From Woeseiaceae bacterium (GTDB lineage Bacteria; Pseudomonadota; Gammaproteobacteria; Steroidobacterales; Woeseiaceae), in the NCBI GenBank assembly GCA_021773135.1, contig JAJFKP010000056.1, forward strand, positions 124,001-188,000: DNA of 64,000 nucleotides, read 5' to 3'. The notes below the pieces were generated by a model. It was given only the letters and a program-made list of their open reading frames with translations, ran no database searches and had not been told where the DNA came from. Positions 1-64,000 of this stretch are shown here, piece after piece. The position numbers were made by a program, and so were the translations under genes. Every line of letters starts with the position of its first letter. Position 1 is the stretch's first letter.

Positions 1-1
1 A

Positions 2-832
2 GTGACCTGGACGGCGCGCATCGCATTTGACGTCAGTGACGACGTTAATATTTACGCGAGTGCGGCGACGGGTTTCAAAGCAACGTCTTGGAATTTGTCG
101 CGAGACTCACGCCCGTTTCCGATGGACATCGCGGCGATCGAGTCGGGCGGTCTCAGCGTCCCGAACCTCGTTTCGGGAACACGCTTCGCCGGGCCGGAGG
201 AGTCTACTGTTTACGAAATTGGCCTGAAAGCTCGTTTCGCGAAAGGGGCAGTTAACCTCGCTATCTTCGATCAGACTATTGAAGGCTTTCAGTCAAATAT
301 TTTTACGGGGCTTGGCTTCAATCTGGCCAACGCCGGCGAACAGTCTGCGACCGGCTTCGAGTTTGACGGCACTTTTTATCCTACTGAGAATTGGCAGATG
401 ACACTTGCCGGTACCTGGATGGACCCGGTCTTCGATTCGTTCGTTGGCGCTTCCGGAGTAACCGGACCGGTGGACCTGTCAGGAACACAACCACCGGGAA
501 TTCATGAATTAAGCGTAGCCGCTTCCGCAACTTATTCGAATTATTTCTCCAACGGAATGGAAGGCTTTATTCGCGCCGACTATCTCTACGAAGACGACAT
601 TCGAACGAATGAAAATGTGCCTGCCTCGGCGGGAAGACGTGAAGTGAGTGTGCTCAATGCGAGTTTCGGTATCTCGACTGAGAGTGGCTGGGACGTAATT
701 GTTTGGGGTCGTAATCTGACTGATGACCGGTATTTGCTCAGTTCAGCGCCGGTACCATTTCAGGAGGGAAGTTTCCTTGGCTATGGCAATCAGCCATTAA
801 CTTACGGCGTTACGGTTGGCAAGGAATTCTAG
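2..832 (+). CDS. TonB-dependent receptor, C-terminal part (5' end outside window)
   Basis: This is the last 276 residues of a TonB-dependent outer-membrane receptor; the frame is open at the window edge, so the plug and early barrel are missing. The visible part is alternating amphipathic beta strands. It opens with a YASAATGFKA-type strand typical of these barrels, has a late strand WDVIVWGRNLTDDRYL, and ends in a terminal phenylalanine (VTVGKEF), the usual barrel-assembly signal. Such receptors take up siderophores, vitamins or sugars with TonB-ExbBD energy. The substrate cannot be told from this fragment. A strong terminator follows directly. Confidence 0.85.
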   Translation: MTWTARIAFDVSDDVNIYASAATGFKATSWNLSRDSRPFPMDIAAIESGGLSVPNLVSGTRFAGPEESTVYEIGLKARFAKGAVNLAIFDQTIEGFQSNIFTGLGFNLANAGEQSATGFEFDGTFYPTENWQMTLAGTWMDPVFDSFVGASGVTGPVDLSGTQPPGIHELSVAASATYSNYFSNGMEGFIRADYLYEDDIRTNENVPASAGRREVSVLNASFGISTESGWDVIVWGRNLTDDRYLLSSAPVPFQEGSFLGYGNQPLTYGVTVGKEF

Positions 833-870
833 CGCCGGAAACTTGCCTGAATTTTCAAGTTAGCAATAGT

Positions 871-901
871 CGCCGCGTCCTTCCGGATGCGGCGTTTTTT
901 T
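871..901 (+). terminator. Rho-independent terminator after the TonB receptor
   Basis: A 10-bp stem (CGCCGCGTCC paired with GGATGCGGCG, one G-U pair) closes a TTCC tetraloop and is followed by seven T. It sits 39 bases after the receptor stop codon. The gene on the right runs toward it, so it separates two converging units. Confidence 0.85.
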
Positions 902-902
902 G

Positions 903-1880
903 TCAGGTCATCAGCAGAACAACTTTGCCTAACGCACGACGTTCGGTAATTGCTTTGAACGCATCGACAAAGTCATCGAGGAGATAGGTCTCGGTAACCC
1001 TGGGTATCAGTTTGCCATCGGCGATCATGGCCGTCATCTCGCTTACATTCTGTGTTTGCAGCTTTGGATTCCTGGCGGCCCACGTGCCCCACCAGACGCC
1101 AATGATGCTGGCTTCTTTAAGTAGCGCAATGTTTGCCGGAAATGCAGGAATGTCGCCACAGGCGAATCCGATTACCAGGTAACGCCCCTGCCATGCCGTC
1201 GCTCTGAACGCCTGCATTGCAAGCTCACCGCCAACCGGGTCGTAAACGACATCGACGCCCTGACCGTCGGTCAAGGCCTTCACCGACTCCTTCAGCGGTT
1301 GATGTGAATAGTTGATCGCTTCGTCGGCACCTGCGCCCTGCGCGAAAACCAGTTTCTCGTTGGTACTGGCAGCTGCGATCACGCGCGCACCCATCGCCTT
1401 GGCAATTTCGACGGCCGTGATGCCAACGCCACCCGCTGCCCCAAGCACAAGAACAGTTTCTCCAGCCGTTAGATTCGCGCTTTGCTTTAACGCGTGGTAG
1501 CTGGTGCCATAGGTAACGGCGAAACCGGCACCTTGCTCAAAAGTAAGCCCATCGGGAAGTGGCATCGAAGTCGCTGCCTCCGCCACGCATTTCTCGGCAA
1601 AGGTGCCACCACGCGTTGTGACAATTACCTTATCGCCAACGGCAAAATGGCTGACATCACCACCGACTGCGGAAACGACACCCGCAGCTTCATTCCCCGC
1701 AATGAACGGAGTCGGTGTTTTTACCTGGTATTTCCCAGCGATAGACAAGACATCAGGAAAATTGATCCCAGCGGCTTTGACGTCAATCAGCAACTGCCCT
1801 GGGCCGGGGACAGGGTCCTGCTGTTCTTCAATCGTCAGCGAATCCGGTGGGCCGTATTCATTGCACACGAGTGCTCGCAT
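903..1880 (-). CDS. Quinone oxidoreductase-like NADPH-dependent dehydrogenase (MDR family)
   Basis: 325 residues, full length for the zinc-free quinone oxidoreductase branch of the medium-chain dehydrogenase/reductases. The N-terminal GroES-like domain carries GPGQLLIDVKAAGINFPD, and the Rossmann domain carries the nucleotide motif VLGAAGGVG near residue 147. The structural zinc cysteines of alcohol dehydrogenases are absent. Its start codon shares one base with the stop of the upstream thiolase (TGATG), so the two are translationally coupled. The partners suggest reduction of an enone or enoyl-CoA-type intermediate, but the substrate is inferred only from context. Confidence 0.85.
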   Translation of the reverse strand: MRALVCNEYGPPDSLTIEEQQDPVPGPGQLLIDVKAAGINFPDVLSIAGKYQVKTPTPFIAGNEAAGVVSAVGGDVSHFAVGDKVIVTTRGGTFAEKCVAEAATSMPLPDGLTFEQGAGFAVTYGTSYHALKQSANLTAGETVLVLGAAGGVGITAVEIAKAMGARVIAAASTNEKLVFAQGAGADEAINYSHQPLKESVKALTDGQGVDVVYDPVGGELAMQAFRATAWQGRYLVIGFACGDIPAFPANIALLKEASIIGVWWGTWAARNPKLQTQNVSEMTAMIADGKLIPRVTETYLLDDFVDAFKAITERRALGKVVLLMT

Positions 1881-3061
1881 CAGGCAACTTCAAAAAGCGA
1901 TGCCGCACCCTGGCCACCACCAATGCACATCGTGCAAACGACGTATTTTGCCTTGCGCCGTTTGCCTTCAATCAACGCGTGTCCAACCATCCGCGCACCT
2001 GACATGCCGTATGGATGGCCGATCGAAATTGCGCCGCCGTCGACATTGAGGATGTCATTGGGAATGCCCAGCGTGTCGCGACAGTAGAGAACCTGAACGG
2101 CAAACGCTTCGTTCAATTCCCACAGGTCGATATCGTCCATCTTCAGTCCATTGCGTTGCAGCAGCTTGGGTACCGCGAATACCGGTCCGATGCCCATCTC
2201 GTCAGGTTCGCAGCCAGCAACAGCCGTTCCACGGTATATGCCCAGTGGCGTCAGGCCGCGCTTCTCTGCGACGGTGGCCTCCATCAGGACCGCGGCGGAA
2301 GCTCCGTCAGATAACTGGCTGGCGTTTCCTGCCGTAATAAAGCCGTTTTCCCGGACGGGTTTAAGGTCGGCGAGGCCCTCCAGAGTTGTCGCAGGTCGGT
2401 TGCCTTCGTCCTTCTCCAGTACGACATCCTCAAATGAAATTTCTTTCGTCTCCTTGTCCATTACCCCTTTAGTGGAGGGGAGGGGCACTATCTCGTCGTC
2501 AAAGCGACCGCTTTCCTGCCCGGCAGCAGTTCGTTGCTGGCTTTGCAGGGCGTATTCGTCCTGGGTTTCCCGACTAATCGAATAACGCTCGGCGACGACT
2601 TCAGCGGTGTCGATCATCGGCATATACATATGTTCGTGCACGGCAAGAAGACGCGGGTCCTTCGCACGATAGGAATTGGCGTGTTCGTTTTGTACCAGGC
2701 TGATCGACTCGAGACCACCGCCGACCATAATGTCGACGTTGTCCGAGATTATCGTCTTGGCCGCTGTAGCAATCGCCATCATTCCCGAAGAGCACTGGCG
2801 ATCGACCGTCATGCCGGCAGTTGTTACCGGCAATCCCGCGGCAAGTGCAATCTGCCGGGCTACGTTTTGCCCCTGTGTACCCTGCGGCATGGCGCAACCT
2901 ATAACGACATCATCGATTTCACCGGGCTCAACGCCGGCGCGCTCGACGGCGTGTTTGACCGCGTGGCCGCCCAGGGTTGGTGCTTCGGTATTGTTAAATG
3001 CACCTCGATAGGCTTTGCCAATAGGTGTGCGTGCCGTGGATACGATGACAGCGTGTCTCAT
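1880..3061 (-). CDS. Acetyl-CoA acyltransferase (thiolase)
   Basis: 393 residues, the usual thiolase length. The catalytic residues are in place: nucleophile Cys90 in DRQCSSGMM, His349 in GHPYGMSGARM and Cys379 in CTMCIGGGQG. The family cleaves 3-ketoacyl-CoA with CoA, the last step of beta-oxidation, or runs the reverse condensation. It sits between an SDR dehydrogenase (21-bp gap) and a quinone reductase-like gene (1-base overlap). Together with the MaoC hydratase this gives hydration, dehydrogenation and thiolysis in one operon. The chain-length preference is not visible. Confidence 0.92.
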   Translation of the reverse strand: MRHAVIVSTARTPIGKAYRGAFNNTEAPTLGGHAVKHAVERAGVEPGEIDDVVIGCAMPQGTQGQNVARQIALAAGLPVTTAGMTVDRQCSSGMMAIATAAKTIISDNVDIMVGGGLESISLVQNEHANSYRAKDPRLLAVHEHMYMPMIDTAEVVAERYSISRETQDEYALQSQQRTAAGQESGRFDDEIVPLPSTKGVMDKETKEISFEDVVLEKDEGNRPATTLEGLADLKPVRENGFITAGNASQLSDGASAAVLMEATVAEKRGLTPLGIYRGTAVAGCEPDEMGIGPVFAVPKLLQRNGLKMDDIDLWELNEAFAVQVLYCRDTLGIPNDILNVDGGAISIGHPYGMSGARMVGHALIEGKRRKAKYVVCTMCIGGGQGAASLFEVA

Positions 3062-3082
3062 TTTGGTTCCTTAAGTATTGGT

Positions 3083-3994
3083 TTATTCTGTTAGGTCAAT
3101 GCCGAGTTTTTGTGCCGCTTTGGTCGCGAATTTAGTCGCCTGCTCGAAGCCGCCCTGGAACTCCTGCATTCCTGACTCGTCGTCAATCTGCTCCCAGGCG
3201 GCGGCTATGCCCTCCGCAGAAACCTGATCGGGCAACAGGCTGAGACCCTCAGTCTCAAAACCCTTGTATACGGCAAAACAGCCGCCACCGGCACCCAGCA
3301 CCTTGCGGCTGGGCGCGTCCGGCCCCGAAAGAAACACAACCGCAGGACTGACTGACTCCGGAGACAGCAACTCAAACACCGTTTCCGGAAATAGCCCTTC
3401 AGTCATCGCGGTGCCTGCTGTTGGCGCCAGGCAATTTACGTGAATATTGTTTTTGGCACCTTCCAGGTGCAGCGTGTTCATCAGGCCAACCATTGCCATC
3501 TTTGCGGCGCCGTAATTTGCCTGTCCGAAGTTGCCATACAGGCCTGAACTCGAACTTGTAAAAACAATGCGGCCGTAGTTTTGTTCCCGCATGATCTCCC
3601 AAACGGCCTTGGTGCAGTTGGCAGTGCCGATCAGATGTACATCGACGACGAGACGAAAGTCATCCATAGACATTTTCAGGAACGTTTTGTCACGCAGTAT
3701 TCCCGCATTGTTGATGAGTATGTCGACCCGGCCCCAGGCAGTCATCGCCTGATCGACCATGTCGTTGACCTGGTCGGTGTTGGCGACGTTGGCACCATGC
3801 GCCATTGCGCTGCCGCCCGCGTCCTCGATTTCGGCGACAACCGCCTTTGCATTTGCCGATAGGCCGTTGTCATCACCGAGATCATTTACTACAACTTTCG
3901 CACCGCGCTCGGCCAATGCGAGCGCGTGGCAGCGTCCCAGGCCCCGGCCGGCTCCGGTAACGATTGCTACCTGGTCATCCAATCTGATACTCAT
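3083..3994 (-). CDS. SDR family 3-hydroxyacyl-CoA dehydrogenase-like protein
   Basis: Short-chain dehydrogenase/reductase of 303 residues, longer than the usual 250 because of a C-terminal tail of about 70. The NAD(P) motif is TGAGRGLGR, followed by NNAG and a catalytic S-Y-K set (SSSSGLYGNFGQANYGAAK). The long tail resembles the dehydrogenase part of peroxisomal multifunctional enzyme type 2, which oxidises (R)-3-hydroxyacyl-CoA. The start at MSIRLDD is preferred because GAGAGG lies just upstream; an in-frame start 14 codons earlier would overlap the MaoC gene. The pairing with MaoC supports an (R)-hydroxyacyl route. Confidence 0.85.
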   Translation of the reverse strand: MSIRLDDQVAIVTGAGRGLGRCHALALAERGAKVVVNDLGDDNGLSANAKAVVAEIEDAGGSAMAHGANVANTDQVNDMVDQAMTAWGRVDILINNAGILRDKTFLKMSMDDFRLVVDVHLIGTANCTKAVWEIMREQNYGRIVFTSSSSGLYGNFGQANYGAAKMAMVGLMNTLHLEGAKNNIHVNCLAPTAGTAMTEGLFPETVFELLSPESVSPAVVFLSGPDAPSRKVLGAGGGCFAVYKGFETEGLSLLPDQVSAEGIAAAWEQIDDESGMQEFQGGFEQATKFATKAAQKLGIDLTE

Positions 3995-4022
3995 CGTGTC
4001 GCCTCTCTGCTTTCCGGTTTCA

Positions 4023-4487
4023 TTAGCGTCCCACAACCATCATCGACAAGATTTCTGCAACGAGCGCCGGAGTCTCCTCATTCTCGATCTCAACCGTGAC
4101 CGCAGTTTTTATCAGCCAGTGCCCGGGTTTTTTCTCGTTGACTTCCAATATCTTCTGCAACGAACGAATCCGTTTACCTACCCGTACCGGCATCAGGTAG
4201 CGGACTTTGTCTGAGCCATAGTTTATCCCCATGAGCAGGTTCTCCGGAACTACGCCGGATTGAGCATTGAGATAGGAGAGTAGCGACAAAGAGAGAAAGC
4301 CATGCGCTATGGGACCGCCAAAGGGCGTCTCGGCCGCTTTTGCGGGATCGACGTGAATAAACTGCCTGTCGTTGGTCGCTTCAGCAAACTGGTTCACGCG
4401 CTCCTGGGTTATCTCGATCCAGGGTGAGGGTTCCAGCTCCTTCCCGACCAGACCAGGGAGATCTTCGGCTTTGATGGGATTGGTCAT
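4023..4487 (-). CDS. MaoC-like (R)-specific enoyl-CoA hydratase
   Basis: 154 residues with a single hot-dog fold. The hydratase-2 motif is clear: catalytic Asp and His in ATNDRQFIHVDP, then GGPIAHGFLSLSLLSYL. The family adds water to trans-2-enoyl-CoA to give (R)-3-hydroxyacyl-CoA, which the next gene could oxidise. It is the first gene of the four-gene leftward operon, and the divergent lipoprotein gene starts 225 bp away, so the operon promoter should lie in that gap. Confidence 0.88.
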   Translation of the reverse strand: MTNPIKAEDLPGLVGKELEPSPWIEITQERVNQFAEATNDRQFIHVDPAKAAETPFGGPIAHGFLSLSLLSYLNAQSGVVPENLLMGINYGSDKVRYLMPVRVGKRIRSLQKILEVNEKKPGHWLIKTAVTVEIENEETPALVAEILSMMVVGR

Positions 4488-4711
4488 TTTATCTCTTGTT
4501 GCACAGCCGGTCTTGCCGGCACAATTATCATCACAACGCAGTCAAGGCAGGGGGCCAGAGCCGTTAGCATTTAGCCTGCGACGGCCACAATCCAGCGCTG
4601 CCCTCCGAATTCATGTGTACCTGGTCTCGCACCGGACGTCCATGCCAGTCGCCCCATCAGGCCGGAAAAGAGTTTATTAGGTATCCGAATTGAGGCATTC
4701 TTGGCGCCGAC

Positions 4712-5302
4712 ATGACGCGGCGATATTCACACCTTTTACCTTCGATCTCAATGGCCCTGCTGTTGGCGCTGGCGGGCTGTGCGGCAGCACCGCCGCCGGT
4801 AGTCGAGAAACTGGATGGCCGTACCTCGGTTTACATCACTCATCCGCGCACGCCGCTTATCATGTCCCCGGATGCCCGGTATTCGGATTCGTCGGCGAGG
4901 GAGTATGTCCAGATTGGCGTAATCGAGATTAATCGAATGGGAGGGCTGCAATACTTCCTGTGGCTCGGCATCTGGGACTATGCCCACGTGAACAGCGATG
5001 ACGAATATCCGGATGGCTTCGACACGGTCAGTTTTATTGCCGATGGCAAAAAGATCGGGCTCGAGCGGCATAGCTGGACACATGAAGAAATAGGCACCAG
5101 CGAGCGCCTGTACAAGAAGATTTTCGACGAAGATGTCGATGCCTATTACCGGGTGACGCTCGAGCAAATCACGTTGTTGAGTAACGCCACAGACCTGAAA
5201 CTTCTAACGACATCCGCACCGCCCAAGGAATTCGTGCCCTGGTATAACCAGGAGAAAGCGGACAGTGACCTGGCGGAATTCGTGACGGCTGTTTTGTTCT
5301 AA
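4712..5302 (+). CDS. Hypothetical lipoprotein
   Basis: 196 residues. The N-terminus is a lipoprotein signal: basic MTRRYSH, a hydrophobic run, then lipobox LALAGC with the lipidated Cys near residue 23. The mature part has no domain I recognise. It contains a proline-rich linker, an aromatic stretch YFLWLGIWDYAH and a charged C-terminal half, and is predicted to sit in the periplasm on a membrane. Neighbours give no strong hint of function. Confidence 0.7.
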   Translation: MTRRYSHLLPSISMALLLALAGCAAAPPPVVEKLDGRTSVYITHPRTPLIMSPDARYSDSSAREYVQIGVIEINRMGGLQYFLWLGIWDYAHVNSDDEYPDGFDTVSFIADGKKIGLERHSWTHEEIGTSERLYKKIFDEDVDAYYRVTLEQITLLSNATDLKLLTTSAPPKEFVPWYNQEKADSDLAEFVTAVLF

Positions 5303-5576
5303 CGAGCGAAATTGCGAAATAGGCGACAATGACTCGGCTTGGCGATGCACTGCTTGCAGGCAATGGCCTATTCAGCGGGACTCATTGTTGCGCCGGTTGG
5401 CTTGCAACGTTTGCCCGTCACCTGGAGCCGATCAATACCCGCAGCGGCCAGGACTGTGTTCGCTAAACCTATCTTTCAGACATTATTATTATAATAAAGA
5501 CAATTAGTTATAGGTGCTTATTCAAGTAAATTAGCGAGAAAAACTCCAGTCGCTATTCTGTTAAACGAGGAGGCTC

Positions 5577-6266
5577 ATGAGTCACGAGGAAAAACATCGT
5601 AGTCATCGGATAGGCTGGTTGCGCGCTGCCGTTTTAGGCGCAAACGATGGCATTGTTTCGAATGGCAGCCTGATCGTAGGAGTTGCCGCGGCCAATGCGA
5701 CGCAGGAGAGCATCATTCTGGCCGGCGTAGCGGGGCTGGTCGCCGGGGCGATGTCGATGGCGGCCGGCGAGTATGTATCGGTCAGTTCTCAGTCCGATAC
5801 CGAGAAGGCAGATCTGGCGATTGAAAAAAAATCGCTCGAAGATGACTTCGCCTATGAGTTGGACGAACTCGCAAAAATATATGAGGGTCGTGGACTCGAG
5901 CCCGCTTTGGCCGGACAGGTTGCAGAGCAGCTTATGGCACACGATGCGCTCGGGGCCCACGCCCGAGACGAAATCGGCATTCCCGAAAATGGGCGCGCAC
6001 AGCCTACGGTAGCTGCGTTGTCATCGGCCGCTACCTTCATCGTCGGCGCGGCGTTGCCATTGCTCGTTGCGTGGTTTATTCCGGGCCCACGTCAAATACC
6101 TCTTGTCTCCGCTGCGGCGCTGGCTTTCCTTGCGTTACTCGGTGTACTTGCCGCACGAGCGGGCGGCGCGCCGCTGCTCGTCGGTGCTGCTCGGGTTACC
6201 TTCTGGGGTGCACTGGCGATGGGATTGACGGCTCTGGTTGGACGGGCGTTCGGAGTGGTCGCCTGA
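5577..6266 (+). CDS. VIT1/CCC1 family transporter
   Basis: 229 residues. The start GWLRAAVLGANDGIVSNGSL and the following GLVAGAMSMAAGEYVSVSSQ are signatures of the CCC1/VIT1 family, which moves Fe(II) or Mn(II) across membranes. Two helices sit at the N-terminus. A polar helical segment (about residues 75-140), which in the family holds the metal-binding cytosolic domain, comes next, and three helices follow. The start is preceded by GAGGAGG, a strong ribosome site. It appears monocistronic; the AT-rich 80 bp upstream is the likely promoter region. Confidence 0.88.
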   Translation: MSHEEKHRSHRIGWLRAAVLGANDGIVSNGSLIVGVAAANATQESIILAGVAGLVAGAMSMAAGEYVSVSSQSDTEKADLAIEKKSLEDDFAYELDELAKIYEGRGLEPALAGQVAEQLMAHDALGAHARDEIGIPENGRAQPTVAALSSAATFIVGAALPLLVAWFIPGPRQIPLVSAAALAFLALLGVLAARAGGAPLLVGAARVTFWGALAMGLTALVGRAFGVVA

Positions 6267-6483
6267 CCTGCGGGCCTTAAGGTCTACCTGGCGCAACCCG
6301 TCTTCGCAAATCCTGCACGCCTGGCGATGATCGTCCAGGTGATCACTGCGTGCGGCCAATGAAATCGTAATCCTTCGGTAATCACGTATATTACAAAAAT
6401 CTACATTAGATAAAGTAAATATAACTTTTCGATGCCGGCAACGGCGACCAGAACGAACCGATGAACCCAAAGGAGATTGATCC

Positions 6484-7050
6484 GTGACACGCAAAATGCT
6501 CGTAGCAGCTTCCGTGGCGTTGTTTTTGACCGCAGGAATGCCCGCTCATGGCCAGGGTCAGGATTCGGTGGCCAGGCTTCAATCGCAAGGCGATGAAGCT
6601 GTATACGGTTGGCAGTTGATGTCTGAAGAAGAACGTAACGCATATCGAAAAGAACTTGGTTCGAAGTCGACGGCAGAGGAAAAACAGCAGTTTCGTCAGC
6701 GTCACATGGAAAAAATACGCGCACGCGCAGCGGAACAAGACGTCTCATTGTCGACACCGCGAAGCGGCGGGGCGTCCGCCAAGGGGCGCGGTGAGAGACG
6801 CCGAAACCAGGGTGGCGGAAACCGACCGGCGTTCGCTGACTTCGATTCGAACAAGGACGGCTTCGTGGCGCCAGATGAATATGCGACAGGGCATGCAGCA
6901 AGGGTAGTCAAACAGGCAAAGGAAGGCCGTGCAATGAAGAACGCCGGGACAACATCTTTTGCAGATATCGATGTTAACGGTGACGGGCGTGCCAGTCGCG
7001 ACGAGTTTGCTGCACATCAGGCGAAGCAGCATCAAAAGAATCGCCACTAG
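6484..7050 (+). CDS. Secreted EF-hand calcium-binding protein
   Basis: 188 residues with a signal peptide ending near AHGQ. Two canonical 12-residue EF-hand loops are visible at residues 121-132 (DSNKDGFVAPDE) and 163-174 (DVNGDGRASRDE), each with acidic residues at positions 1 and 12 and Gly at 6. A basic Gly/Arg-rich linker precedes them. It is probably a periplasmic calcium-binding protein. The start used is GTG with AGGAG about nine bases upstream; an ATG four codons later is possible. A haem-motif lipoprotein follows 38 bp downstream, probably in one transcript. Confidence 0.8.
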   Translation: MTRKMLVAASVALFLTAGMPAHGQGQDSVARLQSQGDEAVYGWQLMSEEERNAYRKELGSKSTAEEKQQFRQRHMEKIRARAAEQDVSLSTPRSGGASAKGRGERRRNQGGGNRPAFADFDSNKDGFVAPDEYATGHAARVVKQAKEGRAMKNAGTTSFADIDVNGDGRASRDEFAAHQAKQHQKNRH

Positions 7051-7088
7051 TCTCGGCGAAATCGACTCAACAGAAAAGGAGCGAACAA

Positions 7089-7643
7089 TTGCTACGACGC
7101 AATGAAATCCTGGTTCTTGTGCTTGTCCTTTCGAGTGCGGCCTGTTCATCCGACGTGGAACTAGCGGATGACGCACAACTGACACGCGGAGCTGAGCTGT
7201 TGTTGCCTTTCAAGCGTGACCTGAAGTCAGCGTTGGTATCTGGTCTGGAGGAGGGCCCCGTAAGCGCAATCGGTGTCTGCAAGGTCCAGGCACCAGCGAT
7301 TGCAGAGCGTCTGTCGATTGACGGCGTTGAGATGGGAAGGGCGAGTCACCGCCTCCGAAACCCAGCCAACCAGGGGCCAGCCTGGATTGGTGGCATCATG
7401 CAGGACTACCTGCGAAGCGGTTCCAGTCGTGACCCGGTCGCGATTTCGTTGTCAGGCCAGCGCATCGGTTATGCAGAACCAATTGTTGTGCAGCCGCTTT
7501 GCCTGACCTGCCATGGACAAGCACTGGCACCGGAGGTCGCCAGGCATATTGAGGAAGCGTATCCCGACGATCAGGCAACCGGCTTTGAAATTGGGGATCT
7601 TCGCGGTGTCTACTGGGTCGAGTTTCCGCAGAAAGTAGAGTGA
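7089..7643 (+). CDS. DUF3365 (Tll0287-like) lipoprotein with a c-type haem motif
   Basis: 184 residues starting at TTG. AAAAGGA lies eight bases upstream, and no in-frame ATG would keep the signal sequence. The N-terminus is a lipoprotein signal with lipobox SSAAC. The C-terminal part has CLTCH (Cys-x-x-Cys-His), a covalent haem c site, and ends GVYWVEFPQ; with the early GVCKVQAPAIA this matches the DUF3365/Tll0287-like domain, which is tied to redox or haem sensing. It follows the EF-hand gene at 38 bp. A role in periplasmic electron transfer or sensing is inference. Confidence 0.75.
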   Translation: MLRRNEILVLVLVLSSAACSSDVELADDAQLTRGAELLLPFKRDLKSALVSGLEEGPVSAIGVCKVQAPAIAERLSIDGVEMGRASHRLRNPANQGPAWIGGIMQDYLRSGSSRDPVAISLSGQRIGYAEPIVVQPLCLTCHGQALAPEVARHIEEAYPDDQATGFEIGDLRGVYWVEFPQKVE

Positions 7644-7695
7644 AGTATTTTATTAAAACTTAAAAAATTCAATTAGTTATCAATCATATTTCATG

Positions 7696-8814
7696 TTATT
7701 TACCGCCTCGTGGTTTGGCGAGAATTGAACGCCGAAACGCCTCGATAATTGGTAAACGTTCGTTCCATGGCGATGCATCAGCGCGATCAGGATCAACCGG
7801 GCATACCGGCCCGGCAAAGCCTGGAGGAATCTGGTCGTCAATTTCCCCGCTACCTTCGTTGTCGAAAAATTCGTAACCCGGAATATTCAGGTCTTCGTCA
7901 CCAATGACATCAACCGTGCGCAGCCCGTAACTGGAGAGTTCAACTGTGAACGCCTGCGGATGGACCAGCCAGACATGCTGCGGCCCCGCGACAAACAGGT
8001 ACTGAATCAGCCGGTTATTCGACGCGATACGATATTTCTTAATGGCACCACCGTACATCGAGCTGCGGGAAGCAGATATATCGATAACGGTGCGGAAATC
8101 AGGCTCGAATCCCGATTTGATTTGCAGGGAACGCGGGTCATTTTCATCCACAAACCACGCGATTGGTCGATTGTTGTTGATGCGATTGGCGCGCAATTTC
8201 ATAGCCTTCACCCGAGGACCTTCGAAGTCCCGGTAGGGTCGCACCCGGTCTGACGGCGCATTGTGCAGGACCAGGAACAGCAGCCTGTGATCATTCTGCT
8301 TGCGCCGACCTCGATGACTCACATCGTCAAGTGCTGCCTGCAGTTCGAAGGGCAGGTTGGTTGTCTCCTCGGCGCTGAACCAACCACGAACACCGCGCTT
8401 GTCCTGCCAGCGCATCGCGCCTTTACCGATCCATTGCTCATCGGGCGTATTGATGTAATGCGACGGTGATCGCCAGACCAGTGATGAATCTTTATAGAAG
8501 ACTCTCGCGTGAATTCTCGGTTTTCTGCTGCGAGGCTGGATTGCAGGCAGGACAAATGCCGGCATCGCTTTCAGGCCGTGTGCTTCGCGTTGATTGCACA
8601 TAAAGAAGCGGTTGCCGAAGAGCTCAATCTCATACTTCGGCGTGTAGCCGCTGCGCAGCAGCATGGTTGGATCCTTTTTTGCCTGGCCGTCGGCACGCAA
8701 CTCGTATCCTGATACCAACAAGCGCCGAAAATGCTCGCCAACCTGGCGCGGCGATTTATTCTTGGCGACGACGTTCTTGATGGTATCGGTCGCAATTGTT
8801 GATTTTTTACTCAA
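7696..8814 (-). CDS. Unrecognised 372-residue protein
   Basis: I do not recognise this family. The protein has no signal peptide or membrane helix and looks cytosolic. It is basic and rich in Arg/Asn in its first two thirds, with an acidic C-terminal segment (DEDLNIPGYEFFDNEGSGEIDDQIPPG). Tryptophans and paired aromatics suggest an alpha/beta fold (RIHARVFYKDSSLVWRS, IAWFVDENDPRSLQ, HVWLVHPQAFTVELSS). The N-terminal 30 residues resemble a short helical DNA- or protein-binding segment, but no motif can be named. It stands alone, with a 52-bp AT-rich gap on the left and about 300 bp without genes on the right. Confidence 0.7.
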   Translation of the reverse strand: MSKKSTIATDTIKNVVAKNKSPRQVGEHFRRLLVSGYELRADGQAKKDPTMLLRSGYTPKYEIELFGNRFFMCNQREAHGLKAMPAFVLPAIQPRSRKPRIHARVFYKDSSLVWRSPSHYINTPDEQWIGKGAMRWQDKRGVRGWFSAEETTNLPFELQAALDDVSHRGRRKQNDHRLLFLVLHNAPSDRVRPYRDFEGPRVKAMKLRANRINNNRPIAWFVDENDPRSLQIKSGFEPDFRTVIDISASRSSMYGGAIKKYRIASNNRLIQYLFVAGPQHVWLVHPQAFTVELSSYGLRTVDVIGDEDLNIPGYEFFDNEGSGEIDDQIPPGFAGPVCPVDPDRADASPWNERLPIIEAFRRSILAKPRGGK

Positions 8815-9115
8815 GCACTGCCTGCCTGCATCGTTAGGTCACGGGCTATTGGGCGACAAATCGCGGCCAGTTACAACATTAAGAAATCTCGAGCAGGGAA
8901 TCATGATGTGCGTTGGCACCATGCAATCCACATCCATGAAAGCTACTTTTTGGTAGTGCTCCGGCCCGCGACTATCAGTCGTGGATGCCATTTAATCCAC
9001 CGGGCCCGCGCTCAGCAAAGCCACAACTGTTATGGCTTACTGGCTGCCGGATTGCGATTTGCCCCGCAGTCTCTATGATGTTGAATATGTTGATATTGTC
9101 TGACGTCAAATTGTT
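8815..9115. other. Intergenic region without a recognisable gene
   Basis: About 300 bases between two diverging genes. No coding frame, RNA gene or clear repeat was seen. It should hold the promoters of both neighbours, but no convincing -35/-10 pair could be chosen. Confidence 0.5.
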
Positions 9116-9496
9116 ATGACGACTGTCGGCCTCAGGTGGAACAGGTGGGTTTTCGGGGTGCTCGCAGCCGAAGCCATGCCGATCGTTGCGCTTGTTGTGC
9201 TTGTCGCGACGCTGGGTCCCGGTGAGCCGGCAGCCGATCAGGAGTTTGCTCAGACGCTCGGCAGCTGGGCGGGACCAATTGGCGGCGCGGTGGCAACGTT
9301 CGCGTTGTCCCTGTGGGTTCTGAAGCCTCTTTCGGCAGATCATCTTCGCTACGGCGCATTGTTCGGCCTTGCCGTTGCCATATTGGACGGTGGTCTGCTC
9401 GTTGCAAGCGGATCCGCTTTTCAGTGGCTTTTCGTGTTTTCACAGCTTGGCCGCGTGGTGGCTGGATTCGCTGGTGGAATCGTAAGGCGCAATTGA
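9116..9496 (+). CDS. Small multi-pass membrane protein
   Basis: 126 residues, almost all hydrophobic, with four likely transmembrane helices at about residues 12-35, 48-68, 80-98 and 100-120. It ends in a basic tail GIVRRN. No family motif was recognised. The ribosome site is weak (AAATTGTT before ATG). Codon use fits the window, so it is probably real, but its role is unknown. Confidence 0.55.
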   Translation: MTTVGLRWNRWVFGVLAAEAMPIVALVVLVATLGPGEPAADQEFAQTLGSWAGPIGGAVATFALSLWVLKPLSADHLRYGALFGLAVAILDGGLLVASGSAFQWLFVFSQLGRVVAGFAGGIVRRN

Positions 9497-9552
9497 GAGC
9501 ACAGACCACCAGAACAGACGCGACGACGTTCTTTGGCGCATAAAGATGGCCG

Positions 9553-9806
9553 CTATCTCGCCCAACCTTGGCCTGCGGTTCCATCCTGAAGTGCTCGGAC
9601 TTCCGGCAAGTCCGCCGGAGGCTTCGGCCACATCGGATTTTCCGTTTTGGCCCATGCGAGCAGTTTGGCCGGGAACTCTTCCTCGCGCTCTACGCGCCAG
9701 GAGAGAATGTGATAAATCGCGTTGCCGTTGGTACAGATCCATAGCAATAAGCCATTCGGGTGGAGGCCGAGGAAAACCTCTGAACATTGATCACCGATAA
9801 GCTATT
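9553..9806 (-). pseudogene. C-terminal remnant of an unidentified protein
   Basis: Read leftward, one frame gives about 85 residues of protein-like sequence with GC-rich third positions (GLHPNGLLLWICTNGNAI, then a WRVEREEEFPAKLLAW stretch) and a stop at 9553. Upstream the frame is closed by a stop near 9807 and there is no good start; only TTG is available inside. This looks like the 3' end of a gene whose front has been lost, in the decayed region beside dif. The family is not recognised, and a short real gene with a TTG start cannot be excluded. Confidence 0.3.
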
Positions 9807-9968
9807 GATATTTAGCATAGTGCGATTAGCTGAAGCGCTCAATTTGCCGTTTCCCTCTTTGCAAAAACGTTGATCGGCCCCATTAAAAAGCGAAATTATT
9901 GACCAACACCCGCCCGGCAATGCGAAAGTTTTAATCAAGTCCAACCTGACGACAAGTGCAGACGCCCA

Positions 9969-10169
9969 CTAGTCCATCCGAGTGAGGCGAGGACGAAGAA
10001 GCGTTTGAATAGCCGAAACCGTATTGTAGATAGACGGTGCGATCTCGTAGTTTTCGGCACATCTCGTTCTTTGCGCATCCGCACAGATCGTAGGACGGGA
10101 GTTACGAAATTCAAAACCTCTGATCTCTCGATAGGCCTGGTCGACAACCTCATCTATCGCTGCGGCCAC
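9969..10169 (-). CDS. Possible small ORF or remnant
   Basis: 66 residues from a GTG codon, with ordinary amino acid composition and a helical N-terminus (AAAIDEVVDQAYREIRGF). There is no clear ribosome site, and an in-frame stop lies about 24 bases upstream. No family was recognised. It may be a decayed fragment like its left neighbour. Confidence 0.22.
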   Translation of the reverse strand: MAAAIDEVVDQAYREIRGFEFRNSRPTICADAQRTRCAENYEIAPSIYNTVSAIQTLLRPRLTRMD

Positions 10170-10216
10170 CTGATACGCATCGCGCCCAATTCATGACACT
10201 TTGTGTGCTAACCCTC

Positions 10217-10500
10217 TGAACCGCCCCGGGTTTCTTGGAGGCTCAATTCTTTGAGAGGATTGGGTCATGGATACAAGAAGACGATATTCCCCGGTGTTTC
10301 GGGAGAGAGCGGTACGGCTGGTTGAAGAGCAGCAGAAGGAAGGATCGTCAAAGTGGGCGGCGATTCAATCCCTGTCGGATAAGCTGGGCTGCGTGCCTGA
10401 GACTTTGCGTCGCTGGGTTCGACGATCACAACGTGACCAGGGTAAGCGACCGGGCCAGAGGACTGACGAACAGGAAGAGCTGAAGCAACTCATTGCTTGA
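10217..10500 (+). mobile_element. IS3-type insertion sequence remnant (left end only)
   Basis: The left end reads TGAACCGCCCCGGGTTTC, the usual IS3-group terminal pattern. After a short leader a transposase OrfA start follows. The element is cut after about 280 bases; OrfB and the right inverted repeat are absent. The break lies about 40 bases from the dif site. Confidence 0.65.
10267..10500 (+). pseudogene. Truncated IS3-family transposase OrfA
   Basis: 77 residues of IS3 OrfA: RRRYSPVFRERAVRLVEEQ, a helix-turn-helix, and CVPETLRRWVRRSQRD, which is the transposase_8 DNA-binding domain. A complete OrfA would continue with a leucine-zipper-like segment after EELKQL, but here the frame ends at once (LKQLIA, stop). 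The product would bind DNA at best and cannot transpose without OrfB. Confidence 0.75.
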
Positions 10501-10535
10501 AGGTCAGGAGTGGGGTGTATTCAGGTGCGTATCTT

Positions 10536-10563
10536 ATTTAACATAATATACATTATACGCATA
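10536..10563 (-). other. dif: dif site (XerC/XerD chromosome dimer resolution site)
   Basis: Read on the minus strand, the 28 bases match the Escherichia coli dif sequence at 25 positions. The XerD arm TTATGTTAAAT and the central TGTATA are identical. The XerC arm reads TATGCGTATAA against GGTGCGCATAA, three differences. XerC and XerD resolve chromosome dimers here under control of FtsK, so the site marks the replication terminus. The alternative is a mobile element that copies dif to integrate, but no phage or integrative gene is nearby. FtsK-polarity motifs and gene orientation on both sides agree with a terminus. Confidence 0.85.
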
Positions 10564-11043
10564 TCTGCAGAGTGACACCGATAGTGCCTCAGAGGTATCT
10601 GGAACTATCCATGACCTTACCTCCCCAGGGTTTGCATCATCCGCTGGATCATTCTGACGATCGCCGTCGCACTCATTTTCCCTTTCAGGATGCGCCGGAC
10701 AGCGTGTTTGTAAGGGTTCGGCAGGCACTGAACATCAATAATACTGGCTAAACTGCATAACGACGTTGCCTCTGATCCCCGAATTTGTGAATCCGACTGC
10801 GATACCGAGATCGTTATTTGCTGCAAGATTCTCCATCGACGTCGCGAACCTCTGCGATGCCGCTGCTGGATATTCGCACTGCAAACTGGATCGATGCTTA
10901 CTACCAGAATTCACGGTCGCCAACATCGTCAGAGATACATCGTGCCTGCTGCCAGCAAAGAGCGGTCAACCCGGAGTATCCGAAATTGGCGTGGAGCCAG
11001 CCAAACTCAGCCGGATGCAGACTTTGCTCAACGGTGAACCGAA
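10564..11043. other. Non-coding or decayed DNA beside dif
   Basis: About 480 bases with several short open frames on both strands. None has a ribosome site, a domain or consistent codon use. I see no gene here. It continues the decayed stretch that begins near 9500. Confidence 0.5.
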
Positions 11044-11430
11044 TTAGTCGGCGCGTACCGTATTGATGGCGGGGATATCCCATGCTTCAGTAATTTTATC
11101 GTTTACCACCCGCCAGACAACGATCGCATCAAATTCAATGCTTCTCCCCTCAAGATCCATGTGATTGCAAACTTGAGTGATAACCAGTTCATCGCCTGCG
11201 GAACGGACGTCAATCACTTTCTCCTGGAAGCTACTGTTGCTCCGTTCATTCAGTCTTGCGAAAAACTTTTTTAATCCCTCGACACCTTGATGGCTTCCTT
11301 CGAGTTCCGGCAATCTTGAATTGAAGTAGTGCCAGGTAAAATCATCCGAGAAGACGTTTTTACACGCGTCCAAATTTCGGATGTCAAGTTTTTTCAGAAG
11401 CGCCAAGTTTGGGTGTACAGATCCTGTCAT
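11044..11430 (-). CDS. SnoaL-like / NTF2-fold protein
   Basis: 128 residues with the NTF2-like pattern: an N-terminal helix, DDFTWHYFNSRLPELEGSHQGVEGLKKFFARL, then strands EKVIDVRSAGDELVITQVCNH and FDAIVVWRVVNDKITEAWDIPA. Such small cone-shaped proteins act as polyketide cyclases, isomerases or binding proteins. No catalytic set can be assigned. It stands alone, with the decayed terminus region downstream. Confidence 0.7.
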   Translation of the reverse strand: MTGSVHPNLALLKKLDIRNLDACKNVFSDDFTWHYFNSRLPELEGSHQGVEGLKKFFARLNERSNSSFQEKVIDVRSAGDELVITQVCNHMDLEGRSIEFDAIVVWRVVNDKITEAWDIPAINTVRAD

Positions 11431-11836
11431 TTGGCCCCTCCTCCCCCAGCGCTCGGGATTTTGCTCGTCAGGTCGCGATAATTTTGAGTCGTATCGGCTC
11501 TCGCCCAGGCATGCGCAATGTACTTACCCATTATTTCTGCCATCTTCGGTACCTCGTGACCAGGAATTGCGGGCCACAATTTCGGCCACCAGGCTAGGGT
11601 ATTGCAGTATATGCAGACAACAAATAGGGAATATCCGCATACAGCAATGCAAAGCGCTAACAAAACCGAGAATAAAAAAGACGGAGCCCTACTCTAGGAT
11701 TCGCAGGTAATTGCTCATTTCTGACCCGTCTTCGGAATCCACTTATTGCTAACTTGCGTTGCAAATCTACACTTATGTAAGCAGCGCAATCACTATGAAC
11801 TTATTTAATCGATACGGTTACAAAAGTGAGTAAGCC
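11431..11836. other. Intergenic region between divergent genes
   Basis: About 400 bases without a supported gene. The last 100 bases before the rightward gene are AT-rich and probably hold its promoter; no -10/-35 pair was convincing. No repeat was seen. Confidence 0.45.
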
Positions 11837-12964
11837 ATGCACGCAGGTCAACTCAGGATAGTTTTTTTGATCATACTCGGTGTGGTTATCGCAGCGGTTG
11901 TGGCATGGGCGCAGGACTCTGACGATTTTCTGCTCTTCGACAATCCGGTGGATCATGATCTCTACGCCGCGAGCGGTGAAGTGAGTATTCAAGCCGACGT
12001 GAATGGTGATGTGGTTGCCGCCGGACAAAGCGTTACGGTGAACGGTAAGGTGGCAGGCGATGTTGTAGCAGCGGCAAGGGAAGTTGAAATCTCCTCTGAG
12101 GTGGGTGATGACGTGCGCGCAGCCGGTCAACATATACGAGTAAATTCACCCGTTACCGGCCATATTGTTGCGGCCGGTCAAACGGTGACGATCAGCAAGC
12201 CTGTCGGCGACTGGGCCTGGCTGGCTGGAAGCACCGTAAATGTTCTTGATAGTGTGGGAGGCGAACTGAAGATTCACGCCCAGGAGATTCATATCAATGG
12301 ACAGATTATTGGCAATGCAGAATTGAACGGCGAGAAATTGAGTCTCGGGCCTAAAGCTATCGTGCTTGGTGATCTGACATGGCGCAGCCAGAACGATGCT
12401 GAAATCGATCCTGAGGCGCGCATAGACGGCGCGTTCATAAAAGAATCGCTGCCCGATTACATGGATGACCTTGAGAGCGGCGGCGGCCTGTTTTTCACGC
12501 TCAGAATTATCGTTGCTGTTGCGGTTCTATTCCTGTTGTTTGGACGTCCAATGCGCGCAACGGCCGATCGGATTGCTGCTGAGCCCGGCTTTTCCCTGGT
12601 AATCGGTTTCGTTGTTTTGATTGTCGCACCGGTGCTGGCGCTGCTTCTTTTCGTTACTGGAATTGGCACGTGGCTTGGCTTCGCATTGCTCGGCGCCTAC
12701 CTCGTGGTCCTGTTGCTTGGCATGTTGACGGGTTTGTTTTCCCTGAGTGATTTAGCGCTGCGCCGGTTTCAATCGAGTCCCGCGGCGTGGCAAGCGCTAA
12801 TCGCGATTGTTGCCACCGTTGTCGCGGTTGGTCTTCTCTCCTATGTGCCGGTATTAGGCTCGCTGGTCGTGGTGGCAGTTTGGTTGCTCGGAGTCGGAGC
12901 ACTATGCCGGGGCTCCTGGTTGCTGCTTCAAAAGTACCGCAACGATTCATTGCAAGCGTCATGA
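11837..12964 (+). CDS. Bactofilin-like beta-helix protein with C-terminal membrane domain
   Basis: 375 residues. A signal peptide (to about residue 25) is followed by a right-handed beta-helix region of about 150 residues built from repeats such as GDVVAAGQSVTVNGKVAGDVVAA and GHIVAAGQTVTIS, the pattern of polymer-forming (bactofilin-like) domains. After residue 205 come four or five transmembrane helices. Because of the signal peptide the helix should face the periplasm, unlike true bactofilins. The role is probably structural, in the envelope. It appears monocistronic. Confidence 0.7.
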   Translation: MHAGQLRIVFLIILGVVIAAVVAWAQDSDDFLLFDNPVDHDLYAASGEVSIQADVNGDVVAAGQSVTVNGKVAGDVVAAAREVEISSEVGDDVRAAGQHIRVNSPVTGHIVAAGQTVTISKPVGDWAWLAGSTVNVLDSVGGELKIHAQEIHINGQIIGNAELNGEKLSLGPKAIVLGDLTWRSQNDAEIDPEARIDGAFIKESLPDYMDDLESGGGLFFTLRIIVAVAVLFLLFGRPMRATADRIAAEPGFSLVIGFVVLIVAPVLALLLFVTGIGTWLGFALLGAYLVVLLLGMLTGLFSLSDLALRRFQSSPAAWQALIAIVATVVAVGLLSYVPVLGSLVVVAVWLLGVGALCRGSWLLLQKYRNDSLQAS

Positions 12965-13120
12965 CGAATAATTTGCAATAGAGATAAGTGCGTCGCTTGA
13001 ATCGAACTGGAATATTCAGGAAAGAAACCTCCTTTCGATTTCAAACGACTGTGCAGGTCAACTGCATATCTGGCATCAAGAGTGTTACGGTCCGCCACGC
13101 CATTAGCGATACACTGTTTA

Positions 13121-13828
13121 TTATCCTGCAGGCGAGCCATTGAGGTTAAGGTCTGCGACACGCGATCGCAGGCGCTGCATGAAAACAGGGCCGGGATCCG
13201 TTTTTTCCGTGCGATAGCCGCTGTCTTTTTCCTTCCACAGGTAATGGCCGTCGAAATCAATGTATTCGTGATGTCCTATCAGATAGTCAATCTCATACTT
13301 GCTGCTCAGGTAGCGAATTATTCTGATGTTGGATTCGAGTTGATTCTCGGTCAGTGGAAGGTTTGTGCCGTTGCCTACATTCTCAATACCGATCGCACAG
13401 TGATTCAGACCGATCACATGGCGCGCCATGGTGGTTTCGGGGAGCAATTGATAGATAGTCCCATCCCGATCGACAAGATACTGTGAGGACACGTTCAACG
13501 CACCGGCTGACACGACATCCTGCCTTCTGCCCGGTAATTGCTCCGGATTAAAGGCATCGAATGTTTCCTGCAGCGTCGGTATGGCTGTCCAGTGCACAAC
13601 AACCATTTTGGGCGTGATGGTCGGCTTAAGTTGCTCCATTCCATATCTGTCGTTGAGATACTGGAGCGATAATTGACGCCTCATGTCGTTGAACAAGATC
13701 GGCCGGTGCACAGCACCGGGCATCATCCATAACTGCGGCGATTCGATAGCCGGTGCATTGCCACTGGCGCAACCCGTCAGCATTAGGAATGTTGCGATGA
13801 TCGCAAGACCAATCCTGGTTTTTGTCAA
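13121..13828 (-). CDS. N-acetylmuramoyl-L-alanine amidase, AmpD-type lipoprotein
   Basis: 235 residues with a lipoprotein signal; lipobox LTGC puts the lipidated residue at Cys20. The amidase_2 fold is clear. The zinc-ligand candidates are His79 (VVVHWTA), His186 or His187 (IGHHEY) and Asp211 (EKTDPGP), and the catalytic Glu149 lies in IGIENVG. Between the last two ligands there is an insertion of about 14 residues compared with AmpD. It likely cleaves the peptide from murein fragments at the outer membrane, for recycling or remodelling. The CFI-box gene lies 18 bp upstream on the same strand and may share a transcript. Confidence 0.88.
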   Translation of the reverse strand: MTKTRIGLAIIATFLMLTGCASGNAPAIESPQLWMMPGAVHRPILFNDMRRQLSLQYLNDRYGMEQLKPTITPKMVVVHWTAIPTLQETFDAFNPEQLPGRRQDVVSAGALNVSSQYLVDRDGTIYQLLPETTMARHVIGLNHCAIGIENVGNGTNLPLTENQLESNIRIIRYLSSKYEIDYLIGHHEYIDFDGHYLWKEKDSGYRTEKTDPGPVFMQRLRSRVADLNLNGSPAG

Positions 13829-13846
13829 GGACAGTTTCCTTTTTAA

Positions 13847-15049
13847 TCAATTCAGAGCCGGGTCCACAACAGATTTAACACGTCGCCGGTGCCGGGTCAC
13901 CAGCGTCGCGACAAAGCATACGGTTAACAGTGCCGCCCAAAACGGATGCTCCAATGTCAAAACTACCGGTGTTAGCAGCCCGCGTACGCCAGTGCGCAAC
14001 CACTCTCGGTCTGCGATGAAGTCCGCAAGCGGTGGTGAGTTTTTATAGTAGAAGCGAACCATCGCACGTCCGGGTTGATTGGTCATCAGGAAACGGTCCC
14101 GGAAATCCCGCAGCCGGTCCAGCCGTGGGTCCAATGCTGATCCATAGGCCGCAGTTGCGATGAAGCAACCCGAGCCACCGCTACCCACAGTCGCGTTCGG
14201 CCCAATTACCTCACAGCTTGAAAATCCACGGACGGTTCGTTCCGCCGCGACAAAGTTATTCTCTGGCACATAGTCAAAATCTTGTGTCGATACAGAGGCT
14301 GCCAGTTGGTAGCTAACATCCGTAAAGTTTTGAAATGCATCCGAAGTGACGTTTATTGCGACACGCTGCCCTGCCGGGATTTCGGCAATTGTGCAAACGC
14401 CTAACCCCGAATTCTCGCACCTCGTGTCATCGAAACGAATGCTGGCGCCTATGATCGGAGATTGATTTAGTGAGATGACAACTTCGCGAGCAGCGTCCGG
14501 ACCGAAATTACGTACATCAATCGTTCCCTCGTATGATTGCAGCGAATCGCAAACTGGAAATACCGATTGACCAGCGATGAAGTTGGGAAACAGTCCAACA
14601 TCAACACACCGATAATCAGTAGCTTGATAAATCGCTGCTCTCATCTGGTTGTTGTCAACGTGAATATCGCCCGGAACTGACGCAGCAGAATTCACGATGC
14701 ACTGTGGGGGTTGAGATTCTGTGACCATTGCGGGAATGACGAGCGTCCCGCCCGCATTAATTATCAGATCGCCGATAAACCATTCACCACTCACCGGATC
14801 GTAATTGCCGACACTTGTAAATGCTGCCATGCCGGCGGGAATAATCATCTCCGTCGGTAGCTGATCGACGATCAGTACGTCAAGTGCCGTTTCATCTCCA
14901 ATGTTACGTACCTCGATCGTGAATTCGACCGGTTCGTCTGCCATTGGAAACGCGTTACTGACTGATTTGCGGACCTCGACGTCAGGTGAGGCCATGGCAT
15001 GGGTCACCAGCAGCAACGTAAGCACTATGGCGCTTCTGTGTATTTTCAT
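13847..15049 (-). CDS. Secreted DUF11-type repeat protein with CFI-box C-terminal domain
   Basis: 400 residues with a signal peptide ending at AMA-SPD. Residues 22-130 form a DUF11-like immunoglobulin fold (VEFTIEVRNIGDETALDVLIVD), and a second similar domain follows to about residue 265. At residue 295 comes GCFIATAAYGS, the CFI-box, then a charged stretch, a hydrophobic helix and the basic end TRHRRR. This C-terminal region is a recurring module of secreted proteins in Proteobacteria, thought to direct anchoring or sorting. The protein is probably exposed at the cell surface. Confidence 0.75.
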   Translation of the reverse strand: MKIHRSAIVLTLLLVTHAMASPDVEVRKSVSNAFPMADEPVEFTIEVRNIGDETALDVLIVDQLPTEMIIPAGMAAFTSVGNYDPVSGEWFIGDLIINAGGTLVIPAMVTESQPPQCIVNSAASVPGDIHVDNNQMRAAIYQATDYRCVDVGLFPNFIAGQSVFPVCDSLQSYEGTIDVRNFGPDAAREVVISLNQSPIIGASIRFDDTRCENSGLGVCTIAEIPAGQRVAINVTSDAFQNFTDVSYQLAASVSTQDFDYVPENNFVAAERTVRGFSSCEVIGPNATVGSGGSGCFIATAAYGSALDPRLDRLRDFRDRFLMTNQPGRAMVRFYYKNSPPLADFIADREWLRTGVRGLLTPVVLTLEHPFWAALLTVCFVATLVTRHRRRVKSVVDPALN

Positions 15050-15266
15050 TCTCGCCTCTCTGCCGAACGACCCGCGCCTTCCTCGATTAGTGGCGACTTC
15101 GCTGCACTATTCGATAGTAAGGGAAATGTCGGAGCAAACTGTTCCCCGTTGTATACACTACGCGGATGTCAGAATTAACCAATAGGGGTCGGCATGCCCC
15201 GCTCCGCCGAGGTTTTAAGACGGCCGGCGGGCTGTGCGGGCCGGAACCTGCGGAAACCGCTGGTGA

Positions 15267-16763
15267 CTACTCCGGTGTAGTGATCGCCAGACCGGCCTGT
15301 TCGAATTGTTCGACGACGAACAGCACGGTGGAATCCATTGCCTCGAGGAACGGGCCAGGATAGACCCCGATGCCGAAGACAGCGATGGCTAACGGTATCA
15401 CCGTTATCATTTCCCTGACACTAAGGTCGGTAAGTCCTCGGGCAGCTTCAGTCCTTGGTTCACCTAACGCCACGCGTTGCAACATCCACAGCATGTAGGC
15501 GGCGCCCAGTACGATGCCACCCATCGCGAGAACGACAAATATGAAGTGTTCATAGGACACTCCCACAAGAATCAGGAACTCGCCTATGAAATTGGATGTT
15601 GCAGGAAGGCCAAATGATGCCACGACAAACAGACTCAGGACGGCGACGAAGCGCGGCATGCGTTTGTGAAGCCCACCATAATCTGCCATCGACCTGCTGT
15701 GAGTTCGGTCATATAGTTGCCCGACCATCAAGAACAGCGCACCTGTCGTGATGCCGTGCGTCACCATTTGCAGTATTGCGCCCTCGATGCCCTCGCTGTT
15801 GAACGAGAATATACCGAGCGTCACGAAACCCATGTGAGACACCGACGAGTAAGCAACCAGTCTTTTCAAATCAGACTGCGCCAGCGCCATGTACCCGCCG
15901 TACAGAATCGCCGCGATCGATAGCCACAGAACGAATGGCGCGAATTGGGAAGAGACTTCCGGAAAAATGGGAAGACAAAAACGAATGAGCCCGTAACCGC
16001 CCATCTTCAGCAAGACGCCTGCGAGAAGAACGCTGCCAGCGGTCGGCGCTTCCGAGTGTGCGTCCGGCAGCCAGGTGTGAAACGGCAGCATAGGGAGCTT
16101 GATTGCAAAACCTAAAAAGAGCGCGACGAAAATCCACAACTGTGACTCCGGCGAGTAGGCAGCGCCCGCCAGCGACTGGATGTCGAACGTGTCTGCCTGC
16201 AACGAAAGACCTAGGATGCCAACGAGCAAAAACAGGCTGCCCGTCAGGCTGTACAATACAAATTTCAGGCCGGCGGCGACGCGATCAGGGCCGCCCCATA
16301 GAACGATCATGAAGTACATGGGAATCATCGTGACTTCCCAAAGCATGAAGAAGAGAAATGCATCCAGCGCGGTGAATACGACCATCATCGCGCCTTCGAC
16401 CAGCAGGATGAGCATCATGAAAGCCCGCACGCGTGTCGTGATCGAATTCCAGGAAGCCAATACACACAGCGGACACAGCACGGCAGTGAGAAGCACCAGC
16501 AGAATACTGATGCCGTCGACACCGACCGCGTATTGAATGCCGAATGTAGGCATCCACTCCATGCGCTCAACGTACTGCATGCCCTTCTCTGCAGAATCGA
16601 ATCCGATCCAGAGTCGCAAGGCAAGAAGCGCCTCAACAAGCGTGGTTACCAGGGCCGTAATCACAATCCCGGATCGCCCTCGCACTATCGCAAGGGCTGC
16701 GATGCCGATGAAGGGAACGGCGATCATCCAACTCAACAAATGGTCTGCAAAGATTGCGCTCAT
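15267..16763 (-). CDS. NuoM-like proton-pumping antiporter subunit
   Basis: 498 residues, all transmembrane, of the Proton_antipo_M (PF00361) family on its NuoM branch. Visible are the conserved helix-5 glutamate region (LWEVTMIPMYFMIVLWGG), KLPMLPFHTWLPDAHSEAPT, and SDLKRLVAYSSVSHMGFV with its channel lysine. The start at MSAIFADH is chosen because TAGG lies nine bases before it; a longer frame would run far into the NuoL-like gene. It is the last gene of the DabA/Mrp operon, 13 bp after the NuoL-like gene. No other complex I gene is present, so it probably adds a third proton channel to this assembly. Confidence 0.88.
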   Translation of the reverse strand: MSAIFADHLLSWMIAVPFIGIAALAIVRGRSGIVITALVTTLVEALLALRLWIGFDSAEKGMQYVERMEWMPTFGIQYAVGVDGISILLVLLTAVLCPLCVLASWNSITTRVRAFMMLILLVEGAMMVVFTALDAFLFFMLWEVTMIPMYFMIVLWGGPDRVAAGLKFVLYSLTGSLFLLVGILGLSLQADTFDIQSLAGAAYSPESQLWIFVALFLGFAIKLPMLPFHTWLPDAHSEAPTAGSVLLAGVLLKMGGYGLIRFCLPIFPEVSSQFAPFVLWLSIAAILYGGYMALAQSDLKRLVAYSSVSHMGFVTLGIFSFNSEGIEGAILQMVTHGITTGALFLMVGQLYDRTHSRSMADYGGLHKRMPRFVAVLSLFVVASFGLPATSNFIGEFLILVGVSYEHFIFVVLAMGGIVLGAAYMLWMLQRVALGEPRTEAARGLTDLSVREMITVIPLAIAVFGIGVYPGPFLEAMDSTVLFVVEQFEQAGLAITTPE

Positions 16764-16776
16764 GTTGTTGCCTACT

Positions 16777-18795
16777 TTATGCGATCCAGTAAAAGAAGCC
16801 CAATGCCACTGCCAGCCAAAAGACCACAATCAGCAGGTCGTGCTGCAGTGTCCGTGGCTGGAATGCTTGGGGCGTGCGTCCGGAGACATCTAAAGCGCGA
16901 CCTACCCGCTCGGCATTCTTGGCTGTCCGCCCTCTGCCAAAGACGTCCATCCTCTGAGCGACGCCGACACTGCGACTGCCAACAGCGACGACGAGACGAT
17001 CGATGAGACCGAGGTCGACTACCTTCCAGAGCCACCGTGAAACATTTACGCTGGCCGGGCCGAGCGAGACAATAAACCGGTCAATGATGCCCTGATCAAT
17101 TACGCGCCACAGCCAGCCAGCGAGCGCGATCGTCGGACGTACTATATAGACGTCATAGATTTCGTCGAAGTAGCCTTTATTCAGGAAAAAGACGTACAGC
17201 CGTTTTTTCCATTCTGTCTCGGCGGAACGACGACGACCGGTCCCTGCGTACGCCACCGCCCAGCCTGCAATTCCAATAGCAATCGGCAGGAGAATCCACG
17301 CAGAGAAACCGGATGACGGTGCGGCGGCAACCTCGCTGGCAACGCCCACAGACGGCGACAAAAATACTGCGAGCCAGCTCCATACCAGTAATAACAGAGA
17401 TACGAGAGCGCCTAAGGCCAGTAGCACTCCAACTACGTGTTTTACTGAAAACAGGGTCGGCATGACGCGAGCGTTACCGTCGCTGGCGCCGGGAGGGCCT
17501 TTACGGAAGACTGACGTGGCGGTTTTGGCAATGGTCATCGCGGTAAAGAAGACAGTGCCAAGACCGATGATCCAGAGCGCTATGTTCGCGGCCGAGAAGT
17601 TTTGCGATAACCACAGGTGTCGGTAGGGGCCTGAGAAAATGACGAGTGGCGGCAGCACCGACAGCAGCAATGCCCCGGCAAAAATGGCTCCTTGCGAACC
17701 TGGCGGCTCCTCGCCAGGCGTCTCGACGTGTCGATGGGTCGCGGCGAGAATGTTTCCGGTCGACAAAAACAAGAACGCTTTGAAGAAGCCATGGGCAAGC
17801 AAATGGAATATCGCTGCGACGAACGCGCCAACGCCGCATAGAAGCGTCATGAATCCGAGTTGGCTGATCGTCGAGTATGCGAGCGTTCGCTTAACATCTG
17901 TCTGGGTCAGCGACACGATTGCCGCAAACAGCGCGGTGACCGCACCGATAGCGGCAATGACGGTCATTGCAGTCGGCGACAGCACGATGACGGGGCTCAA
18001 ACGTACCAAGAGAAATGGCCCGGCGTTAACCATCGTGGCTGCGTGGATCAGGGCCGAGACCGGGGTTGGCGCCTCCATAGCGAGCGGCAGCCACACATGC
18101 GCCGGCATCTGTGCAGATTTGCCGATTGCGCCGGCAAAAAGACAGAGTGTTAGCGCCGTGATGACGTGCGTGGGGATATCGACCCCGGCCTTGGCCATCG
18201 ACAGGATTTCCGGAATATTCAGCGTCCCAAAAGCGTGATAGGTCAGGATGACGCCGATCAAAAGCCCGACATCTGCGATCGAATTCACGAGAAATACTTT
18301 TGTGGCAGCACGATAGGCTGAGCGTCGCTCCGCATAGTGAGAGATGAGCAGGTAAGAGCACAGCCCCATGACTTCCCAGAATATAAACGTCAACAGCAGG
18401 TTGCTGCTCATGACCAGAATCGTCATTGCGGCGGTAAAGAGTGCCGTCACGGCAAAAAAGCGGCTGTGGCGAGCATCCCCGATCATATAGCGGGACGAGT
18501 AAACCTGAACGACCGTGCTTACGCCCGTAACCAGGAGCAGCAATAACACGGTCAGCGAGTCGATGAAGAATCCCAGGTCGACGACGAGACTACCAACATC
18601 CAGCAAACGGTAAAGCGACACCTCAATCGTACCGTTCTCGAGCACGTCCACGAAGGCCGCTATTGATACAAAGAACGAGCCTGCAACGGCCGGGATGACG
18701 ATTCGATGCCCTACGCCTTGCAGTCGCTGCCCGAAGAGTGCAACCGTGAACGCGGCGCCAAGCGGAAGTAACGGGATGAGCGTATAAATCGACAT
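16777..18795 (-). CDS. NuoL/DabB/MrpA-like proton channel subunit
   Basis: 672 residues of the PF00361 family. It has the N-terminal oxidored_q1_N region, the channel motif GKSAQMPAHVWLP then AMEAPTPVSALIHAATMVNAG, and TDVKRTLAYSTISQLGFM. Near the C-terminus the NuoL signature LNKGYFDEIYD is followed by a duplicated segment (WLWRVIDQGIIDRFIV and WLWKVVDLGLIDRLVV). In known DAB systems a protein of this family (DabB) pairs with DabA; in Mrp it would be the N-terminal part of MrpA. The MrpA C-terminal domain is a separate gene here. The start MSIYTL has GAGG seven bases upstream. Confidence 0.88.
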   Translation of the reverse strand: MSIYTLIPLLPLGAAFTVALFGQRLQGVGHRIVIPAVAGSFFVSIAAFVDVLENGTIEVSLYRLLDVGSLVVDLGFFIDSLTVLLLLLVTGVSTVVQVYSSRYMIGDARHSRFFAVTALFTAAMTILVMSSNLLLTFIFWEVMGLCSYLLISHYAERRSAYRAATKVFLVNSIADVGLLIGVILTYHAFGTLNIPEILSMAKAGVDIPTHVITALTLCLFAGAIGKSAQMPAHVWLPLAMEAPTPVSALIHAATMVNAGPFLLVRLSPVIVLSPTAMTVIAAIGAVTALFAAIVSLTQTDVKRTLAYSTISQLGFMTLLCGVGAFVAAIFHLLAHGFFKAFLFLSTGNILAATHRHVETPGEEPPGSQGAIFAGALLLSVLPPLVIFSGPYRHLWLSQNFSAANIALWIIGLGTVFFTAMTIAKTATSVFRKGPPGASDGNARVMPTLFSVKHVVGVLLALGALVSLLLLVWSWLAVFLSPSVGVASEVAAAPSSGFSAWILLPIAIGIAGWAVAYAGTGRRRSAETEWKKRLYVFFLNKGYFDEIYDVYIVRPTIALAGWLWRVIDQGIIDRFIVSLGPASVNVSRWLWKVVDLGLIDRLVVAVGSRSVGVAQRMDVFGRGRTAKNAERVGRALDVSGRTPQAFQPRTLQHDLLIVVFWLAVALGFFYWIA

Positions 18796-18802
18796 GGTTT
18801 CC

Positions 18803-20266
18803 TCAGACGCCCCCGTTGGCCAGGGACTCAAGCAAGACGCGAACAATCGAATCGCTCATGATGCCGAGAGCGAACATGGCAACTGCCGCGATGCCGAGGC
18901 TTAAGCGCAGGGACACGGCAATCTCGAGTCGCTCGGATTGAATAGTGACCGGCTGATGAAACCAGCAGGAGAAAAGTCTTAAGAAATAGCCGAGCGTCAA
19001 GAGCGTCGATGCGAGTACGGCGAACACTGCAAGGTAGTGCTGTGCTTCGAGCGCGCCCAAGACGATATTCCACTTGCCGAAAAAGCCACCGGTTGGCGGC
19101 AGGCCAACCATCGAGACAGCAACCACCACCAGCGCGCCGGTTATCCAAGGCGAGCGAACGCTGATTCCTTTGAGGTCATCAAGCGTAGTTGCTCCATGGT
19201 AATGCAGCACCGCACCGGCGATCATAAACAACATCGCCTGCATAACGGCATCGTTTATCAGGTAGAACAATCCTCCAGCCAGCGCGGTAGAGTTTCCGAG
19301 GCTTACGCCGACGAGAATCAAACCGATGTGGCCAATGCCACCATAGGCAAATATGCGCTTTATGTCGGTCTGGACCAACGCAAGCGCTCCGCCGATGACG
19401 GCGGCCAGGACGCCGATGTCCTCGAGCAACACCAGCACAGGGATGTGACTCACCTCGATGCCAGGCTCAATAAGCGAGTACTCGATGCGCACCCAGGCTA
19501 CCAGCGCGACTTTCGTAACCGTGGATGCAAGTAATGGGGCGATCGCATTTGGCGCATTCGCGTACGCGCCCGGCAGCCACCCGTGCAACGGAATGAGTGC
19601 CATTTTTATAGATAGTCCGAGGAAGACGAATATCAGACCTCCCACTACCGCCGTCGAGGTAATCAACTCGGGCATCCGTGTGGCGAGATCTGTCATGTTG
19701 AGCGTGCCCGTCGCCGCGTAGAGGTAGCTCACGCCAAGCAGGTAGAGCGTTGCCCCGAACGATCCCAGCAACAGATAACGAAAGGCATAAACCAGGGCCT
19801 TGCCGCCGCCGGCGCCAACCAGCGCGTAGCCCGTCAGTGCAGCAACCTCGAGAAACACGAATACGTTGAAGAGATCGGCAGCAAATACAATACCGATGAG
19901 CGCGGCTACGAACAGCAGTATCAGCGTGTGATATTGAATGCTTCTGTCGTGCTTCGATGTCACGGCAACACGGCCGTATATAAGCGTCAGCAGCGAGACG
20001 GCGCTCATCGTTAGTGCCATGATCGCGGCCAGTGGGTCGTCCAGCCATGCAATTCCTATTGGCGCAGTCCAACCGCCCAGCGCATATTCGATGGGGCCAT
20101 CACTGACCACGACGCGCAGATTCATGATCGCAAGAACGACCATCACAGAGACGGCGCCGGTCGTTAGAGGCCGACACCAAGATCTCCGTCTGGCACAGAG
20201 AATGGGCATCGCCACCGCCGTAACGAACGGAACGAGGAAAAGGAGAATGGGCAACTGGGAATTCAT
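18803..20266 (-). CDS. MrpD/MnhD-like cation:proton antiporter subunit
   Basis: 487 residues with about 14 transmembrane helices, PF00361 family. Typical motifs are FVFLEVAALTGYALVGAGGGKAL, SIKMALIPLHGWLPGAYANAP, TDIKRIFAYGGIGHIGLI with its lysine, and GLPPTGGFFGKWNIV. Together these fit MrpD/NuoN-type subunits. The gene overlaps the stop of the C subunit by 4 bp, as in mrp operons. It probably forms one of the proton or sodium channels of the complex. Confidence 0.88.
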   Translation of the reverse strand: MNSQLPILLFLVPFVTAVAMPILCARRRSWCRPLTTGAVSVMVVLAIMNLRVVVSDGPIEYALGGWTAPIGIAWLDDPLAAIMALTMSAVSLLTLIYGRVAVTSKHDRSIQYHTLILLFVAALIGIVFAADLFNVFVFLEVAALTGYALVGAGGGKALVYAFRYLLLGSFGATLYLLGVSYLYAATGTLNMTDLATRMPELITSTAVVGGLIFVFLGLSIKMALIPLHGWLPGAYANAPNAIAPLLASTVTKVALVAWVRIEYSLIEPGIEVSHIPVLVLLEDIGVLAAVIGGALALVQTDIKRIFAYGGIGHIGLILVGVSLGNSTALAGGLFYLINDAVMQAMLFMIAGAVLHYHGATTLDDLKGISVRSPWITGALVVVAVSMVGLPPTGGFFGKWNIVLGALEAQHYLAVFAVLASTLLTLGYFLRLFSCWFHQPVTIQSERLEIAVSLRLSLGIAAVAMFALGIMSDSIVRVLLESLANGGV

Positions 20267-20640
20267 TCGACTCTCTGTACCACTTCGTCTTCATCGAGGC
20301 TTCCGTATTGGCGGTAAAGCGCCGCAACCAGGGCCAGGGAGACCCCGAGAGTTGCTACCTGCACTACGATAGCAGTGACGGTCAGAACATGTGGCAGCGG
20401 ATTCGCGAACGCGGACGCGTCCAGCATCGCCATGTCACCTGACACAATCGGCACAGTTGCACCGTTCTTTGCACTGAATGCTACGAGAAAGAAGATTACG
20501 CTCGTTTGCACGATATAGAGCCCGATCAGCTTCTTCACATAGTTCGGGTGCGCCGCCATGATGTAGATGCCCCACAGGAACAAAATTACGAAGACGACGA
20601 AATTTGGCCGCTGAAACAGCGCTGACAGTAGCTCAGCCAT
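20263..20640 (-). CDS. MrpC/MnhC-like (NuoK-type) subunit
   Basis: 125 residues, three transmembrane helices, NuoK family. The segment NYVKKLIGLYIVQTSVIFFLVAFSAKNG and the closing helix LTVTAIVVQVATLGVSLALVAALY match MnhC, including conserved acid and amide positions. The start MAELLSALF overlaps the end of the B subunit by 8 bp; a longer in-frame start would overlap by more than 80 bp and is unlikely. It is a membrane part of the Mrp-type module. Confidence 0.88.
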   Translation of the reverse strand: MAELLSALFQRPNFVVFVILFLWGIYIMAAHPNYVKKLIGLYIVQTSVIFFLVAFSAKNGATVPIVSGDMAMLDASAFANPLPHVLTVTAIVVQVATLGVSLALVAALYRQYGSLDEDEVVQRVE

Positions 20641-21085
20641 GGGTGGCCTCCTCATCTTCGTCGTCGGCAGACAGGCTGACAGCAATCGACACCCCGGTAA
20701 CGGCCACGTCCGCAGCAACCCCGAATTGGGTCATTAGAATTCCCACGTAATGCCGCGATGCGTCATCCAGCCCTGGGATTTCCAGATGCGAGTAGTTCAG
20801 AAATTGACCGCCGCCGATCAGGCAAAGGCCGCCGACGCCAACAAAGATCAGGAGACCGAGCCCGTCACCATGCAATACCTTCGGTACGAGCCAGCTGTCG
20901 GGTGCATCGCGACCAAAAATAAGGATAGCCAGAATCATGCTTGCCGCAAGTATCACGCCGCCCACGAAACCACCGCCCGGCCCGTGCTGGCCGAACACCA
21001 GCACGTATATGCCGAACAGCTGTGCGACGGGAATCACAATTCGCCCCAGTGTCCGGACAATAACGCTGTCGTGAGCCTGAATCAT
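20633..21085 (-). CDS. MrpB/MnhB-like subunit
   Basis: 150 residues with four transmembrane helices. The MnhB signature FGQHGPGGGFVGGVILAASMIL lies near residues 28-49. The loop DASRHYVGILMTQFGVAADVAVTGVSI also fits the family. It overlaps the DUF4040 gene by 4 bp and the C gene by 8 bp. In Mrp complexes this subunit helps form the membrane domain between the MrpA and MrpD channels. Confidence 0.88.
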   Translation of the reverse strand: MIQAHDSVIVRTLGRIVIPVAQLFGIYVLVFGQHGPGGGFVGGVILAASMILAILIFGRDAPDSWLVPKVLHGDGLGLLIFVGVGGLCLIGGGQFLNYSHLEIPGLDDASRHYVGILMTQFGVAADVAVTGVSIAVSLSADDEDEEATHG

Positions 21086-21606
21086 GAATCGCCCTTCCTG
21101 AGAATAAGGGCACAGGCAATGCCGGCGGTGAATATTACAATCGTCTCGACGAGCGTGTCCAAAGAGCGATAGTCCATCAGAATTGCAGTTACAACATTTG
21201 GCGTTCGGGTTTGCCCGACGCTGTTTTCAAGATAGAACGGCGAGATGTGGGTACTTGCCGGTGAGCCAGGATCGCCGAACGCGGGCAGATCAGCCGCTCC
21301 GTAAAGAAGCAATATTGCGACGATCGACAGCCCTACCATCGCAGTCCATGGCATCGGCGAGCGGCGCAGTCGAGTGTCTTTCTCCAGTGTAGAAAAGAGT
21401 GTTAACAGAAAAAACACAGTCGCCAGACCTGCGCCCACCACTGCTTCGACGAATGCGACATCCACTGCTCCGAGCAACGCCCAAACAAGCGCTAGCGTGA
21501 AGCTGTATGTGCCGAGAATAAATACGGACGAGATGAGATCCTTGACAAGGATCGCCCCGGCCGCCGTCATGACCAGAAAGATAAGAAGTGGCAGCTCAAA
21601 AGTCAT
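21082..21606 (-). CDS. DUF4040/MbhD-E-like subunit (detached MrpA C-terminal domain)
   Basis: 174 residues. The first half (LVMTAAGAILVKDLISSVFILGTYSF, then VAFVEAVVGAGLATVFFL) is the DUF4040/MbhD domain. The second half (TPNVVTAILMDYRSLDTLVETIVIFTAGIA) matches the MbhE-like end of MrpA. In most Mrp antiporters these segments are fused to the large MrpA channel; here they form their own protein, as in Mbh/Mrp-type hydrogenase modules. It overlaps the genes on both sides by 4 bp. Confidence 0.85.
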   Translation of the reverse strand: MTFELPLLIFLVMTAAGAILVKDLISSVFILGTYSFTLALVWALLGAVDVAFVEAVVGAGLATVFFLLTLFSTLEKDTRLRRSPMPWTAMVGLSIVAILLLYGAADLPAFGDPGSPASTHISPFYLENSVGQTRTPNVVTAILMDYRSLDTLVETIVIFTAGIACALILRKGDS

Positions 21607-21902
21607 TCCGTTTTACCCTCCGAGGTTCGAAGGCCGGACCGATGTGCAGCTCTAATGGTGGCATGTGATATGACAGGATTCAGCAGGTAAACGAGTATCA
21701 GTACAACCATGATCTTCAGGAAATTCATGCTCAATCCCTGGTAGACGGCGAGACCGGCCAGAACAAGAACCGCTCCCAGCGAATCGGTTAAAGAAAGCGC
21801 GTGGGCCCGAACAAACACGTTGGGCAGCCGCAGCATCCCTATGGAGCCAACAATTAGAAAAAACAATCCAAAAACAATGAGGCCAATCGCTAACACGGTC
21901 AT
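21603..21902 (-). CDS. MrpG/MnhG-like subunit
   Basis: 99 residues, three helices. The motif GLFFLIVGSIGMLRLPNVFVRAHALSLTDSLGAVLVLAG is typical for MnhG (PhaG), with the LRLPDVYTRMHA-type loop. It overlaps the F gene by 4 bp and the DUF4040 gene by 4 bp. It is a small structural subunit of the antiporter module. Confidence 0.9.
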   Translation of the reverse strand: MTVLAIGLIVFGLFFLIVGSIGMLRLPNVFVRAHALSLTDSLGAVLVLAGLAVYQGLSMNFLKIMVVLILVYLLNPVISHATIRAAHRSGLRTSEGKTE

Positions 21903-22174
21903 TTTTGCGGCGCTCCTCTTTCCTCGAGGAACTTGGCAATGGCCAATGCACCTACGAGGTTCAACAGTGCATAACCCGTCGAAATGTCGACGAACATTTC
22001 AACCCTTTCGAACACGGTGCCGATCACGACCAGCAATACAATCGCCTTAGTCGAGATGCCGTTTAGTCCCAGAACTCGGTCGAAAACGCTTGGCCCGCGA
22101 ATCACCCGATATAAATAGACCACCATCAGCGAGACCAGGGTGACAAGAACAAAAAGAAAAAATGTATTCATCAC
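21899..22174 (-). CDS. MrpF/MnhF-like subunit
   Basis: 91 residues, three helices. VYLYRVIRGPSVFDRVLGLNGISTKAIVLLVVIG is the MnhF pattern (RGPTxxDRVLALD). It overlaps E by 4 bp and G by 4 bp. It is a small membrane subunit of the Mrp-type module. Confidence 0.9.
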   Translation of the reverse strand: MMNTFFLFVLVTLVSLMVVYLYRVIRGPSVFDRVLGLNGISTKAIVLLVVIGTVFERVEMFVDISTGYALLNLVGALAIAKFLEERGAPQK

Positions 22175-22638
22175 GTCCCTGCCCCGCGTGAAAACATGCG
22201 TCCGATCTTGGCGTCGAGTACGCCTTCTCTCAGGTCGACGCTCGACGCTTCGTCGATTGCATGTACGACCAGCTCGCCGGGTGCCACCTCGACCGTAATG
22301 GTGCCGGGAGTTAGTGTGATCGAATTTCCGAGGACGACCAGCTCTCCGTCACCGTCAAGTTCGGTATGGTGGTGAATGAGCCGCGGCGAAATGGGCAGTT
22401 TCGGGTCGAGAATGAGTCGACTCACGTGCAGACCGCTCTTCAAGATCCTGCCGGTCAGCCACGGAAGGTATCCGAGCGCTGCCAGCCATGAAAATTTGTG
22501 CGTTGACGTTTTGCGCGCTGGTTGCAGCCACATGACCAGTCCTGCAAAGAAGGCGCCCGCGCCAACGCGAGCTGGATCAAAGGAATCCGACAACAGGAGC
22601 CAAAAAGCGAATAGTAAGATCGCACCCATAATTCTCAT
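22171..22638 (-). CDS. MrpE/MnhE-like subunit
   Basis: 155 residues. Two or three N-terminal helices are followed by a soluble tail with the MnhE motif ILDPKLPISPRLIHHHTELDGDGELVVLGNSITLTPGTITVEV. The ATG at 22638 overlaps the dabA stop as ATGA, which decides the start over an in-frame ATG six codons earlier. This four-base overlap couples dabA translation to the antiporter genes. Confidence 0.9.
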   Translation of the reverse strand: MRIMGAILLFAFWLLLSDSFDPARVGAGAFFAGLVMWLQPARKTSTHKFSWLAALGYLPWLTGRILKSGLHVSRLILDPKLPISPRLIHHHTELDGDGELVVLGNSITLTPGTITVEVAPGELVVHAIDEASSVDLREGVLDAKIGRMFSRGAGT

Positions 22639-25505
22639 AGCTCGATCGACTCCCACGTTGCGTCTTTACAATAGCGGTGAAAATCCATGGTCTGTGGATC
22701 CAGCGCCACGAGATTCACCCACTCGTTGTGAAAAAATTGCTGCAGAACTTCATGTCGGCCGATGATCGCGGCGATGACTTGCGGGTCCGCCTCGATGATT
22801 GTGAGCAGTCGCATCGGCTCGTGTTTGTGAATTTCGCCATTATTGACAGTCTGCAGCGGCAGTCCGGTCGCCAGATCGCTTTGCGCGCCGTACATGAGAC
22901 CTACGCCAGCGACCACGTTGTGAATAACTTTGCTGCCGCTTCCATATTTCCAGGGATCTGTAGCCGAAAAGTAATGTTCCATGTTGATCCATTCGCCAAC
23001 GACCAGCGGCGCCGTCATGATTTTTTCCAGGATCGCACCTTCAGGATCTGTCCTGGAATCATACGAATGCAGGAAGCTTCGACCGCCAAGATCCAGCCCT
23101 TTTGTTAACGCTCTGCGGCCTACAATGAATGCAGCGTTTCCAGAAAGGCCCCATTCCGGTCTTGGATTTGCCCAGTCAAAGCTTCTCGCGTGGACGTGCG
23201 CGTAGGCTTGATCTGCCGTCATTCCGCGCGGCGTGCCAGGAATCCGGCCACAGCGCTCGAGTGCCTGTTGCGCGCCGCCCACTGAAAATCCCTGTTGGAG
23301 CCTTTTCAAATCCTCGTGATGGCTGGCGGGAACATCAACGAGATCATAGAGATCGACACGATCGGTGTTCGTGTCATGTTTGCCGGGAAGAAACCAGGTG
23401 TCGGTCGGTATGTCCAGGCCGCGCTTTTCGAGTTCGTCGCGAACCTCAGGGTTATTTCCCATCGCAGCAAACACGCGCGCATTCGGGTCACCGGGTCGAC
23501 CTCCGCAGGCGCCGCAGTCAAGTGCAGCAAAATAGGGATTATTGTCCGAGTTTCCACCGTGGCCGCACAACACGATGAAGCGCGCGAAGTTGTTGATCAA
23601 ACCGACAGTTCGCAGCCCGTTCTCTACAAACGTTGCTTGCTCCTCTATGGTGAAGCCGCGCGTCAGGGTCGTCGGTTGGCCCGCAACCTTGGGCGGCTCC
23701 CCCGTATCGACGCCAACTTTAATTTCCGTTGCCACCGGTCGAACGAAGAACCGGTTAGCGGCCCGAACCATTGCTTCGTAGGGCCGCCGGATCATCGTCT
23801 TACCGATCAGTCCCGCACTGAAAAAGAGGCCGAGCACATCCACCAGCAGGAATGACGCAACGGGATTGTGCTTCAAATCGTGAAACAACTGCTCGCCGAA
23901 TTTTTTCCAGCGCGACCCGGAAGCGTAGCTTGACAGTGCCTCCTGTTGCCCTGGTCGGGGAAGCTCAAACAAAGCGTTCGATGGTGCCAGTAGCACCGGG
24001 CACAGCGCGGGCGACTCATCCGTGTCAAACACGCGATGACTGATCGGAATGCCGAAGAATCCGGCATAGCCGAACGTCTCAAATGAACCGGCTTTTTCGA
24101 AGTGCCGACGAAACGGTTCGGAGCGGACGTCAATACAGAACGCCACCTGCGCGAGAGGGCGCTCGCCTGTTTCCGGCACGGTGCCTTGGTGAGCCGCTAT
24201 CTTCGACAGAGTTTCGTTGCGGTAAGAGTCCTCGTACGCTTCAAGCCAAACAGGTCCATGCCGCGCTGCGGGAAAGGCGTCGAGCCAGCCGAGCATTGTC
24301 CTCGCGTTTTCCTGTGTAAATGCGCGAATCTCGTCCAGCGGGAGCGCCAAAAGTTGCGCAAGGTGAAACAGCCGCCACGCGTCACGGCAAACAGAAAGCT
24401 TGTTGGAACTGATAGCTGAGCTTCCCACATCGCCGTGTTTTTCGAGATGCCTCGTGATCGCAGGCAGGGTTCCTTCGATGCCCCACTCGCGGTGCGCGGC
24501 GACGTTGGCGAGCTCCGCTTCGTAGAACAGCCGGACGGCAAGATAATGCACGATATCGATCGGGCACTCTTTCTGTATCAGGTCGTCCGGGTTCAGTCCT
24601 CGCCAGCGCACGTAGCCGGTCCAACCCGAGAGCTGTGCGAGCACACGCGTCAGGTAGTCCGTACAGCGAGTTTCAGGAATCCGCATCGCTTCAAGAGATT
24701 TATGGATGGCGGCTTCGGGATCCTCGGGCAGTGCGGCAACTTTCTCGGCGAATCTTTCGATGCCGAGGAACGCACCGCTCTTGTCGTAAGCAGCAAGCTC
24801 GCGCCACGCGGCGTAGAATCCCGAGCGTTTTTCCGGCATTTTCCAACCGGCCATGCCCTCGTCGACGAATGACGAGACCCATTTGATCATTTGCTCGTCG
24901 ATGGTGGTTACGACTGAGGAACCGCTCAGCTCGTCCAGCCAGTCGCTAAGTGCACGGCGAAATGGCAGCTCGGGATGTATCGTGGTCTCGCCCTGCCCCG
25001 AGCCGCCGCTTTCTTCCTCGACCCGGGGGTCGACCAGGTTGAGTGCAGATAACACGCACTGCCAAAGTTCATCCAGTTCTACATCTGTTGAAGCGCCTGA
25101 ACGACATTGCGTCAGCGCCCCCTCGCTCGAAAATTGCCAATCGAACAGCGCTGGCTCGAGTGTATCGATGCCGTGCACAAAGTGAAGCCGTTGGACCTCT
25201 GCTGCCGTAACCGTGCGAGCCGCAAGCGCAACGGATCCGTCGGTTTGCGGTCCGACGCGTGCGAGTGCTCTGACAATACTGCGCTCTTGAATTCTCCCTG
25301 CCTGGTAAAAACCACGGTATTCGTCATTCGGCAAATAACCTTCGGCGCCAAAGAGGTGTTTTGCCTCCCGAATTGCCTCGTCGAAAGGAAGATGCTCGAG
25401 GCCGTGTATCGGGTTGTGATGCACGAATGACTTCATCGGCCAGAATTGCGAGACAGGTTCCACCGCCTCTTCGATCTGGTGCATGAGTGCGCTCATTTCA
25501 GTCAT
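22635..25505 (-). CDS. dabA: DabA: probable inorganic carbon transporter subunit (DUF2309/UPF0753)
   Basis: 956 residues, large for the family (about 800-1000). It starts with the DUF2309 signature PMKSFVHHNPIHGLEHLPF. The beta-carbonic-anhydrase-like zinc site is complete: Cys457 and Asp459 in FCIDVRSEP, His649 in CGHGGNSDNNPY and Cys664 in ALDCGACGGRPGD. The Cys-x-Asp and 15-residue His-Cys spacings equal those known for Halothiobacillus DabA. DabA with DabB turns CO2 to bicarbonate, driven by cation flux, and accumulates it in the cytoplasm. SulP lies 7 bp upstream and mrpE overlaps downstream. No RuBisCO or carboxysome gene is in the window. Confidence 0.92.
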   Translation of the reverse strand: MTEMSALMHQIEEAVEPVSQFWPMKSFVHHNPIHGLEHLPFDEAIREAKHLFGAEGYLPNDEYRGFYQAGRIQERSIVRALARVGPQTDGSVALAARTVTAAEVQRLHFVHGIDTLEPALFDWQFSSEGALTQCRSGASTDVELDELWQCVLSALNLVDPRVEEESGGSGQGETTIHPELPFRRALSDWLDELSGSSVVTTIDEQMIKWVSSFVDEGMAGWKMPEKRSGFYAAWRELAAYDKSGAFLGIERFAEKVAALPEDPEAAIHKSLEAMRIPETRCTDYLTRVLAQLSGWTGYVRWRGLNPDDLIQKECPIDIVHYLAVRLFYEAELANVAAHREWGIEGTLPAITRHLEKHGDVGSSAISSNKLSVCRDAWRLFHLAQLLALPLDEIRAFTQENARTMLGWLDAFPAARHGPVWLEAYEDSYRNETLSKIAAHQGTVPETGERPLAQVAFCIDVRSEPFRRHFEKAGSFETFGYAGFFGIPISHRVFDTDESPALCPVLLAPSNALFELPRPGQQEALSSYASGSRWKKFGEQLFHDLKHNPVASFLLVDVLGLFFSAGLIGKTMIRRPYEAMVRAANRFFVRPVATEIKVGVDTGEPPKVAGQPTTLTRGFTIEEQATFVENGLRTVGLINNFARFIVLCGHGGNSDNNPYFAALDCGACGGRPGDPNARVFAAMGNNPEVRDELEKRGLDIPTDTWFLPGKHDTNTDRVDLYDLVDVPASHHEDLKRLQQGFSVGGAQQALERCGRIPGTPRGMTADQAYAHVHARSFDWANPRPEWGLSGNAAFIVGRRALTKGLDLGGRSFLHSYDSRTDPEGAILEKIMTAPLVVGEWINMEHYFSATDPWKYGSGSKVIHNVVAGVGLMYGAQSDLATGLPLQTVNNGEIHKHEPMRLLTIIEADPQVIAAIIGRHEVLQQFFHNEWVNLVALDPQTMDFHRYCKDATWESIEL

Positions 25506-25512
25506 CGTCGGC

Positions 25513-27138
25513 TTAAGCTTTCAACGCGGCAAGGGGGTGAGCGGACAGCCGCTTATGCGCGTCAGTGCCGATGATCGATAGCTCGCGGCCGTTTTCTTCA
25601 AACTCTTTGCGTACCAGGTCCAGGTTGGCTACGACCGTATGATCGACGAATTTAGTTGCGGAAAGGTCGACGACAACTTTCTTGGCATCCTGACGCCCGA
25701 TGGTTTGCTTGAGCGCTATCCACGTGCTGAAAACCGCAGAGCGATTGACCTTGATTGTCGCGCTGCCACTGCCATCGTCATTGACTTCTATACTCGGCTT
25801 AAACAGCGAACTGAGCGGCGCGCCATTGACAAGATGAATGACAGCCTTCACCAGGATGCCAATGCCAATACCAACGAGCAGATCGGTCGCGAGAACACCC
25901 AGGATGGTTGCCACAAAGACGATGAGCTGCTCACGACCCACCTGGTACATGTGTTTAAACTCCTGAGGAGATGCAAGACGAAAACCGGTAAACACTAGCA
26001 TCGCGGCAAGCGCCGCAAGCGGTATTCGATTAATCAGAAACGGCACGAGTGCTACGAAGGCGAGCAAAAAGATGCCGTGAAACATGTTTGCGAATCTCGT
26101 CCGCGCACCATTATCAATGTTCGCTTTGCTTCTTACAATTTCGGAGATCATGGGCAGACCACCGATGAATGCCGCAAGCGTGTTGCCGATGCCCACGGCG
26201 AGCAGGTCCTTGTCGAGGTTTGTTTTGCGGCGCCACGGATCAATCTGATCGACGGCCTTCGCGCTCAATAACGACTCTACGCTTCCGATCAACGAAAACA
26301 TGATGATGTACTTGATGCCGACGCTTGTGAATACGCCGGAGAAATCCGGGAAAGTGATAGCGCTAAACATGTCGCTCGGCACGTTGACGAGAAAGCGCGG
26401 CCCGAGGGAATGGTCCTGCCCGCCGAATGACACGATCTGTTCGCGGCCAATATCGAAATACATGCCGAGAGGCACGGCAACCAGCAGTACGAGCATCGGA
26501 GCCGGAATAATTTTGTATTTCGGATTCTTGATGAACGTAAAGCCGAACATGATAACCAGGCTAATACCACCAATCAGCGCAATAACCGGATTCATTTCCG
26601 TGAAGTAACCCGGTATTGCCGCGAGCCGTTCCAACGGGGCTCCTTCTCCCTGTAGGCCAAGCATTATCGGAAACTGCGTGGCGATTACGAGGACGCCGAT
26701 CGACGCAAGCAGGCCGTGAACCGCTGAAGTCGGAAAAAATTCACCCAGAATTCCGGCCTTGAATACGCCGAAGAAAATCTGGATGACACCCGCTGCTACC
26801 CCGACGCCAAGGGCCAGTCGATACGCCTGCATATCTGCGGCGACATCAGCACCACCGGTGAATCCGAACTCGGTAACACAACCGAGTGCGACTACAATGA
26901 GCCCGGCGGCGGGCCCTTTGATCGTCATTTCCGAATTGCTGATGAAGGCGGACAAAACTCCGCCAATTATTGCCGTGAATACGCCTGCGATTGCGGGATA
27001 GCCGCACGCTAGGGAAATAGCGAGACACAGTGGCAGTGCAATGAGGAACACCAGGAATCCGGATAATGCGTCGGCTTTCCAGTTTCGCGCTAACCCATCC
27101 AGCGTTCCCCGCGGAACGTCATTTTTTTCTGTATTCAT
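25513..27138 (-). CDS. SulP family anion transporter with STAS domain
   Basis: 541 residues. The membrane part (about residues 20-420) opens with DALSGFLVFLIALPLCLAISLACGYP, a SulP start, and includes FFPTSAVHGLLASIGVLVIA and GLPMISEIVRSKANIDNGA. A STAS domain fills residues 445-535 (VVVDLSATKFVDHTVVANL). SulP proteins carry sulfate, bicarbonate (BicA) or other anions; the position 7 bp before dabA favours bicarbonate. The start has AAGGG four bases upstream. Sulfate remains the main alternative. Confidence 0.88.
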   Translation of the reverse strand: MNTEKNDVPRGTLDGLARNWKADALSGFLVFLIALPLCLAISLACGYPAIAGVFTAIIGGVLSAFISNSEMTIKGPAAGLIVVALGCVTEFGFTGGADVAADMQAYRLALGVGVAAGVIQIFFGVFKAGILGEFFPTSAVHGLLASIGVLVIATQFPIMLGLQGEGAPLERLAAIPGYFTEMNPVIALIGGISLVIMFGFTFIKNPKYKIIPAPMLVLLVAVPLGMYFDIGREQIVSFGGQDHSLGPRFLVNVPSDMFSAITFPDFSGVFTSVGIKYIIMFSLIGSVESLLSAKAVDQIDPWRRKTNLDKDLLAVGIGNTLAAFIGGLPMISEIVRSKANIDNGARTRFANMFHGIFLLAFVALVPFLINRIPLAALAAMLVFTGFRLASPQEFKHMYQVGREQLIVFVATILGVLATDLLVGIGIGILVKAVIHLVNGAPLSSLFKPSIEVNDDGSGSATIKVNRSAVFSTWIALKQTIGRQDAKKVVVDLSATKFVDHTVVANLDLVRKEFEENGRELSIIGTDAHKRLSAHPLAALKA

Positions 27139-27225
27139 TTCACCCTTCTTGTGTCGCTCAAGAGCTCGATATCGAATCGATAAATCGCGCCAGGCAAGCG
27201 CGCGTTCGCGGTCGGTCGTTGAGCA

Positions 27226-27594
27226 TTAATTACTCGAATTATTACGCTGAGACACAGACCATAAACGTCGTGCCGTTTTAATATCTGACTGGCTTAGGCC
27301 CCTTATGCGGCCCTCGATAAAGCTCAGGCCCTCTATGATCCACGCGGCGATTTCCGGATGGACCAGAGAGTAAAAATGCCGCCGCCCATCGCGGCGTTCC
27401 TCGAGAATGCCGTGCAGTCTCATCAATCCAAGGTGCTGTGACACGCGCGGGCCGGGGAGCTCAAGGGTGTCGACGAGAGAATTGACATCGCATTCACCTG
27501 CACGCAGTTCCTCAATAATTCGTATGCGGTCCGGATGAGCGATCACGCGAAGCATCTCGGCGAGTTCCTTCGCGACCAACTGACGCTTTGGCAT
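27226..27594 (-). CDS. ArsR-family transcriptional regulator
   Basis: 122 residues with the winged-helix ArsR fold: ELAEMLRVIAHPDRIRIIEELRAGE, recognition helix LPGPRVSQHLGLMRLHGI and wing LEERRDGRRHFYSL. The metal motif ELCVCD of ArsR is replaced by ECDVNSL; only one Cys is present, so thiol-pair sensing looks unlikely and the signal is unknown. The start at MPKRQ is chosen for its GGGGGAG ribosome site six bases upstream; an in-frame ATG 16 codons earlier has a weak site. It leads the operon, 87 bp before sulP, and should control it. Confidence 0.85.
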   Translation of the reverse strand: MPKRQLVAKELAEMLRVIAHPDRIRIIEELRAGECDVNSLVDTLELPGPRVSQHLGLMRLHGILEERRDGRRHFYSLVHPEIAAWIIEGLSFIEGRIRGLSQSDIKTARRLWSVSQRNNSSN

Positions 27595-27655
27595 ATGAGT
27601 CTCCCCCTGTCCCCTGTCTTTCTTGTTGTTTTCGCTCATCATATGCTTCTGAACG

Positions 27656-27667
27656 TGAATATATTCA
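27656..27667. promoter_or_regulatory. Candidate ArsR operator upstream of the DabA/Mrp operon
   Basis: TGAATATATTCA is a perfect 12-base palindrome 62 bases upstream of the arsR start. It contains the TGAA...TTCA half-sites typical of SmtB/ArsR operators. TATATT inside it could serve as a -10 box for the leftward promoter, so binding would block transcription. The -35 region is weak. Confidence 0.5.
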
Positions 27668-27854
27668 AAGATACGCAGATGAGAAAGTGGAGTTGACCAC
27701 GGCCAAAATCGAAAGTCAATCTCTCCAGCCGGCTGTTAGTCAGACAGACAGATCGGCAGTGACCTGCATGCCAACCGATGTTTTATCGCCTGGTGCCGCG
27801 TCTGGCGATCTGGAAGACATGACGGCAGCAACGAGATGAGCTAACAAGGACCAT

Positions 27855-28286
27855 CTACGCTCCAAACAATTCGAATATTTCCGCACCTGTCAGGTTCTTG
27901 GTCTTGTTAGTGAACGAATAGTAGCCAGGTTTTTCGTCGATGAAGACCTGGGTATCGAACACGAGGTCTTCGCTATCCTCAAAAACACCGATCGGGATCA
28001 TATGTTGCCCTGATGCTTTAATACGGTAAAACAAGTGCGTTCCGCAGTTGCGGCAAAACCCGCGCTCAGCCCAGTCCGATGAGCTGAATATCGAAACGCT
28101 GGCGTCGCCGTCTATTGCAACATCGCTACCGCAGTCAATTTCCATAAAGGGGCCTCCGCCCCAGCGTCGACACATTCTGCAGTGACAGGCTCCGACGTTG
28201 TTGGGGGCAGTCTTTGCTGTGATTTTTACGTCACCACAAAGACAATGACCTCGTCGCTCAATTGAATTACTGACATTTTCGCCCAT
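27855..28286 (-). CDS. GFA (CENP-V) family zinc protein
   Basis: 143 residues. Zinc cysteines stand in the usual order: HCLCGDVKI, ACHCRMCRRWGGGPFMEI and FCRNCGTHLFYR. The family is named for a glutathione-dependent formaldehyde-activating enzyme, but that activity is doubtful for most members. It is probably a small cytosolic zinc enzyme of unknown substrate. Alone in its orientation. Confidence 0.85.
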   Translation of the reverse strand: MGENVSNSIERRGHCLCGDVKITAKTAPNNVGACHCRMCRRWGGGPFMEIDCGSDVAIDGDASVSIFSSSDWAERGFCRNCGTHLFYRIKASGQHMIPIGVFEDSEDLVFDTQVFIDEKPGYYSFTNKTKNLTGAEIFELFGA

Positions 28287-28704
28287 TGCTATCTCCTAGG
28301 TTCTTGGTTTATATGCCGGTGCCCTATCAGGCCTTATCAGGACAGGAGCGGTCACAGGTCCTCTGGTTCTCCCGCCGTCGCACAGCAAAGGATCGGTCTG
28401 ACGCGAAAAGGTGTCAACTGTGACGATGCCAGCGCTGCCCTCCCGGTCAGTTGGACTGCGCCTGATCTTCCATATTTACGGCAACCGCCTCTGCAGGTGT
28501 ACGGTATTTACTACATCAGGCATGTAACAAAAGAACTGGCTTATGCCCAGCATCGAAAATCTATTCGACAAGACTGACGGAGCCAGGGCATCGGGTAATG
28601 GATACCGGGCCATAAGCTGATGTGCCCGGCACCCACTTGATTGAGTTGCCAACAGACAACTAAATCCCCAAACTCACTGGTCAACGAACAGCAAGGAAAC
28701 CTTT
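28287..28704. other. Intergenic region between divergent genes
   Basis: About 420 bases with no supported gene. A short direct repeat of TATCAGG occurs at about 28325 and 28335. It should hold promoters for both neighbours. No RNA gene was recognised. Confidence 0.45.
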
Positions 28705-29526
28705 ATGTGTCGCTGGCTTGCATACTCGGGCGCACCCATTCATCTCGATGAGGTGCTGTTCAAAACCGAGCATTCCCTGATTGACCAAAGCCTGCGAGCT
28801 GCGAACTCCCCCACTACGACGAACGGTGACGGATTCGGTATCGGTTGGTACGGCAAACGAGATATGCCAGGCGTCTACAGGGATATCCGTCCCGCCTGGA
28901 ACGATTACAACCTGCAGGCGCTTGCGGCGCAGCTCGAATCGCCGATGTTCATGGCACACGTCCGGGCAACGACCGGATCGCCGGTGCAAAGAACGAACTG
29001 CCACCCGTTTAATTTTGGCAAGTGGCTGTTCGTCCACAACGGCGACATTAACAAATTCGACCAGCTACATAGGGACCTTGCGTTTGCGGTTTCGCCCGAA
29101 TTGTTCCCGTACATTAGGGGTACCACTGACTCCGAACTGATGTTTCTGGTCGCATTGACTTTCGGCATGGACGGCGACGTGTATGCCGGCGTTGCCAGAA
29201 TGGCTGGGTTCGTCGAGCACCTGGCCGCGCAGCACGGAATAAAAGATGCGCTGCAAATGACGCTCGGAATCAGCGATGGTGAATCGCTTTATGCCGTCCG
29301 CTATTCCACCGCAGGCGATTCACGCACACTCTTTCACAGTGCTAGTCGAGACGCGACGATGGAAATTGCACCCGATGCTGGCCGTTTCTCCAGAGACGCT
29401 CGCGCAATTGTCTCAGAACCTTTGAGCGACCTTGAGGCCGAATGGACGCCCGTTCCAGAGTCCAGCTTTCTCACAATCACGAGGGGCGAAATATCTTGCG
29501 AGCAATTTTCTCCAATTGCACCGTAG
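28705..29526 (+). CDS. Class II glutamine amidotransferase (YafJ-like)
   Basis: 273 residues. Cys2 after the initiator methionine is the N-terminal nucleophile (MCRWLAYSGAPIHLDEVLF). The Ntn-hydrolase pattern continues with NGDGFGIGWYG, RATTGSPVQRTNCHPF and WLFVHNGDI, then GTTDSELMFLVAL. The family includes YafJ and EgtC, which hydrolyse gamma-glutamyl amides. No ergothioneine gene is near, so the substrate is open. AAGGAAA lies a few bases before the start. Confidence 0.88.
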   Translation: MCRWLAYSGAPIHLDEVLFKTEHSLIDQSLRAANSPTTTNGDGFGIGWYGKRDMPGVYRDIRPAWNDYNLQALAAQLESPMFMAHVRATTGSPVQRTNCHPFNFGKWLFVHNGDINKFDQLHRDLAFAVSPELFPYIRGTTDSELMFLVALTFGMDGDVYAGVARMAGFVEHLAAQHGIKDALQMTLGISDGESLYAVRYSTAGDSRTLFHSASRDATMEIAPDAGRFSRDARAIVSEPLSDLEAEWTPVPESSFLTITRGEISCEQFSPIAP

Positions 29527-29912
29527 TAACAGGTGTGTATTGAGATCGTCGAATGGGTCTGAGATAGAGCTTACCGACCTGTAGCGACGCACGGCCGTTA
29601 ACTGCACCAGGCATTATCGTCGAAGTCCCCAATCCGTAATTCCACAAGATGCACGATGCGGCCGTCGCTCGAGCGAGCTTTGCAATCGCTTTACTAACTG
29701 TCTTTCTAGTTTTCGCAGCGACGAAGATCAGGATGACCTAATACAACAATCAGGAATACAAGAAAGCCTGTAGCAGAATCTTGTGTGAGTTCACAATTGG
29801 CTCTGGAACGACGTTTCATGTCTACGTTTGCAACAAGCACTAAAGCGCTTTGGACCGGACTGCGGTTAAAGCTGCCGCCTGCAGGATCCGTCACCAGGAC
29901 GCCGGAGCGCCC
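29527..29912. other. Intergenic region between converging genes
   Basis: About 385 bases without a supported gene or clear terminator. The 10-base palindrome CGCTCGAGCG near 29668 is the only structure seen. Confidence 0.4.
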
Positions 29913-31346
29913 CTACCGCATCCACCTGCTTCGGGCTGTCAAAAATGATTGGGCTTTCGCCTTTGCCGCTACCGCAAGGCTAATTTCGCCGAGTCCTTCA
30001 TGTGCGCGCGAGATATCAATCCAGTGCTGTGGGCAGGTCGGTTTCAACTCGCAACGCTCGTTAGCAATCGCAAGTGCCAGTGGAAAGCGGCCTGCACGAA
30101 GCGCAGCTTCCAGCAAGGTCCAGCCAATGACGTCACGCTGAACGAAACTTCCGCCCAGCAACTCAGAATTATCGCGTATAGGCAAAATTTCTTCGACGCA
30201 TTCTGCGTAGCGCTCATTCTGAAAATGCCTGATACCGCGACAGAATGGCAAACCGACATCTCGTATGGCGGCAATGTTCGCCGCCGACCCGTTGTCGATG
30301 TATGTTTCGTTTGTGGCAAGTAACTGCTGCATTTCTGCTTCCCGCGAATCTGCAGCAAACGCCATCATAGCGTGGACATTATTGAACGCATAAAGCGTGT
30401 CTTTTGCAGCTGGTGCCCACTTATCCGCTAATTCGACCCAGCGCTGACCGACGTCAACGTTTGCGAGTTCGAGGCGCCACAGCAAGGCCGATGCGTCAAA
30501 TTCCTCATAGCGGTCAGCGTGATCCTGTGACCGACGGAGTTCGTGGTCGTAGATGTCGAGGACGCGTTCAAAGTCCTGCTGATAGAGATGTAACAATGCC
30601 GTGTGCCACCATAAATGGATAGCAAGTTCTGATTGTGCCCACTTCGAAACGTGGTTGTACATGAACCGCAATCCGTCCGACTGCCGGCCCCGCATGTCCA
30701 TCGCATGACAGAGAGCGTGAACTGCGTAAGGGTGGTCTTCGCGCAGACTCAGCGATGCTTCGGCCATTCGCTCGGCGCGATCGAAATCCCTGTTTTCTTC
30801 GAGCCCGAAGGCGTAGAACCCTAGAACGAATTCAAACCCATCGATGCTTGCATCCCAAAGTCGGTAGACCCGGCCTACCACGTCGCGCTGGCCGGCAACG
30901 TTGCCAAACAATACATGCGTCAGATGAAGGAGTTGCAGGGCGAGCAGGTCATGCGGAAATCGGGCCAGAGCGCTCTCCCACGCACCGATCGCGCCATCGA
31001 CATCGTCATTTGCCCACGCGGTCACCGCCTGCAGATGCAGCAGCTCTCGTTCATTTGCATCGGCCGACAAATGGCTGGCTGCCGCGACAGTGCTGGCTAA
31101 CTCTTTTCGGACCCGCGTTTCCATGACCTGGGTCAGGTAGGCGGCCTTGAAAAGGCGGGCAAGTATGAAGCCGGGGTGATCCTTGATGACCGCGTTTATC
31201 TCCTCGAGCGGGTCCCCACGGAACGCAAGATAGGACTCGTGCGCCTGCTCGAGCGCTTCGATCGCCGCGCTGTTTGCATAGGATACAGGTATGCCTCTGC
31301 AATCTTTCAACGCCGGTTTCTGCTCATTATCCTCGCTTTCGTACAT
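29913..31346 (-). CDS. TTC38-like tetratricopeptide protein
   Basis: 477 residues, mostly paired helices. The N-terminal pattern AAIEALEQAHESYLAFRGDPLEEINAVIKDHPGF and the later HAVCHAMDM-like segment (YAVHALCHAMDMRGRQSDG) and HLWWHTALLHLYQ match the TTC38 family. The protein is cytosolic and its role unknown; its relatives are conserved from bacteria to animals. The ATG at MYESED is preferred; a GTG 39 codons earlier would add sequence not typical for the family. It faces away from the DUF3187 gene. Confidence 0.75.
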   Translation of the reverse strand: MYESEDNEQKPALKDCRGIPVSYANSAAIEALEQAHESYLAFRGDPLEEINAVIKDHPGFILARLFKAAYLTQVMETRVRKELASTVAAASHLSADANERELLHLQAVTAWANDDVDGAIGAWESALARFPHDLLALQLLHLTHVLFGNVAGQRDVVGRVYRLWDASIDGFEFVLGFYAFGLEENRDFDRAERMAEASLSLREDHPYAVHALCHAMDMRGRQSDGLRFMYNHVSKWAQSELAIHLWWHTALLHLYQQDFERVLDIYDHELRRSQDHADRYEEFDASALLWRLELANVDVGQRWVELADKWAPAAKDTLYAFNNVHAMMAFAADSREAEMQQLLATNETYIDNGSAANIAAIRDVGLPFCRGIRHFQNERYAECVEEILPIRDNSELLGGSFVQRDVIGWTLLEAALRAGRFPLALAIANERCELKPTCPQHWIDISRAHEGLGEISLAVAAKAKAQSFLTARSRWMR

Positions 31347-31627
31347 TTCGTGATTCTCAAGAACCTCGTGCCAGCAGATCGGCTCGGGCAGTTCCGAGTT
31401 GCCGGCTGGAGCGAGATTGTCGCACAACCCAATATCAGCGAAAGGGAGAACCGGCCCGCACACATTGGCTGCTGTAAATGGATCCGTTTTGGCCTAATGC
31501 AGATAATTCCTGGTTGGCTACCCGATTTGCTTTTTTTCCGAAAGCGGACCTTAATCTGACGGCAGACAATCTGACCCAGTCCAACGGCCGCTGCCTTTGG
31601 ACCGCCGGCATGCCAATAAGGAAAAAA

Positions 31628-32629
31628 ATGTACGCCGTCAATCCGAGCACTTTTGTCCGCTGCGCTATGGCTGCAGCTGCGCTCTTGCTGGCCCCGAGCG
31701 CCGAATCCGATGCTCTGCATGATCACGACAATGGGCCGCTCACCGGGTACTTCGGCATTCCGGATAGCACCGAAGGGTCGAATATTTTGGTTCAAGGTGC
31801 AGGTCAATGGTCTGCGTTGCTCATGTCCGCCAGTCACTCCATCAGCGACGCTCGAAGCGTTGAATCAATAATTCTTGATGGCGAAACCACGCGCCTCGAG
31901 CTCAGCTATCGGCGCGGAATCGGGCCCGGGCTCGAACTGGGCGTCGAGCTTCCCTATGTTTGGCATGAGTCAGGTGGGTTTGATTCGTTCATCGACAACT
32001 GGCATGGCTGGCTGGGTTTCCCGGGCGGGTTTCGAGACAACCGCGCCAAGGGTCAGCTTGAGTTTCAGTATACCGACGGTGTCGCGAAGCCCGTTGACTA
32101 CCGCAAGAATGAGAATGGTATTGGCGACGTTCGTCTATTCGCCGGTTGGCGTTTTCGCGACGATCCAAAGCATGCCATGGCGGTCCGCTTTGGCGTCAAG
32201 TTTCCGACCGGCGACAGTGAACGTCTGCTCGGCAGCGGAGGCACAGACCTGAGCCTTGGCCTGGCAGGCGACCTCACACGGTTCTTCGGCATCTCAGGAC
32301 TCAGTGCCTATTATCGTGCGAGCGTAATATCCATTGGCGAACCCGATCTGCTTGTGGAGCGATCCAATGATTTTGTGGGTCACCTGGGACTGGGCGCCGG
32401 CTATACCATTGCCGAGAATATTGAGCTGCTGCTGCAGGGTGCTGTGCGCAGCCCGCTCTATGAATCAGCAATCGAAAATCTTGGCGAGCCGGCCGTGACG
32501 CTGACGTTTGGCGGAAATTTCCGGCTATTTTCTAATTTCCAGATAGGCATCGGTTTGAGCGAAGACCTCAGCGTGCAGTCTGCGCCGGATGTTGCGTTCC
32601 AGCTTTCAATCAAATACCAGCCGCAATGA
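31628..32629 (+). CDS. DUF3187 outer-membrane beta-barrel protein
   Basis: 333 residues with a signal peptide (MYAVNPSTFVRCAMAAAALLL to about residue 32). The mature protein is a run of amphipathic strands (RLELSYRRGIGPGLELGVELPYV, MAVRFGVKFPTGDSERLLGSGG), matching DUF3187 proteins. AAGGA sits five bases before the chosen ATG, which decides it over longer frames. It probably forms a barrel in the outer membrane; its transport role is unknown. Confidence 0.78.
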   Translation: MYAVNPSTFVRCAMAAAALLLAPSAESDALHDHDNGPLTGYFGIPDSTEGSNILVQGAGQWSALLMSASHSISDARSVESIILDGETTRLELSYRRGIGPGLELGVELPYVWHESGGFDSFIDNWHGWLGFPGGFRDNRAKGQLEFQYTDGVAKPVDYRKNENGIGDVRLFAGWRFRDDPKHAMAVRFGVKFPTGDSERLLGSGGTDLSLGLAGDLTRFFGISGLSAYYRASVISIGEPDLLVERSNDFVGHLGLGAGYTIAENIELLLQGAVRSPLYESAIENLGEPAVTLTFGGNFRLFSNFQIGIGLSEDLSVQSAPDVAFQLSIKYQPQ

Positions 32630-32719
32630 TCGTTCGCCGGGTTTCCGAAAATGAACCAGGTCGCAGCGGGAAACGAGCATCAGTCCGGGCTCAGGATTTC
32701 GGCAGTCACGCAGTGCCCC

Positions 32720-33181
32720 TTACGGGCTGCTGATATCTGTCTGTACAGGTTCCAGTGAGGCTTCCTGGGGCTCTTCCCGCGCAATCATATCGATGTTGCC
32801 CTGGAATAACGCACCGTCTTCCATTGAGATGCGAGCGCAGTAGATGTTGCCCTTTACATCCGAACTCTTGGTCAGTGAAACGATGCTTTCACTGTGGATG
32901 TCCCCCACGACCTTGCCAAGCACGATAACGGAGCTGGCATGGATATTAGCCATCACCCGCCCCTGTTCACCAACAGTCAGGTGTTTTTTGTGATGCGCAA
33001 TTGTGCCCTCGATCTGGCCCTCAATGATCAGGTCTTCGTCAGCGGACAGTTCGCCCTTGAAGACCAGCGTTGGCCCGATCACGGAAACGCTCTTGGAGCG
33101 CAGCAAGCGCGCCTGACCGCTCTTTGGCGCCGTCCCTATGTCATGCAAATCGTCATCATCAGCCTTGTTGAATAATGCCAT
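32720..33181 (-). CDS. Bactofilin (polymer-forming cytoskeletal protein)
   Basis: 153 residues. The central beta-helix domain (VIGPTLVFKGELSADEDLIIEGQIEGTIAHHKKHLTVGEQGRV, then SSVIVLGKVVGDIHSESIVSL) is a bactofilin domain, flanked by flexible ends. No signal peptide is present, so it should assemble inside the cell as membrane-bound filaments that shape the cell or place wall enzymes. The start MALFNK has GAGGA about seven bases upstream. No peptidase partner is adjacent. Confidence 0.88.
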   Translation of the reverse strand: MALFNKADDDDLHDIGTAPKSGQARLLRSKSVSVIGPTLVFKGELSADEDLIIEGQIEGTIAHHKKHLTVGEQGRVMANIHASSVIVLGKVVGDIHSESIVSLTKSSDVKGNIYCARISMEDGALFQGNIDMIAREEPQEASLEPVQTDISSP

Positions 33182-33567
33182 TGTTTTATCCTCGTACGTA
33201 TACCGGTAGACGGACCTGGCGGTCACCGGTGTTTTCGTGTGCTGCCGAATTGCGAGAGTGCAGGTTCACACAAAACTGATCAGGCGAACTGGAACGTGGT
33301 CACAGAATAAGTGCTGCGTTGCCAGTTTCGCCATTAGCCATCAGAGACGGACGTACTGCTTGCGTCCGGCTCAGCTCGCCAACATTCTTCTTTTCCGAAA
33401 AGCGGGATTAAATTAACACCTTTTAAACAATAACTTAGAAAGGTTATTAAAAGTATTTTATAGCATGTTGCGCGCACTGCACGCGCGTCTGACATAGGTA
33501 AGTACCGTCCGGCCTAGACCCGCGGAGACCCGTCTCTGCCGAATAAAAATCCCTTTAGGTAGTGGTG
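33182..33567. other. Intergenic region with AT-rich core
   Basis: About 385 bases without a supported gene. An AT-rich block at 33405-33465 probably holds the bactofilin promoter. GCGCG...CGCGC near 33478-33496 could form a hairpin. Nothing else was seen. Confidence 0.4.
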
Positions 33568-34053
33568 CTAATTGTTCTGCATCCTGGTTGTGTAAGCCCG
33601 CTTAGCCTCGGCATACCGGGCGAATGCCGCACTAAAGTCGTCGTTTGTCGCCAGCAGCTCGTTCATTTCCTGGCGCATACTGTCCTTCTTTTTCTGCATT
33701 TGCGATCCGGGCGGCGACGGCCAATCCCATCCACCCGGCCCTGTCTGGTCGGCACTCATGGTTGCCTCCAGCCGGCGCTGGAACTTCGGCGTGCAGACCT
33801 GCACTTTGCGCCGGGAACCCAGTGCCTTCTCCTTCTTGCAACGGACGTCAAAGTCATCATCGCTGTTGATGTCATTGAAGATAGAAAACAGGTCTTTTTC
33901 GGCCGATTCCGCTTCCTTTCTGAGCTGACTGCTGGACTTTTCATCGTCTTGCGCGAAAGCAACCAGGTTTGTGTCCGCCGCCGTAAATGCCAGTGCCAGC
34001 AGGGCTCCGGCGGCGCAGTTCCAGCACACCTGCGGGACATTTAGGATGGCCAT
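33568..34053 (-). CDS. Hypothetical secreted protein
   Basis: 161 residues with a signal peptide (MAILNVPQVCWNCAAGALLALAF to VAFA-QDD). The mature part is charged and helical: KSSSQLRKEAESAEKDLFSIFNDINSD, a Cys-containing block RCKKEKALGSRRKVQVCTP, then FQRRLEATMSADQ and a coiled end. Two cysteines may form a disulfide. No family was recognised. The inner start is chosen since it opens the signal peptide; a longer frame would run over the palindrome at 34162. Confidence 0.6.
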   Translation of the reverse strand: MAILNVPQVCWNCAAGALLALAFTAADTNLVAFAQDDEKSSSQLRKEAESAEKDLFSIFNDINSDDDFDVRCKKEKALGSRRKVQVCTPKFQRRLEATMSADQTGPGGWDWPSPPGSQMQKKKDSMRQEMNELLATNDDFSAAFARYAEAKRAYTTRMQNN

Positions 34054-34161
34054 AGTGACTCCAGAGGCTGTTGATAGGCCAATTGTAACAAAATCGTCCT
34101 GGCAGGACGGTGGAATGACCCTGCTAAGCCGCGGAATTCGGCGCCGCCGGGCCCCGCGTTT

Positions 34162-34179
34162 CGAGTTGCCGGCAACTCG
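34162..34179. promoter_or_regulatory. 18-base perfect palindrome between divergent genes
   Basis: CGAGTTGCC is followed at once by its exact complement GGCAACTCG. The site lies 109 bases before the leftward secreted-protein gene and 101 bases before the rightward hydrolase gene. It could be an operator for either; no T run follows, so a terminator is less likely. Confidence 0.4.
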
Positions 34180-34279
34180 CTTGAGCATTTGTGAAGCGGT
34201 TCAGTACACTACCGTCCTGTTGCGACTCAGCAGGGTCAACGCCTGTCGTCTTCACTCTACCTAACCGCGGATTCAGCAA

Positions 34280-35581
34280 ATGTTAAAAATCCTGACCGGC
34301 CTCCTCGCTGTCCTTATTTCAATCAGCTCACTGGCGCAAAGCAATCGTATCGATATTATTCGTCACGATGCCCCTGAGCTCGCTCAGTTTGGCGCATATG
34401 ACATCGGCGTAAGAACACTGGAAATGACGGATTCGGACCGTCCTGACGTTCTGAATACCGTGGAGGATGGCGCAACGACTTACTATGACCGTCACCTGAC
34501 CGTCGAGGTCTGGTACCCGGCGTTGCTTGCTGAAAACCAGCAGCCTGGCACGGCATATTCGACGCCGACGCGCAATCTGGACATTACGGCAACCCTCCAC
34601 GGCAGAGCCACGCGAGATGCCCGGCCGCACAGCGACATCGGTGCTGTGCCACTAATCATCATTTCGCATGGTTATCCAGGTAATCGATACCTGATGAGCC
34701 ATATGGGCGAGAACCTCGCCAGCAAAGGTTATGTAGTGGCGTCAATTGACCACCGCGAGAGCACCTATACGGATCAGGCGCCGATTTCCAGCACCTTATA
34801 TCACCGGCCGCTGGATCAACTCTTCGTGCTCGATCAGATATCGATGCTGGCAAACAGCAACACCGGTTTCCTGGCCGGCCTGGTCGATACGGATAATACC
34901 GGCATTGTTGGCTATTCCATGGGCGGCTATGGCCTGGTTATCAACGTGGGTGGCGGCTACAGCGAAACGCTGGTTTCGCATCAGATGGCGCCGCCAAACG
35001 GGCTGGCAGTTCGACACGCGGCCTCCAATCCGGACTACCGCGACAAACTCGATACACGCATCAAGGCTGCGTTTGCGGTAGCACCGTGGGGCATGGCAAA
35101 CGGTGTTTGGAACCCGGATGACCTCAGCGGCATCGAGGTACCAACCTTCTATCTGTCCGGCAGTGTCGACACCACCGCCGGTTACGAAAAAGGGACGCGA
35201 GCAATATTTGAAAGTGCGATACAAAGCGATCGTTACCTGCTTACTTACGTGAACGCCGGTCACAACGCCGGCGCACCAATACCCTTACCGGTAGAACTTC
35301 AAACGAACGAAGACCAGACAGGGGCGTCGCACTACACCGACCCCGTTTGGGACTCGGTCCGAATGAATAACATCATGGATCACTTTGCGACCGCGTTTTT
35401 TGATTACAATTTGAAGGGACGCAAGGACAGGCTGGAGTACCTGAGCCTGGTGCCGGACGCCCATGATGGCGTCTATTCCAAGAACGAGGGGTTGGAAACG
35501 GAAGACCATACTTACTGGAAAGGGTTCGAGGCCGGTACCGCCCGAGGTCTGATGCTCGAACACCTCGGATCGGCACAGTAG
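34280..35581 (+). CDS. Secreted alpha/beta hydrolase (PAF-acetylhydrolase/dienelactone hydrolase-like)
   Basis: 433 residues with signal peptide MLKILTGLLAVLISISSLAQS. The hydrolase core shows VPLIIISHGYPGNRYLMSHMGENL (oxyanion region), the nucleophile elbow GYSMGGYG and a late His in VNAGHNAGAP. The elbow serine and the order of strands resemble platelet-activating-factor acetylhydrolase-like esterases. The substrate is unknown. An NHL propeller gene follows 145 bp downstream in the same direction. Confidence 0.8.
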   Translation: MLKILTGLLAVLISISSLAQSNRIDIIRHDAPELAQFGAYDIGVRTLEMTDSDRPDVLNTVEDGATTYYDRHLTVEVWYPALLAENQQPGTAYSTPTRNLDITATLHGRATRDARPHSDIGAVPLIIISHGYPGNRYLMSHMGENLASKGYVVASIDHRESTYTDQAPISSTLYHRPLDQLFVLDQISMLANSNTGFLAGLVDTDNTGIVGYSMGGYGLVINVGGGYSETLVSHQMAPPNGLAVRHAASNPDYRDKLDTRIKAAFAVAPWGMANGVWNPDDLSGIEVPTFYLSGSVDTTAGYEKGTRAIFESAIQSDRYLLTYVNAGHNAGAPIPLPVELQTNEDQTGASHYTDPVWDSVRMNNIMDHFATAFFDYNLKGRKDRLEYLSLVPDAHDGVYSKNEGLETEDHTYWKGFEAGTARGLMLEHLGSAQ

Positions 35582-35726
35582 CGCGTTGATCGTATGCCTG
35601 CTGGATGTAGAGACAGGCCGACAGGCACCGTCTCGCGGCAGTCGCAGAATCGAAAAATAGTGAATAGGCGAGCGCCACAGATTGTGCTCGGACGCAAATA
35701 GAAAAACAGATTGATGTGGGGGAACA

Positions 35727-36893
35727 ATGACTATCGGCAAAAACTATAGCGTGAGTAACCTGGCGCACTTCTCGTACAACTTTTGTTGCATGATCGTACT
35801 GTCGGGGTTACTCAGTGCGCCAGCAGTAGCGCAACGTGGAGCAATCCAGCCGGCAGCCCATGCAGGTCAGCAGCCGGTCAACAATCTGCCCAATCCTTAT
35901 GAGACGCAGCGAAATTTTGGTACTTTGCCCGATGGCCGGAGCTGGGGCTCGGTTAGCGCTGTAAATATTGACACCGATGGTATCCACGTCTGGGCGGGTG
36001 ACCGCTGTGGAATGAATTCCTGCGCCACCTCAGATGTCGATCCGATGGTCAAGCTCAATCCTGATGGTCGAGTTGTAGCATCATTCGGTGCCGGCCAGAT
36101 GATCTGGCCCCATGGCATCGACGTTGACAGTGACGGCAATATTTGGGTTGCCGATGCGCGGCTCGCAAACGATGCGGAACTAGAGGAAAACCCGGCGGCC
36201 GCCAACCGCGGTAGCGCTGTCCTGAAGTTCAGCCCAAGCGGCGAATTGTTAATGACACTTGGCACGCCAGGTGAAATGGGAGATCCACCTTCACATTTCA
36301 CGCAACCTAACGACGTCGCGGTAGCGCCAAACGGGAATATTTATGTAGGCGAGACTCATGGCGCACAATTCCAGGATGAGCCGGGCCCGGATGCGAAAAG
36401 TCGCATTTCGATATTTTCACTTGACGGTACGTTCATCAAGACCTTTGGAGAATGGGGGCTGGAAGACGGCCAGTTCCGTTCGCCACATTCGCTGTCATTC
36501 GATTCCCAGGGGCGGCTGTTTGTTGCAGATCGCGGTAACAATCGCGTTCAAATTTTTACGCAGGATGGCGATCACCTTGATACCTGGTATCAATTCAGTC
36601 GCATCAGCGGTCTTTATATCGATCGGTCCAACGACATGCTGTATGCCATCGATTCCGAATCTGATCCAAACTACAATCCCGGCGGCTGGCGCAAGGGTTT
36701 GCGAGTCGGCAACGCGCGCAACGGTCAGGTGCTGTATTTCATCCCCGAGCACGTTTCAGAACGATCATCCGGAATGGGTGGCACTGGCTCGATGGGTGAA
36801 GGCGTAACCGTGGATCGTAACGGCGTTGTATACGCTGGCGAGGTGGGCCCCATAAAAGGCATGACCAGATTTGTACCTCGACTGATTCCTTAG
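35727..36893 (+). CDS. Secreted NHL-repeat beta-propeller protein
   Basis: 388 residues; a hydrophobic signal ends near AVAQ. Repeated blades follow: HGIDVDSDGNIWVADAR, NDVAVAPNGNIYVGETHG, and HSLSFDSQGRLFVADRGNNR with VQIFTQDG. This is a six-bladed NHL fold close to the peptidyl-alpha-hydroxyglycine alpha-amidating lyase group. Such proteins act as lyases or binding scaffolds. Catalytic metal ligands were not checked. Confidence 0.82.
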   Translation: MTIGKNYSVSNLAHFSYNFCCMIVLSGLLSAPAVAQRGAIQPAAHAGQQPVNNLPNPYETQRNFGTLPDGRSWGSVSAVNIDTDGIHVWAGDRCGMNSCATSDVDPMVKLNPDGRVVASFGAGQMIWPHGIDVDSDGNIWVADARLANDAELEENPAAANRGSAVLKFSPSGELLMTLGTPGEMGDPPSHFTQPNDVAVAPNGNIYVGETHGAQFQDEPGPDAKSRISIFSLDGTFIKTFGEWGLEDGQFRSPHSLSFDSQGRLFVADRGNNRVQIFTQDGDHLDTWYQFSRISGLYIDRSNDMLYAIDSESDPNYNPGGWRKGLRVGNARNGQVLYFIPEHVSERSSGMGGTGSMGEGVTVDRNGVVYAGEVGPIKGMTRFVPRLIP

Positions 36894-36919
36894 CGCTCAA
36901 AAGGCAAATTCAGCTGGTA

Positions 36920-37345
36920 TTATATTAGCCAACGCATGCGTTGCGAGCGTCTCGAATACCAGACAAGAAACCCAGCCAGTAACAGCGGCATGAAAATAAT
37001 GCCGAGTATTTCACCGGGTCCGAAATCAATACCGAGACGCAATGCATGAAATTGCGCCACAACGGTTCCCAGGAGCGACGCCACGAAAAAGTAGAGTGAG
37101 GCCGACCTTCTGAACAGCAGCAGAAGACTTCCCAGTGTACCGCCGAATACAGCCAGTGCGAAGCCGAGCGTTGCCCAGGCGGGCCTGCCTGCAATGATCG
37201 CTCGCTCAGTCTCACGATAGGCGGATATTGAGTCCGGATCCATTTGCACGACGAAATTAACGGCACCCAGCAAATTCCAAATCAATGTTATCGCGCCGAT
37301 AATCCAGAAGCTCCAATGAACCCGCAAGGTACTTTCGTTAGTCAT
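36920..37345 (-). CDS. Four-helix membrane protein
   Basis: 141 residues with four transmembrane helices (about 12-36, 56-76, 84-104 and 112-132) and a basic end RRSQRMRW. It resembles small uncharacterised sugar-transporter-like or DoxX-like proteins, but no motif decides. It converges with the propeller gene (26-bp gap). Confidence 0.6.
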   Translation of the reverse strand: MTNESTLRVHWSFWIIGAITLIWNLLGAVNFVVQMDPDSISAYRETERAIIAGRPAWATLGFALAVFGGTLGSLLLLFRRSASLYFFVASLLGTVVAQFHALRLGIDFGPGEILGIIFMPLLLAGFLVWYSRRSQRMRWLI

Positions 37346-37481
37346 TTCTTAGTCGGCTGCTGCAAAAGCGTGACCGCAGAGTGTAACGTTATTTCCGTCA
37401 GATTTGCTCCGGGCTAACTGACAATGGCGTGGTAGGATCTTGAATATCCCCATTCGGTTCTAGACCAGCAAAGGCTAATTT

Positions 37482-37670
37482 ATGAAAACACTTAAATGCG
37501 AAGTATGTGATGCCGACATTCAGGGCGAGGATTTCGACGCCTGGTTTGCTAACGCGCGCGGTCACTGGATGACGGAGCACGCAGATCTCATGCAAGAGAT
37601 GGCGGGAAAGCCGAAAGAAGAAGGCGAAAAATGGATGGCTGAAGCCCGCAAGCGATTTGACGCTGCCTGA
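37482..37670 (+). CDS. Small DUF1059-like zinc-ribbon-type protein
   Basis: 62 residues. MKTLKCEVCDADIQGEDFDAW, then ARGHWMTEHADLM, gives a Cys-x2-Cys and His-x4-His arrangement that could bind zinc. The start MKTLKC and the order of motifs resemble DUF1059. It is soluble and its function unknown. The next gene starts 77 bases after its stop. Confidence 0.65.
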   Translation: MKTLKCEVCDADIQGEDFDAWFANARGHWMTEHADLMQEMAGKPKEEGEKWMAEARKRFDAA

Positions 37671-37746
37671 GTACGCTGAATACGGTGTGACGCTGCGATC
37701 TGTCAGTTTACCTGCGGGCGATGCTATTGCGCTTAAGAGGATTGCC

Positions 37747-38364
37747 ATGCGGCGTGCGGGTATTGCCGCGCTGGGCCTGTTGCCAATTCTGACGATTGCC
37801 GCAGACGCCGATCAGCGCAACTATCGGTTCGAGCTTTCGCCAGTTACAGGGTACGTCACCGGCGGTACTTTCGAAGACAAAGTGACCGGCGAGAAACTGC
37901 AACTCGACAACAGTTCAGCCGTTGGTCTTCAGTTCAACATTCGTGCGGATAGCCAGTCCACCTGGGAGATCCACTACGTAAATCAGGGCACGAGTGCGTC
38001 CACGCAAACCGCACCTTCGCTGGATGTGACGATCCAAAAATTCGAAGTTGGCGGCACCTATGAGACCAGTGATCAGGCCACTCGTCCCTTCGCCGCGGCA
38101 ACGATCGGGTTTTCCCGGTTCGAGCCGGCAGATAGCACCCTCAATGACGATACCTACTTTTCATTCTCGTTGGGTGGTGGTGTCAAGTTTTTTACCGATC
38201 GCCAATTTGGCGTTACGCTGGATGCTCGCTGGACAGCTGCTGTCATTGACGAGGACACCGACGTGTTTTGCATTTCAGCAGGCGGTCTGACTTGCCTGGT
38301 TCAGGCCGACGCCGGTCTGACGTCTCAGTTTCGGTTGTTTGTCGGCCTCAACGCCCGGTTCTGA
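37747..38364 (+). CDS. Outer-membrane beta-barrel protein
   Basis: 205 residues with a signal peptide (MRRAGIAALGLLPILTIAADA). The rest alternates polar and hydrophobic residues in strands (YRFELSPVTGYVTGGTF, GVTLDARWTAAV) and ends with QFRLFVGLNARF, a terminal Phe. It fits an 8-stranded OmpW/OmpA-like barrel. AAGAGGA lies five bases before this ATG, which decides it over a longer frame. Confidence 0.72.
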   Translation: MRRAGIAALGLLPILTIAADADQRNYRFELSPVTGYVTGGTFEDKVTGEKLQLDNSSAVGLQFNIRADSQSTWEIHYVNQGTSASTQTAPSLDVTIQKFEVGGTYETSDQATRPFAAATIGFSRFEPADSTLNDDTYFSFSLGGGVKFFTDRQFGVTLDARWTAAVIDEDTDVFCISAGGLTCLVQADAGLTSQFRLFVGLNARF

Positions 38365-38383
38365 CTATGTGCTATCGCGTGCG

Positions 38384-38983
38384 TCATTCCAACAGGTTTG
38401 CTCCGCCATCATCCATTTGTTCCGGTCGGCGCCAATACTTGTATTGCGGCGTCCATTCAGCCTCACTTAATCCTGCCATGGCCAGCAGGTTCCACAAGGA
38501 ACAGTACTGATCGCCAGGACCAAACACTGCCGAATTTTTTCTTGTAATACGATCGCCGGTGCGTTCATAAACGACTGCGCCGGGCATGTTATCCTGGCCT
38601 TCCATGACAGTTTGTTCGCGAATGTAATCACCGCCACCGTGCGATGCCAGTCGAAAACGCCAATTGCGCGAATTTGCGAACGTTCTCTGCACATGCGGTG
38701 AGTCCTTTGACACGAGAAAGACCGGCATTGCTGACTCCAGGTGCGACAGAAAACCGTTAAACCCATCACCCCACAAAGTGCAGTAACGACATCCCTGCCC
38801 CATATTGTGAATAAGGAGCAGTCGGTCATTCTCGCCAAACATTTCCAGCAGCGTCACGTCGCCATCCAATGTAACAAACGGATAGTTTTGCACGACGTCG
38901 CCGGAGTGATCCTTGCGCAGCTCATTGAGCCTGGTCGTCAACTCGTAAATTTGCTTTTCCAGTTCCTGAATTTCAGTTGTCAC
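38384..38983 (-). CDS. DUF899 thioredoxin-like protein
   Basis: 199 residues. A helical N-terminus (IQELEKQIYELTTRLNELRK) leads into YPFVTLDGDVTLLEMFG and HNMGQGCRYCTLWGDGFNG, where Cys-x2-Cys sits at the thioredoxin-like active position. DUF899 proteins are soluble thioredoxin-like proteins of unknown target. The DUF418 gene lies 41 bp upstream on the same strand and may be co-transcribed. Confidence 0.82.
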   Translation of the reverse strand: MTTEIQELEKQIYELTTRLNELRKDHSGDVVQNYPFVTLDGDVTLLEMFGENDRLLLIHNMGQGCRYCTLWGDGFNGFLSHLESAMPVFLVSKDSPHVQRTFANSRNWRFRLASHGGGDYIREQTVMEGQDNMPGAVVYERTGDRITRKNSAVFGPGDQYCSLWNLLAMAGLSEAEWTPQYKYWRRPEQMDDGGANLLE

Positions 38984-39024
38984 TGCTTGATCCTCCTTCC
39001 TGTTCTACGTCGTTAACACCGCTT

Positions 39025-40494
39025 TTAGATAGTTGCCCGCATTGGCTGTATTTGCATATACGTCAAAGACCGCCACACCCATTCGAGCGGGCCAAACCGG
39101 TAGTGCTTGAGCCACCAGCGCGAAAAGTAAATCTGGAAAATAATGATTGCGAGAACGATCAGCATTTGTGGTGCGCGCGAAATCTTCCCATACAGACCGA
39201 AGCCGTAGCCGTGAAAGACAATCGCAAGGATTACGGTTTGCATAATGTAGTTTGTCAGCGCCATCCGGCCGAGCGGTGCCAGCCTGCCCAGGTGTCTATG
39301 CCATCGCGTCGAATGAAGCAGGCAAACCACAAAGCCCAGGTAACCCGCAGTCATAAGGTATTGGCCTGCCATGAACAACACGAACCCAACTCCAGGCAAC
39401 GGCGTAATGCCCTCAATGGACGGATGCTGCATTATCAACAGGCCGGCAATAGTCACGGCCAGCCCCAGTCCCAATCCGATCCAGGCCATGGATCTGAACA
39501 GCGTTGCGTGAGCACGGTGATTTCTGATTACATTGCTGTAAACCAGCCAATAACCAAGAATAAAAACCGGCAGCAATATAATGAGCGAGAAGACTGGCGT
39601 AAACTTGACCCGCTCTAGCGCGTCTGAAGCTCGAAACGCGGTCACTTGCCAATAGCTGCCATCCAGAAACACTCGATTCTCTTCGGCACTCGATGTCCGG
39701 TTTTCGCGCTCATCCTCGTATTGTTCCCTGGCCATTTCTGCAATGCTTGCTTCTGGCGTCAGGTCTTCGGTCGGCAACTCGTCGACCACAGGTTCATCCT
39801 CTTCCTGCAACAGGGTGTCGCCGTTGTTTTCCGGTCGATCGGCATCCACATCATTTTGTAACAGTTCAATCGCCGCGCGTATCTCCCTCTCTTCCGCCCA
39901 AAGCGTCTGTAAACTGCGATTGTCAGAGGTAATGCCAAACCCCAAACCGAGAGTGGCCGCAATCAAAAACGGAAAAACCATCCAGACTAATCCCAAGCGC
40001 AGAAAAAATTCCGGTTGATCAAAACGTCGCAGGCTCGGACGGGACGAAAGGAACACCAGGAAAAGCAGCAACAGACCGGCGAATGCATAGTCGTGCAATA
40101 TGTCACCGCCCCAAACGAACACCATATGCAACAAGCCTATCAACAGCAGGACAAGCATTCTGCGAATGAACCAGGCCGCAAAGGGTCGGCCAACTTCCTT
40201 TGCCCGTATAAGCATGATGCCGAATCCCATGCCAAAAAGAAGTGCGAAAAGCTTGTAGAACTTTCCCTCGACGAAACACCGGATTAACCAGCCCACAGCA
40301 TGATCCAGGCCCTTGAGGTCAGCATCGAAAGTGCCGATCTCACTCGTTGCGCGCCCGAACCATTCTATATTCATCAGGAGTATGCCGATAATCGCAAAGC
40401 CGCGAAGAATATCCAGCACATCGATACGCTCGGTATTCGAAACCGGGGATAACCCCTGCGGGGAGCCATCGGCGCGGCGGCTGAGATCCTGCAT
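39025..40494 (-). CDS. DUF418 multi-pass membrane protein
   Basis: 489 residues. RIDVLDILRGFAIIGILLMNIEWFG at the start and FGPLEWVWRSLTYMQIQPMR at the end are standard DUF418 marks; about ten helices lie between. A polar insertion of roughly 70 residues (about 210-285) is very acidic (QEEDEPVVDELPTEDL) and sits between helices. The family is thought to be transporter- or acyltransferase-like, with no proven substrate. Confidence 0.85.
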   Translation of the reverse strand: MQDLSRRADGSPQGLSPVSNTERIDVLDILRGFAIIGILLMNIEWFGRATSEIGTFDADLKGLDHAVGWLIRCFVEGKFYKLFALLFGMGFGIMLIRAKEVGRPFAAWFIRRMLVLLLIGLLHMVFVWGGDILHDYAFAGLLLLFLVFLSSRPSLRRFDQPEFFLRLGLVWMVFPFLIAATLGLGFGITSDNRSLQTLWAEEREIRAAIELLQNDVDADRPENNGDTLLQEEDEPVVDELPTEDLTPEASIAEMAREQYEDERENRTSSAEENRVFLDGSYWQVTAFRASDALERVKFTPVFSLIILLPVFILGYWLVYSNVIRNHRAHATLFRSMAWIGLGLGLAVTIAGLLIMQHPSIEGITPLPGVGFVLFMAGQYLMTAGYLGFVVCLLHSTRWHRHLGRLAPLGRMALTNYIMQTVILAIVFHGYGFGLYGKISRAPQMLIVLAIIIFQIYFSRWWLKHYRFGPLEWVWRSLTYMQIQPMRATI

Positions 40495-40786
40495 CTTGAC
40501 TGGATCCTCTGTTCTTGGAGTTTTATGATCCAGGCGCGCGTCGGTATGGTGCGATGACCGATGCCGGCCTGCCTCTATTCTAGCAGTTCAACAGGTTGCC
40601 TGCGGGTGGCGGAGTTGTTTATCGTCGAAACCCGTTGCGGCAAGCCTGTTGCGACAGATGAGAGCCGGCTATCGTTGGTAACGAGTCATGTCGCTATCCG
40701 GGGATTCTGATCGCTGTGGTATGGAATGCTGCTGTTAATATCGGGTGGATCATTGCAGCTGAGCCGCCCAAACTTAGGTCAAAACC

Positions 40787-41332
40787 ATGTCGAACCGGAC
40801 TTTAATTTTTTACGCAACGCGAGAAGGTCAAACTGAGAAGGTTGCGATGCGTATCGCCGACGAAATGGCGGCAGGAGGCGTCGATGTTGATGTCATCAAT
40901 GCTGCGAGTTCGGACGCAACCGGTGAGCTTTGTATAGACAACTACGAGCAACTGGTTTTTGGGGCGTCGATGCACGCCGGCGGCATCGAAAAAGAGATGG
41001 CTGCTTACATCAACAGGCACCAGGGGAAAATCGAGACGAAGACGCGCTCATTTTTTCTGGTTTTGCTGAGTGCGGCGACCACCGATCCAATTCTTCGGCG
41101 GAAATGGCTCGCGGATGCGCGGGAAAAGGTGGCCGGACAGCTGCGCGTGTCATTTAATAATGTTGAAATGATCGCAGGGGCGTTAATGTATTCGAAATAC
41201 TCGTTGCCAAAAAAGTGGCTGATGAAAAACATCGCGGAGAAAGCGGGTGAAGATACCGATATCACGCGGGACTATGAATACACCGACTGGGACCAGGTCA
41301 GGCGCTATGCGCGGAAGCTGATGCGGAACTGA
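40787..41332 (+). CDS. Flavodoxin-domain protein, HemG-like
   Basis: 181 residues. The FMN phosphate loop is TLIFYATREGQTEKVA, then FGASMHAGGIEKEMAAYI and FFLVLLSAATTDP, followed by PKKWLMKNIAEKAG. Length and order match HemG, the menaquinone-linked protoporphyrinogen IX oxidase of haem synthesis. No haem genes are adjacent, so the assignment rests on sequence alone. It is monocistronic. Confidence 0.82.
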   Translation: MSNRTLIFYATREGQTEKVAMRIADEMAAGGVDVDVINAASSDATGELCIDNYEQLVFGASMHAGGIEKEMAAYINRHQGKIETKTRSFFLVLLSAATTDPILRRKWLADAREKVAGQLRVSFNNVEMIAGALMYSKYSLPKKWLMKNIAEKAGEDTDITRDYEYTDWDQVRRYARKLMRN

Positions 41333-41416
41333 AATGGACAGCGCGTATCGTTGTTTCACGATTATTGACCCGTTGCACATCGTTACAGGTTGTCAGACAG
41401 TTGCCAATGCCGGCAT

Positions 41417-42694
41417 CTACCGGAACGGCGCTATGCGCGTCGATCCGGGCCACATTATTGCGCTTTGGTCGAGTATCAGCTCGCCGCTGTCTGGATCGAC
41501 CCTGCCTACCGGTACAAATTTGACCGTTTTGCCGTCGGCCTTGAAGCCGTGGCTGTTGAAAATCTGTACGGGCATATTGGCACGGTCATTCGTGCCCGGT
41601 ACAAGAGAAATCCGCCCGGTGGCGCCTGCGAAATTCATGGCCCGCAAATAAACCATCATGTTCGCCCTGTTCACCGGTTTGTCGTCGTTTCGTATCGCTC
41701 GAATTGCATGTGCTACGGCAAGAATATGGTCGTAACTCAGGGCACCGTAGAAGAACGCCTTCGAATTGGGATCCACTGCCCGGCCGAGGCGCCTTTCGAG
41801 CTGTTCCCTGAAGTGGGCTAGTTCCTGTGATTCCACCAACATGGTCATTGGCGCAAAGTAACCGAGGCTGCCCTCTACTGCTTCGCTATCTTCATCCGCG
41901 GATATCATTTCGGCGGCGTAAAAAGTATAGCCAGGTTTATTCATGCCCAGTCTGTGCAGGCCGCGAAACACCGTTACTGTATCCGGCGTAGGTCCGGTCA
42001 TGATGATGTGACGAATACCGGCATCTTTGATCTCGCTGAGATAGCTCTCAAGGGTTGTGTATTCGGTGTCACGCGGAAAACCGAACTCCCTGGCAATCGT
42101 GATGTCACGCCGTTGCGCATAGTCGTGTATCACGCGGCGTGCGCCGAGGCCCCATGCGTCGGTAGTATGCAAGTAACCGATCTCGGATACGCCTATGTGT
42201 GCCGCCACATCCACTAGGTAGCCTTCGTAAGCCTCACTGGGGGTCACGACGCGGACGAACCATGGAAATTCCTCGGCCGATGACAGGCTCGACGCGTTGG
42301 CGCCATTGGAGATGACAGGCACCTCGTAGCGGGCGGCAACCCTAGCAATCTCCACGGCGGGACCACTGCAATCGGCACCTGTGAGGACCAGGATATCCTT
42401 CTGCATCAGGGTTTCTGCCATCTTCGCGGCGTTTTCGGGCCAGCAGTGGTAATCGATAGTGTTTTCGCGAGATAGCCTGACCTTGTCGTCACCGAGCAGG
42501 CCCGATTCATTGGCTTCCCGGATCGCGATACGCGCGCCGTGCAGCGCATAGTCTCCCCAATCCGCGTAGCGACCGTCCCGGTAGTGATACGTATACATGC
42601 CTCCCAGGTCGAAAACTTCTGCCGCCGTAACCGACGGCACAAGCCCGAGGCAGGCAATCAGAAGCGTAATTTCAGACGGTCTCCACACTGTCAT
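41417..42694 (-). CDS. Type I periplasmic binding protein (branched-chain amino acid ABC type)
   Basis: 425 residues with a signal peptide ending at VTA-AEV. The peripla_BP_6 fold shows DYALHGARIAIREANESGLL, VLTGADCSGPAVEIARVAARYEVPVISNGAN and EIGYLHTTDAWGLGARRVIHDYA. It should bind a small polar ligand in the periplasm. No permease or ATPase is adjacent. Its only partner, a 78-residue membrane protein, is encoded immediately upstream with no gap. The tail may fit a non-transport sensing role; that is inference. Confidence 0.82.
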   Translation of the reverse strand: MTVWRPSEITLLIACLGLVPSVTAAEVFDLGGMYTYHYRDGRYADWGDYALHGARIAIREANESGLLGDDKVRLSRENTIDYHCWPENAAKMAETLMQKDILVLTGADCSGPAVEIARVAARYEVPVISNGANASSLSSAEEFPWFVRVVTPSEAYEGYLVDVAAHIGVSEIGYLHTTDAWGLGARRVIHDYAQRRDITIAREFGFPRDTEYTTLESYLSEIKDAGIRHIIMTGPTPDTVTVFRGLHRLGMNKPGYTFYAAEMISADEDSEAVEGSLGYFAPMTMLVESQELAHFREQLERRLGRAVDPNSKAFFYGALSYDHILAVAHAIRAIRNDDKPVNRANMMVYLRAMNFAGATGRISLVPGTNDRANMPVQIFNSHGFKADGKTVKFVPVGRVDPDSGELILDQSAIMWPGSTRIAPFR

Positions 42695-42931
42695 TCAGCC
42701 CCTTCTCTGTTGTTCCAGAAGTTCAACCGTTCGGCGCGTATTGTCAGCAATGTCCATCAAGATGAACAGTGCGCCGAAAATGACTATCGACATGATGACG
42801 CCACCGAAAATGCCGAGGAAAAAGCCGCCAATACCGCCCTGTGCCGCGCCGCTCATGCCGGCCCCGATGACCAGGAAAAAAATTACCAGGTAACTGAATA
42901 ATTCCAGTGATTTCGTTATTAATTTGCGCAT
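42695..42931 (-). CDS. Small two-helix membrane protein
   Basis: 78 residues with two transmembrane helices (about 11-32 and 35-58), the glycine-rich turn GAGMSGAAQGGIGGFF and a polar C-terminal helix DIADNTRRTVELLEQQRRG. The gene touches the binding-protein gene (zero gap), so both are probably one transcript. No family was recognised. Confidence 0.6.
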   Translation of the reverse strand: MRKLITKSLELFSYLVIFFLVIGAGMSGAAQGGIGGFFLGIFGGVIMSIVIFGALFILMDIADNTRRTVELLEQQRRG

Positions 42932-43080
42932 GCCTGAGTCTCCTGTGGCTGCTCAAGAATCCGGCCGCAGCCGGTGTTCAATTTCAAAGTGTTGAGGCGT
43001 ATCCAGATCGTATGGCCTGTCGCATGGCCTGAAATGTAGCGCGGCTACAGTGCCATTCGTGTTTTTCCGAATGCGGTTTT

Positions 43081-44088
43081 TCAATCTCTGTCGTCCAACT
43101 GACTGGCGACCTTATCCGCTTCCTCGGCCATTTTCATGCTTCGAAGCGCGCGTTCATGATGTTCTGCCAGGTCGAGGTCCCTGACGATGCATTCGAAAAC
43201 GAAATCCTGCTGCCGGGTTGTAGCGCGCTCAAGGTGTAACGTTTCTGCATGGGCGATTCTGGCCGGGCGGCCCTCTTGTTGCACGATTACGTCGGAGCGT
43301 TCACCGTGGTCGACTATTGCAACCGTTCCATCCTGGCCCGTTGCCTGAATCATGGTTATGGGCTCGACCGTGAAGCCGGGGCCCCATGCACTGATAAAGG
43401 TACCACTTGATCCATCAGTAAACGACAACGTGGCTGACAGCGAATTGTCATGCAGCGATTTGTCTCCGTGGGTGTTGCTGGTGATCGCGTCCACAGTGGT
43501 TGGTTCGAGCGCCACCGCCTGCGACATGATGTCAAAAAAATGAATCGCACAGTCGAACGCAATGGACGAGTCACGAAGAATTTTCTGGTGAATAGCCCAC
43601 TCTTCTCCCGCCGAGTGCTGGTCCAGCTGAATCACTATTGCTAATGGCCGCGAGAGTTTCCTGCATTCCTCGATGAATGTTGTCCATACGGTGTCGTGAT
43701 GCAGAACATAGCCAATGATTAGCTTCAAACCGACTTTGTTAGCATGGTCAATGAGTTTAGCGGTGGCCGCATGGCTTGTGGTAGCCGGTTTTTCGAGGAA
43801 AACATGGCAGCCACTGGCCAGCGCTTTTCTGGAGTATTCATCGTGCGTGTCAATTTGCGTACTGATACAGACAAGATCAGGCTGCGTGCTGGCTAACGTG
43901 TCGTCAAAATCGGAGAAAAACCGTGCCTCACTGTATTTTGAGACGACATCGTGCTCCTGGTATTCGCGGCCGCTTATGGCGACTAAATTGAATTTATCCG
44001 AGCTGTCGTAGACAGCGGCGTGGCGACGCCCCATTCGGCCGAAACCGACAAGTGCAACATTCAGGGGCGGTCTCGATGCCAAAGTCAT
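43081..44088 (-). CDS. Gfo/Idh/MocA family NAD(P)-dependent oxidoreductase
   Basis: 335 residues. The Rossmann motif is NVALVGFGRMGRRHAAVYD, the EKP motif is HVFLEKPATTSHA, and the catalytic-region His is in FDCAIHFFDIM. Family members oxidise sugar hydroxyls or similar groups. It is the last gene of the leftward ABC/glycosylasparaginase operon, overlapping cutC by 4 bp. The context suggests an amino sugar or its derivative. Confidence 0.88.
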   Translation of the reverse strand: MTLASRPPLNVALVGFGRMGRRHAAVYDSSDKFNLVAISGREYQEHDVVSKYSEARFFSDFDDTLASTQPDLVCISTQIDTHDEYSRKALASGCHVFLEKPATTSHAATAKLIDHANKVGLKLIIGYVLHHDTVWTTFIEECRKLSRPLAIVIQLDQHSAGEEWAIHQKILRDSSIAFDCAIHFFDIMSQAVALEPTTVDAITSNTHGDKSLHDNSLSATLSFTDGSSGTFISAWGPGFTVEPITMIQATGQDGTVAIVDHGERSDVIVQQEGRPARIAHAETLHLERATTRQQDFVFECIVRDLDLAEHHERALRSMKMAEEADKVASQLDDRD

Positions 44089-44828
44089 GTCCTCTTTAAC
44101 AGGTTGCGCATTGAACGAACGGTTTCAGCGCAGGTTTCAAACCGGGCACCGTCATCAAAGGCGCCAAGTGCGATTCCGTTATTTTTGTTAACGTGTAACG
44201 GCCGTTTACAGGACGCATGGACTTCTGTGAGCGGCAATGCCGTCAGTAGCCGAGGGAGATTGACAGTCGTTACTCCACCACCTGGAACGATTGTTATCCT
44301 GTCGCCCGCGCGCTCGAAAAGTTGCTGCAGGCATTCAAGACCTTGTATTACGTCGGGCTGCCCGCCCGACGTAAGAATCCGGCTAAAGCCAAGTTCGACA
44401 GCCTGCTCCAGCGTATCACTTGCGTTTCTCGCACAGTCAAAGGCTCGGTGAAGAGTAACGGGAAGGTCGCCGCAGGCGCGTAACAAGCGCTCTAATAAAC
44501 GCGTATCCAGGTCATTATTGGCATTTAATGCACCCAGGACCATCCCACTTGCGCCAGCGGCAATAACGGTAGAAATGTCTTCCAACATGGTATCCGATTC
44601 GGTCTCATTGTAGTGAAACCCGCCGGCCCGTGGCCGCACCAGAACGTGTACGGGAATGTCCTGCCGCAGTGCGAGACGGATTGCGCCCAGTGACGGCGTG
44701 ATTCCCCCCACACCCAGGGCAGCGCAAAGCTCGATACGATCAGCGCCCGACCCGGCCGCTATGGCAGCGCCGATCGGGTCTTCAACGCAAACCTCGAGCA
44801 GCGGTTCGGCTTTGCGCACCACCGGCAT
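44085..44828 (-). CDS. cutC: CutC family TIM-barrel protein
   Basis: 247 residues. Motifs ELCAALGVGGITPSLG, VLVRPRAGGFHYNETE, VTLHRAFDCARNA and RILTSGGQPDVIQGLECL with VPGGGV match CutC. The family name refers to copper tolerance, yet the direct role is doubtful. Here it sits inside a sugar/amino-acid operon, overlapping the dehydrogenase by 4 bases and the ROK kinase by 1, which argues for a catabolic role. Confidence 0.9.
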   Translation of the reverse strand: MPVVRKAEPLLEVCVEDPIGAAIAAGSGADRIELCAALGVGGITPSLGAIRLALRQDIPVHVLVRPRAGGFHYNETESDTMLEDISTVIAAGASGMVLGALNANNDLDTRLLERLLRACGDLPVTLHRAFDCARNASDTLEQAVELGFSRILTSGGQPDVIQGLECLQQLFERAGDRITIVPGGGVTTVNLPRLLTALPLTEVHASCKRPLHVNKNNGIALGAFDDGARFETCAETVRSMRNLLKRT

Positions 44829-45769
44829 TAACGTGCATTTCCTGCTGTTTGACTGGCAAGTAGTGAGGCGCCCAGAAGACAGCCATGAATATTGTTCTTC
44901 GCTGGTACGACCAGTGGACGATCAAACTGCCCGAGCGATTTCGTCCTGGTTGCCCGGTCCAATGCCGCTATCAGGTCTGCGTCGTTCGACAGCCCGCCTG
45001 CAACTGGCACGATATCCGGATCGATCACGTTGATGGCGAGCGCCAGCTGTGAGCTGACGATCTCTATGAATGTATCAACGGTCTTGATTGCGGCCTTTGC
45101 TTCCGCATGCCACATGGCCAATATCTCTTTCGCAGTGCTGTGTTTCATCGCCAGGTCTGCGTGAATATTTGCCATTCCCAGCCCGGCGCCAAAAAGATCG
45201 AGACAATTGCGGCGGCCACAGCCGCAGGTTCGGGGCTTCAGGTCGTGCCTTTCTACTAGGTGGTCAATACGGTTGCCATGTCCCCATTCTCCGATCCGAC
45301 CCGTGGCGCCAGTGAGCAGGTGACCGTTCGCGACGATAGCGCCCCCTATCCCACTACCAAGCACGATCGCGAATACCTGGCGATGATCCTGGCCCGCACC
45401 ATGCACCGCTTCAGCAAGAGCGAGGCATTCCGCGTCGTTACGTATGTACAAGCAGCGACCCAGCAACTGACCAAGATCGCCGGCAAGATTTGGCCTTGAA
45501 ATGGACGGGACATTGGCACATAGAGCAGTGCCGTCCCGCGGATTGATTGTACCGGCAATGCTAACGCCTACCGAATCATCCAGGTGAAACTCATCGTCGA
45601 TGTTTTTGATGTTCGACACTAATGTGTCGGCCAGGGTATGCCAGTCGTTGGTTGCCGTCGGCGCCTCCACCCGGTGAATCAATGTATGCGTGTCATCAAA
45701 AACACCGAACGCCGTTTTGGTCGCGCCAATATCAATTGCAATTCGCGTGCTTGTTTCTGTAGTGACCAT
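44828..45769 (-). CDS. ROK family sugar kinase
   Basis: 313 residues. The phosphate motif is IAIDIGATKTAFGVFD; the ROK motif ends GRIGEWGHGN with His; and the zinc site CGCGRRNCLDLFGAG (Cys-x-Cys-x4-Cys) follows. No helix-turn-helix is present, so it is a kinase and not a repressor. ROK kinases include N-acetylglucosamine and N-acetylmannosamine kinases. Next to a glycosylasparaginase-like enzyme, GlcNAc is the best guess. Confidence 0.87.
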   Translation of the reverse strand: MVTTETSTRIAIDIGATKTAFGVFDDTHTLIHRVEAPTATNDWHTLADTLVSNIKNIDDEFHLDDSVGVSIAGTINPRDGTALCANVPSISRPNLAGDLGQLLGRCLYIRNDAECLALAEAVHGAGQDHRQVFAIVLGSGIGGAIVANGHLLTGATGRIGEWGHGNRIDHLVERHDLKPRTCGCGRRNCLDLFGAGLGMANIHADLAMKHSTAKEILAMWHAEAKAAIKTVDTFIEIVSSQLALAINVIDPDIVPVAGGLSNDADLIAALDRATRTKSLGQFDRPLVVPAKNNIHGCLLGASLLASQTAGNAR

Positions 45770-46566
45770 CAGCTCCCTTCACGCAGCACCGGCGGGTCCG
45801 AATCGTTTCCCCACCATTTCTTGTACTGCGCTGTGTACACACCGCTGTCTATGTAGTCCGAAATAAAGTCGTTCACCCATTGCACAAACTCAGGGTTACC
45901 TTTGGCAATGCCCATCGCAATAGGACCACTCAGGTACAGTTCGGGCAGTATGCCGTAATCCGGACTTTTCGCTGCGAGATAGTCGATGATGGAGTTATCT
46001 TCGATCGCTGCGGCCACACGCCCCTGCCGCAGCAGCAAAACCCCATTGGGCGAAAAGCTGTCCGTGTACACGAGCTCCGCGCCCGGCAGGGCCTCCCTGA
46101 TGAAGAGTTCTCCGCTCGAGCCGCGTCCAACCACAATTCTCCTTCCATTGAGTTCTTCGAATCGGGTGATTCCGGAATCATTCCTGACGATAATACGCAG
46201 TCCCGTGCGCAGGTATGGAATCGAAAAATCCACTGATTTCGCACGGGTAGCCGTTGCGGTCATATTGGCTATGACAATGTCAAGCTGGCCGGACACCAAC
46301 ATGCTTACTCGGGAATCGCCGTAGACGTTGACGTACTCTGCGTCGACTCCCAACGCATCAGCAAGGCGCTTAGCCATGTCGATGTCATACCCGACCGGTT
46401 CATTCCGTTCGTTGTAGAAACCCAGGGGCGCAGCGCCCGGCGATACGCCGATTACGATGGTACCGCGTTGCTGGATAGCTTCCAGAACACCCGCAGCTGC
46501 CGAGTTATCGGCTAGCAGCAGATGACAGAACAACAGGAGGAAAAGTTTTAATACGCATCGTTGCAT
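45769..46566 (-). CDS. Polar amino acid-type ABC transporter substrate-binding protein
   Basis: 265 residues with a signal peptide (MQRCVLKLFLLLFCHLLLADNSAAA). The SBP_bac_3 fold shows RGTIVIGVSPGAAPLGFYNERN, VGYDIDMAKRLADALG and MLVSGQLDIVIANMTATATRAK. The start is set by GGAG seven bases upstream and leaves a 4-bp gap after the glycosylasparaginase-like gene. It delivers the ligand to the two permeases encoded upstream in this operon. Confidence 0.88.
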   Translation of the reverse strand: MQRCVLKLFLLLFCHLLLADNSAAAGVLEAIQQRGTIVIGVSPGAAPLGFYNERNEPVGYDIDMAKRLADALGVDAEYVNVYGDSRVSMLVSGQLDIVIANMTATATRAKSVDFSIPYLRTGLRIIVRNDSGITRFEELNGRRIVVGRGSSGELFIREALPGAELVYTDSFSPNGVLLLRQGRVAAAIEDNSIIDYLAAKSPDYGILPELYLSGPIAMGIAKGNPEFVQWVNDFISDYIDSGVYTAQYKKWWGNDSDPPVLREGS

Positions 46567-46570
46567 GTGA

Positions 46571-47494
46571 CTACTCCACCACGATGTCCGCATCAAACAA
46601 CTGTGCGGCTTCCAGTTCCGGGTGCCACATCCAGTATCGAATCTGTTCTTGGCAGCGAAAGTTTACGACCAGGTGATTCTCTTGCGCATCAAGCATGTGA
46701 AGCACAACGCCACCAAGATGCCCCGACTGAAGTCGCGCCAGATCGTCAATCGCCATTCTTGCGGCGGCCTCGAGAGACGCACCGGCTTTCAGAGCGCTTA
46801 CAACCGTGTGTGCGGTCACTGCTCGAATGGCCAATTCACCTGTGTGCGTGCACGCCGCAGCGCCGCATTTGCTATCCGCGTAGAAACCGGCGCCACAGAT
46901 CGGGGCGTCACCCAGGCGTCCCGGATGTTTCCATGCCCAACCGGAGGTGCTGCTTGCAGTAGAGATTGTGTTACTTCGGTCCCGGCACAGGAAAACGGTG
47001 GTATCGCGAATTTGTTCCGGATTGCCTGCCATGACAGGAAGTTCAGACAGATTGACCTTTGGAAACGACGCGAACTGCTCTGCCGAAAGATTCGCACGGA
47101 GCGTCTTTCGCCACTGCCTGAGGCTGTCTTCGTAAAGAGTCTCCTCAGGTTCAAATCCGGCGTCATTTGCAAAGCGCCGCGCGCCTTCGCCAACGAGAAC
47201 CTGGTGCGGAGATTTCTCCATCACCTCGCGGGCTACAGCCACTGCACTGACGATTCCCTGCAGAGCACCCACTGCGCCGGATTCCAGGCGGTCGCCATCC
47301 ATGACGCTCGCATCAAACTCCATTTCCCCCAGTAAGTTTGGCCAGCCGCCAAAGCCGACGCTGCGTGCATCCGTTGAATACTCGACTGCGGTTACGCCCC
47401 GGACAATGGCGTCGAGGCCCGACGCCCCGCCTTGCAACGCTGCCACGGCGATGGCGATGCCCGGGCGCCCCTCTTCATTGGCCAGGAGTTTCAA
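46571..47494 (-). CDS. Glycosylasparaginase-like Ntn hydrolase (N4-(beta-N-acetylglucosaminyl)-L-asparaginase family)
   Basis: 307 residues, without signal peptide, so cytosolic. The family pattern is clear: SVGFGGWPNLLGEMEFDASVMDG, GAVGALQGI, VLVGEGARRFA, then GRLGDAPICGAGFYADSKCGAAACTHTGE. The autocleavage motif HDTIG is changed to RDTTV, keeping Asp-Thr. The enzyme should split GlcNAc-asparagine into aspartate and aminated GlcNAc. It starts at TTG 3 bp after the ATPase gene, with a weak ribosome site. A plain isoaspartyl peptidase activity is the alternative. Confidence 0.82.
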   Translation of the reverse strand: MKLLANEEGRPGIAIAVAALQGGASGLDAIVRGVTAVEYSTDARSVGFGGWPNLLGEMEFDASVMDGDRLESGAVGALQGIVSAVAVAREVMEKSPHQVLVGEGARRFANDAGFEPEETLYEDSLRQWRKTLRANLSAEQFASFPKVNLSELPVMAGNPEQIRDTTVFLCRDRSNTISTASSTSGWAWKHPGRLGDAPICGAGFYADSKCGAAACTHTGELAIRAVTAHTVVSALKAGASLEAAARMAIDDLARLQSGHLGGVVLHMLDAQENHLVVNFRCQEQIRYWMWHPELEAAQLFDADIVVE

Positions 47495-47497
47495 CGC

Positions 47498-48238
47498 TTA
47501 CAAACCATTTGCGCTGGCAATGAAACTCTTGATCCGCCGATTCTCGTCGAGAAATGCATCCGAGAAAAATACGTCCCGGTGGACATCAACCAGAATCCGG
47601 CCCGCCTCCAGAAACACTATCCTGCTGGAGATGCTTCTTGCCACGTTGAGTTCGTGTGTGACCAGGATCATTGTCATTCCCTTGTCGACCAGTAACTTCA
47701 GCACATCGACAACTTCAGCCGTCATTTCCGGGTCAAGCGAACTCGTAATTTCATCGAGCAGGAGGTAGTCCGGTGACATCGCCAGTGCCCTGCAAATTCC
47801 GATGCGCTGTTTTTGCCCGCCCGACAGCTGCGCAGGATATTTATCAGCATGTTCGTTAAGACCAACCGAGTGCAGCAGATCGTGTGCATCAGCCAATGCA
47901 TTCTTCGGCTCAACACCGAGCACGCGAACGGGTGCGAGCGTTATATTCTCGATATTCGTCAGGTGCGGATACAGATTGAAGTTCTGGAAAACCGTTGCGC
48001 ATTTCTTGCGAATTTCGCGCAGCCCTTTTCGATTTGCCACGGAAAACTCGTCGAGTAAAACGCTTCCGGAATCAGGTGCAACCAGGCCATTGATGCAGTT
48101 TACAATCGTACTCTTGCCGGCGCCGCTGCCGCCGAGTATTGAGACAACCTCCCCAGCCTGTACTGCCAAGTCGATGCCATCAAGTACGACCTTGCCGGCG
48201 TAGGATTTCCTGACGTCGGTGAGCTTAATCAAATGCAA
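47498..48238 (-). CDS. Polar amino acid ABC transporter ATPase (GlnQ-like)
   Basis: 246 residues. Walker A is GGSGAGKSTI, the signature is AQLSGGQKQRIGICRAL, and Walker B is YLLLDEITSSLDPE, with a switch His in VTHELNVA. The closest group is GlnQ/HisP. It overlaps the permease gene upstream by 14 bp, powering import with the two permeases. Confidence 0.93.
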   Translation of the reverse strand: MHLIKLTDVRKSYAGKVVLDGIDLAVQAGEVVSILGGSGAGKSTIVNCINGLVAPDSGSVLLDEFSVANRKGLREIRKKCATVFQNFNLYPHLTNIENITLAPVRVLGVEPKNALADAHDLLHSVGLNEHADKYPAQLSGGQKQRIGICRALAMSPDYLLLDEITSSLDPEMTAEVVDVLKLLVDKGMTMILVTHELNVARSISSRIVFLEAGRILVDVHRDVFFSDAFLDENRRIKSFIASANGL

Positions 48239-48920
48239 AAGTCTCTTTTTGGTTCGCCAATGGCCCGGACATCTTTACCCGCTTCTGCAAATGCTTGCCC
48301 AGTGCAGAAATTGCGAGGGATATGACCAGGTAAGTCGCCCCAATTACGGGCCAGACGATAAAGGGTTCGAAGGTTTTCTGGTTAAGAATGTGGCCTACCC
48401 TGGTTAAATCGGCCACGCCGATGACGGAAATCAGCGACGTAACCTGGGCCTGGTTTACCAGCACGCCGATGGTCAATGGCAATGCCACAATAAGCGCCTG
48501 CGGTGCCAATATTCGTCGCAGAATATCCATTTCGTCAAGCGCGAACGAGCGAGCCGTCAGTACCTGCTCCCGATCGACCGATTCCAGAGCCGAGAGCCCA
48601 ACAACGGACATAAACGCGGCTGTATTTGCGGTCAATACCAGGATGGCCGCATCGAATTGTGTGATGCGGATGCCAAAAAACATCGGAATGCCGAAATAGA
48701 CCAGAAACAATTGCACGATGACCGGCGAGTTTCGCAACACTTCACCAATGGCAAACAGCAATGGACCAATCACCGCCACCTGGTAGTAGCGGCCAATAGC
48801 CATCAGTGTGCCGAGCAGGCAGCCAAATACCGAGCTGATTAAAAAGACACTCAATGTAACGCCCAGTCCGGCCAGCCAGAGCATCAGATCGAAATGGTTG
48901 AAACCCTCCTGTGTTGGCAT
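48225..48920 (-). CDS. Polar amino acid ABC transporter permease
   Basis: 231 residues, HisM/GlnP type, with about five helices. The N-terminal family motif is VLRNSPVIVQLFLVYFGIPMFFG, and the ATPase-contact loop is ALESVDREQVLTARSFALDEMDILRRILAPQAL. It overlaps the ATPase gene by 14 bp and follows the other permease by 9 bp. Confidence 0.92.
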   Translation of the reverse strand: MPTQEGFNHFDLMLWLAGLGVTLSVFLISSVFGCLLGTLMAIGRYYQVAVIGPLLFAIGEVLRNSPVIVQLFLVYFGIPMFFGIRITQFDAAILVLTANTAAFMSVVGLSALESVDREQVLTARSFALDEMDILRRILAPQALIVALPLTIGVLVNQAQVTSLISVIGVADLTRVGHILNQKTFEPFIVWPVIGATYLVISLAISALGKHLQKRVKMSGPLANQKETFAFD

Positions 48921-48929
48921 CCAGTGTCC

Positions 48930-49589
48930 TCAGGTCGCCAGAAAGCGATTCGCACGCACATGCATGCGATGCACGATCACTGAACAAAGATAGGTAAGAA
49001 TCGAGTACAGGATCAGTAACAGGAAGTAGACCTCGAACGGTCGAAAGGTCGTCGACGCTATGATTTTGGCCGCATTGGTCAATTCATTGAGCGTGATCGT
49101 AGACAGGATTGAGGTCGTGAGAATGAGGTTCACAAAAAGTGACCCCAGCGGCCTGAGCGAGACACGTAATGCCAGTGGCAACTCGAGGAGCCGGATTCTT
49201 TGCGCAGTCGTCAAGCCAAACGCAGTCGCCGCATCCTTTACCCCACCTTGCACGTTGGTCAGACCGGCCGAAATGGCATCGGCAACGTATGCGCCCACCG
49301 CCAGCGACAAAACCAGCACGCCGGTCCAGAATGCGCTGATAAAAATGCCAAGCTCCGGCAGTCCGAAATAGAAAAAGAAGATCAGGACAAGGAACGAGAT
49401 ATTCCTGAATGCCTCGATGTAAATAGTTGCGGCCATTGCGGCGATCCGCCCACCGTATGTTGCCACTACTGCCAGCGCGGTGCCGACCACGAAACTCCCC
49501 AATATGGATGCGGCGCTCACGGCAGCCGTGGTCAGGAACCCGTCCCATAAGGCCGGAATAAACGGCCCGATATCCGATAAAAAGCTCAT
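48930..49589 (-). CDS. Polar amino acid ABC transporter permease, second subunit
   Basis: 219 residues, HisQ/GlnP type. Motifs are YIEAFRNISFLVLIFFFYFGLPELG and the contact loop DAISAGLTNVQGGVKDAATAFGLTTAQRIRLLELPLAL. The start MSFLSD has AGGA four bases upstream; a longer frame lacks such a site. It is the first gene of the operon, so the promoter lies in the 290 bp before the divergent gene at 49883. Confidence 0.9.
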   Translation of the reverse strand: MSFLSDIGPFIPALWDGFLTTAAVSAASILGSFVVGTALAVVATYGGRIAAMAATIYIEAFRNISFLVLIFFFYFGLPELGIFISAFWTGVLVLSLAVGAYVADAISAGLTNVQGGVKDAATAFGLTTAQRIRLLELPLALRVSLRPLGSLFVNLILTTSILSTITLNELTNAAKIIASTTFRPFEVYFLLLILYSILTYLCSVIVHRMHVRANRFLAT

Positions 49590-49882
49590 TTTGTCCTGGC
49601 CAGCACGATCGGTTAACCCTGCATCCCTTGGTTTCTCGCGCATCATTCCGGCCGTATCAGGCGGATTCAGGCGTCGTCAATGTCCGGGCGTCTGCAGAAT
49701 TCTGTATCGGCAGCGCAGGAACCATTGTGCCAGTTCCCGGCGCGGGAAGTGTCCCGAATAGCCGCCGTGTCCTGCCCTGGAGCTGATCTCCGAATGTGTG
49801 ACGCATTATGTTTTACTGAGGCCACTTTTCGGAAATAATATCTCATTAAATCAGATAATTACCGAACAAATAGGAAAACGGT

Positions 49883-50839
49883 ATGAAGAATCTCATTGTC
49901 TGGGTCCTGGTGCTGAGCGCCGCAGCCTACGGCGCTGCCAAAGCGTATCTGCACAACGAAGTTGGCGATGCCATGGATATGGTCGTTCTGATGATGTCGC
50001 CTTACGCCAACGTTAAATACAGCGGCGTTCGCTCGACTATGACCGGCGAACTGACGATCGAGAACATTCACATACAAATGCACGAATACCGGGACGATAT
50101 AGAAATTGAGCGATTGGGTATCGATACGCCTTCGTTTCTGTACCTGGTGGACATGAACGATTACATCAAGATGCAAAGTGACGGGATACCCGATTCGTTT
50201 GGTTTTCTTATCGAAGGGCTGCATCTGCCAACAGATGCAGACTATTACGACGAGTTGTACGATTTCACGGCAAAATTTCGTGGGGCGGAGGATGCCGAAA
50301 ATGCCGGTGCCATGTGCGTGGGCAAATACGGCTTTTCACCGGATACTCTGGCCAAGCTGGGATATGACGAGCAGGTCTTCTCCATGGCAGTTAACGTTGC
50401 CAATTCCGACGGCCAGATCACTTTTGATGTCGATTCAAGCGTCGAGAATATGTGGGAAGTCAGCGCTGAACTTAAACTGGCTGGCGACCTGATGACAGAA
50501 ATCATGAAAGGAAGCGCGTATCGCCCACGCTTGAGCGATATGACCATCAACTATACGGATCGCTCACTGAACGAACGGGTCAAAAAGCATTGCCAGCAAC
50601 TTGGCTTGAACGATGAGGAAATCCTGGCAGCGCAGTTGGACGCGTTCAAATTTTACGGCGAATCCAATGGCATTGTGTTCGATGAATACCTGCTCGAACC
50701 ATACGCCGAGTTTTTGAATGGCAAAAACAGCATCTCTATTACCGCCAAGCCCAATGATCCGATTGCGATGTCGCAGATCGACCTATACAAGGCCAGCGAT
50801 GTCCCTGCCCTCCTGAACCTGGAAGCGGTCGCCTACTAA
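49883..50839 (+). CDS. Hypothetical membrane-anchored protein
   Basis: 318 residues with an N-terminal hydrophobic anchor or signal (MKNLIVWVLVLSAAAYGAAKA). The long periplasmic part has beta-rich stretches (STMTGELTIENIHIQM, SMAVNVANSDGQITFDVDSS), loosely like DUF945/AsmA-type lipid-binding repeats, but I cannot name the family. Cys residues at MCVGKYGF and KHCQQLGL may pair. It ends at a bidirectional terminator. Confidence 0.6.
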   Translation: MKNLIVWVLVLSAAAYGAAKAYLHNEVGDAMDMVVLMMSPYANVKYSGVRSTMTGELTIENIHIQMHEYRDDIEIERLGIDTPSFLYLVDMNDYIKMQSDGIPDSFGFLIEGLHLPTDADYYDELYDFTAKFRGAEDAENAGAMCVGKYGFSPDTLAKLGYDEQVFSMAVNVANSDGQITFDVDSSVENMWEVSAELKLAGDLMTEIMKGSAYRPRLSDMTINYTDRSLNERVKKHCQQLGLNDEEILAAQLDAFKFYGESNGIVFDEYLLEPYAEFLNGKNSISITAKPNDPIAMSQIDLYKASDVPALLNLEAVAY

Positions 50840-50873
50840 TCAGCCCGCACAAGCCAAGGTGGTTTTCGTTGCG

Positions 50874-50914
50874 GAAAAAACGAACGCCAGCCGACAGGGC
50901 CCGGCGTTCGTTTG
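50874..50914. terminator. Bidirectional terminator between converging genes
   Basis: An 8-bp stem CGAACGCC (50881-50888) pairs with GGCGTTCG (50903-50910). A run of A precedes it and TTTG follows. It can end the rightward hypothetical gene and the leftward vWA gene. Confidence 0.6.
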
Positions 50915-50964
50915 TTCGATGGCCGGTTGTGCCGGCGGTAGAGGCTCGTTGCACACCGTATCTT

Positions 50965-52128
50965 TTACCCTTCAGGCTGGTTTTCGAACTCGAACCCTTT
51001 CCTTTCCGCCAGTTCGCGCACGCCACCAATTATCGCTGAATCCAATCCTGCATCGGCATCTCCCGATAGTCGGGCACGCTCGGCATCGATATAGTTATCC
51101 CGGCGCTCGCCAATTTCCTGAATTCTGGCGCTGATTTCCTGCCGCCTGACCGCAAGATCCTCTACATAGTCCTTACGCTCGTCGGCATTCATGGTTTGCA
51201 TCGGTTCCGGGAGGTCCTCCGTTTTGATGTTGGCGACAGGAGTGCCCGACTCCAAAGCATCCACGAGATCCCATTTGGCATTGTCATACAGTGCGCCGAT
51301 CTTGGTCAGCGTACGACTGGCAATTGACGGCGCGCTCATCTTTTCAGAGTTCTGATCCTGTTCGACCTGGTTTGCCTTATGAGTTTCGCCATCCTGACCG
51401 AAGGCCACGTACGTCTCATTTAGCTCCTTGTTGAGATCCACGAGCTGATCGTCCATGGGTGTCGCAATATTTGCGACCGCCGCAACATCCTGGTTGATGC
51501 TGGCAAACAGGCCGTTCGTCAGAGTCGAAAATTCCTGCCAACCCGCAACGATGGCGTCGTTCTCACCACCGCAGTAGATGGTATTGACTACAACGCCACT
51601 GTTGGCGGCTACTTTGCTGACAAAACCGACCGACATCTCGGGATCCTGATCCGCCTCTTCGTTGCCGGCAACAAAAAGAATTTTCAATGCGTCCGGGTCG
51701 TCACTCCAATCCAATTCAGTCAGGGAGCGGTGAATTACCCTGGCAACATACTCGTCGCCACCATTGGTATTAAAACTGAATAGCGTCTGATTTATCGTGT
51801 CGAGGTCCCGGGTAAACGGCATATCAATTCGCACAAAGCCAGATTGCTCGCCATAGGCAGGATTGCCGTAAGTGAGAATAGCCATGCGTAGATCCGGCTG
51901 AGGATTCGCCTGGGCCAGTTCATTCACAATATCCCAAAGTCTTTGTTTGGCAGAATCGATCAGGCCCGACATCGAACTACTCACGTCCAGCGCTATGACC
52001 AGGTCGACAGGCTGTTTTTGCTCTTCGTTTAAAGTATCCCTGGACGCCTGAGCGCTGGCAGTCCATAAAAGGCCGAACACTGAACAAAGTGCAACAAACC
52101 GGCCTGTTTTTCGTTTAATAATCTTCAT
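50965..52128 (-). CDS. Secreted von Willebrand factor A domain protein
   Basis: 387 residues with a signal peptide ending ASAQA. The vWA domain has a complete MIDAS start, Asp48-x-Ser50-x-Ser52 (IALDVSSSMSG), then NPQPDLRMAILTYGNPAYGE and FSFNTNGGDEYVARVIH. A C-terminal helical, charged region of about 130 residues follows. It should bind protein partners through a metal in the periplasm. No MoxR ATPase or Bat gene is adjacent, unlike many vWA operons. Confidence 0.8.
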   Translation of the reverse strand: MKIIKRKTGRFVALCSVFGLLWTASAQASRDTLNEEQKQPVDLVIALDVSSSMSGLIDSAKQRLWDIVNELAQANPQPDLRMAILTYGNPAYGEQSGFVRIDMPFTRDLDTINQTLFSFNTNGGDEYVARVIHRSLTELDWSDDPDALKILFVAGNEEADQDPEMSVGFVSKVAANSGVVVNTIYCGGENDAIVAGWQEFSTLTNGLFASINQDVAAVANIATPMDDQLVDLNKELNETYVAFGQDGETHKANQVEQDQNSEKMSAPSIASRTLTKIGALYDNAKWDLVDALESGTPVANIKTEDLPEPMQTMNADERKDYVEDLAVRRQEISARIQEIGERRDNYIDAERARLSGDADAGLDSAIIGGVRELAERKGFEFENQPEG

Positions 52129-52328
52129 CTTACATACCTCACTATCATTTTTTCCTCACGATGGTGAAGTATGTGGTGCGGCACATATGGCTTAACAGAC
52201 GGCAGCGCGTAAAATGCGAGCATCCGAATTTACATCGACGTTACGTTCTTGATAGGCAGTGAGGTAATGTGTCTGGTGAATGCACTACTGGAGATTGTTG
52301 CAGCCCTATGGCTACCTGGTCGATACCA

Positions 52329-53492
52329 ATGAATAACCGAATGGGCGGCTCCCTGCGGCTGCTCCTGCTGTGCGGAATGTCAGCGGCACAAATATTGCTG
52401 GCAGCGCAATCGTTCGCCCAGGATCAGGCGCCTGAGAAGCAGGTCACCTTCTACACGACCTACGGTTATCTCGAAAACGACATCTGGACAATTCCGCTCA
52501 AAGCCTGGGTACACGAAGCGCCAGACTTCGCGCGCCGGTTTGTAGCCGCCGCTGCACGTAAAGAATTGCAGCAACGGGCCAGAATCGCTGAACTCAATGA
52601 TGCGCAGATTGCCCGTTTCACGCATCGCGTCGAAGGATTTATTGCAGACAGCGAGTCCCGGGAAACGGTTCGTTTTGTGTTCGACGCCGATCCGGAGTCG
52701 ATTGTTTACAGGCTTCGCGGCGCGGCGGGAGAATCGTCTACGGATCGGAACGGACTGATCCAGGGTAAGATCAATGTTACTCGCGAAAAAGCTGCAGAGC
52801 TTCTGGAGCGACAGGATGCGACGAACGGGTGGCTGTCTTTTCGCGTTAAATCCGCTGAACATTCCGGATCAGGAAGGGTCCGCTTGATTCGACCTGACGG
52901 CGTCTCAGTTATCTCAGACGTCGACGACACCATCAAGGTTACGCAGATTCCTTCCGGGGAGGCAGCGGTCCTGAATAACACCTTTTTTCGTCCATTCATT
53001 GCAACTCCGTGTATGGCGGCACGCTATTCTGCAATGGATCCGGACACGGCATTTCATTACGTCTCCGGTGGTCCCTGGCAGATGTATAAACCCCTGCAGG
53101 AATTTCTGCTACCAGACAACGCAGGTTTTCCGGAAGGCAGCTTTCACATGAAAGATGTTCGGACCAATCCCTTTGAGACAGCGTCGTACACTGACATATG
53201 GGCCTTGCTTACGGCGGGATCTCAGCAGGTTACCTTCGAGCAGAAAGTGCGGCAAATCAGTATGCTGCTCGGCCAGTTTCCAGGCCGGAAATTCATACTA
53301 ATTGGCGATTCAGGCGAAAGGGACCCTGAGGTGTTTGCCGAAATTCTTGCGACACATGGCGAACAAATTCAGGAAATTTATATCAGAGATGTAGTCAATG
53401 CAGTCGTTGAAGATCCGCAACGATTGCGGAAAATGTCTGTCATACTGCCGGCCGCCGATGATCATGGTGCATGTATAGTCGTCAATGAATAA
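52329..53492 (+). CDS. App1-type phosphatidate phosphatase domain protein (DUF2183)
   Basis: 387 residues from MNNRMGG, which opens a signal peptide ending SFAQ. The C-terminal DUF2183 domain has the HAD motif VISDVDDTIKV (Asp-x-Asp-x-Thr), the FHYVSGGPWQMYKPLQEFL segment and ILIGDSGERDPEV. These match yeast App1, a phosphatidate phosphatase. Since the protein is exported, it may act on periplasmic lipid headgroups. Earlier in-frame starts (GTG at 52269, ATG at 52308) are possible. Confidence 0.8.
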   Translation: MNNRMGGSLRLLLLCGMSAAQILLAAQSFAQDQAPEKQVTFYTTYGYLENDIWTIPLKAWVHEAPDFARRFVAAAARKELQQRARIAELNDAQIARFTHRVEGFIADSESRETVRFVFDADPESIVYRLRGAAGESSTDRNGLIQGKINVTREKAAELLERQDATNGWLSFRVKSAEHSGSGRVRLIRPDGVSVISDVDDTIKVTQIPSGEAAVLNNTFFRPFIATPCMAARYSAMDPDTAFHYVSGGPWQMYKPLQEFLLPDNAGFPEGSFHMKDVRTNPFETASYTDIWALLTAGSQQVTFEQKVRQISMLLGQFPGRKFILIGDSGERDPEVFAEILATHGEQIQEIYIRDVVNAVVEDPQRLRKMSVILPAADDHGACIVVNE

Positions 53493-53541
53493 TGCGCGCG
53501 TTTCCGACAATGTAGCATCGCCCCCACCCGCTGGAGAAATC

Positions 53542-53943
53542 ATGAAGTTGCTAACCATCTCGATCCTGTTTGCAAGTATCTTTGTTTCTGGTTGTGCAAC
53601 AACCGGGACATACAATTTTAGGGACCAAAACCGGCCAGCCTACCAAAACACTATCAGCGTGGACCAACTCAGCGCCATGCGTTCTGACCCGAATCTGACG
53701 CTACTGGACGTGCGCCTGTTCGAGGACTATGAGGCAAATCCGACGCTTATTCCAGGCGCACGTTATATGGATCCGGAGAACATACAAACGTGGTCAAGCG
53801 CGGTGCCAGAGGGATCCAAAGTCGTTGTCTATTGCGTTAAGGGTAAGTGGGTGAGCCAAAAGGCGGCTAATTATCTGACCGATAAAGGTATCGAAACCTA
53901 TTCATTGGAAGGCGGTATCGAAGCTTGGCAGCAGGCGCAATAG
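53542..53943 (+). CDS. Rhodanese-domain lipoprotein
   Basis: 133 residues. The lipobox VSGC follows a short signal, so the mature protein is lipid-anchored. The rhodanese domain has LTLLDVRLFEDYEANP and the active cysteine in VVVYCVKGKWVSQ, then YSLEGGIEAW. It may transfer sulfane sulfur or bind thiols in the periplasm. GGAG lies five bases before this ATG. It follows the App1 gene by 49 bp in the same direction. Confidence 0.82.
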   Translation: MKLLTISILFASIFVSGCATTGTYNFRDQNRPAYQNTISVDQLSAMRSDPNLTLLDVRLFEDYEANPTLIPGARYMDPENIQTWSSAVPEGSKVVVYCVKGKWVSQKAANYLTDKGIETYSLEGGIEAWQQAQ

Positions 53944-53957
53944 TCAGGTCAATGCTG

Positions 53958-54353
53958 CTATTTCGCCGTCAGGAACTCGGTTAGGCCCTCGATATAGCTA
54001 TCCCATCCTGCTGCATGCCGTGCGGCACTGTCGGCGTTATCGAATTCGCTGTGGTGAATGTCGACCCGTGTGCCGGTCGGAATCTCTGTAAAAGTAACGT
54101 CTATAACCGATACTTCGCCATCATGATTCCACTCCCAGGTATAGCGTAGCTTCCTGTTCTGCAGCACGAGCTGGAAACGGCCTTCGGCGATTGCGCGACC
54201 CTCGTCCGAGTCCATTATCAGACGGTAGAGACCCCCCACTGCAGGCTCGATTTCCATCGCTGTCGCCGGACTGATAACGGTGGCTGAAGAAACCCAGGCG
54301 GCATAGAGGTTGGCGACGGCAAAAGACAGCTCATACGATTGACGAATATCCAT
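53958..54353 (-). CDS. SRPBCC (AHSA1-like) domain protein
   Basis: 131 residues with the START-like pattern RQSYELSFAVANLYAAWVSS, EPAVGGLYRLIM, YTWEWNHDGEVSVIDVTFTEIPTGTRVDI and GWDSYIEGLTEFL. The family binds hydrophobic ligands or acts as a chaperone. It is the last gene of the sigma-factor operon (15-bp gap to the YbjQ gene), which suggests a stress role. Confidence 0.8.
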   Translation of the reverse strand: MDIRQSYELSFAVANLYAAWVSSATVISPATAMEIEPAVGGLYRLIMDSDEGRAIAEGRFQLVLQNRKLRYTWEWNHDGEVSVIDVTFTEIPTGTRVDIHHSEFDNADSAARHAAGWDSYIEGLTEFLTAK

Positions 54354-54368
54354 ATCGGCATCCGGAAT

Positions 54369-54689
54369 TCAGATATCTTCTATGACAACCGCAGTTCCGA
54401 TCGCCAACAGCTCGGCCGCACCGCCCATCAGGACCGAAGTCGTGAAGCGCGTAGTGATAACCGCATTGGCACCAAGCGCCTTAGCCTCCGCCATCATGCG
54501 ATCAAGACTCTGTTCGCGGCTTTCTGCGACGAGTTTTGCATACTCGTGCACTTCTCCGCCTACAATATTTCGCAGGCCGGCCAAAATGTCTTTGCCAATA
54601 TGCCGGGCACGTACTGTATTGCCGCGCACGATGCCTAAGGTTCTTACAATACGTTTGTTAGCTATCGATTCGCTGGTTACAACCATCAT
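54369..54689 (-). CDS. YbjQ family (heavy-metal-binding domain) protein
   Basis: 106 residues. RTLGIVRGNTVRARHIGKDILAGLRNIVGGE and EAKALGANAVITTRFTTS are the YbjQ/DUF74 marks. Small soluble pentameric fold; function is not proven, although it has been linked to metals. It lies 3 bp after the anti-sigma gene and 15 bp before the SRPBCC gene. Confidence 0.88.
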   Translation of the reverse strand: MMVVTSESIANKRIVRTLGIVRGNTVRARHIGKDILAGLRNIVGGEVHEYAKLVAESREQSLDRMMAEAKALGANAVITTRFTTSVLMGGAAELLAIGTAVVIEDI

Positions 54690-54692
54690 TGC

Positions 54693-55133
54693 TCAGATCT
54701 CCACGTCTTTGTAACGGTCTTTCTTGCGCTCAATCAGCCGTTGGCGCAAAACTGAAACGAAAAGCAACAGGCCTCCGCCATAGAGCCCTCCCACGATCAG
54801 TTTTTCCATGAGCCCCCACGATGCGAAATTCGTCAAAACTTCGTAAACCACGAAACCAGCGGCGACCAGCGCCGCGCCAACTAGAAGCAGCCAGCCGATG
54901 CCACGGGTGGCTTTTACGGATGCATCATCCATTGTCTCTCTCCAGATATCATCGTCTACATGACTCAGCCTTGCAGCGCCCATATTGCTTCGCAGCAGCT
55001 TAATCTCTTCAAGGTCGTGCGTGCAGGTAGGGCATCCTTCAATATGCAGCCGGACTCGCTGCGAGTCCTGCTGCGTCAATTCACTATCGACGTAGCCGGA
55101 CAACAATTCGCCGACATGCGATTCTTTATTCAC
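54693..55133 (-). CDS. Anti-sigma factor with zinc-finger (zf-HC2) domain
   Basis: 146 residues. The anti-sigma zinc motif HIEGCPTCTHDLEEI (His-x3-Cys-x2-Cys) stands at about residues 29-43. Two transmembrane helices follow (about 79-100 and 112-130), with a basic end. It should hold the ECF sigma factor at the membrane. It overlaps the sigma gene by 8 bp, the normal arrangement. Confidence 0.87.
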   Translation of the reverse strand: MNKESHVGELLSGYVDSELTQQDSQRVRLHIEGCPTCTHDLEEIKLLRSNMGAARLSHVDDDIWRETMDDASVKATRGIGWLLLVGAALVAAGFVVYEVLTNFASWGLMEKLIVGGLYGGGLLLFVSVLRQRLIERKKDRYKDVEI

Positions 55134-55635
55134 CTGGTCGTTCCTCGATTGCTTTAAAGGCCCTGGCCAATGCCATACGGGCTCTGTGAAGACGCGACAT
55201 TACCGTTCCTGGCGCCACCTTGAGCACGGCGGCAATTTCCGCATAGGGCAAGTCCAGATAGTCACGCAGAACGACAATCTGCCGTTGTTCCGGCGTAATT
55301 TCAGACATTGCCAATTGCAGCAGTCGAGTGACGTCAGCAATCTCTGCAGCCCTTTCGGGCCCTGCTGACGGGTCTGCCAGTTCCTCTACCGGCGTGCCTC
55401 CCGATTTCCGTCGTCGCAGCAGGTCGATGCAGCGATTTCTCACCACCCGCAGGAACCATGGCCGCAACGGGCCTTTGGTGGGTTGATACGCGCTCGGCCG
55501 TTCCAGGACCGTCGTCAGGGCATCCTGGACGGCATCTGCAGCATCGTCGGTGTTGCCCATGATCTGGATTGCCAGGGCGTGGGCACCATTGCCGAGATCA
55601 GCCAATTCACGTCGCATTTGAGTCGTATTCATCAT
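55126..55635 (-). CDS. ECF RNA polymerase sigma factor
   Basis: 169 residues. Region 2 is DDAADAVQDALTTVLE with WFLRVVRNRCIDLLRRRK; region 4 is TPEQRQIVVLRDYLDLPYAEIAAVL then VMSRLHRARMALAR. It is the first gene of an operon with its anti-sigma factor, YbjQ and SRPBCC proteins. Autoregulation is likely by family habit, but I could not pick a promoter in the 77-bp gap upstream. Confidence 0.92.
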   Translation of the reverse strand: MMNTTQMRRELADLGNGAHALAIQIMGNTDDAADAVQDALTTVLERPSAYQPTKGPLRPWFLRVVRNRCIDLLRRRKSGGTPVEELADPSAGPERAAEIADVTRLLQLAMSEITPEQRQIVVLRDYLDLPYAEIAAVLKVAPGTVMSRLHRARMALARAFKAIEERPGE

Positions 55636-55712
55636 CTTCAGATCAAATACGCACCGGAAACGCCTTTATTCCCGTAATAATGAAAACTACGTTGGCGCCG
55701 GTTAAAAACCTG

Positions 55713-56486
55713 TCAGTCAGCCGCGGCAGGCGCGTTAAAATGCCCGGACCGCAGGAAAGTTGCTGTCTTATCGATTACTTCGTCGTTCCTCATAATGAAC
55801 GAATGTGACACCGGAACGACGAGAAAATCTGTCATGCCGTCCGCCTTGGTTCTCTCCACCGTCACCTTGCCGTCGTCCTGTTCCGGCAAAACGGCCGACA
55901 TAAACGGGTTGATCGTCCCCGTCCCGGCAATTACCCCGAGTTCGAAATTTACCGGTTCCAGTCGCGCCGGTATATCAGATTCACTCGTGCCGAGCTGCAG
56001 CCCCGCTTCCCCGGAGATCATCCGCGTCAGGCCCCAGTCCCTGGTTCGATCAATTACCTCGCTGCCCTGGTTTGGCGGAGCGAGCATCACGACACGACCC
56101 AGCTCCGGAATCGGATCGAGACCATGCGCATAGCGCAGCAAGATGCCGCCCATTGAATGCGTCACAAAATGAATTTTGTTCGCGCCACTCAGCCGGCACT
56201 GATCGAGTCCACTGTTTACTGCTAACGGCGCCAGTCCCTCAACCGTGCCCTGTTGCGACGGATAGTCGACGTTGGCGGTTGAAAAACCCTCTTGCTGTAA
56301 TGCTGCCGCCATCTTGCCCATTGTGCGCCAGCTGCGGTTCAGGCCGTGCAGCAACACGACGCATTCCGATGCATCATCCAATGACACCAGGTTAGTGCGG
56401 GTCGTCGTGGCACAACTGCTCAATGCCACGACCACGCTTAACGAGAATACGATCGAGTGCCGCAGGAATCGCGCATGCATTCTCAA
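55713..56486 (-). CDS. Lipoprotein alpha/beta hydrolase (lipase-like)
   Basis: 257 residues. Lipobox ALSSC follows a hydrophobic signal. The fold shows CVVLLHGLNRSWRTMGKM (oxyanion His-Gly), the nucleophile elbow THSMGG, MLAPPNQGSEVIDRTRD and a late His in PVSHSFIM. It is an esterase or lipase anchored in the envelope. It stands alone, 77 bp left of the sigma-factor start region in the reading order of the window. Confidence 0.83.
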   Translation of the reverse strand: MRMHARFLRHSIVFSLSVVVALSSCATTTRTNLVSLDDASECVVLLHGLNRSWRTMGKMAAALQQEGFSTANVDYPSQQGTVEGLAPLAVNSGLDQCRLSGANKIHFVTHSMGGILLRYAHGLDPIPELGRVVMLAPPNQGSEVIDRTRDWGLTRMISGEAGLQLGTSESDIPARLEPVNFELGVIAGTGTINPFMSAVLPEQDDGKVTVERTKADGMTDFLVVPVSHSFIMRNDEVIDKTATFLRSGHFNAPAAAD

Positions 56487-56732
56487 GTATTCGTCCTCAA
56501 GCGGCTGTCCTCATGGTGATGCGCGCTGGCCGGTCTTCGGCGCGACGCAATGTCGTCGGATGGGTGTTCATGCGCGATTGTATATAATTATGGCCTCGCG
56601 ACGGTAAAATAACGCACTCATGTTGCCTTGATCTAAGTATTTCGCAGGGATTTGGAACCCGGCGGTGCCGCCGCAGGTCATAGACTAATGAGGGCATCGG
56701 CCCCCATCAAAAGATCGAAAACGTAAATTCCC

Positions 56733-57311
56733 ATGCGCAGAATCGTCAGGCTTCTTATATTCGTAACGGCCTTCATGGCCCTGGCCGGGGCGTCGCTTTG
56801 GGCGACATCGATGGCACTCGAGCCAACGCCGTATGCGGCGCCGACGCCCCCCGATCCGGCCCGGGAAGCCGAGGCGGTGGTTCAGGTCTATGGCGCGGAT
56901 GTGTGGGGCTTTCGCGGGCATTTTGCAATTCATACCTGGGTCGCGACAAAAGCGCGCGATGCTGACACCTATCAAATTTACCAGGTCATCGGATGGCGGC
57001 AGCGTCGCGGGCGCCCTGTGTTGAGCATCAGCGAGGGCCGCCCGGACAAGCCCTGGTATGGCTCCCCCGCAATACTGTTACAAGAGAAGCGAGGTGCCGC
57101 GGCTGAGACGCTTGTGGCAGAAGTCGAGCGTGCGGTGCGTGACTACCCCTACCAGGATGAGTACAAGATGTGGCCGGGCCCCAACAGCAATTCTTTCGTA
57201 GCCTGGATCGCGCTCGAAGTCCCGGAACTGGAACTCGAACTCCCGCTGAAGGCGATTGGCCAGTCCTGGATGAACCGTAATTACAGGGAAATCGCTTCAA
57301 ACAAGCCGTGA
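56733..57311 (+). CDS. DUF3750 domain protein
   Basis: 192 residues with one N-terminal helix (RLLIFVTAFMALAGASLWA). The DUF3750 pattern includes VVQVYGADVWGFRGHFAIHTWVA, ISEGRPDKPWYGSPA and WPGPNSNSFVAWI with conserved His, Trp and Asn-Ser. This resembles a papain-like or NlpC-type arrangement in which a Ser replaces Cys, but catalysis is unproven. A PrsW-like gene starts 15 bp downstream, so the two may be linked. Confidence 0.8.
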   Translation: MRRIVRLLIFVTAFMALAGASLWATSMALEPTPYAAPTPPDPAREAEAVVQVYGADVWGFRGHFAIHTWVATKARDADTYQIYQVIGWRQRRGRPVLSISEGRPDKPWYGSPAILLQEKRGAAAETLVAEVERAVRDYPYQDEYKMWPGPNSNSFVAWIALEVPELELELPLKAIGQSWMNRNYREIASNKP

Positions 57312-57326
57312 AGTTGACGGCGCGAT

Positions 57327-58070
57327 GTGAACTTCAGCAACGCCGGCAAAGCGATAAAGTATGACAATTCCAGCATGTCGTTTTCTATGCTCATACTGCC
57401 GATAATCCTGCCCGTTCTGTTTTGGGCCGGTTATCACTATCACAAGGACAGACACCTGCCCGAACCTGTCGGACATCTGGTGGTCGCGTTTCTGCTGGGC
57501 GCGGGTTCTTACTGGCTCGGCATTTCAATGTATGAGGGACTGGGTTTCCTCGGCCTCAGGCAGGATGCCTATTTGCTGGCAGAAGAAGATCCTGCCGGTC
57601 TGTTTCTGTATGCCCTGCTGGCTATCGGACCTATCGAGGAACTGGCCAAGCTCATTCCATTTGTTTTAGTGGTCATTCGCTTCGCGGAATTCGACGAGCC
57701 GATCGACGGCATAATCTATGCCTCGTTCATCGCGCTGGGATTTTCCGCCGTTGAAAATTTTTTCTACCTCGGATTCGTCAGCAATCTGGTCGCGATTGCC
57801 AGAGGGTTTGCTGGTCCGATCGTGCACATTGTGCTGGCGTCAATATGGGGTTACTACATCGGGCGTGCCTGGTTGCAACGAGCGCATGTCGTTAAAGTCA
57901 CCGTCTTGAGCCTGGGCGTTGCTGCTCTATTGCACGGTGTTTACGACTATCTTGTAATTGCTATGCCGGCATATGCTCTGCCAATCTCTGCACTTCTGGT
58001 TGCAGGCGTGTGGATCTGGCGGCTGGTTTTGTTGCGAACCCTGCACCGCGAAGCGCGTGACGCGCCCTGA
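57327..58070 (+). CDS. PrsW-family intramembrane metalloprotease
   Basis: 247 residues from GTG; an ATG at 57375 (MSFSMLIL) is a possible start and would remove 16 residues. The PrsW motifs lie in helices: GPIEELAKLIPFVLV (Glu-Glu), SAVENFFYLGFV (Glu-Asn) and PIVHIVLASIWGYY (His), the zinc-binding set. PrsW cleaves anti-sigma factors in Bacillus. Here an anti-sigma factor is encoded 2.2 kb away, but any link is inference. About eight helices. Confidence 0.85.
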   Translation: MNFSNAGKAIKYDNSSMSFSMLILPIILPVLFWAGYHYHKDRHLPEPVGHLVVAFLLGAGSYWLGISMYEGLGFLGLRQDAYLLAEEDPAGLFLYALLAIGPIEELAKLIPFVLVVIRFAEFDEPIDGIIYASFIALGFSAVENFFYLGFVSNLVAIARGFAGPIVHIVLASIWGYYIGRAWLQRAHVVKVTVLSLGVAALLHGVYDYLVIAMPAYALPISALLVAGVWIWRLVLLRTLHREARDAP

Positions 58071-58108
58071 CATTGTCTTATGCTGAAGCCTGGATAACGG
58101 GCCCGTGA

Positions 58109-58273
58109 TCAGGTGTGGTTATAGGGATTGTAGGCGCCGTAGGTCGACGCTTCATCGGTGTCGCCGTCCTCAAGTCTTAGCTCGCTTTGCTCCTGCTCCA
58201 TAAGCTCCTTACAGCGCTTCTGAATCTGGGACAATTTCAGCGATACATTTGATTGTGATAACGGTGTGTCCAT
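58109..58273 (-). CDS. Small charged protein, 54 residues
   Basis: A short leftward gene too small for standard length cutoffs. It begins MDTPLSQSNVSLKLSQIQ, has a predicted helix with KRCKELMEQEQSELRLED, and ends in a Tyr/Asn-rich tail (STYGAYNPYNHT). An AGG lies eight bases before ATG. The steady GC-rich third positions and sensible composition favour a real gene. A soluble helical protein with a single Cys; family unknown. Confidence 0.5.
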   Translation of the reverse strand: MDTPLSQSNVSLKLSQIQKRCKELMEQEQSELRLEDGDTDEASTYGAYNPYNHT

Positions 58274-58443
58274 TTGGTTGCCTGGTTTTCCCGGTTAGTT
58301 TTTATGTCTCTGTCTGGCGACAGACTTATATGTCGCAGTATAGAGACAGCAGCGCCGAAAAATTGTGAACAAGATCACACAAAAACACCGATTTCGATCG
58401 TAATCGGCCGGATTATGGCAATTTGGCGCTTAATTGCGCCGAA

Positions 58444-58752
58444 TTATGTTTTCAGACGGTCGACAATCGACATTACGATGACCGTGCAGGCCGCTGCATT
58501 GAGCAGTGCGCTTACGTGAGCGAGGACGTCCGTGAGATAGATGCCGATCGTCGGGATAGGCATCAGGGCGCCGTGGACCAACGCCAGGGTCAGCGTCATG
58601 ACCATGAACGAAATCCGTCGATCTTCCACAATGAAATAGCCACCTAGCAGGCCCAGGATCGCGATAATCATCTCTGCGGCCGGAATGGTGACAAGCCCGG
58701 CGACAACGGCGAACAGGACCGCGACCAGCCGAATGATTCTGGATACATCCAT
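58444..58752 (-). CDS. Small membrane protein
   Basis: 102 residues from MDVSRIIRL, with three or four transmembrane helices (about 7-28, 30-44, 52-70 and 74-95). AAAGGG lies eight bases before this ATG; a longer frame of 13 codons has a lysine/glutamate-rich start. No family was recognised. Confidence 0.55.
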   Translation of the reverse strand: MDVSRIIRLVAVLFAVVAGLVTIPAAEMIIAILGLLGGYFIVEDRRISFMVMTLTLALVHGALMPIPTIGIYLTDVLAHVSALLNAAACTVIVMSIVDRLKT

Positions 58753-58947
58753 AGCAATACCCTTTTCTTTTTCTTGTTTTTCCGCAGGCACGATGCAGGC
58801 GCATGTGGCAGGCGGGTTCCATAGTCTAGCAGCAAAGCGAAAATGCTTTCTTATTAAATAAAAACAATAATTTACACTAATTATTTAATCTTTTTTCAAA
58901 TAAGGCTTTGTTGGCGTGAACGGCATTTCGCAGACGTTTCCGACCAA

Positions 58948-60135
58948 TCACAACTCGCGGAGCGCGGTGGTTACTGGCAGGCGCACCGCCCGAATCGCCG
59001 GGAACAGTCCGCCGACCAGGCCGATCACAATCGCGGCGATCAGACCCTGCACAATAAGAGTCGGAGAGACCGCGAAATCAAAGACAACCTGGCTAAAGCT
59101 GGCGGAATTCAGAGTCGAAACCGTGAAGCCATTCAGGAAGAGCCAGGCAAGTCCACCGCCAAGGATTCCGCCGATAATCGCAAGTGCTCCGGACTCGATG
59201 ATGACCGATATCAAGATGGCCAGCGGCCGAAAACCGATCGCCCGCAATGTTGCAATTTCTTTTGCACGCGCCGATATCGATGAATACATGGTATTCAAAG
59301 CGCCAAAAATGGCGCCAATCGACATCAGGATTGTCAGGGGGTAACCCACGAAGCTTATGAGGTCGGACATTGCCTTGGATTGCTGTGAGTAGAACTCGCG
59401 CTCATTGACAACATCAACATCGATGCGCGGATCTGCATCGAGTGCAGCCTTCAGTTCGTCGATCGAATCCGGCGACTGCAGTTTGGCACGGACCGTCTGG
59501 AACGAATTACCCCGCCGGTAGGTTGCCTGTACGACCCGCACGTCGGCCCAAAGCTCGGATTCCGACACGCTGCCGTCGTCCTCGAAAACGCCGACAACGG
59601 TCCACTCAACGACACCGAACGGTATAGTCCCGCCCAGTTCAAGGCCTTTGAACTGTCGCTGTGCGCTTCGACCGACCACCAGTTCATTTTTACCTTCCTC
59701 GAAACTGCGGCCCTCAATAATGCTCATGTTTTCCCGAATCGCGAAAGCACCCGGCTGCACGCCCCGCAACGGGACATTTGCCGACTCATCCGTTGATTTC
59801 TTCGCCACGTCGACGACGACATATAGTTCGCCCGAGACTTCTGGCGCCGTGCTATTCCTGCGGACTCCGGGTGCAGTCCGAATGATCTGGATCTGCTCAT
59901 TGCTAATCGCACTGGCAAGCTCGCCCGTTGAGCCTGCGCGAAGAATCACAACGCTGTCCGTCGCACCGGCCGCGATCATGGTCTTTTTGAAGCCGCTTGC
60001 CATCGAAAGCACACCGGCGAAAACACCGACCACGGCCGCTACGCCGACTATAGCAACCAGCGACGCCCCCAGTCGTTGCGGGATGCTGCGCAGATTTAGG
60101 ACCGTTACGGCAATGATTTGTTGAAGCCACGACAC
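58948..60135 (-). CDS. ABC transporter permease (MacB/FtsX type)
   Basis: 395 residues. One N-terminal helix (RLGASLVAIVGVAAVVGVFAGVLSMASGF), a MacB periplasmic core domain and three C-terminal helices (FVGYPLTILMSIGAIFGALNTMYSSISAR, GALAIIGGILGGGLAWLF, LIAAIVIGLVGGLFPAIRAVRL). GTG at 60135 with GAGG eight bases upstream is chosen; the longer frame begins at TTG inside the previous gene. It pairs with the next permease. Confidence 0.87.
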   Translation of the reverse strand: MSWLQQIIAVTVLNLRSIPQRLGASLVAIVGVAAVVGVFAGVLSMASGFKKTMIAAGATDSVVILRAGSTGELASAISNEQIQIIRTAPGVRRNSTAPEVSGELYVVVDVAKKSTDESANVPLRGVQPGAFAIRENMSIIEGRSFEEGKNELVVGRSAQRQFKGLELGGTIPFGVVEWTVVGVFEDDGSVSESELWADVRVVQATYRRGNSFQTVRAKLQSPDSIDELKAALDADPRIDVDVVNEREFYSQQSKAMSDLISFVGYPLTILMSIGAIFGALNTMYSSISARAKEIATLRAIGFRPLAILISVIIESGALAIIGGILGGGLAWLFLNGFTVSTLNSASFSQVVFDFAVSPTLIVQGLIAAIVIGLVGGLFPAIRAVRLPVTTALREL

Positions 60136-60145
60136 TGGATCAGCC

Positions 60146-61294
60146 TCAGGCGCGCGAAAGCGCGTCAATTATCGTGAGTCGCATGGCGCGAATCGCGGGA
60201 AATATGCCGGCCAGCAATCCGGCAAGCAGTATATAGACGCCACCTTGCATTAGTGCGGCACCATCCAGATAAAATCCGGGAAGCGGCACGAGACCTAATA
60301 CATTGACAATCAGCACTGCCACGCCAAGACCAAGACCGCCGCCAATTAACATGACGAAGGTCGATTCGGCCAGGACAATACCCAACACGCCTTTATCCTG
60401 GAAACCCAAAGTCTTTAAAACCGCAAGCTCCGGAATTCGCTCGCGCACGGATTGCGCCATCGTGTTTCCTGACACCAGTAATATCGTGAAAAACACGGCT
60501 GTCAGGATCAGGCTGATGATGAGGGCAATGTTACCGTACTGACTAATGAATGATTCAGCGAAGGCCGCCTCGGTGCTGGTCTTGGTCTGGTTCGGTGAGT
60601 TCGCGAACTGCGTATCGACTGCGTTGGCAATCTCAGCCGCATTGCCAGCCCCGTCAATACTCAGGATGAACCACCCCATTGTGCCGTTGCCAAATGCCCG
60701 CCCCTCGTCAAAGTAGTCATACTGGATCAGCATCAGTTGGGTATTACCGCGCGGATCGTCGCTGTCGAATACGCCGGCTATCTCGAAATCCCAGACCTGG
60801 CCACCGCTCTTGTTGGTCCAGATAGATGAGTACATCGGAATTCGGTCACCAACTGACCATTCAAACGCCTCCATCAGGTCACGCCCGACCAGTACGCTGT
60901 CTCGCGTCCTCATCCACCTGTCGCGCTGCTCTTCCGCTACCAGGACCTCCGGGTAAACGCCCAGGTAGCGCTCCGGGTCGACCGCAAACTGTGCAAACTG
61001 GTTCTTCGGGTCCTGGTAATAGCCGCCAAACCAGCTTGCATGTGCTACGCGTTCTACGCCTGCAACGGACTCGATTCGCTGCAGATAAGCTGACGGCAGC
61101 GAATTGATGATTGAGATTTTGTCCAGCGTGACCAGCCGTTGCGCGTTCGCCAGGTCAGCAGAGCCGCCGAACACCTGGTTAAGCGCACTCAGCAGCCCGA
61201 AGAGCAGAAACGCGATGAAAACCGACAATATCGTCAGGATGGTTCTTACCTTTTTGCGCCACAGGCTTTTCCATACCAGGTAAAGATACTTCAT
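60146..61294 (-). CDS. ABC transporter permease (FtsX type), second subunit
   Basis: 382 residues, with the same topology as its neighbour: an N-terminal helix after RKKVRTILTILSVFIAFLLFGLL, a MacB-like periplasmic domain and three helices ending GGVYILLAGLLAGIFPAIRAMRLTIIDALSRA. It overlaps the ATPase gene by 4 bp. The two permeases probably form a heterodimer. Confidence 0.88.
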   Translation of the reverse strand: MKYLYLVWKSLWRKKVRTILTILSVFIAFLLFGLLSALNQVFGGSADLANAQRLVTLDKISIINSLPSAYLQRIESVAGVERVAHASWFGGYYQDPKNQFAQFAVDPERYLGVYPEVLVAEEQRDRWMRTRDSVLVGRDLMEAFEWSVGDRIPMYSSIWTNKSGGQVWDFEIAGVFDSDDPRGNTQLMLIQYDYFDEGRAFGNGTMGWFILSIDGAGNAAEIANAVDTQFANSPNQTKTSTEAAFAESFISQYGNIALIISLILTAVFFTILLVSGNTMAQSVRERIPELAVLKTLGFQDKGVLGIVLAESTFVMLIGGGLGLGVAVLIVNVLGLVPLPGFYLDGAALMQGGVYILLAGLLAGIFPAIRAMRLTIIDALSRA

Positions 61295-61980
61295 GCCGCG
61301 ACCTCCGTAGCCAGTGTCCCTTTGTCCATATGCAGTACGTGTTTCGCATATTCCGCCGCCTGCGCATCATGGGTCACCATAACGATAGTTTTGTTGTGGT
61401 CTCGATTCAGGGCCTGCAGCAACTGCAAAATCTCGTCGGCTGTTTCACGATCCAGGTCGCCGGTGGGCTCGTCACACAAAAGTAAATTGGGATCGGAAAC
61501 AATTGCCCGTGCAATAGCAACACGTTGCTCCTGACCGCCAGACAATTCGCGGGGATAGTGGTTGGCACGATCTTCGAGGCCCACAATTGACAGCGCGGTC
61601 GCGGCTCGGCGGGCGCGCTCTTTACCATTCAGATTGGTCAGGAGCAACGGCAGCTCGACATTCTTCTGTGCTGTCAGGACCGGCAGCAGATTGTAAAACT
61701 GGAAGATGAAGCCGATATTATTTGCGCGCCACCTGGAAAGCGCGCTCGACGACATGTTCTGGAGTTCGTCGTTGCCGACCCTGACACTTCCTGATGTTGG
61801 CTTGTCAAGGCCACCCAGCATGTTGAGCAACGTGGTCTTTCCTGAACCTGATGGACCCATCAATGCCAGGAAGTCTCCCTCCTCGATTGTCAGATCGAGT
61901 TTGTGCAGAACCTCAACTTTTTCCTTGCCTTTCTGATAGGTTCTGCTGATATCTGTCAAGACGACAAGATCTTTGCTCAT
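61291..61980 (-). CDS. ABC transporter ATPase (LolD/MacB-like)
   Basis: 229 residues. Walker A MGPSGSGKTTLLNML, signature ELSGGQEQRVAIARAI, Walker B NLLLCDEPTGDLD, switch His VTHDAQAAEYA. This is the LolD/MacB group, which drives mechanotransmission to FtsX-type permeases. It overlaps the permease by 4 bp and follows the adaptor gene by 23 bp. Confidence 0.93.
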   Translation of the reverse strand: MSKDLVVLTDISRTYQKGKEKVEVLHKLDLTIEEGDFLALMGPSGSGKTTLLNMLGGLDKPTSGSVRVGNDELQNMSSSALSRWRANNIGFIFQFYNLLPVLTAQKNVELPLLLTNLNGKERARRAATALSIVGLEDRANHYPRELSGGQEQRVAIARAIVSDPNLLLCDEPTGDLDRETADEILQLLQALNRDHNKTIVMVTHDAQAAEYAKHVLHMDKGTLATEVAA

Positions 61981-62003
61981 AGTGCTGTCCTTACCCGTTC
62001 AGA

Positions 62004-63275
62004 TTATTGTGAGATCCGAATACCCTGGCCAGGGGTCAATTCCGCTTCGGCTGCGACCACGATCCGGTCGCCAGCGCCAAGGCCCGCGACAACCTGCTGC
62101 CTCGCGCCGGAACTCGGGCCTGTCGTGATTGCGCGCCGCTGCACCGCGTCGTTACGAATGATCCAGACAAATGTTCCTTCGCTATCAGTCCTGATTGCAT
62201 CCCGGCTGACAAATATTGTGGCTGCCGGCGCTTCAGCTTTTGACTGCTGTTTTCCCAGAAAAGCCACTTTCACGCCCATATCGCGCAGCACCCGGCTATC
62301 GATTTCGCGAAAACCGATGCGTACTCTGACCGTCGCTTTTTGCCTGTCAGCGGTCGGGACGATCGCAATGACTTCCGCTGGTATTTGCCAATCCGGATAG
62401 GCGTCGAGCACGGCATTGACCGACTGGCCCGACTGCACCCGTTGTATATAGGCCTCATTAACGTCGACTTCAATTTCAAGAGATGCCATATCGACGATCG
62501 TGCATATGCCTGTACGCGTGAATCCGCCCCCTGCCGATATCGGCGATATCATCTCGCCGGGCTGTGCGTTTTTTGTTACCACCACGCCAGCGAACGGGGC
62601 ACGGATGATTGTGTTATCCATTTGATCCCTGGAAACGTCGACGCTGCGACGCGCAACCACAACGTTTCCTTCGCCCGAGACCAGTCTTGCACGTAAGGTA
62701 TCAGCATTGGCCCGAGCTGCATCGAGGTCCGCGGCACTGGCAAGTTGCCGGCGTGCCAGCTCTTCAGCCCGACCAAGATCGAGTTCTGCTTGTGTAAGCT
62801 GCGCACGCACTTCGTCAAGCGCGGCTTTCGCGGAACCCAACTGTGCTTCGGCTAATGCGAGCTGCGCTTTTTGCGTGCTATTGTCCAGTCGGGCAACCAC
62901 CTGGTCTTTTGCAACGGTCATGCCCTCCTCGATCAGAACCTCGAGAACTTTACCTGCAATCTTGGAACTGACGGTCGCCTGCCGTCGTGCAACGACATAG
63001 CCTGAAGCATCCAGCACACTGGCGCCTGCGGTATTCGCCTGTGTGATTCTTACTGTCTCCGACTGGACTTCGATGGGACCATTCAGAATCGCTGTCAGGA
63101 GTAATCCCACGACGCCAATTGCAACGATGACACCACCCAGCACCCAGGGCCATCGGCGAGGTTTCGCAGGGGCTTCGGTACGGTCGATTTTGAGTTCGGA
63201 AAGGCGATCGATCTTGTCGTTCACAGCACTGTTGTTATTCTTTGGGCCGCCCAGTTTACTGTGCATCCCCCGCAT
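62004..63275 (-). CDS. HlyD/MacA-type periplasmic adaptor protein
   Basis: 423 residues. One transmembrane helix at about 43-64 (VLGGVIVAIGVVGLLLTAIL), then the lipoyl half VSSKIAGKVLEVLIEEGMTVAKDQVVARLD, a coiled-coil hairpin (about 130-205), and APFAGVVVTKNAQPGEMISP, with a beta barrel domain after it. It links the permeases to an outer-membrane channel. No TolC gene is in the window. First gene of the exporter operon. Confidence 0.88.
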   Translation of the reverse strand: MRGMHSKLGGPKNNNSAVNDKIDRLSELKIDRTEAPAKPRRWPWVLGGVIVAIGVVGLLLTAILNGPIEVQSETVRITQANTAGASVLDASGYVVARRQATVSSKIAGKVLEVLIEEGMTVAKDQVVARLDNSTQKAQLALAEAQLGSAKAALDEVRAQLTQAELDLGRAEELARRQLASAADLDAARANADTLRARLVSGEGNVVVARRSVDVSRDQMDNTIIRAPFAGVVVTKNAQPGEMISPISAGGGFTRTGICTIVDMASLEIEVDVNEAYIQRVQSGQSVNAVLDAYPDWQIPAEVIAIVPTADRQKATVRVRIGFREIDSRVLRDMGVKVAFLGKQQSKAEAPAATIFVSRDAIRTDSEGTFVWIIRNDAVQRRAITTGPSSGARQQVVAGLGAGDRIVVAAEAELTPGQGIRISQ

Positions 63276-63437
63276 GCGCTACATAGGCGGAACCTGATGT
63301 TGAGTTCGATTGGCACGCAGCTTGCCTGATGTCCGGTGGTCCTTGCGACCTCCGGCGATGGCCGTAATGAGAATCATTCTGGAGGGGGGCTCTGCCTATC
63401 ACTTAAATCAGCTGATTTTTAGCCAGACCGCAGTAAA

Positions 63438-64000
63438 CTAGTAGCGAACCAGTGCCGAACCCCAGGTGAAACCTGCGCCGAATGCTTCAAACAGCAGCAG
63501 GTCGCCGCGCTGAATTCGTCCGTCCCGTACGGCTACGTCGAGTGCCAACGGAATGGATGCGCTGGACGTGTTGGCGTGTTCATCGACCGTGACTATTACC
63601 CGTTCCATCGGCAGGCCCAGTTTTTTGGCCGCCGCTGAGATAATTCGCCGATTTGCCTGATGCGGAACCAGCCAGTCCAGGTCATTCTGCTCGAAACCAT
63701 TCTCGAGCAAAGTCTCTTTGGCGATCGCTCCAAGCGTGCTTACCGCCTTGCGAAATACTTCGTTGCCTTTCATCTGAATATAGGCAGCCTCGACGGTCAC
63801 ATCAGCATATCCCGATGAGACTCCGGCAGGCACATGCAGCAACTCCTCGTGCTTGCCGTCAGAATGAATATGCGTCGAAATGATTCCCTCTTCATCTGTT
63901 GCCTGCAGGATGACGGCACCCGCGCCGTCACCGAAGAGCACGCAGGTCGTTCGATCAGTCCAGTCCAGGATTCGCGAGTAAATTTCTGCACCGATGACTA
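63438..64000 (-). CDS. 3-oxoacyl-ACP synthase III (FabH-like), 5' end outside window
   Basis: 187 residues of the C-terminal part; the frame is open to the window edge (reading [13 protein letters not shown], then [16 protein letters not shown]). The FabH pattern is clear. The catalytic His is in [10 protein letters not shown] and the Asn in [12 protein letters not shown]; the catalytic Cys lies outside the window. FabH joins acetyl-CoA or another acyl-CoA to malonyl-ACP. It ends 162 bp before the adaptor gene, so the exporter may or may not belong to its transcript. Confidence 0.92.

Follow-up and report, generated by a model that had tools for sequence, protein, structure and literature searches.

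The window, a 64,000-nucleotide stretch of DNA from a Woeseiaceae bacterium, contains twelve co-directional genes in the order ArsR-SulP-DabA-MrpE-F-G-DUF4040-MnhB-MrpC-MrpD-NuoL-NuoM, as assigned with Pfam and NCBIfam (Table 1). All of the genes listed in an earlier note on this DNA are recovered on the minus strand at the same positions, with clear Pfam family matches. Mrp subunits B, C, D, E, F, and G are encoded in the operon, with MrpA split into a NuoL-like protein and a DUF4040 protein (the latter also matching NF009159 above its NCBIfam cut-off), and with NuoM as an extra subunit. Three of the proteins carry a Proton_antipo_M domain, two of which exceed the NCBIfam cut-offs as NuoL and NuoM, while the third is nearest to the MrpD models, with scores below their cut-offs. 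Among the operon genes, neither a NuoH-type nor a redox-module gene is found with Pfam or NCBIfam. Exact 4-bp overlaps occur at five junctions (E/F, F/G, G/DUF4040, DUF4040/B, and C/D); with the listed starts DabA and MrpE overlap by 22 bp, SulP and DabA are separated by 7 bp, and 87 bp lie between the end of the ArsR gene and the downstream SulP gene. For MrpC, NuoL, and NuoM the TTG start codons as listed probably lie too far upstream, and beginning at downstream ATGs near 20640, 18798, and 16763, respectively, would abolish the long overlaps.

Table 1. Genes of the DabA-Mrp operon in the window, in order of transcription
Gene product	Coordinates	Strand	Supporting match and remarks
ArsR-family regulator	27226..27594	-	PF01022, 30.7 bits, E 2.9e-7; start at 27642 or 27594
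SulP anion transporter	25513..27138	-	PF00916, 187 bits
DabA, Zn beta-CA-like CO2 hydratase subunit	22635..25505	-	PF10070, 862 bits
MrpE	22171..22656	-	PF01899 (MNHE), 106 bits
MrpF	21899..22174	-	PF04066, 51.6 bits
MrpG	21603..21902	-	PF03334, 74.6 bits
DUF4040 (MbhD+MbhE, C-terminal MrpA part)	21082..21606	-	PF13244/PF20501, 53/35 bits
MrpB (MnhB)	20633..21085	-	PF04039, 80.8 bits
MrpC/NuoK-like	20263..20640	-	PF00420 (Oxidored_q2), 64.9 bits; predicted start
MrpD antiporter-like subunit	18803..20266	-	Best PDB matches 7qru_D (MrpD) and 6cfw_H (MBH)
NuoL-like subunit	16777..18798	-	TIGR01974, 456 bits (cut-off 407.5); predicted start
NuoM-like antiporter-like subunit	15267..16763	-	TIGR01972, 599 bits (cut-off 263.8); predicted start

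The arrangement recurs well beyond the window. MrpE and MrpF adjoin DabA in 29 of 60 DabA loci, drawn from five phyla and here called composite, and the order is identical in all 29, which bears out the conserved synteny that the earlier note suggested looking for; the full ten-gene set from DabA to NuoM is present in 23 of them. Because the order recurs in this way, a chance or mis-annotated cluster is ruled out. Of the 29 composite loci, 23 have SulP upstream at a distance of no more than 3.5 kb, and an ArsR-like gene also stands upstream of SulP in L073, L091, L093, and L101. In a tree of 58 of the 95 rows of the DabA alignment, the composite proteins (27 rows over five phyla) form one group; this tree, like the others, is a quick search on selected rows and has long branches. 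The earlier note had named a neighborhood often lacking dabA as evidence against its idea. Within the window's order, composite-type DUF4040 is found in 5 of 196 genomes, exactly those with composite DabA, where the five are not independent, three sharing a family and two a genus. A block frequently found without DabA is therefore rejected for the composite subfamily (five of five with composite DabA). DabA is found in none of 25 ordinary Mrp loci (no more than 44% identity), with L182 and L189 ending at mrpE and so uninformative.

The catalytic site of DabA, to which CO2 hydration had been assigned, is intact. The Zn-site residues in the window are C457, D459, R461, H649, and C664, and this pattern of Cys/His/Cys zinc ligands with an Asp-Arg dyad (C/D/R/H/C) is present in 94 of 95 aligned DabA proteins, the remaining one being truncated, and is unchanged in all 27 composite proteins aligned. 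The alignment covers loci L032-L130 and the window, excluding DabA frames shorter than 2100 bp (L102, L104, L107, L112, and L128) and representing L115 by its intact canonical DabA, with its composite remnant unused. The window protein matches DabA2 (PDB 9rd0) with an E-value of 1.1e-113. The acidic residue of the membrane finger, Glu444 in DabA2, is Asp556 in the window; all 27 composites carry Asp here, compared with Glu in 39 of 68 other DabA proteins. AlphaFold predicts, with low confidence, a helical pair (521-545/548-571) in the finger region. The two AlphaFold models, one of DabA and one of NuoL, are of middling confidence, with mean pLDDT values of 66 and 70. In Foldseek searches complex I NuoL is what the NuoL model matches, and the best PDB matches of the DabA model are beta-carbonic anhydrases at a non-significant E of 0.24; the DAB2 entry is absent among the best 50 matches listed for either model, so these comparisons are given little weight.

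How DabA might connect to the membrane depends on the three large channel subunits. The channel tree took in the window, 13 of the 23 composite loci, and 17 of the 31 stand-alone DabBs; in it, complex I NuoL falls outside a set made up of composite NuoL, class C NuoL, and DabB (SH-aLRT 95). By pairwise score the window's NuoL is nearer to complex I (267 bits) than to DabB2 (147 bits), and its C-terminal region can still be aligned to complex I NuoL. The TM12 Lys is gone from NuoL in 24 of 24 composites, where the aligned Lys399 position holds Glu in 13, Arg in 6 (including the window), Gln in 3, and Gly in 2; basic charge thus survives in a quarter of them, and L077 has Arg-Asp. The TM5 Glu (equivalent to E144) is present in 24 of 24 composites and in all 20 of the class C NuoLs, which come from multi-channel loci, versus none of the 31 stand-alone DabBs (L032-L049, 10 of the 17 named loci with canonical order, and 3 loci on plasmids); its counterpart in DabB2 is Ile151. 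Its partner, Arg175, is absent in all 24 composites and present in 22 of the 31 stand-alone DabBs. The retained Glu points to a DAB variant with neighboring channel subunits. A reading in which the operon has no DabB is rejected by the tree position of NuoL and its DabB-like loss of the TM12 Lys, which is replaced by Arg in the window. Instead, because it groups with DabB, lacks that Lys, and keeps the TM5 Glu without its Arg partner, NuoL is probably the DabB equivalent and the dock for DabA, forming a chain with the other two large subunits, NuoM and MrpD. NuoM groups with E. coli NuoM (SH-aLRT 98) and has the TM12 Glu motif FxGEF in 24 of 24 composites, and MrpD keeps the TM12 Lys motif GFFGK in all 24 and takes its place in the tree with MrpD references.

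The smaller subunits complete an Mrp-like arm of the kind supposed in the earlier note, with proton-path residues kept along with several cation-path residues. A VEAVVG-type Glu and a DYRxxDTxxE motif, aligned to the Mrp cation path, occur in the DUF4040 protein of 24 of 24 composites; by our own reading they would match Glu687, Asp771, Asp776, and Glu780 as given in the part of the source consulted (PMC9568556). The MrpB motif His-x-PGGGF is found in just 9 of 24 composites, so some known cation-path residues are not retained. At the position equivalent to MrpF Asp35, almost every aligned composite has Asn, as do the order's aligned ordinary Mrp loci where readable, and the position therefore does not discriminate between the two groups. 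The SulP protein has 5da0 and BicA 6ki1 as best PDB matches and scores 118.3 bits against the NCBIfam BicA equivalog, far below the cut-off of 880; it is a possible bicarbonate importer. By eye, its C-terminal end has a STAS-like region.

No alpha- or beta-carbonic anhydrase is found in the window's genome, the one genome covered by the alpha search, and no RuBisCO in its assembly; the RuBisCO absence reported earlier holds, and these results support the heterotrophic bicarbonate role suggested with it. In the window's order, beta-carbonic anhydrase is found in none of five composite genomes versus 141 of 191 others, and in 13 of 14 genomes with canonical DabA only. Two composite-free genomes of genus g1 each carry it, and in g187 it is present in the composite-free G469 and absent from G380 and G429. 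Seven of eight composite genomes titled gammaproteobacterial have no match. In the wider set (27 of the 29 composite loci, excluding L095 and L115, plus the window's genome), 11 of 28 carry the enzyme (7 Nitrospirota, 2 Acidobacteriota, 1 Nitrospinota, and 1 Pseudohaliea), so that replacement of beta-carbonic anhydrase is not universal, and some of the absences may be MAG gaps. RuBisCO matches occur in 3 of 32 composite genomes, two at just 79-85 bits, which makes a RuBisCO or CCM role unlikely.

Taken from sequence comparison, our reading, held with moderate confidence, is that the operon encodes an energy-coupled DAB-type (vectorial) carbonic anhydrase on a full Mrp/complex-I-like membrane arm; an ion-gradient-driven CO2 hydratase able to replace beta-carbonic anhydrase is the best reading. 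Here, CO2 would be hydrated in the cytoplasm at the Zn site of DabA, whose helical finger would enter NuoL, where Asp556 would substitute for the altered TM12 Lys-Asp motif. The arm would run NuoL-NuoM-MrpD-MrpC-DUF4040-MrpF/G/B/E in this presumed order, with NuoL distal, and ion flow through it would gate hydration, making the reaction one-way. We infer a single physical complex, driven by H+ and possibly with Na+ exchange. The bicarbonate produced would feed heterotrophic carboxylations, so that beta-carbonic anhydrase could be replaced, and SulP, with bicarbonate as its presumed substrate, would probably add bicarbonate import. The Arg at the Lys399 position of NuoL in 6 of 24 composites and the loss of Arg175 in all 24 make this reading less certain. 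A further-reaching version, possible but rather doubtful, is a non-redox relative of complex I, Mrp, and MBH in which a Zn hydratase head sits on a full-length, three-channel, Na+-competent Mrp arm and hydration is coupled to both H+ and Na+ movement (a Na+/H+-antiport-linked carbonic anhydrase); where Na+ is plentiful it may run on the sodium gradient, and in heterotrophs it would take over from beta-carbonic anhydrase as the chief source of bicarbonate.

One transcript could also serve two machines: DabA and NuoL as an ordinary DabAB heterodimer, and apart from it a Na+/H+ antiporter of Mrp type that uses NuoM and MrpD, with co-transcription offsetting the acid from hydration. Such a pair is feasible, given the placement of NuoL with DabB and the absence of its TM12 Lys; the DAB2 complex described in PMC13144422 is a heterodimer, ordinary Mrp loci with this gene order occur without DabA, and the missing Arg breaks the TM5 Glu ion pair, which is broken in DabB2 as well. 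However, the TM5 Glu itself is retained, unlike in stand-alone DabBs, the C-terminal region of NuoL still aligns to complex I, composite-type DUF4040 in the order's genomes is not seen without composite DabA (five of five), and an Mrp deprived of its NuoL/MrpA-N subunit would be incomplete, all of which leaves two machines unlikely.

Less probable again is a Na+/HCO3- symporter or bicarbonate transport system of MpsAB type in place of a hydratase, where the Mrp part would build up or draw on the Na+ gradient and SulP would act alongside as a second bicarbonate symporter. The intact hydratase site of the composite DabAs opposes this, and a bare importer explains less well an operon found without beta-carbonic anhydrase, in the window's order and in most gammaproteobacterial composites, even though MpsAB, a DabAB homologue, has been proposed as a Na+/HCO3- symporter (as told in PMC13144422), the DUF4040 motifs align to the Mrp cation path throughout, and SulP is nearby in most loci. 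We give very little credence to a pH/Na+ homeostasis antiporter with DabA as a non-catalytic CO2/pH sensor or structural cap: Mrp complexes do serve in alkali and Na+ tolerance, and a related Nitrospira locus is so read in the part of PMC7784846 consulted, but the catalytic residues of DabA are unchanged in every composite aligned and beta-carbonic anhydrase is not found in the order's five composite genomes.

Known DAB complexes consist of DabA and one channel. If the energy-coupled hydratase is real, it would place a new head-group on a complete Mrp/complex-I-like arm, beside the NADH dehydrogenase and hydrogenase heads, would open ion-coupling to study through a simple non-redox reaction, and could account for some bacteria living without alpha- or beta-carbonic anhydrase. 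Whether Na+ is an energy source for DabA is disputed between DAB2 and MpsAB (PMC13144422), and the correlated residue swaps offer a direct mutational handle on how DabA draws membrane energy, including this question.

Several parts of the system have been described, and its novelty is lower than earlier implied. The COGNAT study of 2017 defined a clade C with ybcC (dabA) upstream of nuoL, together with nuoM and a SulP gene, of then unknown function; here, too, DabA precedes NuoL, with NuoM and SulP nearby, while the part of that source consulted makes no mention of Mrp E, F, G, B, C, MrpD, or DUF4040 (PMC5700660). As far as the portion consulted of the 2020 paper on 'Ca. Nitrospira alkalitolerans' goes, group 3 Mrp genes are followed by genes resembling nuoM and nuoL, and the region also carries BicA and an antiporter gene; the locus is read as pH/Na+ homeostasis and Na+-driven bicarbonate uptake with DabA unnamed (PMC7784846), and it is probably an operon of the kind seen here in the Nitrospirota composites. 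In the main texts of the open-licence PMC literature searched, no description of dabA with a full mrp set is found. The operon shares with DAB2/DabAB of Halothiobacillus neapolitanus (PDB 9rd0; PMC13144422) the Zn site, an acidic finger residue at the corresponding position, and a partner of the NuoL family in which the TM12 Lys is missing, although Arg stands there in the window. It differs from that two-subunit complex in keeping the NuoL TM5 Glu without its Arg partner, in having Asp as the finger acid, and in the further genes that follow, seven of Mrp type (E, F, G, DUF4040, B, C, and D) together with NuoM. The order E-F-G-DUF4040(MbhD/E)-B-C-D matches the Mrp (CPA3)/MBH arm, as in Peptoclostridium and Haloarcula loci; unlike in Mrp or MBH, the two further large subunits are a NuoL resembling DabB and a NuoM resembling that of complex I, and the Mrp genes are preceded by one for a Zn hydratase. 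The proposed coupling of CO2 hydration to a complex-I-like ion-translocating arm is shared with cyanobacterial NDH-1MS/CupA. The hydratase of NDH-1MS/CupA is a Cup protein, whereas here the operon has no redox-module or NuoH-type gene and the hydratase is DabA.

The gene cluster described in the earlier note is real and conserved. All twelve genes of the window's operon run in the same direction, with an exact 4-bp overlap at five junctions. A scan of named genomes with the window DabA as query returned 60 loci; MrpE and MrpF lie beside DabA in 29 of them (hereafter composites), where the genes present keep their order in every case. All ten genes from DabA through NuoM are present in 23 composites, L102 among them (its DabA frame in pieces), and the incomplete ones are either cut at contig ends (five) or decayed (one, L115). 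The remaining 31 loci comprise 17 with the canonical NuoL-then-DabA layout, five without downstream room, and nine of other kinds. Judged from record titles and tree labels, composites occur in Pseudomonadota, Myxococcota, Nitrospirota, Nitrospinota, and Acidobacteriota. A SulP gene lies at most 3.5 kb upstream in 23/29 and at most 150 bp upstream in 15/29; the upstream sequence exceeds 2 kb in 26/29. In a quick tree of 58 rows, the composite DabAs (27 rows) fall on one side of a branch with an SH-aLRT of 100.

Positions of the window's operon and of genes at related loci
Locus	Feature	Position	Strand	Remark
Window	ArsR, SulP, DabA, MrpE, MrpF, MrpG, DUF4040 (MbhD/E), MnhB, MrpC, MrpD, NuoL, NuoM	27642 to 15267	minus	family match clear for each
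L072	CitMHS-type transporter	6678-8192		directly upstream of SulP
L081	CitMHS-type transporter	5950-7392		directly upstream of SulP
L083	CitMHS-type transporter	6694-8091		directly upstream of SulP
L083	trypsin-like PDZ protease	13058-14554		between DabA and MrpE; one Nitrospirota locus
L081	small protein, weak DUF6573 match	20684-21265		downstream of NuoM
L078	small protein, weak DUF6573 match	21101-21832		downstream of NuoM
L102	DabA and SulP frames in pieces	8317-12861		Pseudomonadales MAG
L158	ArsR homologue of operon regulator	54-452		92 bits; window genome's family
L100	DabA, then NuoM and NuoL (with L107)	3-5179		Actinomycetota MAG
L107	DabA, then NuoM and NuoL (with L100)	3-4377		Actinomycetota MAG

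Several loci depart from this arrangement in detail. The Mrp, NuoL, and NuoM frames of L102 are whole, and its broken frames may be sequencing errors or recent loss. Two loci from Nitrospira-type MAGs (L115 and L112) hold composite-like remnants, decayed or partial; that of L115 lies next to canonical NuoL and DabA genes in inverted orientation, which gives the impression of one system taking over from another. Proteins similar by eye to the DUF6573-like one lie near the operon in L083, L086, L088, and L090. The ArsR homologue of L158 stands ~0.9 kb from a canonical-type DabA, so ArsR may track DAB systems generally. The window's genome (estimated completeness 99.67%) encodes one DabA and four PF00361 proteins, three of them within the DabA operon. 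The fourth, at the contig start of G000:C17 (L131), is a complex-I-type NuoL that retains the TM12 Lys-Asp pair; complex I NuoM and NuoN were not found by the PF00361 search of this genome, probably owing to an assembly gap.

The earlier note had raised the case of a neighbourhood in which dabA is often absent. Composite DabA is present in five of 196 sampled genomes from the window's order (the window's own, G000, with G333, G380, G396, and G429), and DUF4040 matches at 81-100% identity are confined to exactly these five; in G380 the DabA contig stops in or near mrpE, with the remaining Mrp genes on a separate contig. The next best DUF4040 match is 44% identical, and weaker matches occur in 46 further genomes of the order. 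DabA was undetected in 25 of the weaker-match Mrp loci within ~1.5 kb of flank on each side, L182 and L189 being uninformative since they end at mrpE, and Mrp clusters in the same gene order without DabA are also found in Peptoclostridium and Haloarcula. This co-occurrence, together with the DabA-free ordinary Mrp loci, marks the composite as a separate subfamily; in the genomes and loci inspected, its Mrp genes and DabA travel together.

In the available extracts of the DAB2 cryo-EM study, the Zn ligands are C351, H524, and C539 with D353-R355, and the DabA2 finger Glu444 occupies the place of NuoL Lys399/Asp400 (PMC13144422). The window DabA has all Zn-site residues, as do 94 of the 95 aligned DabAs; the remaining one is truncated. 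The finger acid is Asp in 27/27 composites and Glu in 39 of the 68 other rows; 21 rows (loci L050-L070) are non-acidic at this position, where the alignment is uncertain, and the last eight have Asp. These are L095, itself a composite; L071, L079, L089, L093, and L103, with at most 0.5 kb of downstream sequence; and L099 and L100, which are Actinomycetota fragments. Twenty loci (L050, L051, and L053-L070) share a second multi-channel DAB layout, NuoM-DabA-NuoL-NuoM-NuoM. SulP is matched weakly in 7/20 of them, the DabA frame is about 1050-1220 aa and apparently lacks the finger acid, and the NuoL TM5 Glu is retained. No Mrp genes lie on the L100 and L107 fragments; the finger acid of the L100 DabA is Asp, and the TM5 Glu persists in the L107 NuoL. 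Their layout may bridge plain DAB systems and the Mrp composite.

Two NuoL ion pairs are described in the same extracts, Lys229/Asp178 and Arg175/Glu144; DabB2 retains the former and has Ile151 in place of the Glu of the latter (PMC13144422). We compared these positions in 24 composite NuoLs (the window and 23 loci). The Lys399 position is Glu in 13, Arg in six (including the window), Gln in three, Gly in two, and Lys in none, the next residue is Asp in L077 only (which reads Arg-Asp), and an F-[SFA]-G-[PSTA]-Y motif is present in all 24; 18 rows thus show the DabB-like loss clearly, and in the other six it is open to argument. Equivalents of D178, K229, K305, H334, and H338 are retained throughout; exceptions elsewhere are a gap at H254 and an Arg for K342 in one row. 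All 24 have lost the Arg175 equivalent (to Ser or Ala), which 22/31 stand-alone DabBs retain; the E144 equivalent is kept in 24/24 composite NuoLs, 20/20 NuoLs of the multi-channel loci with NuoM-like neighbours (class C), and 0/31 stand-alone DabBs. The Arg175/Glu144 pair is therefore broken here too, from the other side. FxGEF is present in 24/24 composite NuoMs and GFFGK in 24/24 composite MrpDs. When 85 selected antiporter-like proteins are placed in a quick tree, DabB joins the composite and class C NuoLs in a set that excludes complex I NuoL (SH-aLRT 95), composite NuoM adjoins E. coli NuoM (98), and composite MrpD groups with two Mrp references (95). From these residue patterns and the channel tree, we read NuoL as the putative DabB of the composite system, with DabA docking on one side and NuoM coupled on the other. 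Counting against this, the window NuoL is pairwise nearer to complex I NuoL (267 bits) than to DabB2 (147 bits); the predicted structure models, of middling confidence, decide nothing on the matter.

Along the cation path, VEAVVG-type and DYRxxDTxxE motifs are kept in DUF4040 of 24/24 composites, and by our alignment with residues in the extracted text of two papers these would be the acidic residues with a proposed Na+-carrying role (PMC9568556; PMC7419157). The MrpB pattern His-x-PGGGF is present in 9/24, and the second Asp of MrpF is Asn in nearly all aligned composites, likewise in the order's ordinary Mrp loci. Taken together, these features make Na+ transport by the composite arm possible. 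The CitMHS-type gene of three loci may correspond to the 'nhaB' described from Nitrospira, which would suggest Na+ cycling.

RuBisCO large chain, beta-carbonic anhydrase (beta-CA), and alpha-CA were not found in the window's genome. Across the order, beta-CA is present in 141/196 genomes, 13/14 with canonical DabA only, and 0/5 with the composite (Fisher p = 0.0015 vs all others and 0.0005 vs canonical-DabA genomes, three of the five being one family). The two other sampled genomes of the window's genus have one beta-CA each and no detected DabA; in genus g187, G380 and G429 carry the composite with no beta-CA match, and G469 is the reverse (86% complete, 6% contaminated). When the set is widened to 28 composite genomes, from 27 of the 29 loci and from the window, beta-CA matches occur in 11 (seven Nitrospirota, two Acidobacteriota, one Nitrospinota, and one Pseudohaliea) and were not found in 17, where MAG gaps may hide genes. 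The single match in Pseudohaliea rubra DSM 19751 (L096), a carrier available in culture, is partial; 7/8 composite genomes with gammaproteobacterial titles are without a match. A RuBisCO large chain match is seen in 3/32 composite genomes, two at 79-85 bits. Within a survey covering beta-CA, and alpha-CA in the window's genome, the missing beta-CA and rare RuBisCO suggest that the system mainly provides these carriers with bicarbonate for heterotrophic carboxylation, in line with what the earlier note had guessed.

The mechanism proposed there, ion-driven hydration by DabA on an Mrp-like arm, is plausible and gains support from the correlated residue changes and the missing beta-CA; assembly of the proteins into a single complex, the identity of the driving ion, and the substrate of SulP are what we infer. 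As a whole, an ion-coupled DabA CO2 hydratase on a full Mrp/complex-I-like arm is the best explanation, and we hold it at somewhat better than even confidence. The presence of Arg at the TM12 position in six rows and the loss of Arg175 lower that confidence and raise the alternative of two machines, a DabAB heterodimer and a separate Mrp antiporter, which the broken Arg175/Glu144 pair fits equally well if the heterodimer is DabB2-like; we nevertheless judge this alternative unlikely. The same two features reduce the probability of the more specific form of the hydratase-on-arm explanation, in which a Zn CO2 hydratase head would sit on a three-channel, Na+-competent Mrp arm, coupled to H+ and Na+ and replacing beta-CA. 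We regard this form as tentative and rather doubtful.

Earlier DAB genetics is reportedly the work of Desmarais in 2019. Among open-licence papers, none was found that links DabA with a complete complement of mrp genes. YbcC/DUF2309 and NuoL paralogues were proposed to form a membrane complex in the COGNAT study of 2017, whose extracts also state that SulP and NuoM genes often accompany ybcC preceding nuoL (PMC5700660). The 'Ca. N. alkalitolerans' locus reported in 2020 holds all group 3 Mrp genes, BicA, an nhaB gene, and motB, with NuoM- and NuoL-like genes after mrpD, as given in the extracts of that paper (PMC7784846). DabA is unnamed in the extracted description; compared by description, and with the CitMHS-type gene upstream of SulP in L072, L081, and L083 in support, the two are probably the same operon type.
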